Part shown: positions 1-64,000 of the stretch, in pieces
Numbering within the stretch: the stretch's first letter is position 1
How the letters are laid out: each line of letters begins with the position of its first letter
Assembly: GCF_034048115.1 (NCBI RefSeq)
Contig: NZ_CP139145.1
Location: forward strand, 1,116,001 to 1,180,000
Direction of reading: 5' to 3'
Origin: Pseudarthrobacter sp. IC2-21
Lineage (GTDB): Bacteria; Actinomycetota; Actinomycetes; Actinomycetales; Micrococcaceae
Length of the DNA stretch: 64,000 nucleotides
Program-made: the position numbers and the translations under genes
The notes under the pieces: generated by a model
The model's database searches: none
What the model was told of the DNA's origin: nothing
What the model saw: only the letters and a program-made list of their open reading frames with translations

Positions 1-632
1 GCCTTGGACACGCCCAAACCGGCGGCCAGCTCCTCGATGGTGATCCGGCCGTTGGCACGCAGCAGCTCGGCGAGGGCGCGGTTCGGCTCGTCCAGCGGCG
101 GCATCCCGAGTTCCTCATACCCGGTGGCGAACTGCGGGTGTTCGGACGGGCTGAGCGCCTCATACTGCTCCACGGTAAGGACGTCCGGCCGCCAGCCCGA
201 AACGGTGCGGTAATACTCGACGATCGGCTCGAGCGAGAAGTCCCGCACGCCCTCAAGCGCGGCCAGCTCACGGTACAGGAACCCGTCCACTGCGTCCCGG
301 GCCAGGAAAAGCTCAACCATGCATCCGCTCGCCCCGGCCAGCGAGCTGATCCAGTGCGTGTCCGGCCGCTCGGCGAGCCACGTCCCCGCCGCTGCGACGG
401 CGGACGGAGCGGCGTCGACGCGCAGCATGTAAAGGTCCACCGGCGCCAGCGCCCCGGGGCTTGGGAACGACTGAACGCGCACCGCCCCGGACGCGAGTAG
501 CCTGTTGCCCCGGCGCGCCACCGTCCGCTCCTGCTGCCCCAGCACCTCGGCGATGAGCCGCCAGGGCGCGCGGCCGTTGCGTACAAGGGCTGCCACAATC
601 TGGCGGTCGAGGTCATCGAGCATGCGCTTCAT
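1..632 (-). CDS. Lrp/AsnC-family regulator with two modules (3' part beyond the window)
   Basis: The reading frame is open from 632 to the window edge, so at least 210 residues are visible and the C-terminus is missing. The N-terminus (LDDLDRQIVAALVRNGR, then a recognition helix region) is an AsnC-type helix-turn-helix. A ligand-binding-like stretch follows. At the window edge a second AsnC-type helix-turn-helix begins (LLRANGRITIEELAAGLGVS). Two modules in one chain is a known actinobacterial Lrp arrangement of about 320-340 residues. The start is ATG 632 or ATG 623; the GGAAGG just upstream is better spaced for 623. It lies downstream of the M20 amidohydrolase on the same strand, separated by a strong hairpin, and may regulate that operon (inference). 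Confidence 0.85.
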   Translation of the reverse strand, partial: MKRMLDDLDRQIVAALVRNGRAPWRLIAEVLGQQERTVARRGNRLLASGAVRVQSFPSPGALAPVDLYMLRVDAAPSAVAAAGTWLAERPDTHWISSLAGASGCMVELFLARDAVDGFLYRELAALEGVRDFSLEPIVEYYRTVSGWRPDVLTVEQYEALSPSEHPQFATGYEELGMPPLDEPNRALAELLRANGRITIEELAAGLGVSK

Positions 633-681
633 CCTTCCATGCCCGGGCCATCGCTCCTGGCAGGCACCGTTTAAAGGCGAA

Positions 682-715
682 CGCACGACGGCGGGTGGGA
701 ACCCGCCGTCGTGCG
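682..715 (-). terminator. Hairpin between amidohydrolase and AsnC regulator
   Basis: A perfect 15-bp inverted repeat (682-696 with 701-715) with a 4-nt loop sits just after the stop codon of the minus-strand M20 gene. No long U-tract follows, so termination may be partial and some read-through into the AsnC gene is possible. Confidence 0.65.
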
Positions 716-720
716 CTTGG

Positions 721-1968
721 CTAGTTGCCCAGGTACTCCAGCAGCACCGCCAGCGCCGCTCCGGTGCCGTTGACCACGGCGAGCTCGGCGTTGGGCGCGA
801 ACTGGGGGGAGTGGTTGCCGGCCGGGGCCTGGCCGTCCGCGAACGCCGCGGCCGGGAACGCGCCGAAGGCCCAGAACACGACGGGAACGCCGATCGCGTC
901 GCCCAGCCAGCCGGCGTCCTCCGAGCCCATGCCCAGCGGCGACTCGACCACGGCGTCCGGCCCGAACCCGGCCGTCAGCGCCGCCGCGGCCCGCGCGGTG
1001 TGCTCGGCGTCGTTGAAGAGGCGCGGGAAACGGTTGATCTCCACGATCGCCGGCTCACCAATGCCGGAGGCGGCGGCCTCGGCGGCGACAATGCGGCGGA
1101 TGGAGCCCAGTACGTGGGCACGGACGTCCTCGTCGGGGGTGCGCACATTGACGGAGAATTCGGCGGTCTCCGGGATGATGTTTTCCTTCAGGCCAGCGTG
1201 GAACGTCCCCACGGTCACGACGGCCGGCGTGATGGGGGCGAGCTCGCGGGAGACGATGGTCTGCAGGCGCAGGACCATCGAGGCCGCGGCGACGATCGGG
1301 TCGAGGGACTTCTCCGGCTGGGACCCGTGGGCCTGGCGGCCGCGGACGGTGATCCGCCACGAATCGGCGAGGCTGGCCATGTTCCCGGCACGCAGCCAGA
1401 ACTTTCCCGCCTCCACGGGCATCACATGCTGGGCGAGGACCACCTCGGGGCGCGGCGCGCGGTCCCAGAGGCCGTCGTCGACCATTGCCTTGGCACCCCA
1501 CGCGGTCTCCTCGCCGGGCTGGAAGAGGAACACCACGGTGCCGTGCCACTTCTCGCGGTTGGCGGTGAGGTACGCGGCGGCCGCGAGGGCTGCGGTGATG
1601 TGGGTGTCATGCCCGCAGCCGTGCATGGCGGGCGCTTCCTTGCCGTCGGGCAGGGTGCCCGTGGCGGTACTCGCGTAGTCCAGACCGGTGGCCTCCTCGA
1701 TGGGCAGGCCGTCCGTGTCCGCGCGGAAGCCGACCACGGGCCCCTCGCCGTTGGTCAGGAGGCCGACGACGCCGGTCCCGCCGGAGCGGAAATGCTCAAC
1801 TCCCAGCTCGGTCAGCCGGGCCTCGATCGCCTCAGCGGTCCGGTGTTCCTCCGAGGACAGCTCGGGTGCCCGGTGGTACTCCTTGTACATAGCGACGTGC
1901 TCGGCGACGAAGCCCGCGGGGACCTCAATGCCCTTGGCAAGGGTGGCGGTGGTGGCGGTGTCAGTCAT
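721..1968 (-). CDS. M20-family amidohydrolase (hippurate/N-acyl-amino-acid hydrolase type)
   Basis: A 415-residue cytoplasmic metallopeptidase-fold enzyme that should hydrolyse the amide bond of an N-acyl or related amino-acid conjugate. Family hallmarks are visible: GFRADTDGLP near residue 80, MHGCGHDTH at 115-123 (Cys118, His120 and His123 as metal ligands), the Glu153-Glu154 pair in FQPGEE, and AQHVMP with His181. The length is normal for the M20D subgroup. ATG 1968 has AAAGG 5 nt upstream. It is preceded by two membrane-protein genes on the same strand (62-nt gap), which suggests they import its substrate. The exact substrate cannot be read from sequence. Confidence 0.92.
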   Translation of the reverse strand: MTDTATTATLAKGIEVPAGFVAEHVAMYKEYHRAPELSSEEHRTAEAIEARLTELGVEHFRSGGTGVVGLLTNGEGPVVGFRADTDGLPIEEATGLDYASTATGTLPDGKEAPAMHGCGHDTHITAALAAAAYLTANREKWHGTVVFLFQPGEETAWGAKAMVDDGLWDRAPRPEVVLAQHVMPVEAGKFWLRAGNMASLADSWRITVRGRQAHGSQPEKSLDPIVAAASMVLRLQTIVSRELAPITPAVVTVGTFHAGLKENIIPETAEFSVNVRTPDEDVRAHVLGSIRRIVAAEAAASGIGEPAIVEINRFPRLFNDAEHTARAAAALTAGFGPDAVVESPLGMGSEDAGWLGDAIGVPVVFWAFGAFPAAAFADGQAPAGNHSPQFAPNAELAVVNGTGAALAVLLEYLGN

Positions 1969-2030
1969 GGTGGCCTTTCGGGTCAGTCAGGTTCGGTGCT
2001 GCTCTGCGGGCTGCGGTTCTGCCTCCGGGC

Positions 2031-2762
2031 TTAGTGTCCGATGGAGGACGGCGCCTCGGATGATGCGGGCTCCACGCTGCGGTTCCGTGCGAACCAGGCC
2101 ACGAGGATCACGGCGACCACGGAAACCGCGGTTGCATAGTTGGTCAGCGCCGGCGCGATCCGGATCACGCCGAAGACCACGATGGCCGAGACCACGGCGG
2201 CGATGATGGTGGTCCGGGGGTTCTTCATGGCCACCACGGCCTGGACCGTCACGGCGCCGAAGACGGCGGCGAGGATGTAGAGGCGGGCCACGGCGATGAG
2301 CCCCGGCGGCAGGATACCCAGGAGCCAGGTGCCGAGGAAGCCCACGAAGACGATGAGCGAGAGGATGTGGACGGCTGCCGCGCCGATGATCGCGGCGCCG
2401 GCGATGAGCTCGGCCCGGCGCGTGCCCGGCTTTTCGCCGAGGTCGGTCTGGGCGATGATCGCGGACGGGAGCAGCTTGTTGGCGATGTTGCCGATCATGA
2501 ACGCCTGGTACATGGCGGAGCGGCCGAGGATGGGGTAGTAGGAGATCGGCTCCACGACGGCGATGATGCCGAACGTTGCGAAGACGATGCCGAACGCGGT
2601 CCACACCTCCTGGCCGGTGATGCCGAGGCCGGTGCCGAACGCGGCGAAGAGCGCGGCGGCGAGGGAGACGAGGAAGCCGAGCCCCAGGGTGATGGGGCCC
2701 CAGATGGAGGTGGTGCGCTCGAACTGGGCGAGCCCGTCGAGGGATGCGGTCTTAGAGGACAT
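2031..2762 (-). CDS. Multi-spanning membrane protein, partner of DUF5058 protein
   Basis: A 243-residue integral membrane protein with about six hydrophobic segments and a short charged tail. No enzymatic motif is recognisable. The longer open frame upstream belongs to the preceding gene's region; ATG 2762 follows an AGGAGAACCTC-like ribosome site and leaves a 14-nt gap to the DUF5058 gene, so the two are surely co-transcribed. Similar size, adjacency and hydrophobicity suggest that the two form a heteromeric membrane complex, perhaps a permease for the substrate of the downstream amidohydrolase. This is inference; no function is established from sequence. Confidence 0.8.
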   Translation of the reverse strand: MSSKTASLDGLAQFERTTSIWGPITLGLGFLVSLAAALFAAFGTGLGITGQEVWTAFGIVFATFGIIAVVEPISYYPILGRSAMYQAFMIGNIANKLLPSAIIAQTDLGEKPGTRRAELIAGAAIIGAAAVHILSLIVFVGFLGTWLLGILPPGLIAVARLYILAAVFGAVTVQAVVAMKNPRTTIIAAVVSAIVVFGVIRIAPALTNYATAVSVVAVILVAWFARNRSVEPASSEAPSSIGH

Positions 2763-2776
2763 GAGGTTCTCCTGGG

Positions 2777-3511
2777 CTACTTGGCGGTGACAATGAAGGC
2801 GGCGGCGAGGGCCACGAAGATGGCGATGCCCAGGCCCCACTCGCGCAGCCAGGGCTTGTCGAAGAATTTCGCGGCGGCGATGCACAGGCCCATGACCACG
2901 GCCGAGACTAGCAGCGTGAGGATATGGACCCCGGACTTGGTGGTCTCGGCGAACGCGAGGGTGAAGAACGCGGCGAGGATCGCTGCCGTGGGGACCACGG
3001 TCATGACGGCGGGGTTGACCTTGCGCAGCGTCTTGTCGCCCTTGGCCAGGATGGGGGTGAGGATGAGCGCGGTGAGCATCCACACCAGGCCGCCGAGGGT
3101 CATGGCCGCGAAGCCGATGGCGAAGACCTTCTGGGTGTAGGTGGGGCCGCCGAGCTGGGCGCCCTGGGACTGGGCCGCCAGACCGGCCGCGGCGACGTCG
3201 AACGCCGCGGAGCCCACCAGGCCGATCCGGGTCAGGACGGCCGGGGTGCTGAAGAGCGGCAGGAGCGAGACGGCCACGAGGGCGACGGCGAGCGACGGGC
3301 CGATCGCGGCGATGCCGCCGCGGCGGACCGAGCCGATGACCTGCTCGTCCGTCAGGTTGACCGAGCCGGCGGCCTTGCGGATGGCCCGCAGGTAAATCAC
3401 GGACTGGAGCACGATGACCGCGAACACGGCGGCGGCGCAGATCCAGAGAACAGGGTGGAAAGACACGGGGCTGATGTCAGTCGAACCCGGGTCGACGGCG
3501 AAGCGGTGCAT
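2777..3511 (-). CDS. DUF5058-family membrane protein
   Basis: A 244-residue membrane protein that begins with a hydrophobic segment (FHPVLWICAAAVFAVIVLQS) and contains the pattern I recall for DUF5058 proteins: a charged linker after the first helix, then a PSLAVALVA segment, and a VGSAAFDVAAAG stretch. The family has no assigned biochemical function. A GTG at 3517 is in frame, but ATG 3511 has AGGAG 5 nt upstream and is preferred. It is the first gene of a minus-strand run DUF5058 - membrane protein - M20 amidohydrolase - AsnC regulator. I infer a transport role for the operon substrate. Confidence 0.75.
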   Translation of the reverse strand: MHRFAVDPGSTDISPVSFHPVLWICAAAVFAVIVLQSVIYLRAIRKAAGSVNLTDEQVIGSVRRGGIAAIGPSLAVALVAVSLLPLFSTPAVLTRIGLVGSAAFDVAAAGLAAQSQGAQLGGPTYTQKVFAIGFAAMTLGGLVWMLTALILTPILAKGDKTLRKVNPAVMTVVPTAAILAAFFTLAFAETTKSGVHILTLLVSAVVMGLCIAAAKFFDKPWLREWGLGIAIFVALAAAFIVTAK

Positions 3512-3742
3512 CCGCACTCCTAGGGGGTTTCAGGATTGGCTCAGGTGTGATGTCGATCTATTACCTCTGTGACCCACATCATTGCTGATTTCTTCTATGG
3601 AACGCCACATGATGTCCATAAGTCAAGGGTTTGGCCGCAGTTGTGTCGATATCGACGAGTATGCACTCGGTTCGCTCACCCGGCGCCCAGGGCGACTCCC
3701 GGCCGCCACCCCTTCCACCCACCCCTCCCACCCACCCCCACC

Positions 3743-3819
3743 GACGCTCTCTCACTTAATGTGGGTTTTCCGCGGACGCTCGCTCACATACTGTGGGTTT
3801 TCCGCGGACGCTCGCTCAC
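3743..3819. repeat. 32-bp tandem repeat (2.4 copies)
   Basis: Two full 32-bp units (3743-3774, 3775-3806) and a 13-bp partial unit (3807-3819), each containing GTGGGTTTTCCGCGGACGCT. They lie in the 512-bp divergent intergenic region between the DUF5058 gene and the MFS gene. No coding potential. Confidence 0.85.
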
Positions 3820-3943
3820 TGACTGCCGACTGGGCGCCCTTAGGTCCGCGGGGGACTTGGCCCAGGTCGGCGCGCCGCGCGCCGCGTTACCGGCCCTGGC
3901 CCGCATTGCGCCGCCGGCCAGCCCAACCCCTTTTGTGAGCGGC

Positions 3944-3981
3944 TTCACAATCAATCAAAGATCCTATAGGATTCTGGATTG
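3944..3981 (+). promoter_or_regulatory. Promoter with overlapping palindromic operator for the sugar-acid operon
   Basis: TTCACA (3944-3949) and TAGGAT (3967-3972) are spaced by 17 bp and would make a good sigma-70 type promoter. The -10 lies inside a perfect 12-bp palindrome ATCCTATAGGAT (3961-3972), itself the core of an imperfect 30-bp dyad (3952-3981) with outer arms CAATC/GATTG. The form resembles operators of GntR/FadR-type repressors; no cognate regulator gene is adjacent. The rest of the 3512-4023 gap holds the tandem repeat and nothing else I recognise. Confidence 0.6.
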
Positions 3982-4023
3982 TGCAGCCGGGGGGTTGCCG
4001 TATAAATCACGAGGGAGTGAGCA

Positions 4024-5364
4024 GTGCAGACTGAGCCTGTTATTACTAAGCCCAAAGAGTCGGCCACCAGGCGTACGATCAAGAATTTGCGGTGGTGGAT
4101 CCTTGGATGGGCACTGGCCGCAGGGATCATCAATTACATGGACCGAAGCGCCATTTCGATTGCGGCGCCGGAACTGATCAAGGAGTTCGGCCTCAGCCGG
4201 ACGGACATCGGATTGCTTGGCACCATCTTCTCGTGGACCTACGCCTTTGCACAGCTGCCGGCCGGCTGGCTCGTGGACAAGCTTGGTGCCCGCCGGATGT
4301 ATTTTCTGGCCATTGCCGGCTGGAGCATCGCAACGGCCCTGATGGCCATGGGCAGCCGGATGTGGCAGTTCATCACGTTCCGCTTCCTTCTCGGCGTTGC
4401 GGAGGCCCCCAACGGCCCGGCATCCGCCAAACTCACCGCTGACTGGTTCCCCCGCTCGGAGCGCGGACAGGCAACCGCGATCTGGGACAGCGGTTCCAAG
4501 TGGGGCCCGGCCATCGCGCCGCCCATCCTGACCGCCATCATGCTGGCCTTCGGCTGGCAGGCCATCTTCCTCTTCCTCGGTGTCGCCGGCCTGGTCCTGG
4601 CTCTTGCCTTCTTCATCTACTACCGCGCCCCGGAAGAGCACAAGCGCGTCAGCGCCGAGGAACTGGAGTACATCGAAAGCCAGCGCAGCACACAGCAGCT
4701 GTCTGCCAAGAAGGTTTCCTGGCTCGGGCTGTTCAAGCACCGGCAGATCTGGGGCATGATGGCCGGATTCTTCTGCGTCATTTGGATCTGGAACATCTTC
4801 ATTGTCTTCCTCCCGCTCTACCTGCAGGAAGAGCGCGGCGCCAGCATCGCAAACTCCGGCTGGCTCGCGGCTGTCCCTTACCTGGGCGCGGCCATCCTGG
4901 GCATCACCGGCGGCTGGGTGATGACCCGCTACTCGAAGAAATCCGGCCGTGATCCGCTGCAGGCCAAGCGCCACGTGATGTCCATTGCGGCGGTCGTCGC
5001 CGGTATCCTGATCTGCCTCATTCCGTTCGTTGATTCGCTCCCGCTCGCCATCGCCGTGATGACCCTGGCGCTGGGCTTCGTTGCCACCATGCAGGCAGCC
5101 GCGTGGGCCATGCCTGGAGACATCGTGGACAACTCCCAGGTGGCATCCGTGGGTGCCATCCAGAACTTCGGCGGCTACTTCGGCGGCGCCTTCGCACCAC
5201 TCCTGACCGGTATCATCGCCGACGCAACCGGCTCCTACGCGCCGTCGTTCGTGATCGGCGGCGTTATCGCGGCAATGGCCGCCGTGGCGTACACGTTCTT
5301 GGTGCGGGAACCCATTAGGGAAAAGACCGCAATACCCTCCGATGGGAACGGAGTCAACGCATGA
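4024..5364 (+). CDS. MFS transporter, anion:cation symporter (ACS) type, probable sugar-acid uptake
   Basis: A 446-residue, 12-helix major facilitator. Near residue 37 it has the NYMDRSAISIAAP start of helix 1 typical of hexuronate/galactonate/glucarate transporters, followed by the loop 2-3 motif GWLVDKLGARR and the helix 4 stretch RFLLGVAEAPNGPA. GTG 4024 is chosen because GAGGGAG lies 6 nt upstream. It overlaps the next gene by 4 nt (ATGA) and opens a four-gene operon whose last two enzymes would turn 2-keto-3-deoxypentonate into 2-oxoglutarate. The transported compound is therefore likely a pentonate or related aldonic/aldaric acid (inference from context). Confidence 0.88.
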   Translation: MQTEPVITKPKESATRRTIKNLRWWILGWALAAGIINYMDRSAISIAAPELIKEFGLSRTDIGLLGTIFSWTYAFAQLPAGWLVDKLGARRMYFLAIAGWSIATALMAMGSRMWQFITFRFLLGVAEAPNGPASAKLTADWFPRSERGQATAIWDSGSKWGPAIAPPILTAIMLAFGWQAIFLFLGVAGLVLALAFFIYYRAPEEHKRVSAEELEYIESQRSTQQLSAKKVSWLGLFKHRQIWGMMAGFFCVIWIWNIFIVFLPLYLQEERGASIANSGWLAAVPYLGAAILGITGGWVMTRYSKKSGRDPLQAKRHVMSIAAVVAGILICLIPFVDSLPLAIAVMTLALGFVATMQAAAWAMPGDIVDNSQVASVGAIQNFGGYFGGAFAPLLTGIIADATGSYAPSFVIGGVIAAMAAVAYTFLVREPIREKTAIPSDGNGVNA

Positions 5365-6440
5365 GCACCGCAACGAATGAATTGACGACGCCGGGAACCT
5401 CCGTGCGTGCTCCGTTCACCGTAGCGGTCACGGCAGACGCCGCAAAACCTGATGGCAGTTCCATCCACGGAGACCTCGGCCTCCGGCGGCTCACCGAGCA
5501 GGGCGTTCAGTGGCACGTCCTGCCCAGCTACACGGACCCGATTCCGCCGGCCGATCTCACCGGCGTCCACGCCGTGCTGTCGCTGGGCCACATCGCGTTC
5601 GACGCCAGAACACTGGACCACGCGCCGGACCTTCGGCTGATTGCGCGGTTCGGTGCCGGGTTCGAAACGATCGATCTCGAATCCTGCACCCGGGCCGGCG
5701 TGGTGGTCACCAACACGCCGGACGCCATCCGGCGGCCGCTTGCGGTAGCCGGCCTCACGCTCTTGTTGGCGCTCGCGCACAAGCTGCTGGCCAAAGACCG
5801 CCTCACCCGGACCTCGGACTGGGCTGCCCGCGAACGCTACCGCGGGGCTCCGATCGTCGGCCAGACGGTGGGCATTGTGGGCTTCGGCAGCGTCGGCGCG
5901 GAGCTTGCCAGGCTCCTGGCTCCGTTGGGCATGAAGGTGGTGGGCAACAACCGCAGTGGCCGCCATCCGGAGGCCGCCGGCCTGGGCGTGGAACTGCTTG
6001 GACTGGACGAGCTGCTTGAGCGTTCCGACTACGTGGTGCTGTGTGCGGCACTGACCCCGGAGACGGAAAACCTCATCGGTGCCGACGCCCTGGCCCGGAT
6101 GAAGCCCAGCGCCCACCTCATCAATATCGGCCGGGGAAAACTGGTGGATACCGACGCCCTGCGCCGCGCCCTGCAAACGGGACTCATCGCCGGTGCCGGG
6201 CTGGACGTCTTCGAACCGGAGCCGCTGCTTCCCGACGACGCGCTGCTGACCCTGGACAACGTGGTGCTCTCGCCGCACTCACTGTGCTGGACCAAGGACT
6301 TTACCCGGGACGTTTCCGCGGCTGCTCTCGGCTCGATCCTTGCCACGGCAGCGGGGAAGCGGCCGCTGAATGTCCTCAACCCCGAGGTATTTGACTCGGC
6401 CGCCTTCGCCGCCAAACAGGGGAGGAACCATGACAGCTGA
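5361..6440 (+). CDS. D-isomer-specific 2-hydroxyacid dehydrogenase
   Basis: A 359-residue NAD(P)-dependent oxidoreductase. The Rossmann motif GFGSVG is at about 174-179, and the catalytic triad of the family is visible: Arg258 in INIGRGKLVD, Glu in DVFEPEPL (about 285), and His306 in LSPHSLCW. It interconverts a 2-hydroxy acid and a 2-keto acid; glyoxylate, hydroxypyruvate or a sugar-acid-derived keto acid are possible. It starts inside the stop of the transporter gene and its end overlaps the next gene by 11 nt, so translation is coupled. Its step in a pentonate pathway is not obvious; it may handle a side product or an alternative substrate. Confidence 0.87.
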   Translation: MSTATNELTTPGTSVRAPFTVAVTADAAKPDGSSIHGDLGLRRLTEQGVQWHVLPSYTDPIPPADLTGVHAVLSLGHIAFDARTLDHAPDLRLIARFGAGFETIDLESCTRAGVVVTNTPDAIRRPLAVAGLTLLLALAHKLLAKDRLTRTSDWAARERYRGAPIVGQTVGIVGFGSVGAELARLLAPLGMKVVGNNRSGRHPEAAGLGVELLGLDELLERSDYVVLCAALTPETENLIGADALARMKPSAHLINIGRGKLVDTDALRRALQTGLIAGAGLDVFEPEPLLPDDALLTLDNVVLSPHSLCWTKDFTRDVSAAALGSILATAAGKRPLNVLNPEVFDSAAFAAKQGRNHDS

Positions 6441-7896
6441 TCAAGCCGACAGCCGTATAGTCGCAGCCCACCAGGCCTACGAGGATGCCCGGGATGTTGA
6501 GCCGCGTGTCAGGGCCCGGTGGCTGGAGGAGGTCGCCGCGGCCCTGGAATCCCATGCCGACGAGCTGGTGTCACTGGGGCATGAGGAGACACACCTGGAT
6601 GAGGCCCGTCTTCGTTTTGAGCTGCGAAGGTCCGTTTTCCAGCTTCGGTTGTTCATCGCGGAAATCGTCCGGGGGGAACACCTGGATGCGACCATCGACC
6701 ACGCGGATCCGGCCTGGGGGATGGGCCCAAGGCCGGACATCCGGCGCGTTAACGTGCCGTTGGGTGTGGTGGGTGTCTTTGGCGCCTCCAACTTTCCTTT
6801 CGCCTTCAGCGTGATGGGCGGAGACAGCGCGTCTGCCCTCGCCGCGGGTTGCGCAGTGGTGCACAAAATCCACGGCGGGCACCTCCGACTGGGCATCCGC
6901 ACAGCTGATATGGTCTCGGCGGCCCTGGCAAAGGCCGGCGCTCCACAGGGCCTCTTCTGCACGGTTGTTGGCAGGGAAGCAGCCGAACGTCTCGTGGACC
7001 ATCCCCTGGTCAGGGCGATCGGCTTCACCGGCTCAACAGCCGGCGGCCGGGCACTCTTCGACCGTGCTTCCAAGCGGCGGGTGCCCATCCCGTTCTACGG
7101 CGAGCTGGGCAGCATCAATCCTGTTTTCGTCACCCAAAAGGCCTGGGACACCAGGCGTGAGGAGATCCTCACCGGTTACGCCGCGTCCTTCACGATGGGT
7201 ATGGGTCAGTTCTGCACCAAGCCGGGGCTGCTCTTCGCTCCGGTGCAGGATCCCGGAGAGGTCAGCGACCTGCTGCACCGGGAGTTGGCTTCGAAACAAC
7301 CGAGCCTGCTCCTGAGCCCCGCCTTGCGGGAAGGCTTCGGCAAGGCGCTGAACTCGGTCCAGTCGGCGTCCGGCGTTGAAGTCCTGGTGGCCGGGGATGA
7401 GGCGGAGGCGCCCAGGCCAACGGTGCTGTTTATCGCTGCCCAGAAGGTGCGTGAACAGCCGGAAGTCCTCGAGCAGGAGATGTTTGGTCCGGCAACACTG
7501 GTGGTCGGTTACAACCCGGGCGAGGACTTGGCGGACCTGGCCCGGCTGCTGGAGGGGCAGTTGACAGCCACCGTCCAGGCCGAGCCTGAGGAAGATGTGT
7601 CCGCATTGCTGACCGAGTTGCGGGAGCGGGCCGGCCGCCTTCTCTGGAACGCCTGGCCGACGGGCGTCACCGTGACCTACGCCCAGCACCATGGCGGGCC
7701 GTACCCCGCCACCACCGCGGCCACCACGTCCGTGGGGACCGCTTCCATCGGCCGCTTTATGCGCCCCGTGGCCTACGACAGCTTCCCGGCGTCGCAATTG
7801 CCCGTTCCGTTGCGCGACCCCAATGCCTGGCGCATCCGGCGGCGGGTGGATGGGGTCTGGAAAGAACCGGCCGTGCAACGAGAGGACAGCAAGTGA
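6430..7896 (+). CDS. 2,5-dioxovalerate (2-oxoglutarate semialdehyde) dehydrogenase
   Basis: A 488-residue aldehyde dehydrogenase that oxidises 2-oxoglutarate semialdehyde to 2-oxoglutarate with NAD(P)+. The active-site residues are present: Asn121 in GASNFPFAFS, Lys146, Glu225 in YGELGSINPV and Cys262 in GQFCTKPG. The NFPFAFS, GFTGSTAGG and SINPVF stretches are those of the KGSADH subgroup rather than general ALDHs. The start is ATG 6430, with GGAGGAA 3-8 nt upstream; an in-frame ATG 60 nt earlier lies deep in the previous gene. The end overlaps the FAH-family gene by 4 nt (GTGA). Confidence 0.88.
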   Translation: MTADQADSRIVAAHQAYEDARDVEPRVRARWLEEVAAALESHADELVSLGHEETHLDEARLRFELRRSVFQLRLFIAEIVRGEHLDATIDHADPAWGMGPRPDIRRVNVPLGVVGVFGASNFPFAFSVMGGDSASALAAGCAVVHKIHGGHLRLGIRTADMVSAALAKAGAPQGLFCTVVGREAAERLVDHPLVRAIGFTGSTAGGRALFDRASKRRVPIPFYGELGSINPVFVTQKAWDTRREEILTGYAASFTMGMGQFCTKPGLLFAPVQDPGEVSDLLHRELASKQPSLLLSPALREGFGKALNSVQSASGVEVLVAGDEAEAPRPTVLFIAAQKVREQPEVLEQEMFGPATLVVGYNPGEDLADLARLLEGQLTATVQAEPEEDVSALLTELRERAGRLLWNAWPTGVTVTYAQHHGGPYPATTAATTSVGTASIGRFMRPVAYDSFPASQLPVPLRDPNAWRIRRRVDGVWKEPAVQREDSK

Positions 7897-9122
7897 CAGC
7901 AACCGATCCCCGTCAGATTCTCCCCGGGCAGGTTCTTCCCACAGAGGGGGCAGCCGCAGTGCTGGTGGGCCGCGTGTGGGACCCCGCCTCGAGGGGGCCG
8001 AGGGTGGTGGCCGTCCGGGGCGACGAGGTATTCGACCTCACCCCGATGGTCCGCACCGTGGCCGGGCTCCTCGAACTGGAAGACCCGGCGGGCTACGTGC
8101 TGCGCTCCCATGGTGCTACCAGCTGGAACCTTTCCGATCTGATCGATGCCTCGCTGGCGGGGGACCGGGAGCGGCCCCATCTGCTGTCCCCGATTGACCT
8201 GCAGGTGGTCAAGGCATGCGGAGTGACGTTCGTGGAGAGCATGGTGGAACGGGTCATCGAAGAGCGCTGCGGTGGCGATTCCACCCGTGCGGCCGAGGCC
8301 CGCAGGACGGTGGGCGAGGCGCTCGGGGGAACTCTGGACACGCTGCGCCCCGGCTCGGAACAGGCGCGGGAAGTCAAGAAGGTGTTGTCAGCCCGGGGGT
8401 TGTGGTCGCAGTACCTTGAGGTGGGCCTTGGCCCGGACCCGGAGGTGTTCACCAAAGCTCCCGTCCTGTCCTCCGTGGGCTTCGGCGCCGGGGTGGGCGT
8501 TCCCGGGTTTTCGTCGTGGAACAACCCCGAACCGGAACTGGTACTTGTTGTTGACTCATCCGGACAGGCCAGGGGCGCCACCCTGGGGAATGACGTCAAC
8601 CTCCGTGACGTGGAAGGGCGCAGTGCCCTCCTCCTGGGCATGGCCAAAGACAACAATGCATCCTGCGCCATCGGCCCGCTGATCCGGCTCTTCCATAACG
8701 ACTTCACCCTGGAGTCCCTCCGGGCGGAGGAAATCAGCCTCACGGTAGAAGGAACCGACGGATACCGGCTGGAGGGCCGCAACAGCCTGGCCCGGATCAG
8801 CCGTCCGTTCGAGGAGCTCATTAACGCTGCCTGGGGCCGCCACCACCAGTACCCGGACGGCTTCGCCCTCTTTACTGGAACACTCTTCGCGCCCACGCAG
8901 GACCGGGATGCCGCCGGGCTCGGCTTTACGCACAAGCCCGGCGACGTGGTCACCATCAGCAGCCCGCAGCTTGGAGTGCTCGTCAACCGGACCCGGAAGA
9001 CCGAGGACATGGAGCCGTGGACCTTCGGGATCAGTGCCCTGTTCGCATACCTTTCAGGGCTGGAGGCGAGGGCAGGAACCGTGCATCTGAATCCTGTGGC
9101 CCCAGCTCCGGCCAAGGGGTGA
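7893..9122 (+). CDS. FAH-family 2-keto-3-deoxy-sugar-acid dehydratase (probable)
   Basis: A 409-residue protein of the fumarylacetoacetate hydrolase superfamily. The C-terminal half has the family core, including TLGNDVNLRDVEGRSALLLG, where Asp and Glu residues would hold Mg2+. The roughly 100-residue N-terminal extension and the KDNNASCAIGPLI stretch fit the long subgroup that includes 2-keto-3-deoxy-arabonate dehydratase, which makes 2-oxoglutarate semialdehyde. That fits its coupling to the semialdehyde dehydrogenase (GTG start inside the upstream stop). The upstream sugar-acid dehydratase (IlvD/Edd or enolase type) is not in this cluster. A C-C hydrolase activity cannot be excluded. Confidence 0.82.
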   Translation: MTATDPRQILPGQVLPTEGAAAVLVGRVWDPASRGPRVVAVRGDEVFDLTPMVRTVAGLLELEDPAGYVLRSHGATSWNLSDLIDASLAGDRERPHLLSPIDLQVVKACGVTFVESMVERVIEERCGGDSTRAAEARRTVGEALGGTLDTLRPGSEQAREVKKVLSARGLWSQYLEVGLGPDPEVFTKAPVLSSVGFGAGVGVPGFSSWNNPEPELVLVVDSSGQARGATLGNDVNLRDVEGRSALLLGMAKDNNASCAIGPLIRLFHNDFTLESLRAEEISLTVEGTDGYRLEGRNSLARISRPFEELINAAWGRHHQYPDGFALFTGTLFAPTQDRDAAGLGFTHKPGDVVTISSPQLGVLVNRTRKTEDMEPWTFGISALFAYLSGLEARAGTVHLNPVAPAPAKG

Positions 9123-9151
9123 GGCGGGCTGGAAGCGTCGGGGTTCTTCGG

Positions 9152-10738
9152 CTACCTTGCCACCAGCCCCGGCACCCCGTCCCGGATCTCAAACGAAGCC
9201 TTCGTCGAAACGGGAGCGCCCGGCGTCGTGACGTGGTCCAGGGTCCGGAAGTCCGCGGTCATCGCGTCCCTGGTGATGCGCGTGTTCACGTACCCGCGGT
9301 TGTCGTTGTAGAACTTCAGGTGCGGGTTCCAGGCCATGACGGGGTCGGTGGTTGAACCTGACCCGTTGCCGGTGGAGGTGATGGAGGTGCAGACCAGCTC
9401 GGAACCCGCCACGGGGGAGGCAGGGTCCTTGTAGTCCACCTTGACGTCGTTGGCCCAGTTGCGGTGCACATCGCCGGTGAGGACGACGGCGTTGCGCACC
9501 TTCGCGTCCACCCAGCCCTGGGTGATGCGGCGGCGCGAGGCGGCGTAACCGTCCCAGCCGTCCATGGAGACGTCGTCGATCTCCGGTGCGGCGTTCCGGT
9601 CGCGCTCGGTGAAGAAGACCTGCTGGCCCAGGATGTCCCACCGCTGGGTGGAGTTCCTGAAGCCGTCCAGCAGCCACTTTTCCTGCTCGGCGCCGGTGAT
9701 GGTGCGGTCCTCGGCCAGACGCCCGGCCACGTTCTTCTTCCAGCCGTCACCGGCGAGCTGGTCGTCGCGGTACTGCCGGGTGTCCATCATGTGGAAGTTG
9801 GCCAGCTGGCCCCACTGCAAAGTCCGGTAAATCTTCATGTCGGCACCCGCCGGGACCGATGACGCGCGCAGGGGCATGTTCTCGTAGTACGCCTGGAACG
9901 CGGCGGCGCGGCGCTGCCGGAAGTGTTCGGCGGTGTCGTTCAGCTGCCCGGCGTCCGCGTTTTCCGGGACCTCGTCCGCCCAGTTGTTGTCCACTTCGTG
10001 GTCGTCCCACACCACCAGCCACGGCGCGACGGCGTGCGCGGCCTGCAGATCGGCGTCGGCCTTGTACTGCGCGTGCCGCTGCCGGTAGCCCGCGAGGCTG
10101 ACGGTCTCCGGGCCTTCGTGGTCCCGCGGGTTCCCGCCGCCGATCACATAGCTGTCCTTTTTGTACTCGTACAGGTAGTCGCCCAGGTGCAGCACCAGGT
10201 CCGGGTGGTCCTGCGCCAGCCGCGAATAGGCAGTGAAGTAGCCGTGCTCGTACTGCGCGCAGCTGGCGAACGCCATGGCCAGCGCGGCCGGCGTCTCGTG
10301 CAGCGCCGGGCTGGTGAGGGTGCGGCCCACCGGGCTGACGTGCTTGCCGGTGCGGAACCGGTAGAAGTACTCGCGGCCCGGGCGGAGTCCCTTCAGCTCC
10401 ACGTGCACCGAGTGCGCGGTTTCGATCCGGGCCTGCTCGACGCCGCGGGCTACTACCGTGCGCATGCTTGCGTCTTCAGCCACTTCCCAGGCGACGGCGA
10501 CGTTGCGTGCGGGCATGCCGCCCAGGCCGTCCCCGGCCACCGGGTCAATCGCGAGGCGCGTCCAGATCACAAAGCCGTCCGGCCACGGCTCGCCGGAGGC
10601 GATGCCCAGCATAAAAGGATCGGTGCGGAGACCGGCGTCGTCCGCGGTTGAAACGGCGACGGCGGCACTCGGCCACGCGGCGACGAGACCGGCCCCGAGG
10701 CCGGCGGTGAGCAGGGATCTGCGTGAAATGTTGTCCAT
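9152..10738 (-). CDS. phoD: PhoD-like alkaline phosphatase, Tat-exported
   Basis: A 528-residue secreted phosphodiesterase/phosphatase. The first 30 residues are a twin-arginine signal (SRRSLLTAGLG, then a hydrophobic stretch and an Ala-rich cleavage region). The N-terminal Fn3-like domain is followed by the metallophosphatase core with FASCAQYEHG, LHLGDYLYEY, WDDHEVDNNW, MMDTRQYRDD and LTGDVHRNW, which carry the Fe/Ca-binding residues of the PhoD family. ATG 10738 is chosen because it places the twin arginine at residues 6-7; there is no clear Shine-Dalgarno, so it may be leaderless. It would release phosphate from organic phosphodiesters outside the cell. It converges on the sugar-acid operon. 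Confidence 0.93.
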   Translation of the reverse strand: MDNISRRSLLTAGLGAGLVAAWPSAAVAVSTADDAGLRTDPFMLGIASGEPWPDGFVIWTRLAIDPVAGDGLGGMPARNVAVAWEVAEDASMRTVVARGVEQARIETAHSVHVELKGLRPGREYFYRFRTGKHVSPVGRTLTSPALHETPAALAMAFASCAQYEHGYFTAYSRLAQDHPDLVLHLGDYLYEYKKDSYVIGGGNPRDHEGPETVSLAGYRQRHAQYKADADLQAAHAVAPWLVVWDDHEVDNNWADEVPENADAGQLNDTAEHFRQRRAAAFQAYYENMPLRASSVPAGADMKIYRTLQWGQLANFHMMDTRQYRDDQLAGDGWKKNVAGRLAEDRTITGAEQEKWLLDGFRNSTQRWDILGQQVFFTERDRNAAPEIDDVSMDGWDGYAASRRRITQGWVDAKVRNAVVLTGDVHRNWANDVKVDYKDPASPVAGSELVCTSITSTGNGSGSTTDPVMAWNPHLKFYNDNRGYVNTRITRDAMTADFRTLDHVTTPGAPVSTKASFEIRDGVPGLVAR

Positions 10739-11004
10739 GGTTCGACCGTAGGGAGGCCGGTTGGACAGGTTCCAAGAATGACGTGAATGTGCGGTTAACT
10801 GCGTGACAAGAGCTGTCGATTCCGTTCGAAGCAGTGGACCCCCGGTACGTCCTCCGCGGAAAGGGTATCTTTGGCGAAGGGGGGCCGTGCCGGTCAAGTC
10901 CTACACCGGTGTCCGGGTTTGTCCGCGGCCAGGCCGAGCAGCACGCCACCGATGTCAGAGCCCGACGGTAATGTCGCCGTCATCATGACTGAGGAGAGTG
11001 ACTG

Positions 11005-11742
11005 GTGAGCAACGCCGGTGAATGGACTGCCACGCTCAAGGCATTCCACGAGAAGCAGCTGGACCGTCCCCGCCGTGTGTACCGGCTCGGCAAGACAAAG
11101 GTGCTCTTTTCGCGTGGCCATGCCGCCTGCACCGTGGGTGCAGCTGTTGTGGCGTCATGGCTGGACTTTCCAACCTGGACGTTCTGGATTGCCATCGCCA
11201 TCGGGTATTTCGGCGGCAAGTACCTCTTCCCGGTCCCTCGCAGCAGCGTGGCGAGCCGCTACGGCTTCAGGCCGGTGGCCCGGAAAAGTCCCGGCGAACT
11301 GGACTACATGACGCCGGAGGAGATCCGGGCTTACCAGTACAACGTCCAGTTCATCCAGAAGGGCGTCACCCCCTTGGAGTTGGGGACCGAAGAGGCCCTT
11401 GGCCGGCAGTCTGAGGGAGCCCGGGCAGTGTCCCGGGCCGCAGGCACGGACGCCGGGATGTTGGCGCACTTGTCCCTCGCCGATGTCCACGAATACGGGC
11501 GGACCGCCGACCGCCACGATCTGCTGAAGCGGCGGTGGCTCACCTATGAGGTGGACCCGCAGTTGCAGTTCGATTTTCCCGCCATGTCCGATGTCTCCTT
11601 GCCGGCCACCGCGGCCATGATCCGGGCCATGCACAATGCCGATTACGAGAGGGCCATAGGCAATGGGGCCGCTTACAGGCTGGCTGTGGACAGGTTTTCG
11701 CAGACCCTGGCTGAGGCGGAACGGGCAGCCGGCGTTCCGTAG
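11005..11742 (+). CDS. Hypothetical protein with one or two membrane helices
   Basis: A 245-residue protein I do not recognise. Residues about 37-65 are hydrophobic (VGAAVVASWLDFPTWTFWIAIAIGYF) and could form one or two membrane helices. The long remainder is charged and probably cytoplasmic, with a DYMTPEEIRAYQYNVQF stretch after the membrane part. GTG 11005 has GAGGAGAG upstream. It stands alone between the divergent PhoD gene and the convergent GGDEF gene. No catalytic motif is visible. Confidence 0.75.
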   Translation: MSNAGEWTATLKAFHEKQLDRPRRVYRLGKTKVLFSRGHAACTVGAAVVASWLDFPTWTFWIAIAIGYFGGKYLFPVPRSSVASRYGFRPVARKSPGELDYMTPEEIRAYQYNVQFIQKGVTPLELGTEEALGRQSEGARAVSRAAGTDAGMLAHLSLADVHEYGRTADRHDLLKRRWLTYEVDPQLQFDFPAMSDVSLPATAAMIRAMHNADYERAIGNGAAYRLAVDRFSQTLAEAERAAGVP

Positions 11743-11794
11743 AAGTGGCGTGTGCCCGCAGGGTGAAAGAACCGGACACCGGGCCCCGGCCGGC

Positions 11795-13105
11795 TTACCC
11801 GCCCAGGGTATCGAAGGCCTCGTACCTGGCCTTGCCGCCATGCTTCGCGCGGTACATCGCCGAATCCGCCTGCCGCAGCAGTTCCCTGACGTCCGCGGTC
11901 TCCGGTGTCCGCTGTGCGGCACCGATGCTCAGCGAGACGCGCAGCGGCCGGCCGCCGATCACAAACGGCTCGCTCAGTGCCTCGTAGATGCGTTCGGCGA
12001 CGGGCCCCGTTGTGGGAGTGCCGTCGTCGTTATCCATCACGACGACGGCGAACTCGTCACCTCCCAGCCGGGCCACCAGGTCCCCGCTGCGGACGCTGGA
12101 ACGGATCCGCTCGGCCAGCTGGACCAGCAGCGCATCGCCGCCCTCGTGGCCCAGCGAATCGTTGACGTCTTTGAAGTCATCGATGTCGATGAAAAGCAGG
12201 CCCTCATTCCGCGTCCGGGCCTGCTTGTCCTGGCTGAATGACGCCGCCAGCCGCTCGGTGAGGGCCGCCCGGTTGGCGAGCCCGGTGAGGTCATCGTGCG
12301 TGGCACGGTAGGTCAGTATTTCGTGGCTGTCCTGGAGCGCGGCGGCCATCCCGTTGAACGCCACCGCCACTTCGCCGAGCTCGTCCCGGCGGGCCACGGA
12401 CAGGCGGTGGCTGTAGTCTCCCGCCTCCAGGTTCCGGACCCCGCGGTGCAGGCTGTTGAGCGGACGGATGAGGTCCTTGACCATCCGACGGCGGAGGTAG
12501 AGTGTGCCGCCCACCGCCACCAACAGGAGCACCCACCTGGCCACGAACAGCAGGTCCTCGAAGAAGCTCGTGTCCACCAGCCCCCGGTCCAGTCCGTCCA
12601 CCGACGACGCCTGGATGGCGGCCAGCTGCCGGCGAACGTTCGTACTCGCTTCCATCAGGGCGGTCGCATCGGCCACGTGGTTTCCCGTCAGCCCCGGTGC
12701 CTGCGCGCCCCGGAGACCGCTTTGCTCGAGGCTTGCTTGCCAGTCCTGGTGTGCCTTCTCCAGCGCGGCGGTCCGGCTTGTGTTCCCGACGCCGACGGCG
12801 GCGGCTGCTTTGAACAGCGCCTCTACGTCTTCCTGCGCACCGGCGAAGGCGGTTCCGTCCACGGGCTTTGCCTCGATCAGACAGTGTCCCAGTTGCTCGT
12901 GAACTTCAAGGGCGGCTGTCAGTTGGTCGACGCTGCCGTACTCCGCCTTCAGGCGCCCGGCGGCACCCTGCATCTCGTTGACCACCAGCCGGACACCGGC
13001 AATGGTGACCACGGCGCCGATCAGCAAGGCCACCAGCATGTACGTGAACGCCCGGGACCATTCGCGCTGCAGGCTGTACGAGCGCGTGGTGGGGGCGTTA
13101 TTCAT
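11795..13105 (-). CDS. Membrane-bound diguanylate cyclase (HAMP-GGDEF)
   Basis: A 436-residue enzyme that should make cyclic di-GMP from two GTP. Order: N-terminal membrane helix (20-42), an extracytoplasmic helical sensor region (about 43-185), a second helix (187-205), a HAMP-like linker (205-260) and a GGDEF domain (265-430). The active-site GGDEF is intact at 348-352, and the product-inhibition site RSGD sits at 339-342, five residues before it, so feedback inhibition is expected. ATG 13105 is preferred, with GAGG 7 nt upstream, over a longer open frame with no hydrophobic logic. It shares the minus strand with the APC permease gene but a hairpin separates them. Confidence 0.92.
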   Translation of the reverse strand: MNNAPTTRSYSLQREWSRAFTYMLVALLIGAVVTIAGVRLVVNEMQGAAGRLKAEYGSVDQLTAALEVHEQLGHCLIEAKPVDGTAFAGAQEDVEALFKAAAAVGVGNTSRTAALEKAHQDWQASLEQSGLRGAQAPGLTGNHVADATALMEASTNVRRQLAAIQASSVDGLDRGLVDTSFFEDLLFVARWVLLLVAVGGTLYLRRRMVKDLIRPLNSLHRGVRNLEAGDYSHRLSVARRDELGEVAVAFNGMAAALQDSHEILTYRATHDDLTGLANRAALTERLAASFSQDKQARTRNEGLLFIDIDDFKDVNDSLGHEGGDALLVQLAERIRSSVRSGDLVARLGGDEFAVVVMDNDDGTPTTGPVAERIYEALSEPFVIGGRPLRVSLSIGAAQRTPETADVRELLRQADSAMYRAKHGGKARYEAFDTLGG

Positions 13106-13192
13106 GGGCGTCCTCAGGCCGGGGAAGGTAATGACCAAGTTACACGGCGCACACCAGGCACAGGGGTTTGTTTCTTTGGCATCTGCGCCACA

Positions 13193-13236
13193 CGGCTGCG
13201 GGGTGGCCAGCAGAACAGCCGACCACCCCGCAGCCG
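13193..13236 (-). terminator. Terminator-like hairpin after the APC permease gene
   Basis: A perfect 14-bp inverted repeat (13193-13206 with 13223-13236) with a 16-nt loop begins 5 nt after the stop codon of the minus-strand permease gene. GC-rich stem without a long U-tract. Confidence 0.65.
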
Positions 13237-13240
13237 TCAT

Positions 13241-14737
13241 TCACCTGGAAGACGGGACAGTTTCCAGGTCTTCGACGTCGTTGTCAGAGCCGTTGTCCGA
13301 AACATCGACGATGCCTGCTTCATCCTTCGCGCCGCCAGATTCGCGCTGGGAATAGAGCCAGATGGGGATGTAGAGGGACAGGACGAGGAATCCGAGCCAG
13401 GTGGAGGCCCAACCGATTTCCTGGCTGTTCAGGTAGACCACACCCACCAGGCACAGCGGCAGATTGAACAACCCGAAGATCAGCGCGACGTTCTTCCAGC
13501 CCTTGGGGGCCTTGAACGGCCTTTCAAGAGTGGCGAAAGCCGGGTGCTTCTTGGCCCTGACATAGGCGAACAGGCTGATGCCGTTGGCACAGGTGTAGCC
13601 GATTGCGGCGGCCGCCAGGATCGCGGCGAGGGAACCCATGGAAATCAGGACCATATTGAAGGCGGCCGTCACAAGCAAGGCAACGAATGGAGTTCCGTGC
13701 CGGTTCGTCTTGCCGAACACCCGGGGCAGGTTGCCTTCCGTCGTCATCGAGTGCAGGGCACGGGACGAACCAAGGTAAGCGGTCTGGATGATCAGGATCA
13801 TGGCGGCGATCAGCATGATGATCGTAATGACTGAGCCGGCTTCACCGAACACGGCCTGTGCCACCGGAATCAGGGGTGAGAGAGGCTCGGCCATCACACC
13901 GTCAACACCCAGCACGCCGATCACGGCAGTTTGAACAAGTACATAAGAAAGGAAACAGATGGCGCCGCAGGCAAACAGCGCCTTCGGGACGTCCTTGGAC
14001 GGGTTTTTGTATTCGGGCGCGTAAATTGCTGCGGTTTCCCAGCCACAGGCACTCCACTGGGCAATCGCGAAGATGCCAAAGAGGATCAGAACGTGGTGCA
14101 TGTCCCAGGCCCAGTCAGCCGGCCACCAGTTGCCCGTGATGTTGGCCATGTCAACGTGCCCGGTAGCGAAAGGCGCCGCGGTCAGGATTACCAGCGGAAT
14201 CAGCGAGACCGCCGCCAGGATGTACCCCAGGATGGCGCCGTCCTTCAGTCCGAACCAGTTCACGATGAAGAGTCCGCTGAAGATCACCAGACCTGACATC
14301 AAGGAGAGCTGATATTCGGTGAAGGTTTCTGCCAACACCGGAAACAGTCCGTGAAGGTAGCCGCCCACCAGGATGGAAAAGATGGCCAGGACCGGATTCC
14401 AGGCAAACCAGTAGCTCCACGCGGAGAAGCCGCCGATCAGCTTGCCCTTGTCGTACTTGCCTTTGTAGTTCTCGGTGCGAAACACATGCTGGGCGAAACC
14501 GGGCAGGCCGGAGGCCTTGGGAAAGGTGGTGGCCAGTTCCGCATAGGCGGCGTTCTGGATAAACCCCTGGATGACCGACAGCCCCCATACGAGGATGGCG
14601 GCGGCAGCCATGTACATGGGCAGATAGCCGAGAGACGGCAGAATCAACAACGGCACACCCAGCGCAATGGCCAACCCCTGTTTCCAGTTGATGGACCTTT
14701 CCAGGTGGCCAATGCCATCCGAAATGTTTTTACTCAT
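13241..14737 (-). CDS. APC-superfamily amino acid/amine permease
   Basis: A 498-residue, roughly 12-helix permease. Helix 1 carries the broken-helix glycine region (GLAIALGVPLLILPSLGY), and QWSACGWETAAIYAPEYKNPSKDVPKA is the conserved APC loop region. ATG 14737 (MSKNISD) is chosen over an in-frame ATG 21 nt earlier because AAGGAG lies 6 nt upstream. The acidic C-terminal tail (DNGSDNDVEDLE) is unusual but not functionally informative. It begins the accessory block containing the Tmm-like monooxygenase, EutQ-like cupin and TetR regulator, so an amine or amino-alcohol substrate is plausible. Substrate specificity is inference only. Confidence 0.88.
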   Translation of the reverse strand: MSKNISDGIGHLERSINWKQGLAIALGVPLLILPSLGYLPMYMAAAAILVWGLSVIQGFIQNAAYAELATTFPKASGLPGFAQHVFRTENYKGKYDKGKLIGGFSAWSYWFAWNPVLAIFSILVGGYLHGLFPVLAETFTEYQLSLMSGLVIFSGLFIVNWFGLKDGAILGYILAAVSLIPLVILTAAPFATGHVDMANITGNWWPADWAWDMHHVLILFGIFAIAQWSACGWETAAIYAPEYKNPSKDVPKALFACGAICFLSYVLVQTAVIGVLGVDGVMAEPLSPLIPVAQAVFGEAGSVITIIMLIAAMILIIQTAYLGSSRALHSMTTEGNLPRVFGKTNRHGTPFVALLVTAAFNMVLISMGSLAAILAAAAIGYTCANGISLFAYVRAKKHPAFATLERPFKAPKGWKNVALIFGLFNLPLCLVGVVYLNSQEIGWASTWLGFLVLSLYIPIWLYSQRESGGAKDEAGIVDVSDNGSDNDVEDLETVPSSR

Positions 14738-15225
14738 AACAGTCTCCTTAGACGACAAAGTCGCCTGATCTGTGAGGATGAATTAAGAGGTCTTGAATAT
14801 TGCGGTGCCCGTGCCAATAGTGCTGGATAGGGCGCAATATGACAGCTCAAAAGGGCAAGACATGATTAGTCAGGATTATTCAAGACGGACGCCAATCAAT
14901 GGCAGCTCTCCGCCATTTAGAGGGAGGCACCATACGGCATCTTGAGAGTACGGAGGCACGCCAAAGATTGATATATCTGTTAGCTGTTATCCGCTCGACA
15001 AGGCCCTGCGGCTGCGGTCTGCAGTATCAGGTCCTACGGCCGGTAAAAGTTTGAAGGTGGTACATAAAGGCTGGTGCTTTGGCCGCAAAGCGCGGGCGAT
15101 CCGCGAAAATGTAGGAATGCTTAGTGGGCAAACAAGTGCAGCGGACCAACCGAGGGCATGAGGGCCGGCGCCCGTCAGGGAGAAGCCGTTGCCTGGCCTG
15201 GAGCGACCGCGGAGGAAACTGAAGC
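14738..15225. other. Intergenic region upstream of the APC permease gene
   Basis: No gene is supported in these 488 bp. There is an inverted repeat with perfect 8-bp arms ATATTGCG (14797-14804) and CGCAATAT (14833-14840), about 60-100 bp upstream of the permease start, which could bind a regulator. AT content is somewhat higher than in neighbouring genes. No terminator for the cupin gene on the right is obvious. Confidence 0.5.
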
Positions 15226-15636
15226 CTAGAGTTCGTAGTACCGGAATGAGTGCGACACTGCACCCTCCGGGTTGGGGCCGTAAATCGTCACCATGCGTGC
15301 ATAGACAGGTGCCCAGTAGCGGCCCAGCTGTCCGGGGTTGACGCGAGCTGAATCCCCGGGTTTAAGGACGACAGTTTTGCCTTCACTTTCGATGAAAAGT
15401 TCGCCTTCCACAACGAAATTTGTCTCGGAGTGCGGGTGAAAGTCCTCCCATCCGCAGGCTTCCAGTTCCCATTCCGAGAGCCGGAAGTCATCCCATGGTC
15501 CGTCGGGATTAGCGTTGATGAATCTGCAGCGCAGTCGCGGCCATTCGTCCTTCATGACCGTCATGGACTGCATTGACCAGAAGTCGATCTGTTCGCCCGT
15601 CGTCACTGACGGGAGCTGGGTGGTGGCTGTGGCCAT
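15226..15636 (-). CDS. Small cupin protein (paralogue 1)
   Basis: A 136-residue single-domain cupin. The cupin motif 1 region contains EDFHPHSETNFVVEGEL (two His and a Glu for metal), and motif 2 is KPGDSARVNPGQLGRYW, in which the usual last His is replaced. A conserved second half (VYARMVTIYGPNPEG) closes the barrel. It is clearly paralogous to the cupin at 18756-19169: WDDF-LSEW, WEDFHPHSET, GDSARVNPG and YGPNP are shared. It may bind a small ligand or act as an isomerase or dioxygenase; no precise role can be assigned. It is divergent from the EutQ-like cupin gene and shares its regulatory gap. Confidence 0.82.
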   Translation of the reverse strand: MATATTQLPSVTTGEQIDFWSMQSMTVMKDEWPRLRCRFINANPDGPWDDFRLSEWELEACGWEDFHPHSETNFVVEGELFIESEGKTVVLKPGDSARVNPGQLGRYWAPVYARMVTIYGPNPEGAVSHSFRYYEL

Positions 15637-16116
15637 AATCTTTCACCGTTCTTCAAAGGGAAGCCTGCTGAGGGAACTTCGGTGAATCCAAAAGCTGGTG
15701 AATCAACGTGATGTGAGTCACGGATTTGAATACTTTGACATTGACAAGCGTCCCAGTCAAGGGTCCATGAGAAGAATATTGACGTTGCCAAGTCTCTGAT
15801 CTGAGTGTTAGTTCTCAAAAAAATAATCCCGCAAATCTTCTCCTGAACGATTGACTTGTACGAGTGTTCATGTGAAAGTCGGTAAACGATCATAAGTGAT
15901 TCACTTCACACTGGTTCGGCTCAAAGAGGAGCCAGGCCGGTCCGTTGAGAATCGAAAATGTCGGATTTGCAGCCTTTCCTCCCGGAGCCATATCCCGGTT
16001 TCAGAGGTGACCTTCAACGCAGCCCCCTTATGCGCCAAAAGCGCAATCCTCTATGGCCATTTACGCCCCCCAAAAAGAGTTCTGAGGAACTCTTCACCCA
16101 CTTCACAGGAGACACC
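15637..16116. other. 480-bp divergent regulatory region
   Basis: Relatively AT-rich for this genome. Besides the TGAAC/TGTTCA dyad it contains a perfect 13-bp palindrome AAGTGATTCACTT (15894-15906). Short open frames here have no ribosome site and no resemblance to known proteins. I read it as the promoter region for both cupin genes. Confidence 0.55.
15844..15874. promoter_or_regulatory. Inverted-repeat operator, copy A (TGAAC-N16-TGTTCATGTG)
   Basis: TGAAC at 15844 and TGTTCATGTG at 15865-15874 form a dyad with 21 bp between half-site starts. The same arrangement and spacing recurs at 19274-19306 in the other divergent cupin promoter region. The site lies midway between the divergent cupin genes at 15636 (-) and 16117 (+). 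The TetR gene at 18120 is the nearest candidate regulator. Confidence 0.6.
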
Positions 16117-16497
16117 ATGGAAACCACTCTCGTAGGAACCCTGAGCAAGGCCGGATCCATCCACAAGGTTGAAAACGGCTTCACCGGACTTCCCTCGATG
16201 AATGAGCCGGGAACGGACGCCGCGATCGGCGACTCCCTGCACAACCCCGAAGGATCCGTCATGTGCGCCGGCTTCTTCGAACTGAAGGCGTCCGAGCCCC
16301 TGGTGTACACGTACACCTATGACGAGATGAAGGTTGTCATCAAGGGCGAATTCATCCTCACGGACCAGAGCACCGGCGAAGTCACGCACGCGAAAGAACG
16401 CGACGTGCTGTTCTTCCCCAAGGGCACCACCGTGAAGTTTGAGACCCCCGAATACGCCCTCGGGTTCTTCGTAGGGGACCGCACTTTCGAGCCCTAA
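16117..16497 (+). CDS. EutQ-like cupin protein
   Basis: A 126-residue single-domain cupin resembling the EutQ/DUF861 group, known from ethanolamine utilisation and related loci. Visible are CAGFFELKASEP, the YTYDEMKVVIKGEF strand pair with the motif 1 acidic residue, and RDVLFFPKGTTVKFETPE as motif 2. ATG 16117 has AGGAG 6-10 nt upstream; a longer frame begins inside the regulatory region and is not preferred. It is 126 bp upstream of the Tmm-like gene on the same strand and probably co-transcribed. EutQ proteins have been linked to acetate kinase activity in one organism, but that cannot be assumed here. Confidence 0.8.
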   Translation: METTLVGTLSKAGSIHKVENGFTGLPSMNEPGTDAAIGDSLHNPEGSVMCAGFFELKASEPLVYTYTYDEMKVVIKGEFILTDQSTGEVTHAKERDVLFFPKGTTVKFETPEYALGFFVGDRTFEP

Positions 16498-16623
16498 GAT
16501 CCTCCGGCGCGGTCGCGGGACGGCAGTTGCCGCCCGCGACAAGCGAAGAGCGTTATGGACAGGCAGTAAAGCTCCCAATGCCGCACAGCAGCGGCCCAAT
16601 GACTATCAGAAGAGGAAGCAAAC

Positions 16624-18024
16624 ATGGCACTTCGAGTTGGAATCATCGGTGCTGGCCCCAGCGGCATGGCACAACTGCGGGCCTTCGAATCAGCACGCCA
16701 AAAAGGGGCGGAAATACCTGAAATCATCTGCTTTGAAAAGCAGGACGAATGGGGCGGCCAGTGGAACAACAGCTGGCGAATTGGGCTGGATGCCCATGGC
16801 GAACCGGTTCACTCCAGCATGTACCGCCATCTTTGGTCCAACGGCCCCAAGGAATGCCTGGAGTTCTCGGACTACTCGTTTGACGAGCACTTCGGCCGGC
16901 CGATCTCCTCCTTCCCGCCTCGAGAAGTCCTCTTCGACTACATCAAGGGCCGCGTGGAGAAGTCCGATGTCCGCAAGTACGTCCGCTTCAACAGCGTGGC
17001 CCGGCACACCAGCTACAACGAGGGCACGCAGGAATTCACCCTGACAGTGGAGGACCTCAAAACCAACATCACGGAAACCTACGTGTTCGACAAGCTGGTT
17101 ATTGCCACCGGACACTTCTCCGTCCCGTCAGTCCCGGAGTTCAAAGGCATCAAATCGTTTCCCGGTGAAGTTCTGCACGCCCACGATTTCCGCGGGGCCG
17201 AGCGCTTCTATGGCAAGAATCTGCTGATGATCGGCAGCAGCTACTCCGCAGAAGATATTGGCATGCAGTCCCACAAGATGGGGGCGGCCTCCATCACGCT
17301 CAGCTACCGCACCACCCCGATGGCCTATGAGTGGCCGGAGAACACGGTGGAGCGCCCGCTCGTGACCCATTTCACCGGCCCCACCGCACACTTCAGCGAT
17401 GGCACCCAGGACGACTTTGACGCCGTCGTACTTTGCACTGGCTACCAGCACAAGTATCCGTACCTGCCCAGCGAGTTGTCCCTGAAATCGCCGAACGTCC
17501 TTTACCCGGGCAACCTCTACAAGGGAGTGGTGTGGCAGCAGAACACCAACCTCTTCTACCTGGGTGCACAGGACCAGTACTACACCTTCAACATGTTTGA
17601 CGCTCAGGCCTGGTTTGCCCGCGACGTGATGACCGGCGTGATTGAACTGCCGCCCTTGGCCGAGCGTGAGGCGGACATCCAGTCCTGGCTTGAACGCCAG
17701 GCCGCGCTGTCCGATCACGATGCCGAGGCGGACTTCCAGACCGACTACCTGCGGGAGCTCATCGACGCCACGGACTACCCGCCCTTCGACCTGGACGCCG
17801 TCTGCCAGCTGTTCAAGGACTGGATGCACCACAAGGAAACTGACATCCTGGGCTACCGCGACATGCTCCACCGTTCCGTGGTCACGGGCACCATGGCCAC
17901 CAAGCACCACACCCGCTGGCTCAACGCCATGGATGACTCCATGAACCGGTACCTGAACGGTCCATCACAGGATGTGGACACCGGCTCGCCTGCGGCGGTG
18001 GACGAGATCCTGGCCACGACGTAG
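16624..18024 (+). CDS. tmm: Flavin-containing monooxygenase, trimethylamine-monooxygenase-like
   Basis: A 466-residue FAD/NADPH N-oxygenase. It closely follows the bacterial Tmm pattern I recall: VGIIGAGPSGMAQLRAF with the FAD GxGxxG at 9-14, CFEKQDEWGGQW, LWSNGPKECLEFSDYSF, the FMO signature FxGxxxHxxxF at 179-189, an NADPH site GSSYSAED at 204-211, CTGYQHKYPYLP, NMFDAQAWFARDV and TGTMATKHHTRW. Bacterial Tmm oxidises trimethylamine to its N-oxide and also accepts dimethylamine, DMS and indole. AGAGGAAGCAAAC precedes ATG 16624. A strong hairpin follows the gene. No TMAO demethylase (Tdm) gene is nearby, so the real substrate may be a different tertiary amine. Confidence 0.88.
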   Translation: MALRVGIIGAGPSGMAQLRAFESARQKGAEIPEIICFEKQDEWGGQWNNSWRIGLDAHGEPVHSSMYRHLWSNGPKECLEFSDYSFDEHFGRPISSFPPREVLFDYIKGRVEKSDVRKYVRFNSVARHTSYNEGTQEFTLTVEDLKTNITETYVFDKLVIATGHFSVPSVPEFKGIKSFPGEVLHAHDFRGAERFYGKNLLMIGSSYSAEDIGMQSHKMGAASITLSYRTTPMAYEWPENTVERPLVTHFTGPTAHFSDGTQDDFDAVVLCTGYQHKYPYLPSELSLKSPNVLYPGNLYKGVVWQQNTNLFYLGAQDQYYTFNMFDAQAWFARDVMTGVIELPPLAEREADIQSWLERQAALSDHDAEADFQTDYLRELIDATDYPPFDLDAVCQLFKDWMHHKETDILGYRDMLHRSVVTGTMATKHHTRWLNAMDDSMNRYLNGPSQDVDTGSPAAVDEILATT

Positions 18025-18045
18025 CTCAGGGATTTTGGCGATCGG

Positions 18046-18085
18046 GACCGTATCCCGGCTGTTTCTTGGCAGCCGGGATACGGTC
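18046..18085 (+). terminator. Terminator hairpin after the Tmm-like gene
   Basis: A perfect 16-bp inverted repeat (18046-18061 with 18070-18085) with an 8-nt loop begins 22 nt after the stop codon and is followed by a short TTC-rich stretch. It separates the monooxygenase from the TetR gene. Confidence 0.75.
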
Positions 18086-18119
18086 TTCGGCGGTGACCGT
18101 GGCGAGGGGAGAATGATCT

Positions 18120-18704
18120 ATGCGGGTATCAGCTTCGGAACGAAAAGAACAACTGATTGCGGCCACGATTGAAATCATGCGCCGTGAGGGCGTTCAGTCG
18201 GTAACCATGCGGGCGATTGCCAAGGAGGCGAATGCCCCCCTGGCCGCGGCACATTATTGCTTCAGCGATAAAGACGAACTCATGGACAGGGCGGCCGAGG
18301 CGTGGCTGAAGAATCTGAGCCGGTTCTCCAGCGACGTGCCGGATTATCTCGGCCTTCGAAAGGCCGTGGAGCAGGTGGCGGAAGGTTATTGGCGCGCACT
18401 GGAGGAAGAGCCCTCGAGCATACTCGCGGAAATCGAACTCATCATGTGGGCGACGCGCAATGCCGCCAGCCCGCTGGCTGGAAAGATTTATCCCGCTTAT
18501 GTGGTGGAACTGGGAAACATCTTCTCTGTGGCTGCCCAAAACAGCGGGGAGGGGTGCCGTATCGGCTTCCCGGCGCTGGTGCGGCTGTTCCTGATGATCT
18601 ACGACGGCGCAGCGATCCAGTACATGACCGATCCGAAGGGTGCCGATCACAGTGCCCATTTCTTCATGATGATTGACGCTCTCCTGATTAAGGCCGGCGT
18701 TTAG
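18120..18704 (+). CDS. TetR-family regulator (BetI-like C-terminal domain)
   Basis: A 194-residue repressor. The N-terminal helix-turn-helix is clear (RKEQLIAATIEIMRREG, then VTMRAIAKEANAPLAAAHYCF with the recognition helix ending in HYCFSDKDEL). The C-terminal ligand domain (AEIELIMWATRNAASP) is like that of BetI and similar amine- or choline-responsive regulators. ATG 18120 has GAGGGGAG about 9 nt upstream. It lies between the Tmm-like gene and the second small cupin gene, and is the obvious candidate to bind the repeated TGAAC-N16-TGTTCA site, though that is not shown by sequence. Confidence 0.88.
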   Translation: MRVSASERKEQLIAATIEIMRREGVQSVTMRAIAKEANAPLAAAHYCFSDKDELMDRAAEAWLKNLSRFSSDVPDYLGLRKAVEQVAEGYWRALEEEPSSILAEIELIMWATRNAASPLAGKIYPAYVVELGNIFSVAAQNSGEGCRIGFPALVRLFLMIYDGAAIQYMTDPKGADHSAHFFMMIDALLIKAGV

Positions 18705-18755
18705 GGCTCCGGGGAATGGCGCAGCGTGCCTCGCAGCCGCGCCGTTAGCGGCGTT

Positions 18756-19169
18756 TCATACTTCGGAATACCGGAAGGAGTGCGATTCGAGGCCATCGGG
18801 GTTGGGGCCGTAAATGGTGATCATCCGCGCATAGACCGGCGCCCAGTACCTGCCCACACCGCCGGGATTGACGCGTGCTGAATCACCAGGCCGCAGGATG
18901 ACCGTTTTGCCCCGGCTCTCAATGTGGAGTTCGCCCTCCAGTACAAAAGCGGTCTCACTGTGTGGGTGAAAATCTTCCCAGGCGCAGGAATTAAGCGTCC
19001 ATTCCGAAAGGATAAAGTCATCCCAGCTGCCCACCGGGTGGGAGTTGATAAACCGACAGCGCAGGCGCCCATACTCGCCGCCGAGGGCCTCCAGCGGCTT
19101 CGCTGCCCAGAACTCAATTGGATGGCCCGCCGTCATTGTGGGGGACTGAATGGTGGCTGCATCGTTCAT
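18756..19169 (-). CDS. Small cupin protein (paralogue 2)
   Basis: A 137-residue cupin paralogous to the one at 15226-15636 and arranged the same way: minus strand, divergent from a catabolic gene, with the same dyad in the gap. Motif 1 is WEDFHPHSETAFVLEGEL and motif 2 RPGDSARVNPGGVGRYW; the last part YGPNPDG is shared. The two proteins diverge most at the N-terminus (residues 1-30), possibly for different ligand lids. The duplication suggests each serves one branch of the block. Function unknown beyond the fold. Confidence 0.82.
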   Translation of the reverse strand: MNDAATIQSPTMTAGHPIEFWAAKPLEALGGEYGRLRCRFINSHPVGSWDDFILSEWTLNSCAWEDFHPHSETAFVLEGELHIESRGKTVILRPGDSARVNPGGVGRYWAPVYARMITIYGPNPDGLESHSFRYSEV

Positions 19170-19273
19170 GGCTTCAACCGTTTCAAGAGTCGGAAATTAC
19201 CCATACGTGCATGGTGAAATTCAGTTACCCCCGGTCAAAAGTGAGGTGGATCACCCTGCTGTGATCAACATTA

Positions 19274-19306
19274 CATGAACATCTGTTCCAGTCAACTGTT
19301 CATGTG
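19274..19306. promoter_or_regulatory. Inverted-repeat operator, copy B (CATGAACA-N15-TGTTCATG)
   Basis: Perfect 8-bp arms CATGAACA (19274-19281) and TGTTCATG (19297-19304), with TGTTCATGTG as in copy A and the same 21-bp half-site offset. It is about 105 bp upstream of the minus-strand cupin start and 118 bp upstream of the dehydrogenase start, well placed to control both. Confidence 0.65.
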
Positions 19307-19422
19307 CATGCCAAAAGTCCCTACCGGACCTCCCGCCCTGATGCAAGGATGTTCGGACGTGGCCGGGCCGCCCCTGAGGCCAGGGCGCGGGCAGGAATAT
19401 CCATACCACCGAAAGGCTCATC

Positions 19423-20478
19423 ATGAAGGCAGCACGTTTCCATGCCCGCAAGGACATCCGCATCGAGGACATTCCGGAACCGGAACTCCGGGCCGGGGCA
19501 GTGAAGATCGACGTCGCGTGGTGCGGTATCTGCGGAACTGACCTGCACGAGTACCTGGAAGGGCCCATCTTCTGCCCGGCGCCGGGGCATCCGCACCCCC
19601 TCTCCGGCGAGGAGTCACCGGTGACCCTGGGGCACGAGTTCTCAGGGACTGTCACCGAGGTCGGCGACGGGGTGGAGGGGCTCGCGGTGGGCGACAACGT
19701 CGTCGTCGAACCCTATTTCGTGGACGGCGACTGCGACATGTGCCAGGCGGGCAGCTACCACCTCTGCCGGCAGATGGGCTTCATCGGGCTTTCCGGCGGC
19801 GGTGGCGGCCTGAGCGAAAAGATTGTGGTGGACAAGCGGTGGGTGCACCCGATCGGGGACATTCCGCTGGACGAGGCGGCCCTCATTGAACCGCTGTCCG
19901 TGGCGCACCACGCGGTGGCCCGCAGCGGCGCGAAGGCCGGCGATGTCGCCCTGGTGGGTGGGTCCGGGCCGATCGGGCTGCTCACTGCCGCGGTCCTGAA
20001 GGGCATGGGCGTGACCACCATCATCAGCGAGCTCACCGCGGCGCGGAAGGAGAAGGCTGTCTCCAGCGGGGTGGCGGACCACGTCCTGGATCCCAGCCAG
20101 GAGGACGTCCCCGCGCGGGTTCGCGAGCTCACCGGCGGAACCGGTGCCGACGTCGCGTTTGAGTGCGCCGGCGTGAACGCCGTGCTGGACACCATGCTCG
20201 ACGCCGTCCGGCCGGGTGCCGTGGTGGTCAACGTGTCCATCTGGGGTGCTCCGGCCACGGTGGACATGCAGAAGCTGGTGCTGAAGGAGATCGATCTCCG
20301 CGGCACCATCGCCTACGTCCGCGACCACCCGGCCGTGATCAAGATGGTGCAGGAAGGCAAAGTGGACCTCAAGCCGTTCATCACCGGCAGGATCGCGCTG
20401 GATGACCTGGTGGAGCAGGGTTTCGACACCCTCATCAACCACAAGGACACCGCGGTGAAGGTGCTGGTGCATCCGTAG
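19423..20478 (+). CDS. Zinc-dependent alcohol dehydrogenase, 2,3-butanediol dehydrogenase type
   Basis: A 351-residue medium-chain dehydrogenase. Catalytic zinc ligands are Cys37 (CGICGTD) and His71-Glu72 (GHEFSG), with the partner Glu in IEPLSVAHHA. The lobe CDMCQAGSYHLC shows three of the structural-zinc cysteines. The NAD site is VGGSGPIGLLTAAVLKGMG. EYLEGPIF and GLSGGGGGLSEK are typical of (R,R)-butanediol dehydrogenase. It would oxidise or reduce a secondary alcohol/ketone pair. In this cluster it may act on an amino-alcohol- or acetoin-like intermediate rather than butanediol (inference). It is followed by a small ABM-like gene and a cupin on the same strand. Confidence 0.87.
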   Translation: MKAARFHARKDIRIEDIPEPELRAGAVKIDVAWCGICGTDLHEYLEGPIFCPAPGHPHPLSGEESPVTLGHEFSGTVTEVGDGVEGLAVGDNVVVEPYFVDGDCDMCQAGSYHLCRQMGFIGLSGGGGGLSEKIVVDKRWVHPIGDIPLDEAALIEPLSVAHHAVARSGAKAGDVALVGGSGPIGLLTAAVLKGMGVTTIISELTAARKEKAVSSGVADHVLDPSQEDVPARVRELTGGTGADVAFECAGVNAVLDTMLDAVRPGAVVVNVSIWGAPATVDMQKLVLKEIDLRGTIAYVRDHPAVIKMVQEGKVDLKPFITGRIALDDLVEQGFDTLINHKDTAVKVLVHP

Positions 20479-20566
20479 GGACTTCGGTCCAACCGACCCG
20501 TCGACGAGGCTGCCCAGCCATAAGTAGTGCCCCGATATACATCCAGCGAGAACGGAGAAAAGTTCG

Positions 20567-20857
20567 ATGTTCGCCAGAATCAGCACGTACCAGACCAGCC
20601 CCAACACGCTCAGGAACGCACCGACGGAGGAAATCATCACCAGGGTGCTCCAGCTTCCGGGGTGCAAGGGAATCTACTACCTGAACAGCAAGGAATCCGA
20701 CAAGGCACTCTCCATTACCCTGTGGGACACCGAGGAATCGATGGTTGCCACCCGGCAGGACGCCACCAGGATCCGCGAGGAGACCAGCGAGGCGGACAAG
20801 ACGCACATCGTCTCGGTAGAGGAATTCGCAGTGACCGCCAACAGCCTCAACACGTGA
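20567..20857 (+). CDS. Small ABM/dimeric alpha-beta barrel-like protein
   Basis: A 96-residue protein with the length and alternating pattern of antibiotic-biosynthesis-monooxygenase (ABM) type ferredoxin-like folds: MFARISTYQ as the first strand, a helix with EEIITRVLQLPGCKGIYYL, and KALSITLWDTEESM as a central strand. Such proteins are small dimers that can degrade or bind reactive intermediates; many have no known substrate. ATG 20567 follows a GGAGAAAAG site. It lies 88 bp after the dehydrogenase and 203 bp before a cupin gene, and probably belongs to the same block. Confidence 0.72.
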   Translation: MFARISTYQTSPNTLRNAPTEEIITRVLQLPGCKGIYYLNSKESDKALSITLWDTEESMVATRQDATRIREETSEADKTHIVSVEEFAVTANSLNT

Positions 20858-21060
20858 CCGTCCCGCAGAAAAGCTCGGCGGCTCGCTGCTGACCGGGCCT
20901 TGCGCGACTGCAGCGGCCGTTCCAGAAAGTTCTTGCGGGGGTCCGGGCGCAGGCGGAGAATTGCCTCACTGGCGGGGTTTCATCTCCTTCCCCGCCGTGG
21001 GCATCGAGGCCCCGCCGGCGTCCAATCAGCTCAAGAGCATCACCGTCCATAGGAGATGAA

Positions 21061-21423
21061 ATGCCAAATCTAGTTCGCATGAGCCTGGACTCGCCCGAGG
21101 AGACCCGACCCTTCGAAGGTGACACCGGCCAGCTTCAACTCGTCAACGTCGACAAGGGCGCCGTTGGGCGCGCCACGTTCCTGCCCGGCTGGCGCTGGTC
21201 CGAACACGTCAAGCCGATCGCCAAAACAGAGAGCTGCCAGGCATCCCACATGGGGTACTTCGTTTCGGGCCGGATGAAAGTGGTCATGGACGACGGCGAG
21301 GAGATGGAATACAGCGCCGGCGACTTCGGCATCATGGCACCCGGGCATGACGCCTGGGTGGTGGGAGACGAGCCCTGTGTGGTCATCGACTGGCAGGGAT
21401 TCGCCGACTACGCGAAGCGCTGA
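21061..21423 (+). CDS. Cupin-domain protein
   Basis: A 120-residue single cupin unrelated in detail to the pair at 15.2 and 18.8 kb. Motif 1 is ASHMGYFVSGRMKVVMDDGEE and motif 2 is YSAGDFGIMAPGHDAWVVGDE, where the last His (GHDAW) is kept. The N-terminal strand ATFLPGWRWSEHVKP contributes the usual first metal His. AGGAG precedes ATG 21061. It is the fourth cupin within 6 kb and closes the accessory block before a hairpin. No substrate can be deduced. Confidence 0.8.
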   Translation: MPNLVRMSLDSPEETRPFEGDTGQLQLVNVDKGAVGRATFLPGWRWSEHVKPIAKTESCQASHMGYFVSGRMKVVMDDGEEMEYSAGDFGIMAPGHDAWVVGDEPCVVIDWQGFADYAKR

Positions 21424-21474
21424 ACATGCGGTTCCCGTCGGCGTCATCCAGCGCAGTGTGACCCGAACCGCCAC

Positions 21475-21510
21475 CAGTAGCCGCTCCGCTGCACCAGGGG
21501 GCGGCTACTG
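21475..21510 (+). terminator. Hairpin after the cupin gene
   Basis: A 10-bp inverted repeat CAGTAGCCGC (21475-21484) with GCGGCTACTG (21501-21510), loop 16 nt, 52 nt after the stop. A 17-nt direct repeat GACCACCGCGCGGTGAG follows (21526-21542 and 21553-21569). Confidence 0.5.
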
Positions 21511-21590
21511 TCATGCCGCCGCACCGACCACCGCGCGGTGAGCACGCGCCGTGACCACCGCGCGGTGAGGTGACGAGCGGACCGGCGGCC

Positions 21591-22022
21591 CTACCTACGG
21601 GAGCTCAGTGCGTCGAACTGCTCCTGCCAGAGCGCTAACTCTTCGTCTACATAGCGCCGATGAGCCGGGGTCCACTTGGGCCAGATATCCGCCTGCGCCC
21701 GGGCCTGGGACGTGGTGTGGACCGGCGGCGGAGTCCGGTCCCGGTTGGGCAACAGGGCCGGTGGCGGACCTTGGCGGGGGAGATGGTGGCGGGGGAGAGG
21801 GTGCGGGACCTGCGGCGGGGTCCGCAGGCCGGCGGCGACTGGCCCCTGAACGGGGCGCTGGAGGAAGCTGGCCAGAGCGAGCGCCAGCCTGGATGCGGCC
21901 CAGACAACGCCGGCCAGCACCATCACAACAAAGAGGAACGCGACCCAAAGCAGGAGCCCGATGGCTGGGAAGACCAACATGCTCCATTTTAGCCTCCCGG
22001 CCCTCCATTGCGGCAGGTTCAT
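21591..22022 (-). CDS. Small membrane-anchored hypothetical protein
   Basis: A 143-residue protein. One strong hydrophobic segment (about 14-45, SMLVFPAIGLLLWVAFLFVVMVL) is followed by a proline/arginine-rich linker and a C-terminal helix WTPAHRRYVDEELALWQEQF. ATG 22022 is the outer start; an in-frame ATG at 21980 would remove 14 residues and leave the helix intact. The proline-rich middle is compositionally biased. I do not recognise a family. It is convergent with the cupin block and divergent from the NTF2-like gene. Confidence 0.6.
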   Translation of the reverse strand: MNLPQWRAGRLKWSMLVFPAIGLLLWVAFLFVVMVLAGVVWAASRLALALASFLQRPVQGPVAAGLRTPPQVPHPLPRHHLPRQGPPPALLPNRDRTPPPVHTTSQARAQADIWPKWTPAHRRYVDEELALWQEQFDALSSRR

Positions 22023-22153
22023 TTTGGGCCGGTGAGCGTTCCGCGGCGGCCACAGCCGCCCGCCGGCGGACAGTCCGCGGCCGGCCTTGACCCCTGGTTC
22101 GACTGATCCTACGGTGACTGAATCAGGCGATCCAGCAGACCCCGGAGGCGGTC

Positions 22154-22633
22154 ATGACAGACAAGGAAAGCACCATCTCCAGCCTTGTGGCACGGCATGA
22201 ACTTGCCGCGAGCGCCATCCATCGCGGCGATCCCGGCCCGCTGATCGGGCTGTTGTCCGAGGACGGCCCTACCACACTTTTCCCGGCTGTCGCGCCCGGG
22301 AAGAGCGGCTGGGCGGACGTCAGTGCTACGTTCCGCTGGGTGTCCACCCGGTTCGCTGACGGAACGCCCGTGGTCTATGAACTGGTGGCCGCCGATGTCA
22401 GCGGTGACCTCGCGTACACGGTGGGCTACGAAAGATCGGCCGTCTCCGTGGATGGCGGCCCGCTGGAAGAGGAACTGGTCCGGGTCACCCACATCTACCG
22501 CCGGGAAAACGGGGAGTGGCGGCTGGCCCACCGCCATGGCGATACGGGCCAGCACGTCAGCCCGGGCCTCACCAGCCTCCTGAGCCAGGCCATGCCGGAC
22601 AAGCCCCGCCCCGGCTCCGGCGGCCGGACTTAA
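22154..22633 (+). CDS. NTF2-like (SnoaL/DUF4440-type) protein
   Basis: A 159-residue protein with the NTF2-like cone fold pattern: an N-terminal helix with HRGDPGPLIGLLSEDGPTTLF, a central strand set (VVYELVAADVSGDLAYTVGYER), and a C-terminal strand YRRENGEWRLAHRHGDTG, which is a common ending in DUF4440/SnoaL-like proteins. Such domains bind small ligands or serve as isomerases or cyclases. GGAGG lies 5-9 nt before ATG 22154. No operon partner is clear. Confidence 0.78.
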   Translation: MTDKESTISSLVARHELAASAIHRGDPGPLIGLLSEDGPTTLFPAVAPGKSGWADVSATFRWVSTRFADGTPVVYELVAADVSGDLAYTVGYERSAVSVDGGPLEEELVRVTHIYRRENGEWRLAHRHGDTGQHVSPGLTSLLSQAMPDKPRPGSGGRT

Positions 22634-22712
22634 GTCCCTGTTTGGGAGGCCCCCTGCGGCGTAACTTGAAAGCAGGGTCCACCGAACCGGGCCCGCGTCC
22701 AAGGGGGGCATC

Positions 22713-23439
22713 ATGACCAGGCCCAGGCTGTCCGCACTCAGCGTTTTGGCGGTTGGCGCGCTGTTTGCGCTCGCGGGCTGCTTCGGTCCGCCGGCCCCGG
22801 CACCCACCAGCAGCTCCCCGGCCCCCGCTGCGTCGGCAACCCCGTCCGCGGCGCCGGGCACCACGGCGGGCCCGACGGCGGCGACCAGCGCCCCGGCGAC
22901 CGTTTCCCCCCCCGGCGACCGTTTCCCCCACGGCCACCGCACCGCCGTCGTCCGCCCCCGCAGGCCCGCCCGCCGGCCCTTCAGAGAGCCCGCAACCCGC
23001 GCCGGAGCCCACCTTCACGGGGTTCCCGGAGCAGGTGGCCCCGCTGACGGTCTACTACGTCGCCGTCGGTGACAACGGCGCCTCGGGGCCGAAGATCGGC
23101 TGCGGCGACAGCCTGGTGGCCACCACCACCGCCCCGGTCCGCTTCCGGGACCAGGTGGGCCCCAGCATTGGCGCCCTGCTCGCGAACAAGAACCGCGACG
23201 TCGGCATGTCCGGGCTGGTGAACGTGCTGTACCAGTCGAGCCTGACCTACCTCGGCGGCGAACTGGACGGCAGCACCATCACCATCTACCTTTCCGGGCA
23301 GTTCATGCTGGGCGGCGAGTGCGACATCCCGCGCGCGAAGGCCCAGCTGGAGTACACCGCCATGGCCGCGTCGGCCGCCACCAGCGCCCGGGTGTTCGTC
23401 AACGGCCGCCCCATCGACGAGGTCCTCAGCCTCAAGTAG
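22713..23439 (+). pseudogene. GerMN-domain lipoprotein gene with a frameshift in a C8 tract
   Basis: From ATG 22713 the frame encodes a lipoprotein signal peptide with lipobox (LFALAGC, Cys at about residue 22) and a Pro/Ala/Thr/Ser-rich linker. The conserved GerMN-like domain (VAPLTVYYVAVGDNGASG to VFVNGRPIDEVLSLK, ending 23439) is in another frame. The two join at a run of eight C (22906-22913): with seven C the frame is continuous and reads PATVSP twice. As it stands the product stops early, at 23072. It may be a true mutation, a slippage (phase-variation) tract or a sequencing error. GerMN domains occur in cell-envelope lipoproteins such as LpqB-like proteins. Confidence 0.8.
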
Positions 23440-23451
23440 CGCATGGCACCT

Positions 23452-24027
23452 TCAGCAGGGCTGCTGCAGGCCTGCCGTCATTGCTGCCAGCCCCGTCATG
23501 GCCTGGACGGCGTCGTCATTGGAAAGCCCGTTGTCGTGGCAGAGAGACCGCCACGTCCAGAAAGAAACGGAATGCGCGACGACGGCGCGTAGCCGGCCGC
23601 TGTCCGGTTCCGGAAACGGCTCCAGAAGCCGGTCGCGGAAGAAGTTGTTGCGCTGGGCGAGGTCTGAGCGGTGGCCTTCCGGAAGGGCGGCCCAATCGCC
23701 ATAGATGCGCCTGAGCATCGGCTCGCCGTCGCGATAAAACCGGTAAAGGTCGGCCAGGCCGGCGTGCAGGCGCGTGAGCGGGTCCGTGAGCTCGGACCAG
23801 GCGGCGGGATCCGGCAGCTGCTGCTGGGAGAGCCAGTGCGAGGAGCAGGCGGAATACAGCGCGGCGTCGTCCGCAAAATGCCGGTAGACCGTCAGGCGCG
23901 TCACCCCTGCCTGCTCGGCCACTCCCGCAATGGTGGTCTTGGCGGGGCCGACTGACCCGTGCAGTGCCACCGCTGCGTCCACGATCCGCTGGCGCGTGGT
24001 TTCCACCTGCTCGGCACGCTTATTCAT
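23452..24027 (-). CDS. TetR-family repressor of the adjacent cupin gene
   Basis: A 191-residue regulator. The helix-turn-helix is at about 10-55 (RQRIVDAAVALHG, then TTIAGVAEQAGVTRLTVYRHFADDAALY). The C-terminal domain has the RRIYGDWAALPEGHR and FWTWRSLCHDNGLS regions seen in small TetR repressors. ATG 24027 is used; the open frame continues upstream through the operator, but that part is not protein-like. It is divergent from the cupin gene at 24148, with a clear dyad between them, so it most likely represses itself and the cupin gene. Confidence 0.88.
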   Translation of the reverse strand: MNKRAEQVETTRQRIVDAAVALHGSVGPAKTTIAGVAEQAGVTRLTVYRHFADDAALYSACSSHWLSQQQLPDPAAWSELTDPLTRLHAGLADLYRFYRDGEPMLRRIYGDWAALPEGHRSDLAQRNNFFRDRLLEPFPEPDSGRLRAVVAHSVSFWTWRSLCHDNGLSNDDAVQAMTGLAAMTAGLQQPC

Positions 24028-24073
24028 CTGGTACCGGCGGGCTTTGGTTGAACGGCCCTGTTCACTCAAACTG

Positions 24074-24129
24074 TTGACACCCGTCCTGTCGCGGCTGGAT
24101 AATTCGATGTACACAAGTGTATATCGAAT
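24074..24129 (+). promoter_or_regulatory. Promoter and TetR operator upstream of the cupin gene
   Basis: TTGACA (24074-24079) and GATAAT (24098-24103) with an 18-bp spacer are near-consensus. From the -10 onward lies a 28-bp dyad (24102-24129): 13-bp arms ATTCGATGTACAC and GTGTATATCGAAT with one mismatch and a 2-bp centre. A bound repressor would cover the -10 and transcription start. Confidence 0.8.
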
Positions 24130-24147
24130 AAGAAAAGGTGGGATGTC

Positions 24148-24663
24148 ATGAGCGCTGAAGAGGCTCCACGGCTCACTGTCGTGCAGCCAGGAGAAGGACG
24201 CCACGGCAGCCTTGGAACAATCGGGGTTGTCTTCAAACTGTTCGGCGAACATACCAACGAACAGATCTCCATCGTGGAGCATCCCTTCCCGGTAGGGGCC
24301 CTCGTTCCACCGCATAAGCACACGCGCGAGGATGAGTACTCGATCGTCCTCGAAGGCGAAATCGGGTTCCGCTCCGGTGAGCGGGAGGCGGTCCTGGGCG
24401 CCGGCGGCTACATCACCAAGCCACGCGGCGAGCTGCACACCATGTGGAACGCCGGCAAAGTTCCCGCGCGGATGATCGAAGTGATCAGTCCTGCGGGGTT
24501 CGAGCATTTCTTCTGGGGGCTGGCCGATCAGCTTGAATCCGGCGGTCCACCGGACCCTGAAGCCATCGGCAAACTCGCCGCTGAATACGGTCTCCAGTTT
24601 GGCGAGGCGCCATGGCTGCCGGGCATCATCGCCCGGTACGGCCTGAATCCCCCCATGGGCTGA
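24148..24663 (+). CDS. Cupin-domain protein (quercetinase-like fold)
   Basis: A 171-residue cupin with intact motif 1 (VPPHKHTREDEYSIVLEGE: two His and Glu) and motif 2 (AGGYITKPRGELHTMWNAG with its His). The C-terminal helical tail (EAIGKLAAEYGLQF) is common in this quercetin-dioxygenase-like group. The complete 3-His-1-Glu set suggests a bound metal and possible dioxygenase or isomerase activity; the substrate is unknown. AGGTGGG lies upstream of ATG 24148. Expression is probably controlled by the divergent TetR repressor and induced by its ligand. Confidence 0.82.
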   Translation: MSAEEAPRLTVVQPGEGRHGSLGTIGVVFKLFGEHTNEQISIVEHPFPVGALVPPHKHTREDEYSIVLEGEIGFRSGEREAVLGAGGYITKPRGELHTMWNAGKVPARMIEVISPAGFEHFFWGLADQLESGGPPDPEAIGKLAAEYGLQFGEAPWLPGIIARYGLNPPMG

Positions 24664-24794
24664 CGGGAAAAGTGACCGGCCGCTCCCGGTGCACCCCCGT
24701 GAGACCCCTCGTCAGACCCCTGCCAAGCGGCATTCAAGCTCTTCACAGCTGGCCATCAGGTTTCACGGAGGATCCAAACACACCACCACGATCA

Positions 24795-24824
24795 TTGCCT
24801 GCGCCCGGCTTTGAGGCATATAAC
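24795..24824 (+). promoter_or_regulatory. Possible promoter of the urease operon
   Basis: TTGCCT (24795-24800) and TATAAC (24819-24824) with an 18-bp spacer lie about 100 bp upstream of ureA. The rest of the 24664-24919 gap shows no gene and no clear nitrogen-regulator site to my eye. Confidence 0.4.
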
Positions 24825-24919
24825 CGTAAAGGCTGCTCCGCTCGTCCCCGGCTGTTCCAAGCACGGAGGATCTGACGTCCGGTTTTCCGCGGCCCTGACC
24901 TTTTCGTGAAGGAGAAGCA

Positions 24920-25222
24920 ATGCATCTTTTGCCTCGTGAGCAGGAAAAACTCATGATCGTTGTTGCCGCCGATCTGGCCCGTCGCCGGCAGTCCCGGGGC
25001 TTGAAGCTGAACTTCCCCGAGGCGGTTGCCCTGATCAGTTACGAACTGATCGAAGGGGCCCGCGACGGCCGGACCGTGGCGGACCTGATGAGCTACGGCA
25101 CCACGCTGCTCACCCGCGACGACGTCATGGAAGGGGTGCCCGAGATGATCCACGATGTCCAGATCGAAGCGACCTTCCCGGACGGCACCAAGCTCGTCAC
25201 CGTTCACGATCCCATCCGATAG
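24920..25222 (+). CDS. ureA: Urease gamma subunit
   Basis: A 100-residue structural subunit of the nickel urease (urea + H2O to ammonia and carbamate/CO2). The family pattern is clear: [58 protein letters not shown] and the C-terminal [14 protein letters not shown]. Length is normal for the separate gamma subunit (not fused to beta as in Helicobacter). AAGGAGAAGCA precedes ATG 24920. It is the first gene of a nine-gene run ending with the urea transporter. Confidence 0.98.
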
Positions 25223-25232
25223 GAGCCCGTCC

Positions 25233-25562
25233 ATGATCCCCGGAGAATACGTCCTCAATTCCGAACCGGTGACGCTCAACGCGGGACGGGACGCCATCGA
25301 CGTCCATGTCACCAACACCGGAGACCGGCCCATCCAGGTCGGTTCGCATTACCACTTCGCCGAAGCCAACGCCGCCCTGGACTTTGACCGCGCGGCCGCC
25401 TACGGCCGCCGGCTGGACATCCCGGCAGGCACCGCCGCCCGGTTCGAGCCCGGCGACAGCAGGCCGGTCCGGCTGATCGAACTGGCAGGCAACCGCGAGG
25501 TCTTCGGGCTCAGCAACGCCGTCAACGGCCCCCTCTCCCAGAACCAAGGAGTACGCAAATGA
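25233..25562 (+). CDS. ureB: Urease beta subunit
   Basis: A 109-residue beta subunit, 10 nt after ure[20 protein letters not shown] at the start, [21 protein letters not shown] in the middle and [15 protein letters not shown] near the end are diagnostic. AGGAG sits 7-11 nt before ATG 25233; an upstream in-frame ATG inside ureA is rejected. The gene overlaps ureC by 4 nt (ATGA), ensuring equimolar synthesis of beta and alpha. Confidence 0.98.
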
Positions 25563-27316
25563 GCCTTGAAATTCCCCGCAAGCAGTACGCGGACCTGTAC
25601 GGCCCCACCACGGGAGATGCCATCCGGCTGGCTGACACTGAACTGTTCCTTGAGATCGAGAAAGACCTCACCGTCTACGGCGAGGAAGTGGTGTTCGGCG
25701 GCGGCAAGGTGATCCGTGACGGCATGGGCCAGAACGGCCAGGTCACCCGGGACGAAGAGGTCCCGGACACCGTCATCACCAACGCGATCATCCTGGACTA
25801 CACGGGCATCTACAAGGCGGACGTCGCCCTCAAAGACGGCCACATCGTCAAAATCGGCAAGGCCGGCAACCCCCAGATTACCGACGGCGTGGACATCGTG
25901 ATCGGGGCCAGCACCGAGATCATCGCCGGGGAGCGGAAAATCCTCACCGCCGGCGGCATCGACACCCACATCCACTTCATCTCCCCGGACCAGGTCCCCA
26001 CCGCACTGTGCAGCGGGATCACCACCATGGTGGGCGGCGGCACCGGCCCGGCCGAAGGCACCAAAGCCACCACCATCACCCCGGGCAAATGGCACATCCA
26101 GCGCATGCTGCAGGCCATCGAAGGTCTCCCGATCAACGTGGGCCTCTTCGGCAAGGGCCACGCGTCCGCCGTCGAGCCTTTGGCCGAGCAGATCCGGGCC
26201 GGGGCCATCGGGCTCAAAGTCCACGAGGACTGGGGCGCCACCACGTCCTCGATCGACACGTCGCTGAAGGTCGCCGACGAGTACGACGTCCAGGTGGCCA
26301 TCCATACCGACACCCTGAACGAGTGCGGCTTCGTAGAGGACACCATCCGGGCCATCGATGGCCGCGTCATCCACACATTCCACACCGAAGGCGCCGGCGG
26401 CGGTCACGCGCCGGACATCATCAAGATCGCCGGCCTGCCCAACGTCCTGCCCGCGTCCACCAACCCCACCCTGCCCTACACGCGGAACACCATCGAAGAG
26501 CACCTGGACATGCTGATGGTGTGCCACCACCTCAGCCCGGCCATCCCCGAGGACGTGGCGTTCGCGGATTCCCGCATCCGCGCCGAGACCATCGCCGCCG
26601 AGGACGTCCTGCAGGACCTGGGCATTTTCGCGATCACCTCCTCCGACTCGCAGGCCATGGGCCGTGTGGGCGAAGTGGTGACCCGCACCTGGCAGGTGGC
26701 GGACAAGATGAAGCGGCAGCGCGGCGTTTTGAAGGATCCCCGGGGGGAAAGCGCAGCCGGCGAGCACGGCGCCGCGAACGGTGCCGGGGCCGAGAGCGAT
26801 AATTTCCGGCTCAAGCGCTACATCGCGAAGTACACCATCAACCCGGCCATCGCGCAGGGCATGGCGGACGCCATCGGCTCGATCGAGGTGGGCAAGTTCG
26901 CGGACCTGGTGCTCTGGGATCCGGCGTTCTTCGGCGTCAAACCCGAAGTGGTCCTCAAGGGCGGGCAGATCGCCTACGCGCTGATGGGCGACTCCAACGG
27001 GTCCATCCCCACCCCGCAGCCCCGCACCATGCGGCCCATGTACGCCACCCTGGGCAAGGCCCTGCAAAAGTCCTCCATCACGTTCCTGTCCAAGGCCGCG
27101 ATCGAGGCAGGCGTGCCGGAAGAGCTCGGACTGGAGCGGGTCATCCGCCCGGTGTCCGGCATCCGCACCCTCACCAAGGCGGACCTGAAGCACAACAACG
27201 CCACGCCGGACATCGAAGTGGACCCGGAGACGTACAAGGTGACGGTGGACGGCGAGGATGTCACCTGCGAGCCGTCCGACGAACTGCCCATGGCCCAGCG
27301 CTACTTCCTCTTCTAG
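25559..27316 (+). CDS. ureC: Urease alpha (catalytic) subunit
   Basis: A 585-residue catalytic subunit. The nickel ligands and catalytic residues are all present: His137 and His139 (DTHIH), Lys220 to be carbamylated (GLKVHEDWG), His249, His275 ([12 protein letters not shown]), the flap Cys322-His323-His324 (MVCHHLS) and Asp363. A short Gly/Ala/Glu-rich insertion near residue 400 ([16 protein letters not shown]) makes it slightly longer than the usual 567-572 and lies at a surface loop. The complete active site means the enzyme should be functional when matured by UreDEFG. Confidence 0.98.
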
Positions 27317-27326
27317 GAGCGGCTTT

Positions 27327-27809
27327 GTGATTATCGAAAAAGTCCTGGGCAACCTGCACGATCTGCCGCCGGACGCGGGGGAGTACGCGGGCCTGCACCG
27401 GGAGAAGGTGGTCCTGCCCAGCGCCGAGCTGGTCAAACGGATCCAGCGCGTCACCACCGACCACGGCAAGGAGCTCGGCATCCGCCTGCCCGCAGGGTCT
27501 GCGGACCTGCGCGACGGCGACATCCTGCACGTGGCGGACACCAACATGATCGTGGTCTCCGTCCTGCCCACCGATGTCCTGGTCATCGCGCCGCGGTCCA
27601 TCCACGAAATGGGGGTGGTGGCGCACTCGCTGGGCAACCGGCACCTGCAGGCCCAGTTCTTCGACTCGTCCTCGGAATACGGGGCCGAGGTCATGGTCTG
27701 CGCCTACGACCACACCGTGGAGGACTATCTCAAGCACGTCGGGGTTCCCTACGACCGGCAGGAACGGGTCATGCCTGTTCCTTTCCGCCATGCCGAACAC
27801 TCGCACTAG
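27327..27809 (+). CDS. ureE: Urease accessory protein UreE (nickel metallochaperone)
   Basis: A 160-residue nickel chaperone that delivers Ni2+ to the apo-urease/UreDFG complex. The N-terminal peptide-binding domain runs to about 75, then the metal-binding domain with SIHEMGVVAHSLGNRHLQAQF, whose HxxxxHxxGNRH stretch is typical. The C-terminus ends in HAEHSH, a minimal His tail. The GTG start at 27327 has AGGAG 7 nt upstream; the open frame upstream lies inside ureC. Its end overlaps ureF by 20 nt. Confidence 0.95.
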   Translation: MIIEKVLGNLHDLPPDAGEYAGLHREKVVLPSAELVKRIQRVTTDHGKELGIRLPAGSADLRDGDILHVADTNMIVVSVLPTDVLVIAPRSIHEMGVVAHSLGNRHLQAQFFDSSSEYGAEVMVCAYDHTVEDYLKHVGVPYDRQERVMPVPFRHAEHSH

Positions 27810-28470
27810 CTACCAGCTCGGGCTCCAGCAGCTGACGGACTCCGCACTTCCCACCGGGGCGTTCGCGCACTCGCTGGGGTTCGAGGGGTACATTGAGCGC
27901 GGGCTGATCCACGACGCCGATTCGTTCGGGCGCTGGCTCTCCGCCTTTGTGGGGCAGCAGCTGACCTACTCGGACGGGATGGCCATCCGCCTCCTCTACG
28001 AGGGAACACCCGTGGCGGAACTGGATCCCGTGCTCACGGCACAGCTCCTGCCCCGGCAGGTGCGCGAGGCCAGCATCACCATGGGCGGCCGGCTGCTGGA
28101 GATCGGCGGCCAGGTCTTCCCGTCGCCCGGGCTGGCGGAGTACAGCGACCTGGTGAGCACCGGCCGCGCCGCAGGCCACCAGCCGCTGGCGTTCGCCGTC
28201 GTCGCCCGTTCCCTGGGTGTGCCGCTGGCGGAGGCGCTCGCCGCGTACCTTTTCGCCGCGGTCACGTCGCTGACGCAGAACGCGGTGCGGGCCATTCCGC
28301 TCGGCCAGAACGCCGGGCAGCGGCTGCTGGGGAGAGCGGCCGACGACGTCGCTGCCGCAGTTGAGCGGATCGGGCACCTGACGCCGGACGACTTCGGGGC
28401 CACGACCCCCGGACTGGAAATTTCGCAGATGCGGCATGAGCGGCAACGTGCGCGCATGTTCATGAGCTAA
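27790..28470 (+). CDS. ureF: Urease accessory protein UreF
   Basis: A 226-residue all-helical protein that joins UreD and UreG in the urease maturation complex and gates GTP use. The family start QLTDSALPTGAFAHSLGFE is clear, as are AITSLTQNAVR-like AVTSLTQNAVRAIPLGQ and the C-terminal PGLEISQMRHERQRARMF. ATG 27790 lies inside the end of ureE, so the two are translationally coupled. It is followed 12 nt later by ureG. Confidence 0.95.
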   Translation: MPNTRTSYQLGLQQLTDSALPTGAFAHSLGFEGYIERGLIHDADSFGRWLSAFVGQQLTYSDGMAIRLLYEGTPVAELDPVLTAQLLPRQVREASITMGGRLLEIGGQVFPSPGLAEYSDLVSTGRAAGHQPLAFAVVARSLGVPLAEALAAYLFAAVTSLTQNAVRAIPLGQNAGQRLLGRAADDVAAAVERIGHLTPDDFGATTPGLEISQMRHERQRARMFMS

Positions 28471-28482
28471 CAGGAGGACACC

Positions 28483-29100
28483 ATGACTGAACCCATCATT
28501 ATCGGCATCGGCGGCCCGGTGGGGGCCGGCAAAACCCAGCTGGTGGAACGGCTGACCCGCCACATGAGCGGCGAGATCTCCATGGCCGCCATCACCAACG
28601 ACATCTACACCATCGAGGACGCCAAGATCCTGGCGGCCAACGGAATCCTTCCGGAGGACCGGATCATCGGCGTCGAAACCGGCGGCTGCCCGCACACCGC
28701 CATCCGGGAAGACACCTCCATGAACACCGCGGCCATCAAGGAACTCAAGGCCCGCCACCCCGACCTGCAGGTCATCTTCGTCGAATCCGGCGGCGACAAC
28801 CTCTCCGCCACCTTCAGCCCCGAACTGGTTGACTTTTCCATCTACATCATCGACGTGGCCCAGGGCGAAAAGATCCCGCGCAAGGCCGGCCAGGGCATGA
28901 TCAAGTCCGACCTCTTCATCATCAACAAAACCGACCTCGCCCCGCACGTCGGCGCCGACCTGTCCGTCATGGAACGGGACTCGAAAGAATTCCGCGGCGA
29001 CAAACCCTTCTGCTTCACCAACCTCAAAACCGACGAAGGGCTCGACGCCGTGATTCGGTGGATCCGGCGCGACGTCCTGATGCTCGACCTGGCCAAGTGA
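28483..29100 (+). CDS. ureG: Urease accessory GTPase UreG
   Basis: A 205-residue SIMIBI-class GTPase. The P-loop GPVGAGKT is at 11-18, followed by [10 protein letters not shown], the nickel-binding Cys-Pro-His ([13 protein letters not shown]), the Walker B-like ESGGDNL and the [10 protein letters not shown] guanine-specificity motif. GTP-dependent dimerisation carries nickel to apo-urease with UreDF. AGGAGGA lies upstream of ATG 28483, and the stop overlaps the putative ureD GTG start by 4 nt. Confidence 0.97.
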
Positions 29101-30083
29101 GCACGACGGCGGCCTCTCAAGTGGTCACCCAACCGGGCACCGGGCTGGGTGCGGCGGCTTCACCGGATATTAGGGGCCGTGCCCGCTTCGCGGTGCCCAC
29201 CACGCCGCGGCCCCTAATATCCGGCTCCGCAGCCTCCGCAGCCAGGTCGCCAATGGGGGAGCTTGAGCTACAAGTCGCCGTTCGGCAGGGCAGGTCCGTG
29301 GCGGTGCAGCAGTACCATCGGGGCGCCCTGCGGATTTTGCGGCCGCACTATCTGGATGAGTCGGGGCAGGTTTGCTATGTCATGGTGAACCCTGGCGGGG
29401 CGTATCTTGGGGCTGATCTCTTCGTTATTGACGTTGAGGTGGAGGCGGGGGCTTCTTTGTTGTTGACTACACAGTCTGCGACGAAGGTTTACCGGACGCC
29501 CGGCTCCTTTGCCGAGCAGCGGATGACCTTGCGGCTCGGCGACAATGCGCAGCTGGAGCTGGCCCCGGACCAGCTGATCGCCTACCGGGAGGCCAGCTAC
29601 CGGCAACGTACCCACGTGACCGTCTGCCCGACGTCGAGCCTGATCATGGCCGAGGTGGTGACTCCCGGCTGGTCACCTGACGGGTCCTCGTTCAAGTACG
29701 AGGAACTGCGGCTCCGGAACGAAATCCATGTGGCCGGCACCCACGGCACGCAGCTGCTCGCGCTGGACAACCTGCTCATCCGGCCCCCGCTCGCGGATGT
29801 TACCGGGATGGGCTTCATGGAAGGGTTCAGCCACCTGGGCTCCCTGATCGCGGTGGACCCGCGGGTGGACCAGGCGCTCGCCGACGACCTCCATGCGCTG
29901 GCCGCAGGACACGACGCCCACACCGGCGTGTCGCTGACCGCCCGGCAGGCGGGCACTGCGGCGCTGGTCCTGCGTTCCCTGTCCAACAGCACCGGGGAAC
30001 TCAACCGGCTCCTCCGGGCCTGCACCGGCTTGCTGCGCGAACGCTGGTACGGGCAGGCACCAATGAACCTCAGGAAGTACTGA
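29097..30083 (+). CDS. ureD: Urease accessory protein UreD (UreH)
   Basis: The scaffold protein for urease maturation. The conserved part begins at about [18 protein letters not shown] and runs through [63 protein letters not shown] and the C-terminal [16 protein letters not shown]. Taken from GTG 29097 (coupled to ureG) the protein is 328 residues. From ATG 29253 it is 276, nearer the family norm. The extra N-terminal segment is encoded by DNA with a perfect 17-bp inverted repeat and looks unlike conserved UreD, so the true start may be 29253. It ends overlapping the nickel permease gene by 1 nt. Confidence 0.93.
29163..29224. repeat. Perfect 17-bp inverted repeat at the ureG-ureD junction
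   Basis: Arms CCGGATATTAGGGGCCG (29163-29179) and its exact complement (29208-29224) with a 28-nt loop. AT-rich core within a GC-rich operon. If ureD starts at 29253 the hairpin is intergenic and could tune read-through or mRNA stability; no U-tract follows. Confidence 0.8.
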
Positions 30084-31117
30084 TGACCACCTTGAGTGAT
30101 GTGGCCGTCCTGTACCGGCAGCGCGAGCAACTGCCGGCCAGGACCCGCATGCTCGTGGTGGCCGGCGCCGTCGTCCTGCTCCACTGCACCGCCGCGGCGC
30201 TGCTGGCGATCGGTACCTTAACAGCCCGGCCCCTCGCGCTGGGGCTGGTCTTCACCGCCTACCTCGCCGGGGTGAAACACAGCTACGACTGGGACCACAT
30301 CTCAGCCATAGACAACTCCACCCGCAGGTTCGTGGCACAGCACAAGGACCCGGTCAGCGTGGGATTTGCCTTCAGCCTGGGCCACAGCTCTGTGGTGATG
30401 CTGGCCGGGCTGCTGGTGCTGTCCGGCGTCGCCCTGGTGGGGCAGCTGATGGAGGCGGGAAGCGCCGGCAACCTGGTGCTCGCGCTGATCGGAAGCGCGG
30501 TCTCCGGGACGTTCCTGCTGGTCATGGGCCTTTTCAACGGCTCCGCTTTCCTCAAAGCCGCCCAGGCCTACCGGAAGGCGGCCAGGGGAGGGACGGTCCA
30601 CAGCGGGGACCTGGAGGCCAAAGGGTTCATGGCCCGGCTTTTGGCCAAGCCCCTGGCCAGGGTGGAACGTCCGCGGAACATCTACGTCATCGGCTTCCTC
30701 TTCGGTTTAGGCTTCGATACCGCCACCACCATCGGCCTGCTGGTCATGACCACCTCAGCCACGCTGGCCGGAGTCTCACCGTTTGCCCTGATGGCCATTC
30801 CGCTGGCCTTCGCCGCCGCCATGACCCTCTGTGACTCCATCAACGGGATCGCCATGATGCGGCTGTACAAATCCGCCATCGAAAACCCGCAGCGCCGGCT
30901 CGGGTTCAACGCTGTCATCACCGGTCTGTCCGCCCTGTCCGCCCTGTTCATCGCCGTCATCACGCTCGGCGGGCTGGTCAACGCCGCGGGAGTGGACCAG
31001 CCGGTCGTTGCCTGGCTGGCGGGAATCGACCTGGGGGAGGGCGGACTCGCGCTCGTTTGCACGTTCGCCGCCGTGTGGCTGGTTGCCGTCCTTCGGGGGC
31101 GGCGGCACGCCCGATGA
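30083..31117 (+). CDS. Nickel/cobalt permease (NiCoT family)
   Basis: A 344-residue, about eight-helix high-affinity nickel permease. The signature HX4DH is in KHSYDWDHISAIDN, followed by FSLGHSSVV, LFGLGFDTATTIG and DSINGIAMMRLY, which correspond to the conserved NiCoT motifs 2 to 4. In most members the first motif reads H-[AV]xDADHI; the SYDW variant here is a little unusual. It is coupled to ureD (1-nt overlap) and to the urea transporter (ATGA), so nickel import is produced together with urease. Nickel rather than cobalt is inferred from context. Confidence 0.93.
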   Translation: MTTLSDVAVLYRQREQLPARTRMLVVAGAVVLLHCTAAALLAIGTLTARPLALGLVFTAYLAGVKHSYDWDHISAIDNSTRRFVAQHKDPVSVGFAFSLGHSSVVMLAGLLVLSGVALVGQLMEAGSAGNLVLALIGSAVSGTFLLVMGLFNGSAFLKAAQAYRKAARGGTVHSGDLEAKGFMARLLAKPLARVERPRNIYVIGFLFGLGFDTATTIGLLVMTTSATLAGVSPFALMAIPLAFAAAMTLCDSINGIAMMRLYKSAIENPQRRLGFNAVITGLSALSALFIAVITLGGLVNAAGVDQPVVAWLAGIDLGEGGLALVCTFAAVWLVAVLRGRRHAR

Positions 31118-32043
31118 CTTCCGTCTATCTGCCCCGGGAATCCGTCGCCAGCCTCAACTGGATTGCCGCCACCACCCGCGGCCTGAGCCAGATCTACTTC
31201 CAGGCGAACGTGTGGACGGGCCTGGCGGTACTGGCCGGGTTCGCCATCGCGAACTGGCGGATGGCTGCGCTGGCGGTGCTGGGGCTGCTCTTTTCAACCC
31301 TCAGCGGTGTCCTGTGCCGCCGGCGGCTCGGCGAACTGGGCAACGGCCTGCACGGCTACTGCGGGGCCCTGGTGGGCGCAGCGCAGTTCTCAGCGCTGGG
31401 TTTCACCTGGCCGGCGGCCGCGTTCGCCGTCCTGGGCGGCCTCGCCTGCGGGCCGGTCACCGTTGCCGTCGCTTGGCTGTTCTACCACCCGTCCGTCCGC
31501 CGGTACGCGCTGCCCGTGACCACCGCGCCGTTCTGCATCGTCGCCGGGGTGCTCTTTGCCGTCCATGCCCCCTTGCACGGGCCGCGCACCGATCTGGGCG
31601 AGGTCCCGGAGAACGTCCTGGCCAACATGGGCCAAGCGATCCTCAGCAACATTTCAGAAGTCGTGCTGGTGGACTCCGCCCTGGCCGGCGCCGTGATCCT
31701 GGTGGGGCTTTTTATCGCCCATTGGAAGGTGGGCGCGGCTGCACTGCTGGGCAGCGGCCTGGAGGCGGGCATGGATCTTGCCACCGGCTCGGATGTCCAG
31801 TCCCTGGCGCACGGGCTGTTGGGCTATTCCGGGGTCCTGACGGCCATTGCCCTGGCTGCGGTCTTTCTGCGGGGCACCTGGCAGCCCTGGGTTGCTGCCG
31901 TGGTGGGTGTTGGTGTTTCGTCGGTCCTGGCCTGGGTGATGGGCCTGACCGCGCTGCCTGTCTATACGTGGCCGTTCATCCTCGCCACCTGGCTCATGTT
32001 GGTGGCGCTCCACCATACTCCCGGGTTCAGCCCCAGGACCTGA
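31114..32043 (+). CDS. Urea transporter (UT family)
   Basis: A 309-residue membrane protein of the UT/Yut family, which forms a selective urea channel. The two-fold repeat is visible: GNGLHGYCGALVGAA near residue 70 and the half-repeat with PENVLANMGQAIL and SALAGAVILVGLFIAHW near 165-205. ATG 31114 overlaps the nickel permease stop by 4 nt; the upstream in-frame ATG is rejected. As the last gene of the urease operon it gives the cell a way to import external urea at low concentration. Confidence 0.9.
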   Translation: MTSVYLPRESVASLNWIAATTRGLSQIYFQANVWTGLAVLAGFAIANWRMAALAVLGLLFSTLSGVLCRRRLGELGNGLHGYCGALVGAAQFSALGFTWPAAAFAVLGGLACGPVTVAVAWLFYHPSVRRYALPVTTAPFCIVAGVLFAVHAPLHGPRTDLGEVPENVLANMGQAILSNISEVVLVDSALAGAVILVGLFIAHWKVGAAALLGSGLEAGMDLATGSDVQSLAHGLLGYSGVLTAIALAAVFLRGTWQPWVAAVVGVGVSSVLAWVMGLTALPVYTWPFILATWLMLVALHHTPGFSPRT

Positions 32044-32173
32044 CGTCCGCGGCCGGGCGGTGGACCTCCAACTCCTGGATGTGACGGACCCGCAGCCGAC
32101 ATTGTCAGCTTCCCGTCGTACTCTTAGCCGTAGCCCCACTCTTTCCAAGATTGACGTGTCCGAACGGATCCGC

Positions 32174-34888
32174 ATGCCAGAGCTGAACGTCCAGGAGCGG
32201 ACCTCGCTCCAGCTGCCCATCACCGACGCCGCGTCGCTGTCCGCCACGGAGGTGCTCGAACGCCTGGGCTCAGGCCCCGAGGGCCTGTCCGACGAGGAGG
32301 CCGCCGCCCGCCTCGCGGCCCTCGGCCCCAACGCCGTCCGCACCCACCGTGCCAACGGCTGGGCTGTCCTGGGCCGCCAGTTCGCCAGCCCCATCCTGAT
32401 CCTCCTGCTGATCACCGCCGGCCTGTCCCTGTTCCTGGGTGACGCCACCAACTCGATCGTCATCGGCGTGATCCTGCTGGTGAGCGTGGGCCTGGGCTTC
32501 ACCAACGAGTTCCGCGCCGAGCGGGCCTCCGAGGCGCTGCACTCCCGCGTCACCCACCGCGCCGTGGTGCTCCGGCGCGGACCCGCCGGCGGAACTGCCG
32601 GAACCACCCGGGAAGTGGACGTCACCGCCCTGGTGCCCGGCGACGTCGTCCATCTCTCCCTGGGTGCCATCATCCCGGCGGACCTCCGGCTCCTGAGCAC
32701 CAAGAACCTCCTCTGCGACGAAAGCATCCTCACCGGGGAGTCGCTGCCCGCGGCGAAGGACCCCGCGCCGGTCCGGGCCGGGTCCGCCCTGGCGGACCTC
32801 TCCTCCTGCGTGTTCATGGGCACCGTGATCCAGTCCGGCGGCTGCACGGGCGTGGTGGTGGCCACCGGCGGCCGCGCCGAGTTTGGCCGGATCGCCCTGG
32901 GCCTGGGGGAACGGCAGCCGCAGACCGAATTCCAGCTCGGGCTCAAGCGGTTCAGTTTCCTGCTGCTGCAGGTTGCGGTGGTGCTCACCTCGCTGATCTT
33001 CCTCGCCAACCTGCTGCTCCAGCGGCCGCTCCTGGAATCCCTGCTGTTCTCCCTCGCGATCGCCGTGGGCATCACCCCGCAGCTGCTCCCCGCCGTCGTC
33101 AGCACGTCCTTGGCCACCGGCACCCGCCAGCTGGCCAAGCGGAAGGTGCTGGTCAAACGGCTCGTCTGCATCGAGGACCTTGGGGACATGGACATTCTGG
33201 TCACGGACAAGACCGGCACCCTGACCGAGGGGCGGATCAGCTTCACCGGAGCCCTTCCGCTCACCCCGGAAACCTCCGACGGCGGCCTGCTCACCCTGGG
33301 GCTGCTGGCCACCGAGGCGGATTACACCGAAGCCAAACTTACCTCCGCGGGGCAGAACCCGCTGGACGCGGCCCTGTGGGAAAGCCCCGGCGCCGCCGAC
33401 TTTGACCCGGCACGGTTCGAGCGGCTGGACCTGATCGACTTCGACCACCAGCGCCGCCGCACCACCGTGCTGGTCCGGGAGCCCGGCGGACCCGCGCAGC
33501 TGGTCACCAAAGGTGCGCCCGAAGACGTCCTGGCCCTGTGCGGGCCCACTCCGCCTGCCGTGCAGGCCATGCTCGATGAACAGTTCGACGCCGGCTCCCG
33601 GGTGGTGGCCGTGGCCACCCGCGCTGCGGCGGGGCTCAGGGCGCTGACCGCGGCCGATGAGCGCGGCCTCACCCTGGCCGGGTTCCTGATCTTCCTGGAC
33701 CGGCCCAAAGCCAACGCCATGGCCTCCCTGGACGAGCTGGAAGCCCTGGGAATCACCGTCAAAATTGCCACCGGGGATAACGCCAAAGTGGCCGAACGGG
33801 TCTGCGTGGAGGTCGGGGTGATCTCCGGCGGGACGCTGACCGGTGCTGACGTGGAGGCAATGTCCGACGCCGAACTCACCGACGCGGCCCGCACCGCCAC
33901 CATCTTCGCCCGGGTCTCGCCCGAACAGAAGGCGCGCATCATCACCCTGCTGCGGCAAAGCGGCGGCGCGGTGGGGTTCATGGGCGACGGCGTGAACGAC
34001 GCCCTGGCGCTGCACAAGGCGGACATCGGGATTTCCGTGGACAGTGCCACCGACGTCGCGAAGGACGCTGCCGACGTCGTGCTCCTGGACAAGGACCTGG
34101 GCGTCCTCGCCGAAGGCGTGCGGGAGGGCCGCCGGATCTTCGCGAACACCATCAAGTACGTCCTGATGGGTACCTCCAGCAACTTCGGCAACATGTTCAG
34201 CGCCGCCACGGCGTCCGTGGTGCTCAGCTTCCTGCCCATGCTGCCCGGCCAGATCCTGCTGAACAACCTGCTCTACGACTCCGGCCAGCTCGCCATCCCG
34301 GGCGACCGCGTGGACAACGAACAGCTCCGGGCGCCCTCGCACTGGAACATCGCGTTCATCCGCCGGTTCATGTTCCTGTTCGGGCCCATCAGCTCGCTGT
34401 TCGACTTCGCCACGTTCGCCCTGATGCTGTTTGTCTTTAACGCCGTGCCGGGGGAGTTCAGGGCCGGCTGGTTCATCGAATCCATCGCCACCCAGACCTT
34501 GATCATCTTCGCCATCCGGACCCGGCGGGTGCCGTTCCTGCGCAGCCGGCCGTCCGTCGGTTTGCTTGCCGCCTCGCTGGGTGTGGTGGCAGTGGGAATC
34601 TACCTGCCGCTCTCGCCCCTGGCCGGGGTCCTGGGCTTCGACCCGCTGCCGGTCCCGTTCTTCCTCGCGCTGCTGGGGATGATCGTGGTGTACTTGGTCC
34701 TGGTGGAAGGTGCCAAGGCCTGGTTCTTCGCCCGGGACGCCCAGCAGGTGCCCGCCGGCCCCATCCTGGTCCGCCGCCGGCCCGAAAACCACCACATCGC
34801 CCGCCGGGCCTTCCGCTTCAGCGCCCCGGTCCCGGTGGCCGCGCCGCGGCACCGGCGCCTGCTCGCCGGGCGCAGCGCGCGGGCTTGA
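32174..34888 (+). CDS. mgtA: Magnesium-importing P-type ATPase (P3B)
   Basis: A 904-residue P-type ATPase from ATG 32174 (942 from GTG 32060; the additional 38 residues are low-complexity and not family-like). Visible: N-terminal cation-ATPase domain (GLSDEEAAARLAALGPNAV), the actuator loop LLCDESILTGESLP with TGES, the phosphorylated Asp345 in DKTGTLTEG, the nucleotide domain TKGAPEDVL, the hinge GFMGDGVNDALAL, and the C-terminal helices with GQILLNNLLYDSGQLAIPGD, typical of MgtA/MgtB. It should take up Mg2+ by ATP hydrolysis. It has its own short gap after the urea transporter and is followed by a large palindromic element. Confidence 0.93.
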   Translation: MPELNVQERTSLQLPITDAASLSATEVLERLGSGPEGLSDEEAAARLAALGPNAVRTHRANGWAVLGRQFASPILILLLITAGLSLFLGDATNSIVIGVILLVSVGLGFTNEFRAERASEALHSRVTHRAVVLRRGPAGGTAGTTREVDVTALVPGDVVHLSLGAIIPADLRLLSTKNLLCDESILTGESLPAAKDPAPVRAGSALADLSSCVFMGTVIQSGGCTGVVVATGGRAEFGRIALGLGERQPQTEFQLGLKRFSFLLLQVAVVLTSLIFLANLLLQRPLLESLLFSLAIAVGITPQLLPAVVSTSLATGTRQLAKRKVLVKRLVCIEDLGDMDILVTDKTGTLTEGRISFTGALPLTPETSDGGLLTLGLLATEADYTEAKLTSAGQNPLDAALWESPGAADFDPARFERLDLIDFDHQRRRTTVLVREPGGPAQLVTKGAPEDVLALCGPTPPAVQAMLDEQFDAGSRVVAVATRAAAGLRALTAADERGLTLAGFLIFLDRPKANAMASLDELEALGITVKIATGDNAKVAERVCVEVGVISGGTLTGADVEAMSDAELTDAARTATIFARVSPEQKARIITLLRQSGGAVGFMGDGVNDALALHKADIGISVDSATDVAKDAADVVLLDKDLGVLAEGVREGRRIFANTIKYVLMGTSSNFGNMFSAATASVVLSFLPMLPGQILLNNLLYDSGQLAIPGDRVDNEQLRAPSHWNIAFIRRFMFLFGPISSLFDFATFALMLFVFNAVPGEFRAGWFIESIATQTLIIFAIRTRRVPFLRSRPSVGLLAASLGVVAVGIYLPLSPLAGVLGFDPLPVPFFLALLGMIVVYLVLVEGAKAWFFARDAQQVPAGPILVRRRPENHHIARRAFRFSAPVPVAAPRHRRLLAGRSARA

Positions 34889-34905
34889 GGTTCGCTTCCG
34901 CCCGT

Positions 34906-34970
34906 GCAACGCGGGGTCAGATACCGCCCAATAACTTCCGATTTTCGGGCGTAATCTGACCCCGCGTTGC
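34906..34970. repeat. 65-bp palindromic element (REP-like/bidirectional terminator)
   Basis: Perfect 17-bp outer arms GCAACGCGGGGTCAGAT (34906-34922) and complement (34954-34970), plus inner GCCC/GGGC pairing. It fills the gap between the converging mgtA and hydrolase genes, 17 nt after one stop and 2 nt before the other. It is a different sequence from the TAGGTAGCGCT family at 49.7, 62.4 and 63.5 kb. Confidence 0.8.
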
Positions 34971-34972
34971 TT

Positions 34973-35737
34973 CTAGAGGGCCGCTTCCGCCTGCTCCCAG
35001 TGCCGCTTGAGCAGCTCCGCCACACGCTCGGGTTCCACCCGGTGCGGAGGGTCGAAGTGGTGCCGGTGGGGGAACACCTCCAGGTGGAAGTCGGGGAAGA
35101 ACACCCTGGAGAGCCGGCTGGCAGTATCGCCGTAGTCGTCGGGGTTGCTCAGCCCGCCGAGGGCAAAAAACACGGGCTGGCGGAAGGCGGCCAGGCTGGC
35201 CCGGTCCAGATCGTAGGTCTTGAAGGTCCGCAGGAACGCCCTGATGCCCGCCGGCCGCTTGGCCATCCACGGCGGCGGGGGATCCGGCGGCGGCGGGAGG
35301 ACGACGTCGGGCTTTACCCCCAGCCGCATAAAAGCGGCCATGAACTGCTCCTGCGGGAGGGTCTCCAGCTGCTGGTACTGCTTCCAGATCTCCGCGTAGG
35401 CAGGGCTCCAGTCCCAGTTCCCTGCCCAGGCCGGTTCCAGCAGCGCGAGGCTCCGCAGCCTGCCCGGGTATTTGGCGGTGAACGCCAACGCCGCCGCACC
35501 GCCCCCTGAATAGCCCGCCAGATGGAACGTGTCCCATCCCCGGGCGTCGGCCTCGCGCAGGACGCCCTCAACCTCGGTGTCCAGGCTCCAGTCCGGCGGG
35601 GGAGTGTCGCCGGCATACAGCTCCAGGTCCTTGGCGACGGCCTGCACGTCCGGCCCCAAGGCCCGGATCAGCGCGCCGTAGGCGAGGTCGGCGGGGAGCA
35701 CGCTCCCGGGAAGAAGGATGGCCCGCAGTGGTCCCAT
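34973..35737 (-). CDS. Alpha/beta hydrolase
   Basis: A 254-residue alpha/beta-hydrolase. The nucleophile elbow is GYSGGGAAAL (Ser at about 75), an oxyanion loop is LLPGSVLPAD, the acid is probably in GGLSNPDDYGD, and the catalytic His is in VFPHRHHFDPPH. A proline-rich lid (VVLPPPPDPPPPWM) is unusual. The substrate is unknown; esterases, lipases and haloperoxidase-like enzymes share this layout. It is convergent with mgtA, and 57 bp downstream of a TetR gene on the same strand. Confidence 0.85.
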   Translation of the reverse strand: MGPLRAILLPGSVLPADLAYGALIRALGPDVQAVAKDLELYAGDTPPPDWSLDTEVEGVLREADARGWDTFHLAGYSGGGAAALAFTAKYPGRLRSLALLEPAWAGNWDWSPAYAEIWKQYQQLETLPQEQFMAAFMRLGVKPDVVLPPPPDPPPPWMAKRPAGIRAFLRTFKTYDLDRASLAAFRQPVFFALGGLSNPDDYGDTASRLSRVFFPDFHLEVFPHRHHFDPPHRVEPERVAELLKRHWEQAEAAL

Positions 35738-35794
35738 GGCAGGATGCTACGCCTGGCGGAGCGCTTTGGGGAGGACGTATTTCGGGGTACGTGC

Positions 35795-36472
35795 TCAGGC
35801 CGGCGGCTCGGGCAGCAGGTTGGCGGCGAGCGTCCTGGCCATGAACTGCCCATAGCGTTCCGCGCTCCAGCCCCGCTTGAGGACAAGGACCTCGTAGAGT
35901 TCGGCCGAGGTGCTGGTGAACATCACGTCGGCCACCTCCTCTGCGGTCAGGTCAGCCCGCAGGAAGCCCCGGGCGAGCACCTGCCGCGCGTTGTGCAGCA
36001 TCCGCCGGTACCGCGCGGCGTCAACGTCGTTCAGGAGCGCGGCCATGTCCGGATCCCCGCTCGCGGCGGCATCCCTGATGAGCAGGTAGACGGGGGAGCC
36101 GAGGGGGCTGACCTCGGAGATGAACCGGCCAAACTGCTCCATGAGTTCACGCGGATCAGTGACGGTGGCCTGGGCACGGTCCGAACGTTCCTCGGCCGGG
36201 GTGCCGCCGGCTCCAAGCAGGCTCTGCTCGTAGATGGCCCGCACCAGTCCCGGCTTCCCGCCGAAGCTTTTGTAGACGGACTCCTTCGAAACACTTGACG
36301 CCCCGGCGATCGCAGCGATGGTGGTCCGGCCGTACCCGCGCGTCAGAAACAGGTCGCGCGCCTGCGCCAGCACCAGCATCCTGGACTCTTCGGCGGCCTC
36401 CTGGCGGCGCCTGGCATCGTAGGCGCGCGGGCGGGACGCCTCACGGTTCGATGCGTTGACCGGTGCTTCCAC
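35795..36472 (-). CDS. TetR-family regulator
   Basis: A 225-residue regulator. After a 25-residue basic lead (NREASRPRAYDARRRQEAAEE) the helix-turn-helix is RMLVLAQARDLFLTRGYGRT followed by TIAAIAGASSVSKESVYKSFGGKPGLV. The C-terminal domain has the TetR_C pattern (FISEVSPLGSPVYLLIRDAA). It is divergent from the NTF2-like/NAD-binding pair, with a dyad in the gap, and upstream of the hydrolase gene. It probably controls that divergent pair. Confidence 0.88.
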   Translation of the reverse strand: MEAPVNASNREASRPRAYDARRRQEAAEESRMLVLAQARDLFLTRGYGRTTIAAIAGASSVSKESVYKSFGGKPGLVRAIYEQSLLGAGGTPAEERSDRAQATVTDPRELMEQFGRFISEVSPLGSPVYLLIRDAAASGDPDMAALLNDVDAARYRRMLHNARQVLARGFLRADLTAEEVADVMFTSTSAELYEVLVLKRGWSAERYGQFMARTLAANLLPEPPA

Positions 36473-36495
36473 GAGGAATAGACTCCCTGTATCAG

Positions 36496-36518
36496 TTGAT
36501 TACAGCTGACTGTATCAA
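36496..36518. promoter_or_regulatory. Dyad between divergent TetR and NTF2-like genes
   Basis: TTGATTACAG (36496-36505), CTGA centre, CTGTATCAA (36510-36518): near-perfect arms with one extra T on the left. CTGTATCA also occurs at 36488-36495, giving a third half-site. A good candidate operator for the TetR protein at 35795-36472. Confidence 0.6.
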
Positions 36519-36571
36519 ATTCAGCGTACCAGCCTCTCCGCCTCCCGCGACGGACAACGAAGGAGCAGATC

Positions 36572-37018
36572 ATGGACGCATCAGGTATGGAGCGTCTTCC
36601 CGAAGGCCCGGTGCGGCGCATGGTGGCCGCCGCAAACCGCCACGACCTCGACGCGATGGTGTCGGAGTTCGCCGAGGACTATGAGAACGTCACCCCGGCC
36701 CACCCCGCCCGAAGCTTTAGGGGTTCAGCCCAGGTGCGGAAGAATTGGACCGCTCTTTTCGCCGGCCTGCCGGACCTGAGCCTCACCGTGCATGACGCCG
36801 CGACCGGCCCGGGCGGCAAGGTCTGGATGGAATGGAGCAACCGGGGCACCCGCCCGGACGGAACCGTGAGCAGGTCCGCAGGCATCGCCATCCTCACCGT
36901 CCGCGGCGGCAAGATCGCCGGCGCACACTTTTACCTTGAACCGGTCGAGCGGGAATCCGGGGACGTGAACGCCGCGGTCAGCATGGCCGTCCGCGGGACA
37001 GGCGGTGAACGGCCATGA
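36572..37018 (+). CDS. NTF2-like (SnoaL-type polyketide cyclase fold) protein
   Basis: A 148-residue SnoaL-like protein: an N-terminal helix MVAAANRHDLDAMVSEFAEDYENVTP, then FRGSAQVRKNWTALFAGLPDLSLTVHD, and end strands GIAILTVRGGKIAGAHFYLEPV. The order of strands is that of small NTF2-like hydrolase/isomerase folds. It overlaps the following NAD(P)-binding gene by 4 nt (ATGA), so the two act together. The job may be modification of a small xenobiotic under TetR control. AAGGAG precedes ATG 36572. Confidence 0.82.
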   Translation: MDASGMERLPEGPVRRMVAAANRHDLDAMVSEFAEDYENVTPAHPARSFRGSAQVRKNWTALFAGLPDLSLTVHDAATGPGGKVWMEWSNRGTRPDGTVSRSAGIAILTVRGGKIAGAHFYLEPVERESGDVNAAVSMAVRGTGGERP

Positions 37019-37881
37019 TCCTGGTTGTCGGCGGGACAGGCCGGCTCGGCCGTGCCCTGGTGCCCCTGCTGGTGGACGCCGGCCACCAGGTCCGGGTCAT
37101 GGCACGCGGCAAGTCCCAGCCCTTCCCCGGGACCGCGGCCGACGGCGTCGAGCTCCTGCGCGGCGACCTCGCCTCCGAGGAGGACTGCCGGAAAGCCGTG
37201 GCCGGGTGCACGGCGGCCGTGTTCGCGGCCTCGGGGTTCGGCATCAAGGACTCCGACCCGCGCACCGTTGACCGTGACGGCGCCATCCGGCTGGTGCACG
37301 CGGCTGCCGCCGCCGGCGTGGAACACCTGGTGATGATGTCCATGCACGGCGCCGCTGCCAACGGGCCCATCGAGTTCCTGCGCTGCAAGGCCGCGGCCGA
37401 GGATGCGCTCCGGGCATCCGGCATGGCCTGGACCGTCATCCGGGCGGGCGCCCTCCTGGAGCAGCGGCTCGCGAACATGACCGCCCCGCTCGAGTCCAAG
37501 GACAAAGTCATGGTGTTCGGGTCCGGGCGCGCCCCCGTCACCTACACGTCCGTCAAGGACGCCGCCGCGCTGGTGGTCCGTGCGGTTTCTGACCCTGCAC
37601 TGCGGAACCGTGTCATCGAATGGGGATCGGCCACAGCCACGGCCAACGAGGTGGCCGAGGCCGTGCTGGCCCGGTCAGGCCACGGTTCGGTCCAGCGGAT
37701 CCCCGCGGCCGCCGAGCGGGTCCTGTCCGTTGCGGCGAGGCCGTTCTCCCCGTTCCTTGCCCGGATCGCCAAGGCCGGGATCTGGGAGGAATCCGGCGGC
37801 GCAGCCTTTCAGTGGGCGCCCTCCCGCGCCGAGTTCCCGGACATCCCCGTCACCGGATTGCAGGAGGTCCTGAAAAGCTGA
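37015..37881 (+). CDS. NAD(P)H-binding atypical SDR (NmrA-like)
   Basis: A 288-residue Rossmann protein. The nucleotide site is VVGGTGRLGRALVP at residues 4-17, then LRGDLASEEDCRKAVAG and MMSMHGAAANGP in the usual atypical-SDR positions; the active Tyr-Lys pair of classical SDRs is not obvious. It may act as an NAD(P)-dependent reductase or as a redox-sensing protein. It is coupled to the NTF2-like gene and followed by a hairpin terminator. Confidence 0.85.
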   Translation: MILVVGGTGRLGRALVPLLVDAGHQVRVMARGKSQPFPGTAADGVELLRGDLASEEDCRKAVAGCTAAVFAASGFGIKDSDPRTVDRDGAIRLVHAAAAAGVEHLVMMSMHGAAANGPIEFLRCKAAAEDALRASGMAWTVIRAGALLEQRLANMTAPLESKDKVMVFGSGRAPVTYTSVKDAAALVVRAVSDPALRNRVIEWGSATATANEVAEAVLARSGHGSVQRIPAAAERVLSVAARPFSPFLARIAKAGIWEESGGAAFQWAPSRAEFPDIPVTGLQEVLKS

Positions 37882-37915
37882 GCACTTTCCGGTTCCGGCG
37901 GCCCCGGAAAGTGCT
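37881..37915 (+). terminator. Terminator-like hairpin
   Basis: A perfect 12-bp inverted repeat AGCACTTTCCGG (37881-37892) with its complement (37904-37915), 11-nt loop, starting at the last base of the stop codon of the SDR gene. The following TATACC is short. Confidence 0.6.
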
Positions 37916-38000
37916 ATACCTAGCCTTAGGCAACTAGCTGGGGCTGCGTGCAGAGCGTTATTCGGTCGGACCCGGGGCTGCCCGGAGGCTGGAGGCAAAG

Positions 38001-38477
38001 ATGCTGAAATGCCCAGTCACCGCCCGCCTCGCAGCGCTCGCCTTCCTGGTCTCCGCCGTGCTCACCGTCCTCACCGGATGCAGCGGCGGCAGCGGCGGCG
38101 GCAGCGGCGTCAACGAATCCGTCAGCACCGCCGTGCAAGACAGCTCCTCCGCCATCGCCACGTCGCGCCTGGTCCTCCAGCAGATCTCAGGCGGCAAGCT
38201 CACCCGGGCCGCCAGCTCCACTGCGCTGGACGACGCCCTGAAGGAACTCCAGACCAGCCGGGACGCCGTGGCCAAGCTGGCCCCCGGCACGGGGCAGGAC
38301 CGTGACACCGTCGCCGCAGCGCTTGAGGTCCTGGACGGCTGCGCGGCCGCCCTGTCCACCGCCCGGAATGCGGTGGCCAGCAGTGACGGCACCCCTGCCA
38401 TCGCGGACGGCAGCCGGGAACTTGCTGCCGCGGCGGACCGGCTCGCCCAACTGAGCGCAAAGGAGGGCGGGAAGTGA
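38001..38477 (+). CDS. Small lipoprotein of unknown function
   Basis: A 158-residue lipoprotein: signal peptide with lipobox LTGC (Cys at about 27), a Gly/Ser linker, and a helical domain with heptad-like Ala/Leu pattern (SSAIATSRLVLQQISGG, ELQTSRDAVAKLAPG, ELAAAADRLAQLSAK). The domain resembles no family I know. It overlaps the divergent Nramp gene by 4 nt, so it is probably an extracytoplasmic partner of that transporter. Confidence 0.8.
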   Translation: MLKCPVTARLAALAFLVSAVLTVLTGCSGGSGGGSGVNESVSTAVQDSSSAIATSRLVLQQISGGKLTRAASSTALDDALKELQTSRDAVAKLAPGTGQDRDTVAAALEVLDGCAAALSTARNAVASSDGTPAIADGSRELAAAADRLAQLSAKEGGK

Positions 38478-39703
38478 AGCGCCTCCTCGGCGTCGCACTC
38501 GGCGTCCTGACCGCCATCGGCGGGTTTGTGGACATCGGCGATCTGGTGACCAACGCGGTCGTCGGTTCCCGTTTTGGCCTGTCGCTGGTGTGGGTGGTGG
38601 GAGTCGGCGTGGTGGGGATCTGCCTGTTCGCCAACATGTCCGGGCGGGTGGCGGCGGCGTCCGGCCGGACCACGTTCGAGGTGATCCGGGAACGGCTGGG
38701 AGCGCGGGCGGGGCTGGCCAACCTGGCCGCCTCCTTCCTGATCAACCTGATGACCGTGACCGCTGAGATCGGCGGCGTGGCGCTGGCCCTCCAATTGGCC
38801 AGCAGCGTGTACTACCTGCTGTGGATTCCGGTGGCGGCGTTCGCCGTGTGGCTGGTGATCTGGCGGGTGAAATTCTCCGTCATGGAAAACGTCACCGGCC
38901 TGCTGGGGCTGACCCTCGTTACGTTCGCCGTGGCGCTGTTCCTGCTCAAGCCGGACTGGGGTTCCCTCGCCAACCAGGTCCTGGCGCCCGCGGTCCCGGC
39001 CCAGGAAACCGCGCCCACCTACTGGTACTACGCCATTGCCCTGTTCGGCGCCGCCATGACCCCGTACGAGGTGTTCTTCTTCTCCTCCGGGGCTGTGGAG
39101 GAAGGGTGGACGGTCAAGGACCTCGGCCAGTCCAGGATCAACGTCCTGGTGGGCTTTCCGCTGGGCGGCCTGCTGTCCGTGTCCATCGCCGCGGTGTCCG
39201 CGGTGGTTCTTCTCCCGGCGGGCATCGCGGTGACCTCCCTGTCCCAGGTGGTTCTCCCGGTGGCTGAGGGGGCCGGAAAGGTGGGCCTGGCATTCGTGCT
39301 GGTGGGAATGGTGGCGGCGACGTTCGGCGCGGCCCTGGAGACCACCCTCTCCAGCGGCTACACCCTGGCACAGTTCTTCGGCTGGTCCTGGGGCAAATTC
39401 CGCCGCCCGGCCCAGGCCGCCCGCTTCCACCTGGCCATGATCATCTGTCTGCTGGTGGGCATCGGGGTGCTGGCAACCGGCGCGGACCCCGTCCTGGTCA
39501 CTGAATACTCCGTGGTGTTCTCCGCCATCGCCCTGCCCCTGACCTATCTGCCCATCCTGATCGTGGCCAACGATCCGCAGTACATGGGCGAACACGTCAA
39601 CGGCCGGCCCGTGAACGTGCTGGCCATGATCTACCTGCTCATCATCCTGGTGGCTTCCGTGGCCGCCATCCCGCTGATGATCGTGACAGGAGCGGGAGCA
39701 TGA
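38474..39703 (+). CDS. Divergent Nramp-family transporter
   Basis: A 409-residue, about 11-helix membrane protein with the Nramp architecture. The canonical metal-site motifs are altered: helix 1 has DIGD (20-23) instead of DPGN, and helix 6 has MTPYE (195-199) instead of the MPH motif. AEIGGVALALQL and ETTLSSGYTLAQFFGW retain the family pattern around helices 3 and 8. It probably does not move Mn2+/Fe2+ in the usual way; Mg2+ or another substrate is possible. It is sandwiched between a lipoprotein and two PRC-like proteins with 4-14 nt overlaps, a cassette of four. Confidence 0.82.
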   Translation: MKRLLGVALGVLTAIGGFVDIGDLVTNAVVGSRFGLSLVWVVGVGVVGICLFANMSGRVAAASGRTTFEVIRERLGARAGLANLAASFLINLMTVTAEIGGVALALQLASSVYYLLWIPVAAFAVWLVIWRVKFSVMENVTGLLGLTLVTFAVALFLLKPDWGSLANQVLAPAVPAQETAPTYWYYAIALFGAAMTPYEVFFFSSGAVEEGWTVKDLGQSRINVLVGFPLGGLLSVSIAAVSAVVLLPAGIAVTSLSQVVLPVAEGAGKVGLAFVLVGMVAATFGAALETTLSSGYTLAQFFGWSWGKFRRPAQAARFHLAMIICLLVGIGVLATGADPVLVTEYSVVFSAIALPLTYLPILIVANDPQYMGEHVNGRPVNVLAMIYLLIILVASVAAIPLMIVTGAGA

Positions 39704-40107
39704 AAACTGACCGTCCGCTGGCACCGGTTCCCCCCGTGGCGGGCCGCACCCTGGACGCGCAGCTCCATTTGATGGACCGGCAGGTGTTGGATCACGACGG
39801 CGTCCCGGTCACCACCGTGGACGACCTCGAGCTCAGCGGGCCTGCTTTGGACACGGAGCTGGAGCCCGGCACCCCGGCGCCGGTGCTCACGGCCCTGCTT
39901 ACCGGTCCGGTGCTGGGCACCCGCATCTTCGGCGGCAGGCCGCCGTCGGCACGGCTGATCCGGATCCCCTGGAAGGACGTGGCCGACGTCGGCGTTGTCA
40001 TCAGCCTGGGCATCAGCGGCGAGAACCTGGACGCCGGCTGGGTGGAACGCTGGATCCGGGACAAGGTCATCGGGCGCATTCCGGGAGGGCGCCATGATCC
40101 TCGGTGA
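39700..40107 (+). CDS. PRC-barrel-like cytoplasmic protein 1
   Basis: A 135-residue protein with a beta-rich start resembling a PRC barrel (DAQLHLMDRQVLDHDGVPVTTVDDLEL), then a Gly/Pro-rich loop, and IRIPWKDVADVGVVISLG near the end. Such domains occur as cytoplasmic regulatory parts with MgtE-like and other transporters. ATG 39700 overlaps the Nramp stop by 4 nt and the next gene begins inside this one by 14 nt. Probably a regulatory subunit of the transporter (inference). Confidence 0.68.
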   Translation: MKTDRPLAPVPPVAGRTLDAQLHLMDRQVLDHDGVPVTTVDDLELSGPALDTELEPGTPAPVLTALLTGPVLGTRIFGGRPPSARLIRIPWKDVADVGVVISLGISGENLDAGWVERWIRDKVIGRIPGGRHDPR

Positions 40108-40441
40108 CCTGCTGGGCGTGAACGTCTACGACGACGGCGGCACGCGCCTGGGGCGCGTGGCCGACGCCCGGTTTGTGGTGGACGGGACCCCGCGGCAGCT
40201 GCTGGCCGAGGCGCGCCTGCTGGGACTGGTGGTCAGCCCGCACAGCGCCGCCTCGTTCCTGGGCTACGAGCGGACCGGGCTCAGCCGGCCGTGGCCGCTG
40301 CCCCGCATGCTGCGCTGGCGGCACCGCGGTTCGTTCCTGGTGCTGTGGGAGGACATCGCCATGATTGGCGCAGAGTCTGTGCGGCTGCGGCCCGGCTTTA
40401 CCGCCTACTCTCCGGCCCTGGACGGGTCAGGCCAGGAGTAG
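40094..40441 (+). CDS. PRC-barrel-like cytoplasmic protein 2
   Basis: A 115-residue protein with a clear PRC-like start: MILGDLLGVNVYDDGGTRLGRVADARFVVDG, followed by a proline-containing loop RPWPLPRMLRWRHRGSFLVLWEDIAMIG. ATG 40094 lies in the end of the previous gene and has GGGAGGG upstream. It ends the lipoprotein-Nramp-PRC-PRC cassette. Presumably the two PRC-like proteins act together. Confidence 0.7.
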   Translation: MILGDLLGVNVYDDGGTRLGRVADARFVVDGTPRQLLAEARLLGLVVSPHSAASFLGYERTGLSRPWPLPRMLRWRHRGSFLVLWEDIAMIGAESVRLRPGFTAYSPALDGSGQE

Positions 40442-40473
40442 GGACCCGGAAGTCGCGACCCGAAGTAGAGCTC

Positions 40474-41544
40474 TCAGCGCGGCGTCGGGCGGGCCAGGGT
40501 GATCCACAGATGCCAGAGCATCCCGGCAAAGGTTGCCAGGAACGCGGCCACGGCCAACCACAGCTCGGCCTGCCCGATCGCGGCGACGATGGGCAGATCC
40601 GATGCGCGGCCCAGGTAGATGCCGGCCACGGCGTACATGCCCAGCGGGAAGATGACGCTCCAGAGGCCGGGCTCGTAGGACAGCGGCACGCGGTGGATCA
40701 CGTGCCGCCACCAGCCGGCCGCGAGCAGCACCGGGAAGAGCCACGAGGCGAAGGACCAGAACACCACGGAGGATCCGGCCACCAGGCCCCGCGTCGCGTC
40801 CACCATCGGCGCGCCGGCCATCTCGACGATCCGTGCGCCGGCCAGGACGCTGATGGCCATGGCGCCCATGGCCACGAAGTACTGCGGCCTGAGGTCCTCG
40901 GGCCGGATGGGGTAGGTCATGAGCCGCAGCGAGACGAAGATCCCCACCGCGGCGTACAGGATGAGCCCCACGGACCAGGCCACCACCGCCACGAGGGCCA
41001 GGGCGGCGCGCCAGTCCGGCCCTGCAACGGGTTCAATGGATGCGGCCGCCACGGACACGGACTGGCTCGCCACGCACCAGATGAACCAGGTGCCGTTGGC
41101 GTCCTTGACCACCGGCCGCTCGTCCCGGCCCAGCACGGCGGTCCATGGCACCACATAGCCGAGCACCACCCAGGCGAGCACCGCCACAGCGAGGAGTGCC
41201 GCCGTCGTGCCCGGCCACCCCGCCATGCCCAGCCGCACACCCAGCACATTGGTGCCGGCGATGAAGGTGAAGAAGCCGAACGCCCGGGCCGGGTCCATGA
41301 AGTCCCGGCGCATGTCGGCGCGGAACCTGGCCAGCCGGGCAAGGCTCAGGGTGAGGATCACCGCGTAGGAGGCCGCGCAGATCACCAGGAGTGCCGCGGA
41401 AAACGCGTGGAAGCCCTCAAGTTCAAGCCCCACTGAGATGATGCCGGCGGCCATGGGGAGGGCAAAATACCCCGGGGTGAGAGTCTGCACCGACTCTGCA
41501 ATGCGGGAGCGGAGCGAATCTGGGACGGGGCGAGCCGTGGTCAT
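40474..41544 (-). CDS. TehA/SLAC1-family (TDT) transporter
   Basis: A 356-residue protein with about ten helices and the tellurite-resistance/dicarboxylate transporter pattern: LTPGYFALPMAAGIISVGLEL at the start, AGTNVLGVRLGMAG, WFIWCVASQSVSV and the C-terminal SYEPGLWSVIFPLGMYAVAGIYLG. TDT members move dicarboxylates, anions or sulfite. No other resistance gene is near. It is convergent with the PRC-like genes, and divergent from the cold-shock gene. Confidence 0.86.
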   Translation of the reverse strand: MTTARPVPDSLRSRIAESVQTLTPGYFALPMAAGIISVGLELEGFHAFSAALLVICAASYAVILTLSLARLARFRADMRRDFMDPARAFGFFTFIAGTNVLGVRLGMAGWPGTTAALLAVAVLAWVVLGYVVPWTAVLGRDERPVVKDANGTWFIWCVASQSVSVAAASIEPVAGPDWRAALALVAVVAWSVGLILYAAVGIFVSLRLMTYPIRPEDLRPQYFVAMGAMAISVLAGARIVEMAGAPMVDATRGLVAGSSVVFWSFASWLFPVLLAAGWWRHVIHRVPLSYEPGLWSVIFPLGMYAVAGIYLGRASDLPIVAAIGQAELWLAVAAFLATFAGMLWHLWITLARPTPR

Positions 41545-41835
41545 GCCCCCAGTTTAGGGCTGGCACCAGTCAGGGTGGTTGTGCTGGCAGCGGCCCCGGA
41601 GCGGGGACGCTGAGGCCGGAATCCGCAGGCCCCGGGGCACGGTTCGTTGCTGTTGGTAAATAACGGCGGAAATCTCCTGTATGGTTAATCCTGTTGTTGT
41701 GTTTATGCAGTTGGTAGTTCAGGCAGTACGCGCGGTCGAAAGTCCGCGTTCTTCTGAAGTAGCGGTTTTGAACACCCCACACCGGAGGACCCGAAAGTCG
41801 GGACTTTTCCTCCACCTTCACGAAGGACAAAAATA
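41545..41835 (+). promoter_or_regulatory. Long leader/upstream region of the cold-shock gene
   Basis: About 290 bp without a protein gene separate the TehA-like gene from the cold-shock gene. The last 180 bp are clearly less GC-rich than the surroundings, as is usual for a structured cold-shock 5' leader. An AAGGAC site lies at 41825-41830. I cannot place the promoter with confidence. Confidence 0.45.
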
Positions 41836-42039
41836 ATGGCTACTGGTACCGTCAAATGGTTTAACGCTGAAAAGGGCTTCGGCTTCATTTCCCCCGATGA
41901 CTCCTCACAGGACGTTTTCGCACACTACTCTGCGATCGCTTCCTCCGGCTTCCGCTCACTCGAAGAGAACCAGAAGGTTTCCTTCGAAACCGAGCAGGGC
42001 CCCAAGGGTCCCCAGGCCGTAAACATCCAGTCCCTCTAA
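41836..42039 (+). CDS. Cold-shock protein (CspA family)
   Basis: A 67-residue OB-fold RNA/DNA-binding chaperone. RNP1 is KGFGFI (16-21) and RNP2 is VFAHYS, a slight variant of [21 protein letters not shown] and [17 protein letters not shown] complete the family pattern. It melts mRNA secondary structure, mostly after temperature downshift. Codon use is strongly biased (TCC, GTT, AAG), which indicates a highly expressed gene. A strong intrinsic terminator follows. Confidence 0.97.
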
Positions 42040-42077
42040 TTCCTTAGAGATTCTGGGGCCTTAGGGTTTCATATTTC

Positions 42078-42113
42078 AAAGCAGGACCGGTTCATTTGAA
42101 CCGGTCCTGCTTT
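42078..42113 (+). terminator. Intrinsic terminator of the cold-shock gene
   Basis: Perfect 17-bp arms (42078-42094 and 42097-42113) around GGACCGGTTCA, flanked by AAA on the left and TTT on the right, so it can act in both directions: for the cold-shock gene and for the converging oxidase gene at 42173. Confidence 0.88.
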
Positions 42114-42172
42114 CTGTTAACCCCTTGCGGCGTGACGTCCAAGGTCCTGCCGTTGTCACCTGCCGCTTTTGG

Positions 42173-43918
42173 TCACTGGCCCGGGTCCGGGTTCCTGACA
42201 TCCCTCTCGCCGATGTCGGCAGCGCCCAGGGCGGCGGCTGCGGGGCCATGCGTGGTTTCGTGCTCGCGGACGCGGAGTTCCGGGTGGTGCAGGTCAAGTG
42301 CCGGCCGCTCGGACCGGATCCGCGGCAGGGACGTGAAGTTGTGGCGCGGCGGCGGGCACGAGGTGGCCCACTCCAGCGAAGCCCCGAAGCCCCACGGGTC
42401 ATCCACTTCCACCTTCTCTGCCCTGCGGGCCGTGATGTAGACGTTCCAGAAGAACGGAATCAGCGAAGCGCCCAGAAGCATCGAGGAAATGGTGGAGAAC
42501 TGGTTCATCCAGGTGAAGTTGTCCTCAACCAGGTAGTCGGCGTACCGGCGGGGCATGCCCATCACGCCGAGCCAGTGCTGGATGAGGAACGTCCCGTGGA
42601 AGCCCAGGAACAGCATCCAGAAGTGGATCTTGCCCAAGCGTTCATTGAGCATCCTGCCCGAGAACTTGGGCCACCAGAAGTAGAACCCCGCGAACATCGC
42701 GAAGACCACGGTGCCGAACACCACGTAGTGGAAGTGGGCCACCACAAAATACGTATCCGAGACGTGGAAGTCCAGCGGCGGTGAGGCCAGGATGATGCCG
42801 GTCAGGCCGCCGAAGAGGAACGTAATGAGGAAGCCGATGCTCCACAGCATCGGGGTTTCAAACGTCAGCGACCCCCGCCACATGGTGCCGATCCAGTTGA
42901 AGAACTTCACTCCGGTGGGCACCGCGATCAGCATGGTCATGAACGCGAAGAACGGCAGCAGCACTGAACCGGTGACGTACATGTGATGCGCCCATACCGT
43001 CATGGACAGGGCGGCAATCGAGATCGTGGCGTACACCAGGCCCTTGTAACCGAAGATCGGCTTCCGGCTGAACACCGGGAAGATCTCCGAAACGATGCCG
43101 AAGAACGGCAGCGCAATGATGTAGACCTCCGGATGGCCGAAGAACCAGAACAGATGCTGGTACAGAATGGGGCCGCCGTTTTCGGGGTCGTAGATGTGGG
43201 CCCCGAACCGTCGGTCAGCTCCCACGGCAAACAGCGCCGCAGCCAGCGGCGGGAAGGCCATGATCACCAGGATGGAGGTGATGAGCGTGTTCCAGCTGAA
43301 GATCGGCATCCGCCACATGGTCATGCCGGGCGCACGCATGCAGATGATGGTGGTGATGAAGTTGACGGCGCCGAGGATGGTGCCGAAGCCGGACAGAATC
43401 AGGCCGAAGATCCACAGGTCGCCGCCCACGCCCGGGCTGAAGGTGGTGTTGTTCAGCGGGGCATACGCAAACCAGCCGAACGATGCCGCGCCCTGGGGCG
43501 TGATGAAGCCTGACATGGCAATGGTGGAGCCGAAAAGGAAGAACCAGAATGCCAGCGCATTCAAACGCGGGAACGCGACGTCCGGGGCCCCGATCTGAAG
43601 CGGCATAACGAAGTTCGCAAATCCCGCAAACAAAGGGGTCGCGAACATCAGCAGCATCGCGATCCCGTGCATGGTGAACAACTGGTTGTACTGCTCTTTG
43701 GTCTGCAGGATCTGCATGCCCGGCTGGAAGAGCTCAGCACGGATCAGCAGCGCCATGACTCCGGCCAGGCAGAAGAATATAAATGACGTGATCAGGTACA
43801 TGTACCCGATCGTTTTATGGTCGGTGGTGGTGATCCACTTGACCACAATGCTGCCTTTGCGCCGCGGTACCAGCTCAGGGGCGGCTGTCCCAATACGTGA
43901 ATCCCCGGTGATGGCCAT
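42173..43918 (-). CDS. ctaD: Cytochrome c oxidase subunit I (solitary copy)
   Basis: A 581-residue, 12-helix haem-copper oxidase core subunit. The low-spin haem ligand region [11 protein letters not shown], the CuB/Tyr cross-link GHPEVYI, the CuB His pair WAHHMY and the haem a3/a His region [10 protein letters not shown] are all intact. It is a complete A-type oxidase subunit I. ATG 43918 has GAGG upstream; 16 codons more upstream are not family-like. No subunits II or III, assembly factors or cytochrome genes are nearby, so it is probably an additional copy that uses the other subunits from elsewhere. The C-terminal tail ([15 protein letters not shown]) is typical for actinobacteria. Confidence 0.95.
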
Positions 43919-44041
43919 CTTCCACCTCACAGATACGTCTGCCCGGCAATAACGGGCCCCTTGCACAAGCCCCTATCTGCAGGCTACTCAGGAAATAGGG
44001 GTGCGGGAAGAGTTTCAGGCAGTCTTCGCCCCGGGGGACGG

Positions 44042-44776
44042 CTAGGACAGGCCCATCGCGTTCCGGACCTCATTGAGTATGTGGTGGACGGCCGTCTCCG
44101 CCATCACCGCATCACCGCGGGCCACCGCGGCAGCGACATCCTCGTGGGCCTGCAGGGCTTCGTTCCGTGGCTTGAACGGCATCAGCCCCTGCTGCGTTCG
44201 GCTGGTCAGCACCTCGGCCACCATCCCATCCAGTGCAGCGAACATTTCGTTGCCGCAGCTGTGGAGCAGCAGGCTGTGGAATTCGATGTCCACCGCCAGG
44301 AACGCCTTAAGGTCGCCGGCCTCGCCCAGCCGCCTCAGCTCGGCGCCCAGGGCAACCAGCTTTGCCCGTTCGGCGGCGCTCGCCCGCCGGGCGGCGCCCG
44401 CTGCGGCAATGGGTTCGACGGCGATGCGCAGCTCCGTCAGGCTGGTGTACTGGATCTCCCGCCGGTCCGAGGCGAGCCGCCAGCGCACTAGCTTGGGGTC
44501 ATAGACGTTCCAGAGCGCGCGTTCCTGCACCACGATGCCCACCCGCCGTCGGGAATAGACGAGGTTCATGGATTCGAGGACCTTCATGGTGTCCCGCGCG
44601 ACGGTCCGGGAAATCCCGTACTGCTGCTGGAGGCCCTCAAGGGTGAGCCTGCTTCCGGGCGGAAGGCTTGCGGACGCGATGGCAATGCCGACCGCTTCCA
44701 GCACCCGCTCATGCATGGCGGGGGAGGACCCGCCGCCGTCCGCGGTATCCGCGCCCTGTCCTGTCGCCGTCGACAT
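44042..44776 (-). CDS. GntR-family regulator (FadR/FCD type), probable gluconate repressor
   Basis: A 244-residue regulator. Winged helix at about 20-90 (HERVLEAVGIAIASASLPPGSRLTLEGLQQQYGISRTVARDTMKVLESMNLV), followed by an FCD ligand domain with LRIAVEPIAAAGAARRA, DIEFHSLLLHSCGN and HEDVAAAVARGDAVMAETAVHHIL, which supply the metal/His ligands. It is divergent from gluconokinase, with AAGGTAT-type half-sites in the gap, and is very likely the local repressor that responds to gluconate or 6-phosphogluconate (inference). Confidence 0.88.
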   Translation of the reverse strand: MSTATGQGADTADGGGSSPAMHERVLEAVGIAIASASLPPGSRLTLEGLQQQYGISRTVARDTMKVLESMNLVYSRRRVGIVVQERALWNVYDPKLVRWRLASDRREIQYTSLTELRIAVEPIAAAGAARRASAAERAKLVALGAELRRLGEAGDLKAFLAVDIEFHSLLLHSCGNEMFAALDGMVAEVLTSRTQQGLMPFKPRNEALQAHEDVAAAVARGDAVMAETAVHHILNEVRNAMGLS

Positions 44777-44813
44777 TGTTCCTGCCTCTCCTGCGCCGGA
44801 GCGCTCTCACAGG

Positions 44814-44889
44814 ATACCTAACGTGAAGCTAAAGGTATGACTTGTGACACTCAAAGATATTATCTATGGGTTCAAATGGTGATACCTTA
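44814..44889. promoter_or_regulatory. Candidate operator half-sites between gntR-type and gntK genes
   Basis: ATACCT (44814-44819) and AGGTAT (44833-44838) form an inverted pair, and ATACCTTA (44882-44889) is a third copy. Even spacing around the start region of the divergent pair suggests control of both genes by the GntR protein. Confidence 0.5.
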
Positions 44890-44966
44890 TTTCCCGGCGC
44901 ACTTCGGTGTGCCTGTACAAACGAGCTTTCTTCCCAAGCCAAAGGCGTCTTCTTCGGAGGTTGAAC

Positions 44967-45512
44967 ATGCAGTATCAAGCCACGCATCTGGTGGTCATGG
45001 GCGTTGCCGGTTCCGGCAAGTCCACCATCGCCGCGGCCCTCTCCCGGCAGCTTGGCTGGGCCTGTGCCGAGGCCGACGAATTCCACCCCCGGTCCAACAT
45101 CAGCAAGATGACCCAGGGCATCCCCCTGGAGGACGGGGACCGCTGGCCCTGGCTGCAGGAAATTCAGGACTGGATGACTACGCAGGCCGCGGCCGGCACC
45201 AGCACCGTGCTCACCTGCTCCGCGCTCAAGCAGACCTACCGGGAACTCCTCTCCGGCGCTGACGGCCGCGTGCTCTTCATCCATCTCGACGGCGGAGCCG
45301 AGCTGATCAGCCAGCGCATGCAGGGGCGTGAGGGCCACTTCATGCCACCCACCCTGCTGCCCAGCCAGCTGGCCACCCTGGAACCCCTCACCACCGGCGA
45401 GTTGGCTGCCGGCAGCCTCCGCTTGGACATTGCCCTGCCGCCGCAGGAGATCGTCGCCGCAGTCATCGCGGCCCTCGGCGTTCCCGCTAACGCTGCCACC
45501 AGCTCTTCCTGA
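44967..45512 (+). CDS. gntK: Gluconokinase
   Basis: A 181-residue kinase that makes 6-phosphogluconate from gluconate and ATP. The P-loop is GVAGSGKS (12-19); EADEFHPRSNISKMTQGIPLEDGDRWPWL is the substrate-binding hallmark, and LTCSALKQTYRELL and GREGHFMPPTLLPSQLATLE follow. ATG 44967 has GGAGG 6 nt upstream; an upstream in-frame ATG at 44907 is not preferred. It is followed, after two 15-nt repeats, by the gluconate permease gene. Confidence 0.96.
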   Translation: MQYQATHLVVMGVAGSGKSTIAAALSRQLGWACAEADEFHPRSNISKMTQGIPLEDGDRWPWLQEIQDWMTTQAAAGTSTVLTCSALKQTYRELLSGADGRVLFIHLDGGAELISQRMQGREGHFMPPTLLPSQLATLEPLTTGELAAGSLRLDIALPPQEIVAAVIAALGVPANAATSSS

Positions 45513-45540
45513 GCCCCGGCTCGCCGAGCCCCGGCTCGCT
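45511..45540. repeat. 15-bp tandem duplication
   Basis: GAGCCCCGGCTCGCC (45511-45525) is followed by a near-identical copy (45526-45540, last base T) and a partial third. Each contains the small palindrome GAGCCCCGGCTC. It lies directly after the gntK stop and may form hairpins. Confidence 0.7.
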
Positions 45541-45588
45541 GAGCCGCCCCGATTTATCCACCCGTAAGTTCCGCTTCAAAGGAGAACC

Positions 45589-46992
45589 ATGGTCATCCAA
45601 GGATGGACCCAAACGCTGGGCGCAGGCCCCCTGCTGCTCATCGCCGCGGCAGCGATCGCTGTGCTGCTGGTCCTGATCATCAAGCTGCGAATGCACGCAC
45701 TCGTGGCCCTGATCGTGATCAGCCTCGCGACGGCGTTCGCCACCGGCATCCCCGCCAACAAGGTGGTGCCTGTGCTGATCGACGGCTTCGGGACCACCCT
45801 GGGCACGGTGGCGCTCCTGGTGGGCCTCGGTGCCATGCTCGGCCGCATTGTTGAAACCAGCGGCGGCGCCAAGGTGCTGGCCGATTACCTGATCGGCGTC
45901 TTTGGCGAGAAGCGGGCCCCGTTTGCCCTCGGCCTGGCCTCCCTGATCTTCGGCTTCCCCATCTTCTTCGACGCCGGCCTGGTGGTGATGCTGCCCGTCG
46001 TCTTCGCCGTGGCCCACCGCCTGGGCGGGGGTGTCCTCCGCTACGGCCTGCCGGCGGCCGGCGCGTTCTCCGTCATGCACATCTTCCTGCCGCCGCACCC
46101 GGGCCCCGTTTCCGCTGCGGCATTCTTTGACGCCAACATCGGGCTGGTCCTGATTGCCGGCCTGCTCACCGCCATTCCCACCTGGTACGTCACCGCTTAC
46201 CTGTTTGGCCTGTGGACCGGCAAGAAGCTGGTCCTGCCCGTGCCGGAAATCCTCGGCCACGCCAGCGCCGAGGCCGAGTCCCACCCGCCCCGCTTCCGCA
46301 CCATCATCGGGCTGCTGCTCCTCCCGCTCGTCCTCATATTCATTAACACCGGCCTGAACACCCTGGCCTCCTCCGGCGTACTGTCCGATGAGGTCAAGAA
46401 CGAGCAGTGGTTCCAGGTCCTGCGCACCATCGGCGAAACCCCGGTAGCCCTGCTGATCGCCGTACTGGTGGCTGTGTTCGTGCTCGGCGCCCGCCGCGGC
46501 AAGGACGCGGGGGCCATCGAGAAGCTGCTCGAATCCTCGCTGGGCCCGGTCTGCTCCGTCATCCTGATCACCGGTGCCGGCGGCATGTTCGGCGGCGTGC
46601 TCCGTGCCTCCGGCATCGGCGCGGCGCTTGCGGGCATCCTGGGCAACGTGGGCATCCCGCTGATCCTGGCCGGCTTCCTGATCTCCGCCATCCTGCGCAT
46701 TGCCCAGGGTTCCGCCACGGTGGCGCTGACGACCACCGCCGGGCTCATTGCCCCGGCTGTGGCCGCGGCCGGGCTCACGGGCATGCAGGTCGCCGCCATG
46801 GTCATCGCTGTGGCCGCCGGTTCCGTTGTGGTATCCCACGTCAACGACTCGGGCTTCTGGCTGGTGGGCCGCTTCTTCGGGATGGACGTCAAGACCACGC
46901 TGAGGACCTGGACGGTCATGGAGACCCTTATCGGCGTCATGGGCTTCGCCATCGCGGCAGTCATCTTCCTCCTCGCCGGGATAGCCGGATAG
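45589..46992 (+). CDS. gntP: Gluconate permease (GntP family)
   Basis: A 467-residue, 12-14-helix gluconate:H+ symporter. LIDGFGTTLGTVALLVGLGAMLG, the IFGFPIFFDAGLVVMLPVVFAVAHR and the PPHPGPVSAA stretches are diagnostic, as is VSHVNDSGFWLVGRFFGMDVKTTLRTWTVMETL near the end. AAGGAGAACC precedes ATG 45589. Together with gntK and the divergent GntR regulator it is a complete uptake-and-phosphorylation unit that feeds the pentose phosphate pathway. Confidence 0.96.
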   Translation: MVIQGWTQTLGAGPLLLIAAAAIAVLLVLIIKLRMHALVALIVISLATAFATGIPANKVVPVLIDGFGTTLGTVALLVGLGAMLGRIVETSGGAKVLADYLIGVFGEKRAPFALGLASLIFGFPIFFDAGLVVMLPVVFAVAHRLGGGVLRYGLPAAGAFSVMHIFLPPHPGPVSAAAFFDANIGLVLIAGLLTAIPTWYVTAYLFGLWTGKKLVLPVPEILGHASAEAESHPPRFRTIIGLLLLPLVLIFINTGLNTLASSGVLSDEVKNEQWFQVLRTIGETPVALLIAVLVAVFVLGARRGKDAGAIEKLLESSLGPVCSVILITGAGGMFGGVLRASGIGAALAGILGNVGIPLILAGFLISAILRIAQGSATVALTTTAGLIAPAVAAAGLTGMQVAAMVIAVAAGSVVVSHVNDSGFWLVGRFFGMDVKTTLRTWTVMETLIGVMGFAIAAVIFLLAGIAG

Positions 46993-47027
46993 CGGGATAG
47001 CCGGGGCAGCGGGATAGGGGCCGGACC

Positions 47028-48305
47028 TCAGCCCGCCGCCCGGCCGCCGGCAATATGTTCGGCAATGAACTCGGCGTCCGGGCCCACCCCGGGCAGGGTG
47101 GCCGAAGCATGCCGGGTCAGCCAGGGCAGCCCCACGGCGTACAGTCCGGGGATCTCGGTGACGCCCCGGGTGTGGCGCGGGTAGTCCCACTCATCCAGCA
47201 CCGGCATGTCCAGGATGCTGTTATCCAGCCGGTAACCCGTGGCCCAGATGATTGAGGTGATGTCCGCGTCGGCCAGATTCAGGCGGGAGCCTGAAGCCGC
47301 CGGGAGCCACCCATCCGGCGGCGGGGCCTCAGGCTCAGGCGCGTTGATGCCGGCGGCGGCAATGTAGGCATCTGCCAGTACCTTGAGCCGCTGCCCGAAC
47401 CCGGCTTCCACCATCGCCAGGCGTTCGGGGAGGTCATCGGTGAAGCGGAGGCCGCCGTCGCCGTCGGCCGTTTCCAAATGCCCGTGCAGCTGCACGCCCC
47501 GGCGCCCGAGTTCCCTCAGGTGAATGCTGTGCCCGCCGTCGTTTCCCGAGAGCAGGGGGTTGCAGGCGAAGCGCGCGGCAGGCGACGGGAGGTGGTCCAC
47601 CATGAGGCCGTTGATGCCGTATTCCGGGCCGTGCAGGCTGACTTCAAGGATCCAATGGAACACGTCCTGGCCGCGGTACCGCCGTGGCGCTTCCGGGCAC
47701 ATCGAAACGGACAAGTGCACCTCGCGGCCGGCGGCCATCAGGTCCTCGGTGATCTGCCCGCCCGACTGCCCCGTTCCCACCACCAGGACAGCGCCGGCGG
47801 GAAGCTGCTGCGGATTGCGGTAGTCGTGGCTGTGCAATTGAAGGACCTGCCGCGGGATCTCCCGGGCAGCCGCCGGGATCCGGGGCCTCTGGAAGGCGCC
47901 GTTCGCCAGCACCACGTTCCGGGCGGACCACTCGCCCTGGTCAGTTTCCACGGTGAAGCCGGTCCCGTCCCGGGCGACCCGGGTGACCGCGGTTTCCAGC
48001 CGGACGGGCGCGGCAATCCGTGCCCCGTACTTGCGGAAGAATTCGACGGCGGCGTCCCGGGGGAGGAAACCGTCCGGGTCCTGCCCCTCATAGGGCAGGC
48101 CGGGAAGGCTGAGCCCGAAGTTGGGCGTGTTCAGGTAAAAGGAATCCCACCGGTCCAGCCATGCCCCGCCCAGCGTGCCGCGCCGCTCCAGGAGCACATG
48201 CTCCACGCCGTGGTGCGTCAGCCAGTAACTCAGGGCGAGGCCGGCCTGACCGGCGCCGATCACGAGGGTGTCCACGTTGCGGGCTGTGCCTGGCTGGGCG
48301 GACAT
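47028..48305 (-). CDS. FAD-dependent NAD(P)H monooxygenase/oxidoreductase
   Basis: A 425-residue two-dinucleotide flavoprotein of the type annotated as FMO-like or 'trkA/CzcO' oxidoreductase. FAD site VIGAGQAGLALSYWL, then LERRGTLGGAWLDRWDSFYLNTPNF, NADPH site VVGTGQSGGQITEDL, and ATGYR near the end (WATGYRLDNSILD). The ATG 48305 has AGGAGG 6 nt upstream. Substrate is not deducible. It is the second flavin monooxygenase of the window but not closely like the Tmm-type one. The TfoX-like gene ends 2 nt upstream on the same strand. Confidence 0.87.
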   Translation of the reverse strand: MSAQPGTARNVDTLVIGAGQAGLALSYWLTHHGVEHVLLERRGTLGGAWLDRWDSFYLNTPNFGLSLPGLPYEGQDPDGFLPRDAAVEFFRKYGARIAAPVRLETAVTRVARDGTGFTVETDQGEWSARNVVLANGAFQRPRIPAAAREIPRQVLQLHSHDYRNPQQLPAGAVLVVGTGQSGGQITEDLMAAGREVHLSVSMCPEAPRRYRGQDVFHWILEVSLHGPEYGINGLMVDHLPSPAARFACNPLLSGNDGGHSIHLRELGRRGVQLHGHLETADGDGGLRFTDDLPERLAMVEAGFGQRLKVLADAYIAAAGINAPEPEAPPPDGWLPAASGSRLNLADADITSIIWATGYRLDNSILDMPVLDEWDYPRHTRGVTEIPGLYAVGLPWLTRHASATLPGVGPDAEFIAEHIAGGRAAG

Positions 48306-48307
48306 GG

Positions 48308-48727
48308 CTACCTCCTGCCGCCCCTGGATGCCGCGGTTCCGGACGCTGCGGCCTTGGGGGCCGTGGGCGCCTTCGGTGTTTTGGGCGGGAGCGCCGAGAC
48401 ATGGGCGTACGCCTTCTCCGCCCAGGCCCGTGCCCGGGCGTCGTCGCCGTCGCCTTCCGCGTTCCACACTTCCGGCAGCCCGGTGTAGCCACCCATGGGA
48501 CGCTCCGGCGGGCCGAACGGCACGGTCCGCTCGGTGCCCTCAAGCTCCTGCCGGTCTGCCTCGGCCAGCTTGACGCCGATGGTGGGGCCGAACAGCCCGG
48601 CGAACATGTTGCCGTTGACGAAGGCGCCGAGGTTGCCGAACATCGGTTTGATGGCGACATCCGGGTGCTCCGGCACGATGGACCGGAACCGCTCCTTGTC
48701 CTCGTCAGTTGCCTTGGGCATTTCCAT
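48308..48727 (-). CDS. TfoX/Sxy N-terminal-domain protein
   Basis: A 139-residue protein. The first 100 residues are a TfoX N-terminal-like domain: KERFRSIVPEHPDVAIKPMFGNLGAFVNGNMFAGLFGPTIGVKLAE and GGYTGLPEVWNAE. A basic Ala/Pro/Lys-rich tail (KTPKAPTAPKAAASG) follows. Family members are linked to competence regulation in Haemophilus but in actinobacteria have no proven role. ATG 48727 has GAGG 7 nt upstream. The next gene starts 3 nt downstream, so the two are co-transcribed. Confidence 0.82.
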   Translation of the reverse strand: MEMPKATDEDKERFRSIVPEHPDVAIKPMFGNLGAFVNGNMFAGLFGPTIGVKLAEADRQELEGTERTVPFGPPERPMGGYTGLPEVWNAEGDGDDARARAWAEKAYAHVSALPPKTPKAPTAPKAAASGTAASRGGRR

Positions 48728-48892
48728 GGATGTCCTCTTTCGGTCGCGGAATCTTTTCGAGGATCTGAGTGCAGGATATGCCCGCGGGGACAGCGGGTAC
48801 AGGGCAAGGGGGAACACCGGCCGCCCCGCCGTCGTTGTGCCAGAGGCAGCGTGTTCCACCCAGGCGCCGCACCCCGAACCAAAGGACACCCC

Positions 48893-49714
48893 TTGACTCC
48901 TCGCACCATTGTGATCAGCGGCGCCAGCGACGGCATCGGCGCGGCAGCCGCACGGACTCTGGCCGCGGCAGGGGACCGGGTGGTCGTCGTCGGGCGTTCC
49001 GCTGAGAAGACGCGCGCACTCGCCAAGGAGCTCAACACGGACTACTTCGTGACCGATTTCGCCGAACTGGCGCAGGTCCGCGAGCTCGCGGCGCAGCTGC
49101 GGGACGGCTACGAACGGATCGATGTCCTGGCCAATAACGCCGGCGGCATCAGGGGCAAACACCAGCTCACGGTGGACGGGAACGAATCCACCTTCCAGAT
49201 CAACCATTTGGCGCCGTTCCTGCTCACCACCGAGCTCATGGACGTCCTGACTGCCAGCCGCGCCAAGGTCATCAACACCTCCAGCGGTGCCAACAACTTC
49301 GGTAAGATCGACCTCTTCGACCTCAACGCCGAGCACAGCTACTCCACCAACCGTGCCTACGGCACAGCGAAACTCGCCAACATCCTCTTCACGTCCGAGC
49401 TGCACCGGCGCTTCGGTGAGCAGGGAATTACGACGGCGGCGTTCCACCCGGGCGTGGTCCGCACCAACTTCGCGGCGGACTCCACCAGCCCCATGCGGCA
49501 CGCCTACAAGACGCTCCTGAACCGCTTTATGCTCACCCCGGAGCAAGGCGCTGACACCCTTCTCTGGCTGATCAACGGCACCCCCGGTACCGACTGGGTC
49601 TCCGGCGCCTACTACTACAAGCGCGCCCTCGCCAAAGCCAACGCCCAGGCCTACGACGCCGAGCTGGCGCAGGGTTTGTGGGAGGCCAGCGAGGCGCTGG
49701 TCCAACCCAAGTAA
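48893..49714 (+). CDS. Short-chain dehydrogenase/reductase
   Basis: A 273-residue classical-type SDR, close to retinol-dehydrogenase-like proteins. Cofactor site SGASDGIGAAAA (10-21), the NNAGG motif (about 82-86), a Ser in INTSSGANN and YGTAKLAN with the catalytic Tyr and Lys. It uses a TTG start (48893) with AAAGGA 7 nt upstream. The last codons and stop lie inside the left arm of the palindromic repeat (CCC AAG TAA), so the element provides the C-terminal Pro-Lys. Confidence 0.88.
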   Translation: MTPRTIVISGASDGIGAAAARTLAAAGDRVVVVGRSAEKTRALAKELNTDYFVTDFAELAQVRELAAQLRDGYERIDVLANNAGGIRGKHQLTVDGNESTFQINHLAPFLLTTELMDVLTASRAKVINTSSGANNFGKIDLFDLNAEHSYSTNRAYGTAKLANILFTSELHRRFGEQGITTAAFHPGVVRTNFAADSTSPMRHAYKTLLNRFMLTPEQGADTLLWLINGTPGTDWVSGAYYYKRALAKANAQAYDAELAQGLWEASEALVQPK

Positions 49715-49765
49715 GTAGCACTAAGTGTCGTTTTGACCCCTCAAAACGACACTTACTGCTACCTA

Positions 49766-50912
49766 GTGGTCTGTCTCAGTTTTGTTTGATGGTCTCGAGG
49801 GCGACGCGGCCGCGGGCTACTTTCTTAAGGATTGAGTCTGCGGTCGCGGTCCATACCAGGGGCTTGGGTTCGGTGTTGTGGGCGGCGAGGTACTCCTCGA
49901 TTTTGGTGATCAGATCCGGTACCGAATGGAACGCACCGCGGCGTAATGCCTTGTCGGTCAGTTCCCTGAACCAGCGCTCGACCAGGTTCAGCCACGAGGA
50001 TGAGGTGGGGGTGAAATGTAGCTGGAACCTCGGATTTCTGACCAGCCAGGCCTTCACGTCCGGGTGTTTGTGGGTGGCGTAGTTGTCCAGGATCAGATGG
50101 ACGTCCAAACCGCGCGGGACTTCCTTGTTGATGGTTTTGAGGAACACCAGGAATTCCTCGTGCCGGTGCTTGGGCAGGCACGAGCCGATGACTTTTCCGG
50201 TGGCCACGTCCAGGGCGGCGAACAAGGTGGTGGTGCCGTTGCGTTTGTAGTCATGGGTCATTGTTTCGGCCCGGCCCTTCGTCATCGGAAGGGACGGCTG
50301 GGTGCGGTCCAGGGCCTGGATCGAGGATTTCTCGTCCATGCACAGCACGATCGCCTTCTCCGGCGGGTTCAGATACAGACCAACGACATCGATGAGTTTT
50401 TCCTCAAACTTCGGATCGTTGGAGAGCTTGAAAGTATCCACGAGGTGTGGTTTCAAGCCCCGGGCCGCCCAGATCCGCTGAACCTGCGCCGGGGACACAC
50501 CCACCTTCGCGGCCATCGTCCGCACCGACCAGTGCGTGTGTCCTTCGGGCTTGGAATTGCGCGTCAGATCAACGATTTCATCGATCTTGGACTGTGGAAT
50601 GACCGGCTTGCGGCCACGCCCGGCACGCACCTCGCCCAAGTGGGCCAAGCCTTCTGCCTCGAACCGGGCCCGCCACGACCTGACCGTCCCCGGACTCAGC
50701 CCGGCAACCTTCGCGATCGAATCATTGGCCAACCCCTCCGCGGCCATCAACAACACCTGCGCCCGCTGAACCTCGCGATGGGACGCCGTCTGCGACTTCG
50801 CGAGCACCTCCAACAAAGCACGCTGGGAATCAGAAACCACCAAAGCAGGAGCAATGTTCGCCATTACACAAGCATAACGCTCAAAGCATCAACTATTTTG
50901 GAGACACACCAC
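49766..50912 (-). mobile_element. IS630-family insertion sequence, intact
   Basis: A 1147-bp element flanked by a duplicated TA (49764-49765 and 50913-50914), the usual IS630/Tc1 target. Terminal inverted repeats: left GTGGTCTGTCTC, right (complement) GTGGTGTGTCTC, 11 of 12 identical, with a further shared TTGATG at position 21-26 from each end. It carries a single transposase gene that fills nearly all of it. The insertion site is a CTAG within the palindromic repeat. Confidence 0.95.
49776..50864 (-). CDS. IS630-family transposase
   Basis: A 362-residue DDE transposase. N-terminal helix-turn-helix (about 30-90: REVQRAQVLLMAAEGLANDSIAKVAGLSPGTVRSW), a winged-helix region with HWSVRTMAAKVGVSPAQVQRIW, then the catalytic domain: Asp177 (CMDEKS), Asp260 (LILDNYATHK) and Glu296 (WLNLVERWF), with the 35-residue spacing of the IS630/mariner group. 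The gene is in one frame without frameshifts and so is probably active. ATG 50864 is 48 bp inside the right end of the element. Confidence 0.95.
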   Translation of the reverse strand: MANIAPALVVSDSQRALLEVLAKSQTASHREVQRAQVLLMAAEGLANDSIAKVAGLSPGTVRSWRARFEAEGLAHLGEVRAGRGRKPVIPQSKIDEIVDLTRNSKPEGHTHWSVRTMAAKVGVSPAQVQRIWAARGLKPHLVDTFKLSNDPKFEEKLIDVVGLYLNPPEKAIVLCMDEKSSIQALDRTQPSLPMTKGRAETMTHDYKRNGTTTLFAALDVATGKVIGSCLPKHRHEEFLVFLKTINKEVPRGLDVHLILDNYATHKHPDVKAWLVRNPRFQLHFTPTSSSWLNLVERWFRELTDKALRRGAFHSVPDLITKIEEYLAAHNTEPKPLVWTATADSILKKVARGRVALETIKQN

Positions 50913-50989
50913 TAGTTGGGCCGGGGCGGATGCGCGGGCCGGGCACCACCGAGGCCTGGCACCCTCGACGCCGGAACCGGCGGCTGACG

Positions 50990-51541
50990 TTACTCGCCGA
51001 GCAGGCTGTAGGTGCTGACGACGTTGCCCTTGGACGTGCGGTACTGGTCGGTCAGCCTGAGCCGGGTGGTGGGGTCGCCGGCTTCAAACAGGTGCCGGCC
51101 GCTTCCAGCCACCACCGGGTGGGTCATCAGGGTCAGCTCATCCAGAAGCCCGGCGAACAGCAGCTGGCGTACCAGGGAGATGCTGCCCATAACGGCGATC
51201 TCGCCGCCGTCGCCCTGTTTGAGGTCAGCTACGAAGTCCTCGAGCGGTCCTTGGATCAGGCGGGAATTCTGCCATTCGAGGGGCTCGGTGAGCGTCCGGG
51301 AGGCGACGAACTTCTGCACGCCATTAATAAAGTCGGCGAAACCCTGGTCCGCCGCTGCCGTGGGCCAATAGCCTGCCCACTCCTGGTAATTCACCCGTCC
51401 CAGCAGGACGGTATCCACGCGTTCCATCACACCGGTGAGGCCTTGGCCAAGATCTTCATCGAAGCTGTTGAACTGCCAAAGATTCGGTTCTGACACCACA
51501 CCGTCAACGGAGTGGAACAGACCGGACGTGACCTTGCGCAT
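50990..51541 (-). CDS. Dihydrofolate-reductase-like (RibD C-terminal) protein
   Basis: A 183-residue protein of the DHFR/RibD_C fold. SGLFHSVDGVVSEPNLW at the start, VDTVLLGRVNYQEWAGYWP, EIAVMGSISLVRQLLFAGLLDEL (the GS.L...L..GLVDE pattern) and HPVVAGSGRHLFEAG are typical of the actinobacterial 'dihydrofolate reductase family' group. It is not the housekeeping DHFR. The biological substrate is unknown. GGAGG lies 5 nt before ATG 51541. Confidence 0.87.
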   Translation of the reverse strand: MRKVTSGLFHSVDGVVSEPNLWQFNSFDEDLGQGLTGVMERVDTVLLGRVNYQEWAGYWPTAAADQGFADFINGVQKFVASRTLTEPLEWQNSRLIQGPLEDFVADLKQGDGGEIAVMGSISLVRQLLFAGLLDELTLMTHPVVAGSGRHLFEAGDPTTRLRLTDQYRTSKGNVVSTYSLLGE

Positions 51542-51758
51542 GGGACCTCCAGGGTTTTCGGGGCAGTGCGGGCCGGCGGGGCGCCGGACAACGTCCACGG
51601 TATTCTTCAGTCCGCCGATGGGGAAGAGCGTCAACGGTCAGCCACCCACGTTATGTTCATCACCACCGCCTGCGTGTTGCACGAATCCACGGCCCGGCAG
51701 GCTCATACTTGTCTCTATGCGGCCTTGCGCTGCGCCCCGGCCAGGCAGGAGGAAGTGC

Positions 51759-52283
51759 GTGGAAACCCTGAAAAAAATCGTGAGCAACCAGTATTTCCCG
51801 GCGGCGGCTGTGCTGACCGCCGTAGTGCTGTTTTGGACCATCGCCATGTTCGGCGGCCTCTCCCTCCTGCACAACAACCAGCCGCCCATGGCCACCCTGA
51901 CCTGGATGCTGTTTGTCTACGCTGCCGCAGTGCTCACCCCCTTGGCAGGCATCATCGCCGCCGCCAACCTGATCCGCCGCTGGCGCCGCAACCGCCAGTA
52001 CGCGCAGTACGACTCGGCGGAGTACGAGGCTGAGTTCGAGATGGCGGAGTACGACTCGGCTGAGTCCGAAATGGCCGGGTACGCCACGGCAGAGGACGAG
52101 CATCCCGCCGCTGAGGCGCCCCGGCCGGCGGAAGCACCCCAGCATGCACCCGCCGAGGCTCCCGCCCAAGCCACTCCCGAAGCCCCCCAGCAGGCTCAGC
52201 AGCGACAGGCTCAGAAGCGACCGGCACCGCACCAGCCTGCCAAGCAGCGGACCCAGCCAAAGCAGCGCAAAAAAGCTGCCTAG
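51759..52283 (+). CDS. Two-helix membrane protein with Ala/Pro/Gln-rich tail
   Basis: A 174-residue protein. Two hydrophobic helices (about 10-30 and 45-67), then RRWRRNRQYAQYDS and a long low-complexity cytoplasmic tail: repeats of AEYDSAE/AEYE (about 79-105), then a Pro/Ala/Gln-rich stretch and basic end QRTQPKQRKKAA. The tail has an acidic part and then a basic part. GTG 51759 with AGGAGGAAGTGC upstream. Function unknown. Its stop overlaps the stop of the converging GGDEF-EAL gene by 4 nt. Confidence 0.72.
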   Translation: METLKKIVSNQYFPAAAVLTAVVLFWTIAMFGGLSLLHNNQPPMATLTWMLFVYAAAVLTPLAGIIAAANLIRRWRRNRQYAQYDSAEYEAEFEMAEYDSAESEMAGYATAEDEHPAAEAPRPAEAPQHAPAEAPAQATPEAPQQAQQRQAQKRPAPHQPAKQRTQPKQRKKAA

Positions 52284-54439
52284 GGAAGCCCTGCACGGCT
52301 CGACAAGGCGTCCAGGGCCTGGCCTGAAGTCTTCAGGGCCTGTTCGAACCGGCCGGCGGGTTCCGGGTGGGAGAACAGGTAGCCCTGCAGCGAATCACAT
52401 TCGAGGGCAATGAGGTAGTTCGCCTGCTCCTCGGTTTCGATGCCTTCGGCCGTTACGGTGAGACCCAGGCTGTGGGCCATGTTGATCATGGAGCTGAGAA
52501 TGGGCAGGCGCTCATTGCCGGTGTGCACCATGGAGACAAAGGTCCGGTCGATTTTGAGGATGTCCACCGGGAGCTCCTGCAGCCGTCCCAACGAGGAATA
52601 GCCCGTGCCGAAATCGTCCAACGCCACGCGGGCTCCGGCGGCCCGGAGTTGGCTGAGCTGCCTGATGACGTTGCAGTCGGCGTCGAAGAACACGCTTTCG
52701 GTGACCTCAAGGACCAGCTGGTAGGGTCCCACACCGTATTTCTCCGCGAGCTGCAGCACCTGTTCCGCAAAGTCAGGTTCCTGGAGCTGGACTCCGGAAA
52801 CATTTATGGACAACGACCGTGACAGGTCCGCGCCAAGCCACGTCGCCAGGTGTTTCAGGCTTTGCCCCATCACTTCGGCGCCGATTTCGTTGATGAGCCT
52901 GCTGCGTTCGGCCAGGGGAATGAAGAGTCCGGGCGGGACGCGCTGATCCCCGCGATCCCAACGTGCCAGCGCTTCGAACGTCACCACCTGGTCCATCCGC
53001 GGCGACACGATGGGCTGGAACTCCACGGAGATTTCACTGCGGGCTACGGAGAGCTGGAGGCCGGCCTCAAGGTCAGTCCGCCTGACCAGGGCGGTCATCA
53101 TGTCCGGATGGAACCGCAGGAAGCGGTTCTTGCCCGCTGCCTTGGCCGCGTACATGGCAATATCGGCCTCGCGCAGGAGTTCCGAAGCGCCCAGGGCGGC
53201 CCTGCCTATCGAAGCGAGTCCCAGGCTCAAGCTGGGACGCAGCACGGTGCCCTCGATGGTGAAGGGCACGTGCAGGCAGCGGACAATGCATTCGGCAATA
53301 GCCTCCGCATTGGGGCAGGCCGTCAGCAGGACCACAAACTCGTCGCCGCCCAGCCTGGCCACCACATCCGCGGTGGGCACGCAGCCCCGAAGCCTCCGGG
53401 CGACCTCCACCAGCATGACGTCCCCGGCGTGGTGGCCAAGAATGTCGTTGACCTCCTTGAAGTCGTCAAGGTCAATCAGGAAGACATCCACGGATTTGAG
53501 CCGCGGCTCCTTCAGGGCGGCGAGCAGTTCATTGTTGAAGACCGCCCGGTTCGCCAGTCCGGTCAGCGGGTCGGTGAAGGCCATGGCCCTCAACTGCTCC
53601 GCCTGGGAGGCGAGATCCTGGAGGGCCTGCTGCGCCTGTTCCTGGGCTCTTTGGGCCAGCTCCTGGGCCTGCCGGCGCGGGGTGACATCCCGGAAGCTCC
53701 AGACCCGGCCCACAACTTTGCTCCCCACCCGCTGCGGGCGCGAATACCGTTCGAAGGTCCGGCCGTCCAGGAAGTCCACCACGTCGTGGCTTTCGGCCGT
53801 GGGATCCTGTGTCAGTTCGGACACCCGGGCTAGGAAGTCCTCCGGATCCTTGACTTGGGACAGGATCACCCGCATGGCCGCCTGGTCAGAATCGGCCTCG
53901 ACATATTCCTGCGGTATGGCCCACATCTTCAGGAACTGCTCATTGAGCCCGGCAATCCTGCCCTCGGCACTGATCACGAGGATCCCGTCAGCCGTGGATT
54001 CCAGCGTCGCCGTCAACAGGGACATTGCTTCCCGCAACTCGGCATCGGCGCTCTTCCGGTGTGAGGTGCTGCGGAAAGAAAGCAGCAGCAGTTGCCGGCC
54101 GCCGTCGTCCAGCAGTGAGCCTGCCATTTCGGCGGCCAGGTCCGTGCCGTCACGGTGCAGCATGCGCACTTCACGCGGCGGCGTCGGTTGGCTGGGAGCT
54201 GCCCGCAGGTCTTCGCGCAGCTGGCGGGCCGCCGTCCGGAACGGTTCGCACAGCAGCAGCGAGTGGTCGCTGCCGAGCAGCTTTCCGCGCGGGTACCCGA
54301 ACAGCCTGCTGGACGCGGTGTTCGCGATCCGGATGATGCCGTCCGGATCCAGTGCCAGAAGGGCGTCCGGGCTGGCGTCCAGGAGCACGCCAAACGTCCG
54401 TTCCGCCAAAACCTTGTTCTGCCGCCTGGTTCCCCCCAT
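52280..54439 (-). CDS. PAS-PAS-GGDEF-EAL cyclic-di-GMP protein
   Basis: A 719-residue soluble protein. PAS domains at about 12-128 and 140-255, a coiled-coil linker (AQELAQRAQEQAQQALQDL, 257-285), GGDEF domain (286-445; GGDEF at 364-368 intact) and EAL domain (455-710; EAL at 489-491, NVSG, EVTES, DDFGTGYSS, KIDRTFV, TAEGIE and QGY all kept). Both active sites look functional, but the cyclase inhibitory site is PTAD instead of RxxD, so feedback inhibition is probably lost. ATG 54439 is chosen; a TTG lies 6 nt upstream. Likely a switchable enzyme. Confidence 0.93.
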   Translation of the reverse strand: MGGTRRQNKVLAERTFGVLLDASPDALLALDPDGIIRIANTASSRLFGYPRGKLLGSDHSLLLCEPFRTAARQLREDLRAAPSQPTPPREVRMLHRDGTDLAAEMAGSLLDDGGRQLLLLSFRSTSHRKSADAELREAMSLLTATLESTADGILVISAEGRIAGLNEQFLKMWAIPQEYVEADSDQAAMRVILSQVKDPEDFLARVSELTQDPTAESHDVVDFLDGRTFERYSRPQRVGSKVVGRVWSFRDVTPRRQAQELAQRAQEQAQQALQDLASQAEQLRAMAFTDPLTGLANRAVFNNELLAALKEPRLKSVDVFLIDLDDFKEVNDILGHHAGDVMLVEVARRLRGCVPTADVVARLGGDEFVVLLTACPNAEAIAECIVRCLHVPFTIEGTVLRPSLSLGLASIGRAALGASELLREADIAMYAAKAAGKNRFLRFHPDMMTALVRRTDLEAGLQLSVARSEISVEFQPIVSPRMDQVVTFEALARWDRGDQRVPPGLFIPLAERSRLINEIGAEVMGQSLKHLATWLGADLSRSLSINVSGVQLQEPDFAEQVLQLAEKYGVGPYQLVLEVTESVFFDADCNVIRQLSQLRAAGARVALDDFGTGYSSLGRLQELPVDILKIDRTFVSMVHTGNERLPILSSMINMAHSLGLTVTAEGIETEEQANYLIALECDSLQGYLFSHPEPAGRFEQALKTSGQALDALSSRAGLP

Positions 54440-54448
54440 GCGCAACCA

Positions 54449-54480
54449 CCCCCACGCACATCATAAAGTGCGCGTGGGGG
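54449..54480 (-). terminator. Hairpin between Ugd and GGDEF-EAL genes
   Basis: CCCCCACGCAC (54449-54459) pairs with GTGCGCGTGGGGG (54468-54480) with a 2-nt bulge and a loop of 8 nt. It lies after the stop of the minus-strand ugd gene and just before the start of the GGDEF-EAL gene. Confidence 0.5.
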
Positions 54481-54507
54481 TCCCGTGGCAAAAATGCGTG
54501 ACTTTTG

Positions 54508-55899
54508 CTACGAGTGGCGCATCCCGGCGAGGCCGTCCCCGGCCGCCTGGACGGCCTCGCCGGAGTTGGTGCCCAGCCCGCGGACCACCCACCCCTCGGC
54601 CCGCCAGGCCGCAGCATCCAGGACGTTCCGCCCGTCCAGGACCACCCGGCGTCGGACGAGTCCGCCTGCAAAAGCGGGGGACAGGCGGCGGTACTCATCC
54701 CACTCGGTCAGCAGCAGCACCAGTTCGGCACCCTCCAACGCCCGGGCAGTGGAGGATTCAAACCGCAGCTGCGGATAGCGCAGCCATGCGTTGTTCACGG
54801 CCTTCGGATCCGTCACGGTCACATGCGCTCCGGCAGCTGCCAGCCGGGTGGCGACGTCCAGCGCCGGGGAGTCACGGATGTCATCGGTCTCCGGTTTGAA
54901 GGCGGCGCCGAGGATGGTCACGGCCCGGCCGGAAAGCTCCCCGCCGCACAGGCCGGCAGCAAGTGCGACGGTCCGGGTCCGCTGGCGGACGTTGATCGCG
55001 TCCACCACACCCATCCAGTCGTTGACCGGGGCCACCCCCAGGGCGGCGGCCTGGCTGCTGAGGCTGCGGATGTCCTTGGGCAGGCACCCGCCGCCGAAGC
55101 CGAGGCCCGCATGCAGGTAGCGGCTGCCGATCCGGGGGTCCATGCCCATGGCCTCGCTGAGTTCGGCCACGTCCGCCCCGGACGCGTCGCACAGTTCGGC
55201 GATGGCGTTGATGAAGCTGACCTTGGTGGCCAGATAGGCGTTGGCCGCCGACTTGATCAGCTCGGCCGTGGCGAAGTTGCACACCAGGCGGGGAATACCG
55301 GCATTCAGGAGTGGCTCGTAGACGGCGTCCAAGGCAGCTGTCACCCCGCGCGGCGCACCGGTCCCGGGGTTGAAGGCCGCCGCCTTGCCGCCCGACACGC
55401 CGTACACCAGCCGGTCCGGCACCAGCGTGTCCTTCACCGCGGTGCCCTGGCGCAGGAACTCCGGGTTCCAACCCAGCTGCACGTCCGGCCGCCCGGCCAG
55501 GACGTCACGGAGCATGTCCACGGTGCCCACGGGCACCGTTGATTTACCGACGACGACGGCGCCCCCCGCCAGGTGCGGGAGCAGCGCCTCGGTGGCGGCC
55601 ACCAGAAAGGTGAGGTCGGCGCCGTCGGACGTTTTGGACTGCGGCGTCCCGACGCACAGGAAGTGCACCTGGGCGCCGGCCGCGGCGGCGAAGTCCGTGG
55701 AGAACGTCAGCCGCCCGGTGGCGGTTCCGTCGCGGAGCAGCTCGTCCAGGCCGGGTTCGAAGAAGGGCGCCACGCCACGGCCCAGCTGGTCCACCTTGGC
55801 GGCGTCCACATCAATGCCCACCACGGTGTGGCCCATGGAGGCGAGCGTGGCGGCGTGCACGGCGCCGAGGTAGCCGCAGCCGATCACGGATATTTTCAC
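54508..55899 (-). CDS. ugd: UDP-glucose 6-dehydrogenase
   Basis: A 463-residue NAD-dependent enzyme that oxidises UDP-glucose to UDP-glucuronate for cell-surface glycan. GCGYLGAVHAATLASMGH (NAD site), CVGTPQ, STVPVGT, NPEFLRQGTAVKD, KSAANAYLATKVSFINAIAELC, the catalytic Cys in GFGGGCLPKD, and GAAFKPETDDIRDSPAL are all present. The usual length is about 440-460. It overlaps the upstream glycosyltransferase gene by 4 nt, so both work in the same glycan or glycolipid pathway. Confidence 0.96.
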   Translation of the reverse strand: MKISVIGCGYLGAVHAATLASMGHTVVGIDVDAAKVDQLGRGVAPFFEPGLDELLRDGTATGRLTFSTDFAAAAGAQVHFLCVGTPQSKTSDGADLTFLVAATEALLPHLAGGAVVVGKSTVPVGTVDMLRDVLAGRPDVQLGWNPEFLRQGTAVKDTLVPDRLVYGVSGGKAAAFNPGTGAPRGVTAALDAVYEPLLNAGIPRLVCNFATAELIKSAANAYLATKVSFINAIAELCDASGADVAELSEAMGMDPRIGSRYLHAGLGFGGGCLPKDIRSLSSQAAALGVAPVNDWMGVVDAINVRQRTRTVALAAGLCGGELSGRAVTILGAAFKPETDDIRDSPALDVATRLAAAGAHVTVTDPKAVNNAWLRYPQLRFESSTARALEGAELVLLLTEWDEYRRLSPAFAGGLVRRRVVLDGRNVLDAAAWRAEGWVVRGLGTNSGEAVQAAGDGLAGMRHS

Positions 55900-57077
55900 A
55901 GGGACACTCCTCGTTTGGACTCGGCCGGCCGGATGACCGGATGGCTCGCGATAACTTCGTGGTACTGCTCCTCAAGCCGGGCGCACAGCGCGGGCCACGT
56001 CCGGTCCTGGACCGAGGCGTGCGCCGCCGCGGCGAAGGCGCGGCGCTTGGCGTCGTCGCCCATGAGGTCCAGCACGCGGGCCCGGAAACCGGCCAGGTCC
56101 CCGGGCTGGTACAGCCAGCCGGTGCGGGAGTTTTCCACCAGGTCCAGGGGCCCGCCGCGGCCGGTGGCCACCACGGGAACGCCCGAGGCCATGGCCTCCT
56201 GGATGGTCTGGCAGAACGTCTCAAACTCGCCGGGATGGACAAAGAGATCGAACGAGGCGACGGCCCTCGCGAGCTCCTCGCCGCCGAGGAACCCGGTGAA
56301 ATGGGCGCCCGGCAGTGCTTCCTGCAGGGCGGCCCGCTGCGGACCGTCACCCACGATCACCAGTCTGGAGTTCGGGATTTCGGCGAGTGCCGCGAGGTCC
56401 TCCACCTGCTTTTCGATGGCCAGCCGGCCGACGTAGCCGATGATCCGCTCACCGCCGGGCGCCACGGCTGCCCGCCACCCGGCGTCGCGCTTTTCCGGCG
56501 AAAACCGCGCGGTATCCACGCCGCGCCGCCACATGCCCACCCGCGGGATCCCACGGCCGCGCAACTGATTCAGCGCGAACGTGGACGGCACCAGGGTCCG
56601 GGTGGCCAGCAGGTGGATGTTCTCCACCCTGTTCCACGCCCAGTTCTCCAGGAACGGCACGCCATACCGGGCCGCATAGCTGGGCACCTCGGTCTGGTAG
56701 ATGGCCACGGTGGGGATCCGCAACTGATGCGCCGCCTGCACCGCCCGCCAGCCGAGGATGAACGGCGAGGCAAGGTGGACCAGGTCCGGTGCGTAGTCGG
56801 CAAGGATTCGCTTGACCCGGTACACACCGCCCATCGCCACTCTGACGTTCGTATAGCCCGCCAGCGGAACCGCGGGAACCCGGAGCACCTTCGCGCCGTG
56901 AACCACCTCGGCCGGGCCTACATACTCGGCCAGGGCGTCGGCGACCGGATGGGTGGAGGGGGCGATGACCAGGACGTCGTGACCCTGACCCTCCAGATGC
57001 TCAAGCACCCGCAGGATGGAGTGGGTCACCCCGTTCATCAATGGCAGGAATGATTCGGCAACAATTGCGATCCTCAC
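55896..57077 (-). CDS. GT4-family glycosyltransferase (GDP-mannose alpha-mannosyltransferase type)
   Basis: A 393-residue GT-B glycosyltransferase. The N-terminal acceptor domain begins MRIAIVAESFLPLMNGVTHSILRVLEHL; the C-terminal donor domain contains GYVGRLAIEKQVEDL, RLVIVGDGPQRAAL and the EX7E motif HPGEFETFCQTIQEAMASGVPVVA. The sequence is close to mycobacterial/corynebacterial MgtA/MgtB-type mannosyltransferases, which make glucuronosyl- or diacylglycerol-linked mannolipids. The link to ugd (making UDP-glucuronate) fits a Man-GlcA-diacylglycerol glycolipid (inference). Confidence 0.9.
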   Translation of the reverse strand: MRIAIVAESFLPLMNGVTHSILRVLEHLEGQGHDVLVIAPSTHPVADALAEYVGPAEVVHGAKVLRVPAVPLAGYTNVRVAMGGVYRVKRILADYAPDLVHLASPFILGWRAVQAAHQLRIPTVAIYQTEVPSYAARYGVPFLENWAWNRVENIHLLATRTLVPSTFALNQLRGRGIPRVGMWRRGVDTARFSPEKRDAGWRAAVAPGGERIIGYVGRLAIEKQVEDLAALAEIPNSRLVIVGDGPQRAALQEALPGAHFTGFLGGEELARAVASFDLFVHPGEFETFCQTIQEAMASGVPVVATGRGGPLDLVENSRTGWLYQPGDLAGFRARVLDLMGDDAKRRAFAAAAHASVQDRTWPALCARLEEQYHEVIASHPVIRPAESKRGVSL

Positions 57078-57251
57078 CCCTCCACGGTGCGCCCGCCGCC
57101 TGACGCGGCGGGGTCACGCTGGTTGAGCCGAGGGAAAGGTTGGGTGAACACGGGGCGGAACGATTCGGGGAAATGCATCAGCGCTTCCGTTTAGGTAATC
57201 GGCCTGCCTACGGTAGAAGCGCAGCTGTACCCGAACCTCAAAGGAGACGTC

Positions 57252-57668
57252 ATGCTTACGAGGGAAGACATTGAAGGGCTGCTCAGCAAGGGCGGCAACG
57301 TTGCGGGGTCCGACGGCGGCAAGATCGGCGGGCTCGGCCAGCTCTACTCCGATGACGACACGGGTGAGCCCGCCTGGGTGACGGTCAAGACCGGACTCTT
57401 CGGCACCTCGCAGTCCTTTGTCCCGGTGGAAGGGGCCAGAATCGACGGCGCCGACCTTGTGGTTCCCTACACCAGGGACCAGGTCAAGGACGCTCCGCGG
57501 GGGGACACGGACGGACGCCTCGACCCCGCGGAGGAAGCCCGCCTGTACACGCACTACGAGAAGGGTGTCCGGACCTATTCCGAGGCACGGACGGACACCG
57601 GAGAGGCCCGCGGCAGGCTGCGGAAGTACCGCGCCGGAGCTGGCGGCACCGAGGACCCGCGCCGGTAA
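57252..57668 (+). CDS. PRC-barrel domain protein
   Basis: A 138-residue protein with a PRC-barrel (about 1-80): DIEGLLSKGGNVAGSDGGKIGGLGQLYSDDDTGEPAWVTVKTGLFGTSQSFVPV, then LVVPYTRDQVKDAP, and a short charged tail with EEARLYTHYEKGV. The same domain plus DUF2382 is common in stress-related YsnF proteins; here the DUF2382 part is missing. AAAGGAGACGTC precedes ATG 57252. Probably general stress related. Single-gene unit. Confidence 0.85.
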   Translation: MLTREDIEGLLSKGGNVAGSDGGKIGGLGQLYSDDDTGEPAWVTVKTGLFGTSQSFVPVEGARIDGADLVVPYTRDQVKDAPRGDTDGRLDPAEEARLYTHYEKGVRTYSEARTDTGEARGRLRKYRAGAGGTEDPRR

Positions 57669-57746
57669 GCAGCCCGCGCCTAAGCACCATCGGACGACGC
57701 CGTGAGCTGCTTTGGGGCTCCCGGACCCCCTCCTGCAATATGCCGC

Positions 57747-58577
57747 TTAGCCCGGGCCGAGAATTTCCCGGGCTATGCGCTGTGCTTCGAGTTCTTCCGG
57801 TGACGCCGTTTCGCCGCGGAGGTATCCGGCGTTGGCGATGGCCTGGCGGAGTTCCACCTCGGTCCTCGCAGCGTTCACCCCGCGGTGGGCCATCGCATGG
57901 CAGTTGGCGCACAGCGGGACCAGATCCGTGAGCGGGTCCAGCTGGTAGGTGCTGCCAAGCTGCGAGTCCGGCACCGTATGGTGGACGTCGATGAAGTCTG
58001 CGCCGATCTCCCCGTACGCCACTTCGAAGGAGAACCCGCAGGCCGCGCAACTGGTCCCGCGCTGGGCGATGCAGGCCCGCCGCGCCTCGGGGTCGCGTTC
58101 GTACCGGTTTGCCGGGACGTGGACCACGGCGTTCCCCGGGTAGGTGCCGGGTGCCGGCAGGGTGGGGTCCGGTCCCTGGCCCGGTCCGACGCGGGCCCAC
58201 AGGTCCCGGAGATGGAGCTCCTCACCCGGGCCAAGCTCCACGCTTGCGCCGCCGGCGTTCTCACCGAGGCGCTGCCATGGGGCGCCCGGCAACGCGCCAG
58301 TAAGAACGTCAGCGGGAACGTGGTCCCCGAGGGGCAGGAGCGCGTCGAACGCCACGAGCGGCTGCCCGGCGCCTGTGCCCGCCACCACGCCGTGACCCAG
58401 CAGGCCGGGACCGTGAGTTCCCTGCAGGACCAGCCAGGCGTCAGTGCCCGCAGGGATGTCCCGGCCCGCCTGCCACGGCTCGACATGCAACCCGGAGGCG
58501 GCCACCCGGTCAACGGCGGCCGCATAGTTCCAGCGGTCCCAGCTTGCAGGGTCCCAGCCGAGGATGATGGCGCTCAT
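57747..58577 (-). CDS. HNH endonuclease with N-terminal EVE/PUA-like region
   Basis: A 276-residue protein. The C-terminal HNH nuclease (about 170-250) has two zinc Cys pairs (CAACG, CANCH), FIDVHHTVP with the metal and catalytic His, LVPLCANCHAMAHR and the Asn. The first 110 residues (SAIILGWDPASWDRW, AWLVLQGTHGPGLLGHGVVAG) are unusual and look like an EVE/PUA-type base-reading fold, as in modified-base-dependent restriction enzymes (inference). The end of the gene contains a 9-bp inverted repeat (57748-57775). No methylase is adjacent. Confidence 0.82.
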   Translation of the reverse strand: MSAIILGWDPASWDRWNYAAAVDRVAASGLHVEPWQAGRDIPAGTDAWLVLQGTHGPGLLGHGVVAGTGAGQPLVAFDALLPLGDHVPADVLTGALPGAPWQRLGENAGGASVELGPGEELHLRDLWARVGPGQGPDPTLPAPGTYPGNAVVHVPANRYERDPEARRACIAQRGTSCAACGFSFEVAYGEIGADFIDVHHTVPDSQLGSTYQLDPLTDLVPLCANCHAMAHRGVNAARTEVELRQAIANAGYLRGETASPEELEAQRIAREILGPG

Positions 58578-58782
58578 GCCTCATTCTTGCATCGAGGATT
58601 TCCCGGTCCGGCACGCAGGGCCCCTCCGCGGCGATGGCGGCTCCGGCGCGGGCCGTGGCATAAGGAAGCCGGTGCAGCTGTTCGCGGGACCGCGCCAACT
58701 GCACCGGCGAGTAGGACGAATATTCAGAATTTACGGATCATTCCTCATGCGCGGCTCCCATGTCCCGGCTTGTCTTTCCGGG

Positions 58783-59244
58783 CTACGCCCTGTCCCCGGC
58801 CCTGGTGCGGGTCAGCAGCCAACCGCAAACGATCATCGCTACGCCCAGCACCAGGTGGGTCCAGTTGTCCGTCATGTTCAGCGACAGGAAATTGGCCGCC
58901 GACCCTACACCGACACTGAGTCCAAAAATGCTGAGGATGATGTACAGCGCACCGGCGCCCATCAGGAAATTGCGTGCGCCGTGTTCGGTCCGGGACATCG
59001 CCCAGCCCGTTGCGCCGATGGCCATCTGCACAACGTTCAGCAACATGGACACCTGAAACACACCAAGGAACATGGCATGGGAATCAGGCCCAAGGAACAT
59101 CAATTCGCTGTACCGGGTGGTGACGCCGGGGACAAAGCCCAGGATACCCACTGCCAACATGAGAATACCTACACCCATGCCCGCATTCTGGACGTCTGCG
59201 CGTCCGAAATGTACACCGTGGGCATGTGGGGATGCGGTAGTCAT
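58783..59244 (-). CDS. DUF4383 membrane protein
   Basis: A 153-residue, four-helix membrane protein of the DUF4383 family: GMGVGILMLAVGILGFVPGVTT at the N-terminus, FLGVFQVSMLLNVVQMAIGATGW, NFLMGAGALYIILSIFGL, and NWTHLVLGVAMIVCGWLL at the end. The family is frequent in actinobacteria with no known role. ATG 59244 (MTTASPH) has GGAGG upstream. It is divergent from the DUF6350 gene. Confidence 0.88.
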   Translation of the reverse strand: MTTASPHAHGVHFGRADVQNAGMGVGILMLAVGILGFVPGVTTRYSELMFLGPDSHAMFLGVFQVSMLLNVVQMAIGATGWAMSRTEHGARNFLMGAGALYIILSIFGLSVGVGSAANFLSLNMTDNWTHLVLGVAMIVCGWLLTRTRAGDRA

Positions 59245-59383
59245 TTTCTGCCTCCAACCACTGATTGCGGACAATCCAATTTTACGGCGGAGCTGTGGAA
59301 AAAGCGCCGAAATCGGCTCCGATGCGGCTGCGACGCCTGTCGCAGACCGGCTGGCGGGTCCGGCCGTGACACCATGGGAAACG

Positions 59384-60694
59384 ATGAAACTGCGCGCTGA
59401 TCAGACCGGAGACCGTGGCCTTCCCATGCCCTTATGGCTGCAGGGCGCCCTCGAAACGGCGCAGGCGGCCATCATCTCGGCGCTCCTGGTCCTGGTGCCC
59501 ATCGTTGCCGTCTGGGCGACCGGAGGTTTTCAGAACACCGCGTTCGACGCGTTGGCCCGGCTTGCCGGCCAGGCTTGGCTGCTGATCCACGGCGTTCCGC
59601 TGGAACTGGCCGACGCCGGAACCGGCGCGGCCCGCAGCGCAAACTCTGGCCTGCTCACCCTGATTCCGCTCGGGCTCACCCTCATCCCCTTCCTGCTCGC
59701 CTGGCGGGCCGGGCGGCGGCTGGCCCGCGCCTCGTACACGGACCAGCTGTGGCAGGCGTTGCTCGGTTCGTGGCTGGTCTACTCGGCCTTCGGCGCGGCT
59801 ACCGGCTTTGTGTGCCGCACGCCGGACGTCGTCATCAACATCTGGCACGCCATGCTGATCCCCCTGATCCCGTTCGCCCTGGGCATGGTCATCGGAGCGC
59901 GCCGCGAAGCCGGGTCGTGGAGCCGGCTGATCGGCGTCGATGCCGTGGACTGGATTTCCCGCACCAGCCAGCATTCGCGCTGGGCCGGATCCTACCTCGG
60001 GTCAGCCGCGAAAGCCGGCTTCCTGGCGCTGGTGTCCGCGCTGACGCTCGCGTGCGTGCTCCTGGCTGTTGACCTCGTCATCCATTGGAACCTGGTGCTG
60101 ACCGTTTATGAAGGGCTCGACGCCGGCGCGGTAGGGGGTGCGGCGCTCACCATTGCGCAACTCGGCTACCTGCCCAACCTCGCGGTCTTTGCCCTGGCCT
60201 GGATCAGCGGCTCCGGTTTCGCCATGGGCGTCGGCTCGCAGGTGGGGCCGCTGGGCACCGCCACCGGGCCCCTGCCCGCCATCCCGGTCTTCGCCGCGAT
60301 CCCGTCCGGGCCGCTGGACTACGGCTTTGTGGCCCTGGTGGTCCCGGTGCTGGCCGGGGTCCTGGCCGGCTGGTGGTTCCTCCGTGAAGGCGAAAACCAC
60401 TTTGATGAATGGCTGTCCATCAAAGTGCACGCCCGCTGGTTCACTGCCACTGCCTCCACCTTGGCCCTCGGCGTCCTGATCGGCGCCGTTGCAGGACTGC
60501 TGGCGGCCGCACTGGCCTGGCTGGCCGGCGGCTCCGCGGGGCTGGGACGCCTCACCGACATCGGTCCCGACCCCTGGTGGCTGGGACTCTGGCTGGCCGC
60601 TGAAGTGGGGATCGGCGTCGTCATCGGTTACGCGGCCGGTCCATGGCTGGAACGCCAGCAACAGGTCGACGCGGACGCGGAGCTGGTCTCCTAG
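59384..60694 (+). CDS. DUF6350 membrane protein
   Basis: A 436-residue, about ten-helix membrane protein of the DUF6350 family, which in actinobacteria typically lies near purN/purH and sucCD. LLTLIPLGLTLIPFLLAWRAGRRLARA, LAWISGSGFAMGVGSQVGPLGTATGPLPAIPVFAAIP and VPVLAGVLAGWW are visible and conserved as I recall. ATG 59384 (MKLRADQ) is in frame; ATG 59374 is not. Function unknown; synteny suggests a cell-envelope or metabolite role. Confidence 0.85.
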   Translation: MKLRADQTGDRGLPMPLWLQGALETAQAAIISALLVLVPIVAVWATGGFQNTAFDALARLAGQAWLLIHGVPLELADAGTGAARSANSGLLTLIPLGLTLIPFLLAWRAGRRLARASYTDQLWQALLGSWLVYSAFGAATGFVCRTPDVVINIWHAMLIPLIPFALGMVIGARREAGSWSRLIGVDAVDWISRTSQHSRWAGSYLGSAAKAGFLALVSALTLACVLLAVDLVIHWNLVLTVYEGLDAGAVGGAALTIAQLGYLPNLAVFALAWISGSGFAMGVGSQVGPLGTATGPLPAIPVFAAIPSGPLDYGFVALVVPVLAGVLAGWWFLREGENHFDEWLSIKVHARWFTATASTLALGVLIGAVAGLLAAALAWLAGGSAGLGRLTDIGPDPWWLGLWLAAEVGIGVVIGYAAGPWLERQQQVDADAELVS

Positions 60695-60855
60695 CTTTAG
60701 CTGGCGCGTGTAGCCCGCGGACGGCCGGTCCGGTGTCACCCTTGCCGTTCGCTTTTGCGGCACAAATCATTCCGGCACCATCCGGTTTGGCCGGGTGGTT
60801 TGGGGCTAGTGTTGCTGGGGTCGGCACCTGCCGCGAATACCCTCAGGGAGGGTGC

Positions 60856-61350
60856 ATGAACTCCACCACATCCGGTTCGAACCAGTCCAGCTCCGAGCAG
60901 TTCGGGCAGCACCTAGCCAGCATCGGGGGTTCAGAGGCTGACCTCGGCGGATCCGCCTACACGGTCACCGATGACGACACCGTCCAGAGCGTGGCCTCGG
61001 GCCTGCGGATCGAACAACAGCAGCAGGGCACCCCCGTGAGCACGCCAGCCATTCTGCACGCATCCGCGGAGGTCCTGATCAGCAGGCGCGATGAAGGCGA
61101 CCCCGAAAGCCACGCCGGAACGTCCCATGCGGGGGAGTACCAGTTGGACATCCACCTCAGCGGGGATCGCAGCACCCGGGAATCCATCCCTCAAAAGGAC
61201 CTCGAGCAGGCCCGGATCTGGGCGAAAGGGCGGATCGAGGCTGAGGGCGCGGACTTCGGTGCCATCTACTTCCCTACCGGAGGAGGCATCGAACCCGGCA
61301 CCGGAGCGCTTGAATGCCGTTACGACCGGGCGGTGGGCTGGTACCGGTAG
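60856..61350 (+). CDS. Hypothetical protein
   Basis: A 164-residue soluble protein of unknown function. The first 50 residues are rich in Ser, Gly and Gln; the rest has alternating strands (AEVLISRRDEGD, EYQLDIHLSG, IYFPTGGG) that may form a small beta fold. It ends in VGWYR, and the last 18 bases are the first unit of a tandem repeat that includes the stop. GGGAGG precedes ATG 60856. I do not recognise the family. Confidence 0.72.
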   Translation: MNSTTSGSNQSSSEQFGQHLASIGGSEADLGGSAYTVTDDDTVQSVASGLRIEQQQQGTPVSTPAILHASAEVLISRRDEGDPESHAGTSHAGEYQLDIHLSGDRSTRESIPQKDLEQARIWAKGRIEAEGADFGAIYFPTGGGIEPGTGALECRYDRAVGWYR

Positions 61351-61386
61351 GTGGGCTGGTACCGGTAGGTGGGCTGGTACCGCTAG
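61333..61386. repeat. 18-bp tandem repeat (3 copies) spanning a stop codon
   Basis: Units 61333-61350, 61351-61368 and 61369-61386 (GTGGGCTGGTACCGGTAG; last copy differs at one base). Each unit encodes VGWYR-stop in frame, so the upstream gene has three stops in series; the last unit also supplies the stop of the convergent gene. Confidence 0.9.
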
Positions 61387-61811
61387 CGGAGGCCGGGCAT
61401 TGACTGCTCCAGCTGGACACGGCAATTGGACATTGCCTGGTCCGTCAGGGCTTCCCGCTGGCAGGCCTGGAACTCCTGGACCTGGCTGAAGAACACCGCT
61501 GAGGCCAGGATGACCAGCAGCATGATGAGCGAAACCACCAGGCCCGCGATGGTGCCGAACAGGACCAGCCGGGACTCCTTCAGCTTTGCCGACCGGACCA
61601 GCAGCATGATGCCCAGGACAAAGCTGGCCGCCGTCAGGATGCCGGTGAGCCAGAGGTAGCTGACGTCCAGCTGGTAGACGAAAAAGGCGCCGAGCACGGT
61701 GAGAATGAAGATCCGGAACAGGTTGCGGGTCTTGCTGAGCGAGGTTTTCGCGGCCTCGCTGAGCTGCGGTTTAGTCCGCTGCTGGCCAGCTGGTTCCGGG
61801 GGAGTAGTCAT
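61383..61811 (-). CDS. Small membrane protein, three hydrophobic segments
   Basis: A 142-residue membrane protein. Two helices are close together (about 30-50 and 52-75) and a third strong one (85-110: FGTIAGLVVSLIMLLVILASAVFFS), followed by a short extracytoplasmic tail with two Cys (QACQREALTDQAMSNC) that might form a disulfide. The family is unknown. It is divergent from purN (39-bp gap) and its stop lies in the tandem repeat. Confidence 0.75.
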   Translation of the reverse strand: MTTPPEPAGQQRTKPQLSEAAKTSLSKTRNLFRIFILTVLGAFFVYQLDVSYLWLTGILTAASFVLGIMLLVRSAKLKESRLVLFGTIAGLVVSLIMLLVILASAVFFSQVQEFQACQREALTDQAMSNCRVQLEQSMPGLR

Positions 61812-61850
61812 GGATTCCAGCCTACGCGAGCCTGCCCATAAGCTAGACCC

Positions 61851-62411
61851 ATGCGCATCGTAGTCCTCGTTTCCGGTACCGGCTCCAACCTCCAGGCCGT
61901 CATTGACGCCGTGAAGTCCGGGGAGCTGGACGTGGAAATCGCGGCGGTGGGTGCCGATCGTGAGGGGACCTACGGGGTGGAGCGTTCGTCCGAGGCCGGG
62001 CTGGAAACCTTTGTGGTCAACTTCAATTCGTTCCCAACCCGCGACGAATGGGATGCCGCCCTGACGGCGAAGGTGGCTTCCTACGCCCCGGATGTGGTGG
62101 TCTCCTCCGGCTTCATGCGGATTGTCAGCGCCGACTTCATCGATGCCTTTGACGGCAAGTACCTCAATACCCACCCCGCGCTGCTGCCGGCGTTCCCCGG
62201 TGCCCACGGCGTCCGCGACGCCATGGCCTACGGCGTGAAGGTGACCGGCTGCACGGTGCACTGGGCCGACGCCGGCGTGGATACGGGCCCCATCATCGCC
62301 CAGGAAGCCGTCGCCGTTGAGCCGGGGGACACCGAGGACACCCTGCACGAGCGGATCAAGGTGGTGGAGCGCCGCCTCCTGGTGTCCACCCTGGCAGCCC
62401 TCGCCGCCTAA
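61851..62411 (+). CDS. purN: Phosphoribosylglycinamide formyltransferase
   Basis: A 186-residue enzyme of de novo purine synthesis that transfers the formyl group from 10-formyl-THF to GAR. The active-site residues are at the same positions as in E. coli: Asn106, His108 (LNTHPALLPAFPGAHG) and Asp144 (DAGVDTGPIIAQE). The GTGSNLQAVIDA N-terminal phosphate loop is clear. Length is normal. A short direct repeat of the gene end (CCGCCTAACCCCTCCC, twice, 62404-62436) and the palindromic element follow. Confidence 0.97.
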   Translation: MRIVVLVSGTGSNLQAVIDAVKSGELDVEIAAVGADREGTYGVERSSEAGLETFVVNFNSFPTRDEWDAALTAKVASYAPDVVVSSGFMRIVSADFIDAFDGKYLNTHPALLPAFPGAHGVRDAMAYGVKVTGCTVHWADAGVDTGPIIAQEAVAVEPGDTEDTLHERIKVVERRLLVSTLAALAA

Positions 62412-62433
62412 CCCCTCCCGCCGCCTAACCCCT

Positions 62434-62499
62434 CCCAAGTAGGTAGCGCTATCTGTCGTTTTGACCCCTCAGAACGACAGATAGCGCTACCTACTTGGG
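62434..62499. repeat. Palindromic element copy 2 (perfect)
   Basis: Perfect 27-bp arms (62434-62460 and 62473-62499) with a 12-nt loop: CCCAAGTAGGTAGCGCTATC and complement. It lies 23 nt after the purN stop and could also be a bidirectional hairpin. The same sequence family is at 49.7 and 63.5 kb. Confidence 0.92.
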
Positions 62500-62562
62500 T
62501 TGACGGAGGGGAGCCTGTGGATAACTTCAGCGGCCTTCTCGCGGGCCTGCCACCATGGGCAG

Positions 62563-63495
62563 ATGAAGGTCCCCAGCGAACTGCCCCAGCCGTTGTCCTC
62601 CCTTCCGTTCACACTGAAAGAAGCGGCCGACGCCGGGATCACCCAACGTAGGTTGCGTCACCAGGGCTTGGGGCGCCCCAGCCGCGGCGTCCGGGTGCCG
62701 GAGGTGGAGGACTGCCCTCTTGACCGCAGCATTCGCCCCTACACCCTGGTTACGGAGTCAGCCGCGGCTTCCCATGCGTCGGCGTTCCTGTTGTGGGAGT
62801 TCCCGGGCTTCCTCCCGGGAAGCGATGAGCAGCTGATTCATATCTCCCGGCCCGATTCGGTGGCCATCATGCGCCGTCCGGGAGTGAAGGGTCACCGGGG
62901 CCAGTTCTTCGACGACGAAATCGTTAATTTCAACGGCCTGCTGGTCACCTCGCGTGCCCGAACGTGGCTGGACTGCGCCCGGAAAATGAGCATTGATGAG
63001 ATAACTGTCGTAGCGGATCACCTGTTGAGGATTCCTCGGCCGGACTTCGAAGGGAGGGCTGAACCCTTCGCGACCAAGGAAGACCTTGAGGATATGCTCG
63101 ACCGGCACAAGGGGACCCCGGGGATTCAAAAGGCCCGCCTTGCCCTCGAACAGGCCAGAGTCGGGGCTGATTCCGCCCCGGAAACGAGGCTGCGGCTGGC
63201 ACTGGAGTACGCGGGATTGCCGGAACCGAAATTGAACATGCGCGCGGACCTGGGAGCCGGCGTCGTACGTCAGCCTGATCTCGCCTATCGGGACCACAAA
63301 GTGGCAGTGGAATACGAAGGCGATGGACACTCTGAGGTGGCCCGGATCGTCAGGGACATCGCCCGCGAGGAGGATTTCGCAAGGGCGGGCTGGCTGCCGG
63401 TCAGAATCTCCAAACGCCACATGCAGAACGACGCGCGGGCCGCCGTCGCCAAAGTCCGTTCGGCGCTTATGACCCGAGGCTGGTCGCCCAAGTAG
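62563..63495 (+). CDS. AbiEi-like/DUF559 protein
   Basis: A 310-residue protein of a type common in actinobacteria. The N-terminal half resembles AbiEi-type antitoxin (winged helix: FTLKEAADAGITQRRLRHQGL; then VTESAAASHASAFLLWEFP). The C-terminal half is a DUF559/Vsr-like PD-(D/E)XK nuclease fold: ETRLRLALEYAGLPEP, QPDLAYRDHKVAVEYEGDGHS with Asp and Glu-x-Glu. No partner AbiEii toxin is adjacent. ATG 62563 is preferred to an earlier in-frame ATG. Its last codons (CCC AAG TAG) are part of the palindromic repeat copy 3. Confidence 0.8.
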   Translation: MKVPSELPQPLSSLPFTLKEAADAGITQRRLRHQGLGRPSRGVRVPEVEDCPLDRSIRPYTLVTESAAASHASAFLLWEFPGFLPGSDEQLIHISRPDSVAIMRRPGVKGHRGQFFDDEIVNFNGLLVTSRARTWLDCARKMSIDEITVVADHLLRIPRPDFEGRAEPFATKEDLEDMLDRHKGTPGIQKARLALEQARVGADSAPETRLRLALEYAGLPEPKLNMRADLGAGVVRQPDLAYRDHKVAVEYEGDGHSEVARIVRDIAREEDFARAGWLPVRISKRHMQNDARAAVAKVRSALMTRGWSPK

Positions 63496-63552
63496 GTAGC
63501 GCTATCTGCCGTTTTGAGCGTCCATAACGACAGTTGGCGCTACCTAGTTGGG
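63487..63552. repeat. Palindromic element copy 3
   Basis: Arms 63487-63513 and 63526-63552 match at 23 of 27. The left arm contains the stop of the AbiEi-like gene. Its right arm CGCTACCTAGTTGGG is the uninterrupted form of the IS630 target in copy 1. Confidence 0.9.
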
Positions 63553-63562
63553 CAAGGGGGGC

Positions 63563-64000
63563 CTAGTCGAGGCGGCGCAGCTTGGTTTCGGGGGAGAAGA
63601 ACGCCATCCACAGCACGGCAACCAGGACAAGCCCGCCGGCCAGGGCGAAGGAGGTGGCCAGGCCGAGCTCGGGCCAGAAGTAGTTGGCGAAAATGAGTGG
63701 CCCAAGGCCGGCACCCAGCCGGGAGAACGTCGAGGCCCAGCCAAACCCCGTGCCGCGCAGCTCCGTGGGGTACAGCTCGGACACATAGGCGTAGAGCACC
63801 GGGATGGCCACCTGGACGATAAAGCCGAACACGAGCAGCCAGAAGATCGCCGCCGACGGGATGTCCACCACAAACGCCACGATCACCAGGGTCAGCGCCG
63901 AGAGCGGGCCCGTGATGGCCAGAATCCACTTGCGGCCCACGCGCTCCACCAGCAGGGCGGCGACCACCACGCCCAGCAGGCCCACGGCCGACATGGAGGC
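63563..64000 (-). CDS. MFS transporter, C-terminal part (5' end beyond the window)
   Basis: The frame is open to the window edge; 145 residues are visible with helices 8-12 of a major facilitator: AALLVERVGRKWILAITG (loop with the RxGRK motif), IVQVAIPVLYAYVSELYPTELRGTGFGWASTFSRLGAGLGPLIF (the typical PTELRGTGFG of sugar/metabolite:H+ symporters) and LVLVAVLWMAFFSPETKLRRLD. The substrate cannot be determined from this part. Confidence 0.88.
   Translation of the reverse strand, partial: ASMSAVGLLGVVVAALLVERVGRKWILAITGPLSALTLVIVAFVVDIPSAAIFWLLVFGFIVQVAIPVLYAYVSELYPTELRGTGFGWASTFSRLGAGLGPLIFANYFWPELGLATSFALAGGLVLVAVLWMAFFSPETKLRRLD

Follow-up and report, generated by a model that had tools for sequence, protein, structure and literature searches.

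Results

A nuclease gene between two palindromes

The stretch of DNA analysed (the window, 64,000 nucleotides from Pseudarthrobacter sp. IC2-21) carries close to its end a purN-type formyltransferase gene (61851–62411, forward strand, PF00551; the name purN is that of the original prediction), a gene encoding a 310 aa protein (62563–63495, forward strand), and an MFS transporter gene (63563–64000, reverse strand, PF07690, scanned over 63563–63994), which converges on the preceding gene and runs off the window. The 310 aa protein, absent from the original prediction, combines an AbiEi-like part in its N-terminal two thirds with a Vsr/homing-endonuclease-like nuclease domain. PADLOC models of AbiEi match it with an E value of 1.9e-13, and its catalytic domain, of the EDxHD/Vsr fold, is closest to that of the homing endonuclease I-Bth0305I. 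The C-terminal domain also gave weak MTES_1575 / DUF559 matches, under the Pfam cut-offs for the window protein.

This nuclease gene is bracketed by two palindromes, to which no strand is assigned, and the ensemble is called the cassette below. The upstream palindrome, P1 (62434–62499, 66 bp), begins 22 nt past the stop codon of purN, just after the gene as predicted, and is made of 31-bp arms, 97% complementary, around a 4-nt centre; the arms of 27 bp first proposed were too short for this copy. The downstream palindrome, P2 (63487–63552), aligns to P1 without gaps across the 66 bp. Its arms are 84% complementary, and its positions 1–9 are the Pro-Lys-stop of the nuclease gene, whose stop codon lies inside P2. 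Compared to shuffled sequences, folding gave z = -16.2 for the 62434 copy and -8.5 for the 63487 copy. Immediately 5′ of P1 (62402–62435), a 17-bp tandem duplication was noticed (CGCCGCCTAACCCCTCC twice), and a near relative, L091, is without it.

The first 60 bp of a third, solo copy (49706–49765, no strand) give their Pro-Lys-stop to an SDR-family gene (48911–49714). The final 6 bp of this copy (50915–50920, no strand) have been pushed away by an insertion sequence at about 49766–50912, which carries a DDE_3 transposase, is presumably of the IS630 type, and inserted at a TA. Two more palindrome copies of this genome (G000 2397803 and 3374273) abut apparently the same insertion sequence end. 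Two copies of the window do therefore carry the last Pro-Lys codons and the stop of a gene, ...CAA CCC AAG TAA for the SDR-family gene at 49706 and ...TCG CCC AAG TAG for the nuclease gene at 63487, and the observation of real, multi-copy and stop-supplying palindromes was confirmed. CCCAAGTA is present 4 times in the window, where 0.55 occurrences would be expected. A search of Rfam over 49600–63700 returned just 9 microRNA matches, all under gathering scores.

A fourth palindrome, solo and of another family (GCAACGCGGGGTCA...TGACCCCGCGTTGC, 34906–34970, no strand), sits between converging genes ending at 34888 and 34973. By eye it is like the repeats flanking nuclease paralogues at five loci from other genomes (L206, L214, L235, L240 and L242), and it was not seen with any nuclease paralogue found in this genome.

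Upstream of the nuclease gene, a CTGTGGATAAC box (62515–62525, forward strand) contains TGTGGATAA, the reverse complement of TTATCCACA, which we take to be the DnaA box. On the same strand, 55 of 75 nuclease loci have TGTGGATAA no more than 420 nt before the gene, 54 of those at a similar distance. The corresponding figure for control genes was 14 of 729, and by their coordinates at least 4 of the 14 are themselves nuclease genes. TGTGGATAA comes after P1 in the loci where it was read, and could be a DnaA box or equally part of a promoter.

Dispersal and placement of the palindromes

A covariance model, R2, was built from 21 copies. It was used to score 150 of the 728 initial candidates, so that the counts are lower bounds. 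At least 52 places were found in this genome, at least 42 of them strong (above 57 bits) and 10 weak (below 42 bits); the palindromes are thus not restricted to the three sites first described. Eight of the 10 weak places were read, and by eye correspond mostly to a second family, B (CATCGATTGCTCC...), having near the loop a GTTTTGA...TCAAAAC core common to family A, the family of 66-bp palindromes. With at most 1 mismatch, this core is present 35 times per strand genome-wide, and a reversed pattern serving as control once. Palindrome matches were found in 36 of 37 genomes of the genus, its own counted. No copy was found in the phage set and a single one in the plasmid set, in a 1.35-Mb Arthrobacter record; the nuclease protein has matches in 5 records of the plasmid set and 1 of the phage set.

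Two arrangements were recorded along the way. At L172 (542–3064), a row of four genes, the third being a family-B nuclease gene, has a family-B palindrome a few nt after each stop codon. At G000:C1:1400464-1401365 (L057), a gene whose product is proline-rich and apparently secreted lies between two palindromes of family A separated by about 0.8 kb; this pair (1400464/1401300) was rejected as a nuclease cassette, no nuclease being encoded between its two palindromes.

Placement of 42 copies was scored relative to the genes called by a simple codon-usage caller. Convergent genes surround 23 copies, tandem genes 17 and divergent genes 2, the corresponding numbers for the other intergenic spaces of those stretches being 39, 227 and 63. 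A gene 3′ end adjoins 40 of the 42 copies, at most 20 nt away in 37, and 12 copies supply a stop codon (13 gene ends), at element positions 7–9. The 3′-end preference is weak in family f38, where 27 loci, including one without palindrome at the expected place (L285), gave 8 convergent, 14 tandem and 4 divergent positions, and 1 inside a gene.

The enrichment between convergent genes (23 of 42, against 39 of 329 other spaces) and the high stability of the hairpins fit a reading in which the palindromes are chiefly bidirectional terminators or 3′-end RNA hairpins, kept for that function and used by the nuclease as boundaries. The recruited bidirectional terminator of the original prediction is thus in line with the placement. 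However, U-tracts are missing after the hairpins (TTTT within 12 nt in just 2 of 84 outer flanks), and a terminator scan of 62300–63700 was empty at the palindromes. Moreover, at L115 a family-B palindrome is inserted after a stop codon and before a GC-rich hairpin common to relatives, and this hairpin is older than the palindrome; among 70 loci with that gene end, the family core is present in L115 and L126 only, and L157 has what appears by eye to be a collapsed palindrome remnant. Terminator function also leaves unexplained the matched pairs around nuclease genes class-wide and the constant 66-bp length with a changing stem (see below), and we consider it an unlikely primary role.

The same placement bears on the possibility of a defence or toxin-antitoxin-like module, in which an AbiEi-type repressor coupled to a nuclease effector would use the palindromes as operators or self-marks, their dispersal being incidental. 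The PADLOC matches to AbiEi speak for it, and so do the position of P1 directly upstream of the gene and the binding of AbiEi to inverted repeats in its own promoter. Solo copies, however, stand at 3′ ends and not at promoters (2 of 42 divergent), and the window cassette has no toxin gene beside it, its neighbours being purN and the MFS gene, neither an AbiEii/DUF1814 partner. We hold this module to be improbable.

Among 41 copies, none has a target-site duplication reaching 4 nt (2 nt in 3 copies, 3 nt in 1). Short and dispersed, the palindromes recall MITEs, that is non-autonomous derivatives of a DDE insertion sequence, but the lack of target-site duplication, and a bracketed gene that encodes a Vsr-type nuclease and not a DDE transposase, make such an origin very improbable. 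From the REP/MITE-like mobile element initially proposed, REP-like dispersal is retained, given the 42 strong copies and their presence or absence at orthologous sites, and the MITE is not. As an example of the latter, a site 6–7 kb before purN has a palindrome in six relatives, absent in L141. No conserved GTAG or CGTC head was seen by eye at one end of the palindromes. Family A mostly ends with CCCAA(C/G)T, which presumably resembles the integron attC core consensus; an attC-like site was considered and dropped, because the palindromes of other families end differently (by eye).

The purN locus in relatives

Of 80 purN loci, the cassette is present in 30, a solo palindrome of type A in 6 and another palindrome in 4. 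No intact palindrome is found in 18, of which L110, L114 and L128 have what looks by eye like a degraded one; the 22 others were left unclassed, their downstream neighbour being different or far off. The nuclease stop codon falls at palindrome positions 7–9 in 27 of 31 cassettes, so the Pro-Lys-stop at 63487 belongs to the cassette itself. The proposal that the element had rebuilt a C-terminus is therefore not valid for that copy; it does hold for PurN, whose stop codon the palindrome contains in 11 of the 31 genomes with a cassette (counting the window). As for a conservation of Pro-Lys in the 18 purN loci without intact palindrome, 4 end with Pro-Lys or Pro-Asn and the other 14 differ. Two of the four are L110 and L114, with their apparently degraded palindromes, and the purN ends of the other two, L135 and L148, may be palindrome footprints. 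Depending on the genome (L094, L134, L136, L160, L162), the purN-MFS junction is occupied by palindromes of several unrelated families, in a hot-spot-like manner. In L103, the gene between the two palindromes of the cassette, that of the nuclease, is inverted.

Of the 20 A-type nuclease loci, 16 have purN in the flank retrieved, so that the cassette as such apparently seldom moves. The loci with no purN in that flank, L186, L187, L188 and L192, are possibly moved cassettes, or may have been parted from purN by insertions.

That one locus alternates between solo and cassette states, together with a catalytic domain closest to I-Bth0305I, could reflect homing: solo palindromes would then be cleavage targets of the nuclease and not its cargo, the cassette being copied into cut palindromes and the solo copies having arisen otherwise. 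A homing gene usually interrupts its target, but the gene here lies between two complete palindromes and interrupts neither. In addition, among the matches listed, the type-A gene is found once per genome (two in G032), and one would have to explain why more than 40 targets per genome are left uncut. Homing is, in our opinion, a rather doubtful account of these data.

Pairing of the nuclease with its flanking repeats

P1 and P2 were compared in the 28 of 31 cassettes having both 66-bp palindromes (L097, L133 and L168 were left out). Over the inner 50 bp, identity between P1 and P2 was 85% within a cassette and 59% between cassettes, a value reached in 0 of 10,000 permutations, and in 22 of the 28 cassettes the best or tied-best match of P1 was the P2 of the same cassette. 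Length remained constant at 66 bp although the stem sequence varies. In a set of 27 of the 54 distinct sequences, hand-picked as variants, 23 of 31 base pairs were changed on both sides. Covariation was weaker among the 21 copies of this genome (score of 0.103 versus 0.081 for shuffled copies, reached by 6 of 500 shuffles), in which the 6 double-change pairs were no more than in shuffles.

The association extends to paralogues. This genome has four other nuclease paralogues with their own flanking repeats, and a fifth, weak homologue (L176) without. Matching flanks were present in 64 of 75 nuclease loci (11 without), compared to 7 of 708 control genes, from which 8 nuclease homologues had been taken out; many of the 75 are purN orthologues, hence not independent. 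For loci whose coordinates were fixed before the flanks were seen, the ratio was 33 of 40. L233 scored 14, and the same gene with an earlier start (L264) scored 35. In some paralogues (L174 and others), non-palindromic inverted repeats stand in place of palindromes; at L174 (1160–2405), the paralogue lies between inverted, partly tandem 32-bp repeats (GTGAGAGAG...CACATTAA).

Of the 296 genomes sampled in the class, 223 had nuclease homologues. Matching flanks were found class-wide in 25 of 29 usable loci, and in 22 of 26 outside the genus, for a flanking interval slightly different from that of the 708 controls, five of the 26 repeating earlier loci; L262 was excluded, its locus being cut by a contig end. 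We conclude with high confidence that nuclease and palindrome are linked.

Copy number and presence of the nuclease

With the window-type palindrome as query, at least 71 rows of matches were obtained in this genome, 31 and 33 in G060 and G068, and 0 to 11 in eight others. G064, whose cassette is like that of G060, yielded 9 rows versus 31 in G060. The L092 variant gave 15 rows at home and 0 to 5 elsewhere, and the L163 variant was unspecific, with 8 rows at home and 20 to 22 in three other genomes, mostly 74–84% identical. Over 37 genomes of the genus, taken as raw counts with phylogeny ignored and among the matches listed, the mean was 67 rows with a full-length A-type nuclease (n = 19) versus 23 without (n = 15), and 78, 53 and 69 rows in 3 genomes with nuclease fragments. 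Seven of the genomes without full-length A-type nuclease still have 26 to 61 rows among the matches listed, which suggests that palindromes persist, or use paralogues, when that nuclease is missing. Beyond the genus, a single family-f38 palindrome gave at least 77, 79 and 60 rows in three genomes, 0 to 27 in ten others of family f38, and none in the three genomes from other families (with scoring limited to 40 candidates per genome).

Discussion

REPs are thought to be spread by RAYT transposases, and among bacterial palindrome families linked to the gene of an enzyme, RAYT/REP is the best-known case. According to PMC2817692, the RAYT gene is flanked by two cognate palindromes, dispersed copies follow the gene in number, gene and palindrome co-evolve with compensatory stem changes, and RAYTs meeting the criteria used there are found in gammaproteobacteria only. 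The system described here resembles REP/RAYT (TnpA-REP, REPtron) in its two flanking cognate palindromes, its dispersed copies following the gene, its co-evolution and its compensatory stem changes. The partner gene between cognate palindromes is there, with a different enzyme, and the dispersed palindromes are commoner where the gene is present, partly so for the L163 variant and with phylogeny ignored. It differs by its protein, a Vsr-like nuclease domain with an AbiEi-like part in place of a Y1 HUH transposase, by palindromes of roughly 45–70 bp (66 in family A) without common GTAG/CGTC head, and by its distribution over the class of the window genome. No Y1 HUH/RAYT gene (PF01797) was matched in this genome, and 1 of 37 genomes of the genus has one. 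It had been stated that no transposase of its own is in the window; this is correct for a Y1/RAYT gene, genome-wide, and overlooked the nuclease gene bracketed by two copies.

Other families were considered. According to PMC3943268, I-Bth0305I handles as a dimer a long target of near 60 bp; the Vsr-like (EDxHD) fold and the long target are common points, but the DNA-binding part is here AbiEi-like, the gene lies between two whole palindromes, and sites are many and dispersed. AbiEi antitoxins share the AbiEi-like part, here fused to a nuclease with no toxin partner adjoining in the window. MTES_1575 / DUF559 REase domains, related by the weak C-terminal match only, occur within giant proteins with HEPN and helicase domains, and palindromes are not mentioned in the accessible sections of PMC3710099. 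Because the RAYT-defining enzyme is absent and each of the other families considered fails a tested feature, the system is outside known families as far as one open-access library goes. Its listings (subscription papers and preprints being outside its scope) gave no description of this nuclease-palindrome association.

The reading we favour, with a probability of roughly 60%, is that the palindromes are cognate sites of the nuclease gene and are spread by it, in a REP/RAYT-like manner with an unrelated enzyme, by analogy with RAYTs. The AbiEi-like part, probably dimeric, would bind the palindrome as a duplex or an extruded hairpin, and the nuclease part would nick or cut there. Repair would then copy the palindrome to new sites and convert existing copies to one sequence, and recombination between the two flanking copies could reduce a cassette to a solo palindrome, as for solo LTRs. 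In this genus, the copies that persist would be chiefly those at gene 3′ ends, the least harmful place, and these may eventually act as RNA 3′-end hairpins.

A broader proposal, to which we give even chances, is that AbiEi-Vsr fusion nucleases form a second, independently evolved class of bacterial palindrome-spreading systems, each paralogue maintaining its own palindrome family by cutting and copying, and thereby shaping gene 3′ ends and stop codons. If true, the palindrome-spreading way of life would have evolved twice, with an unrelated nuclease. This would also give a role to many poorly named 'DUF559'-type genes and explain palindrome families at actinobacterial gene ends, and the question of whether such palindromes are parasites or recruited 3′-end signals would become testable.
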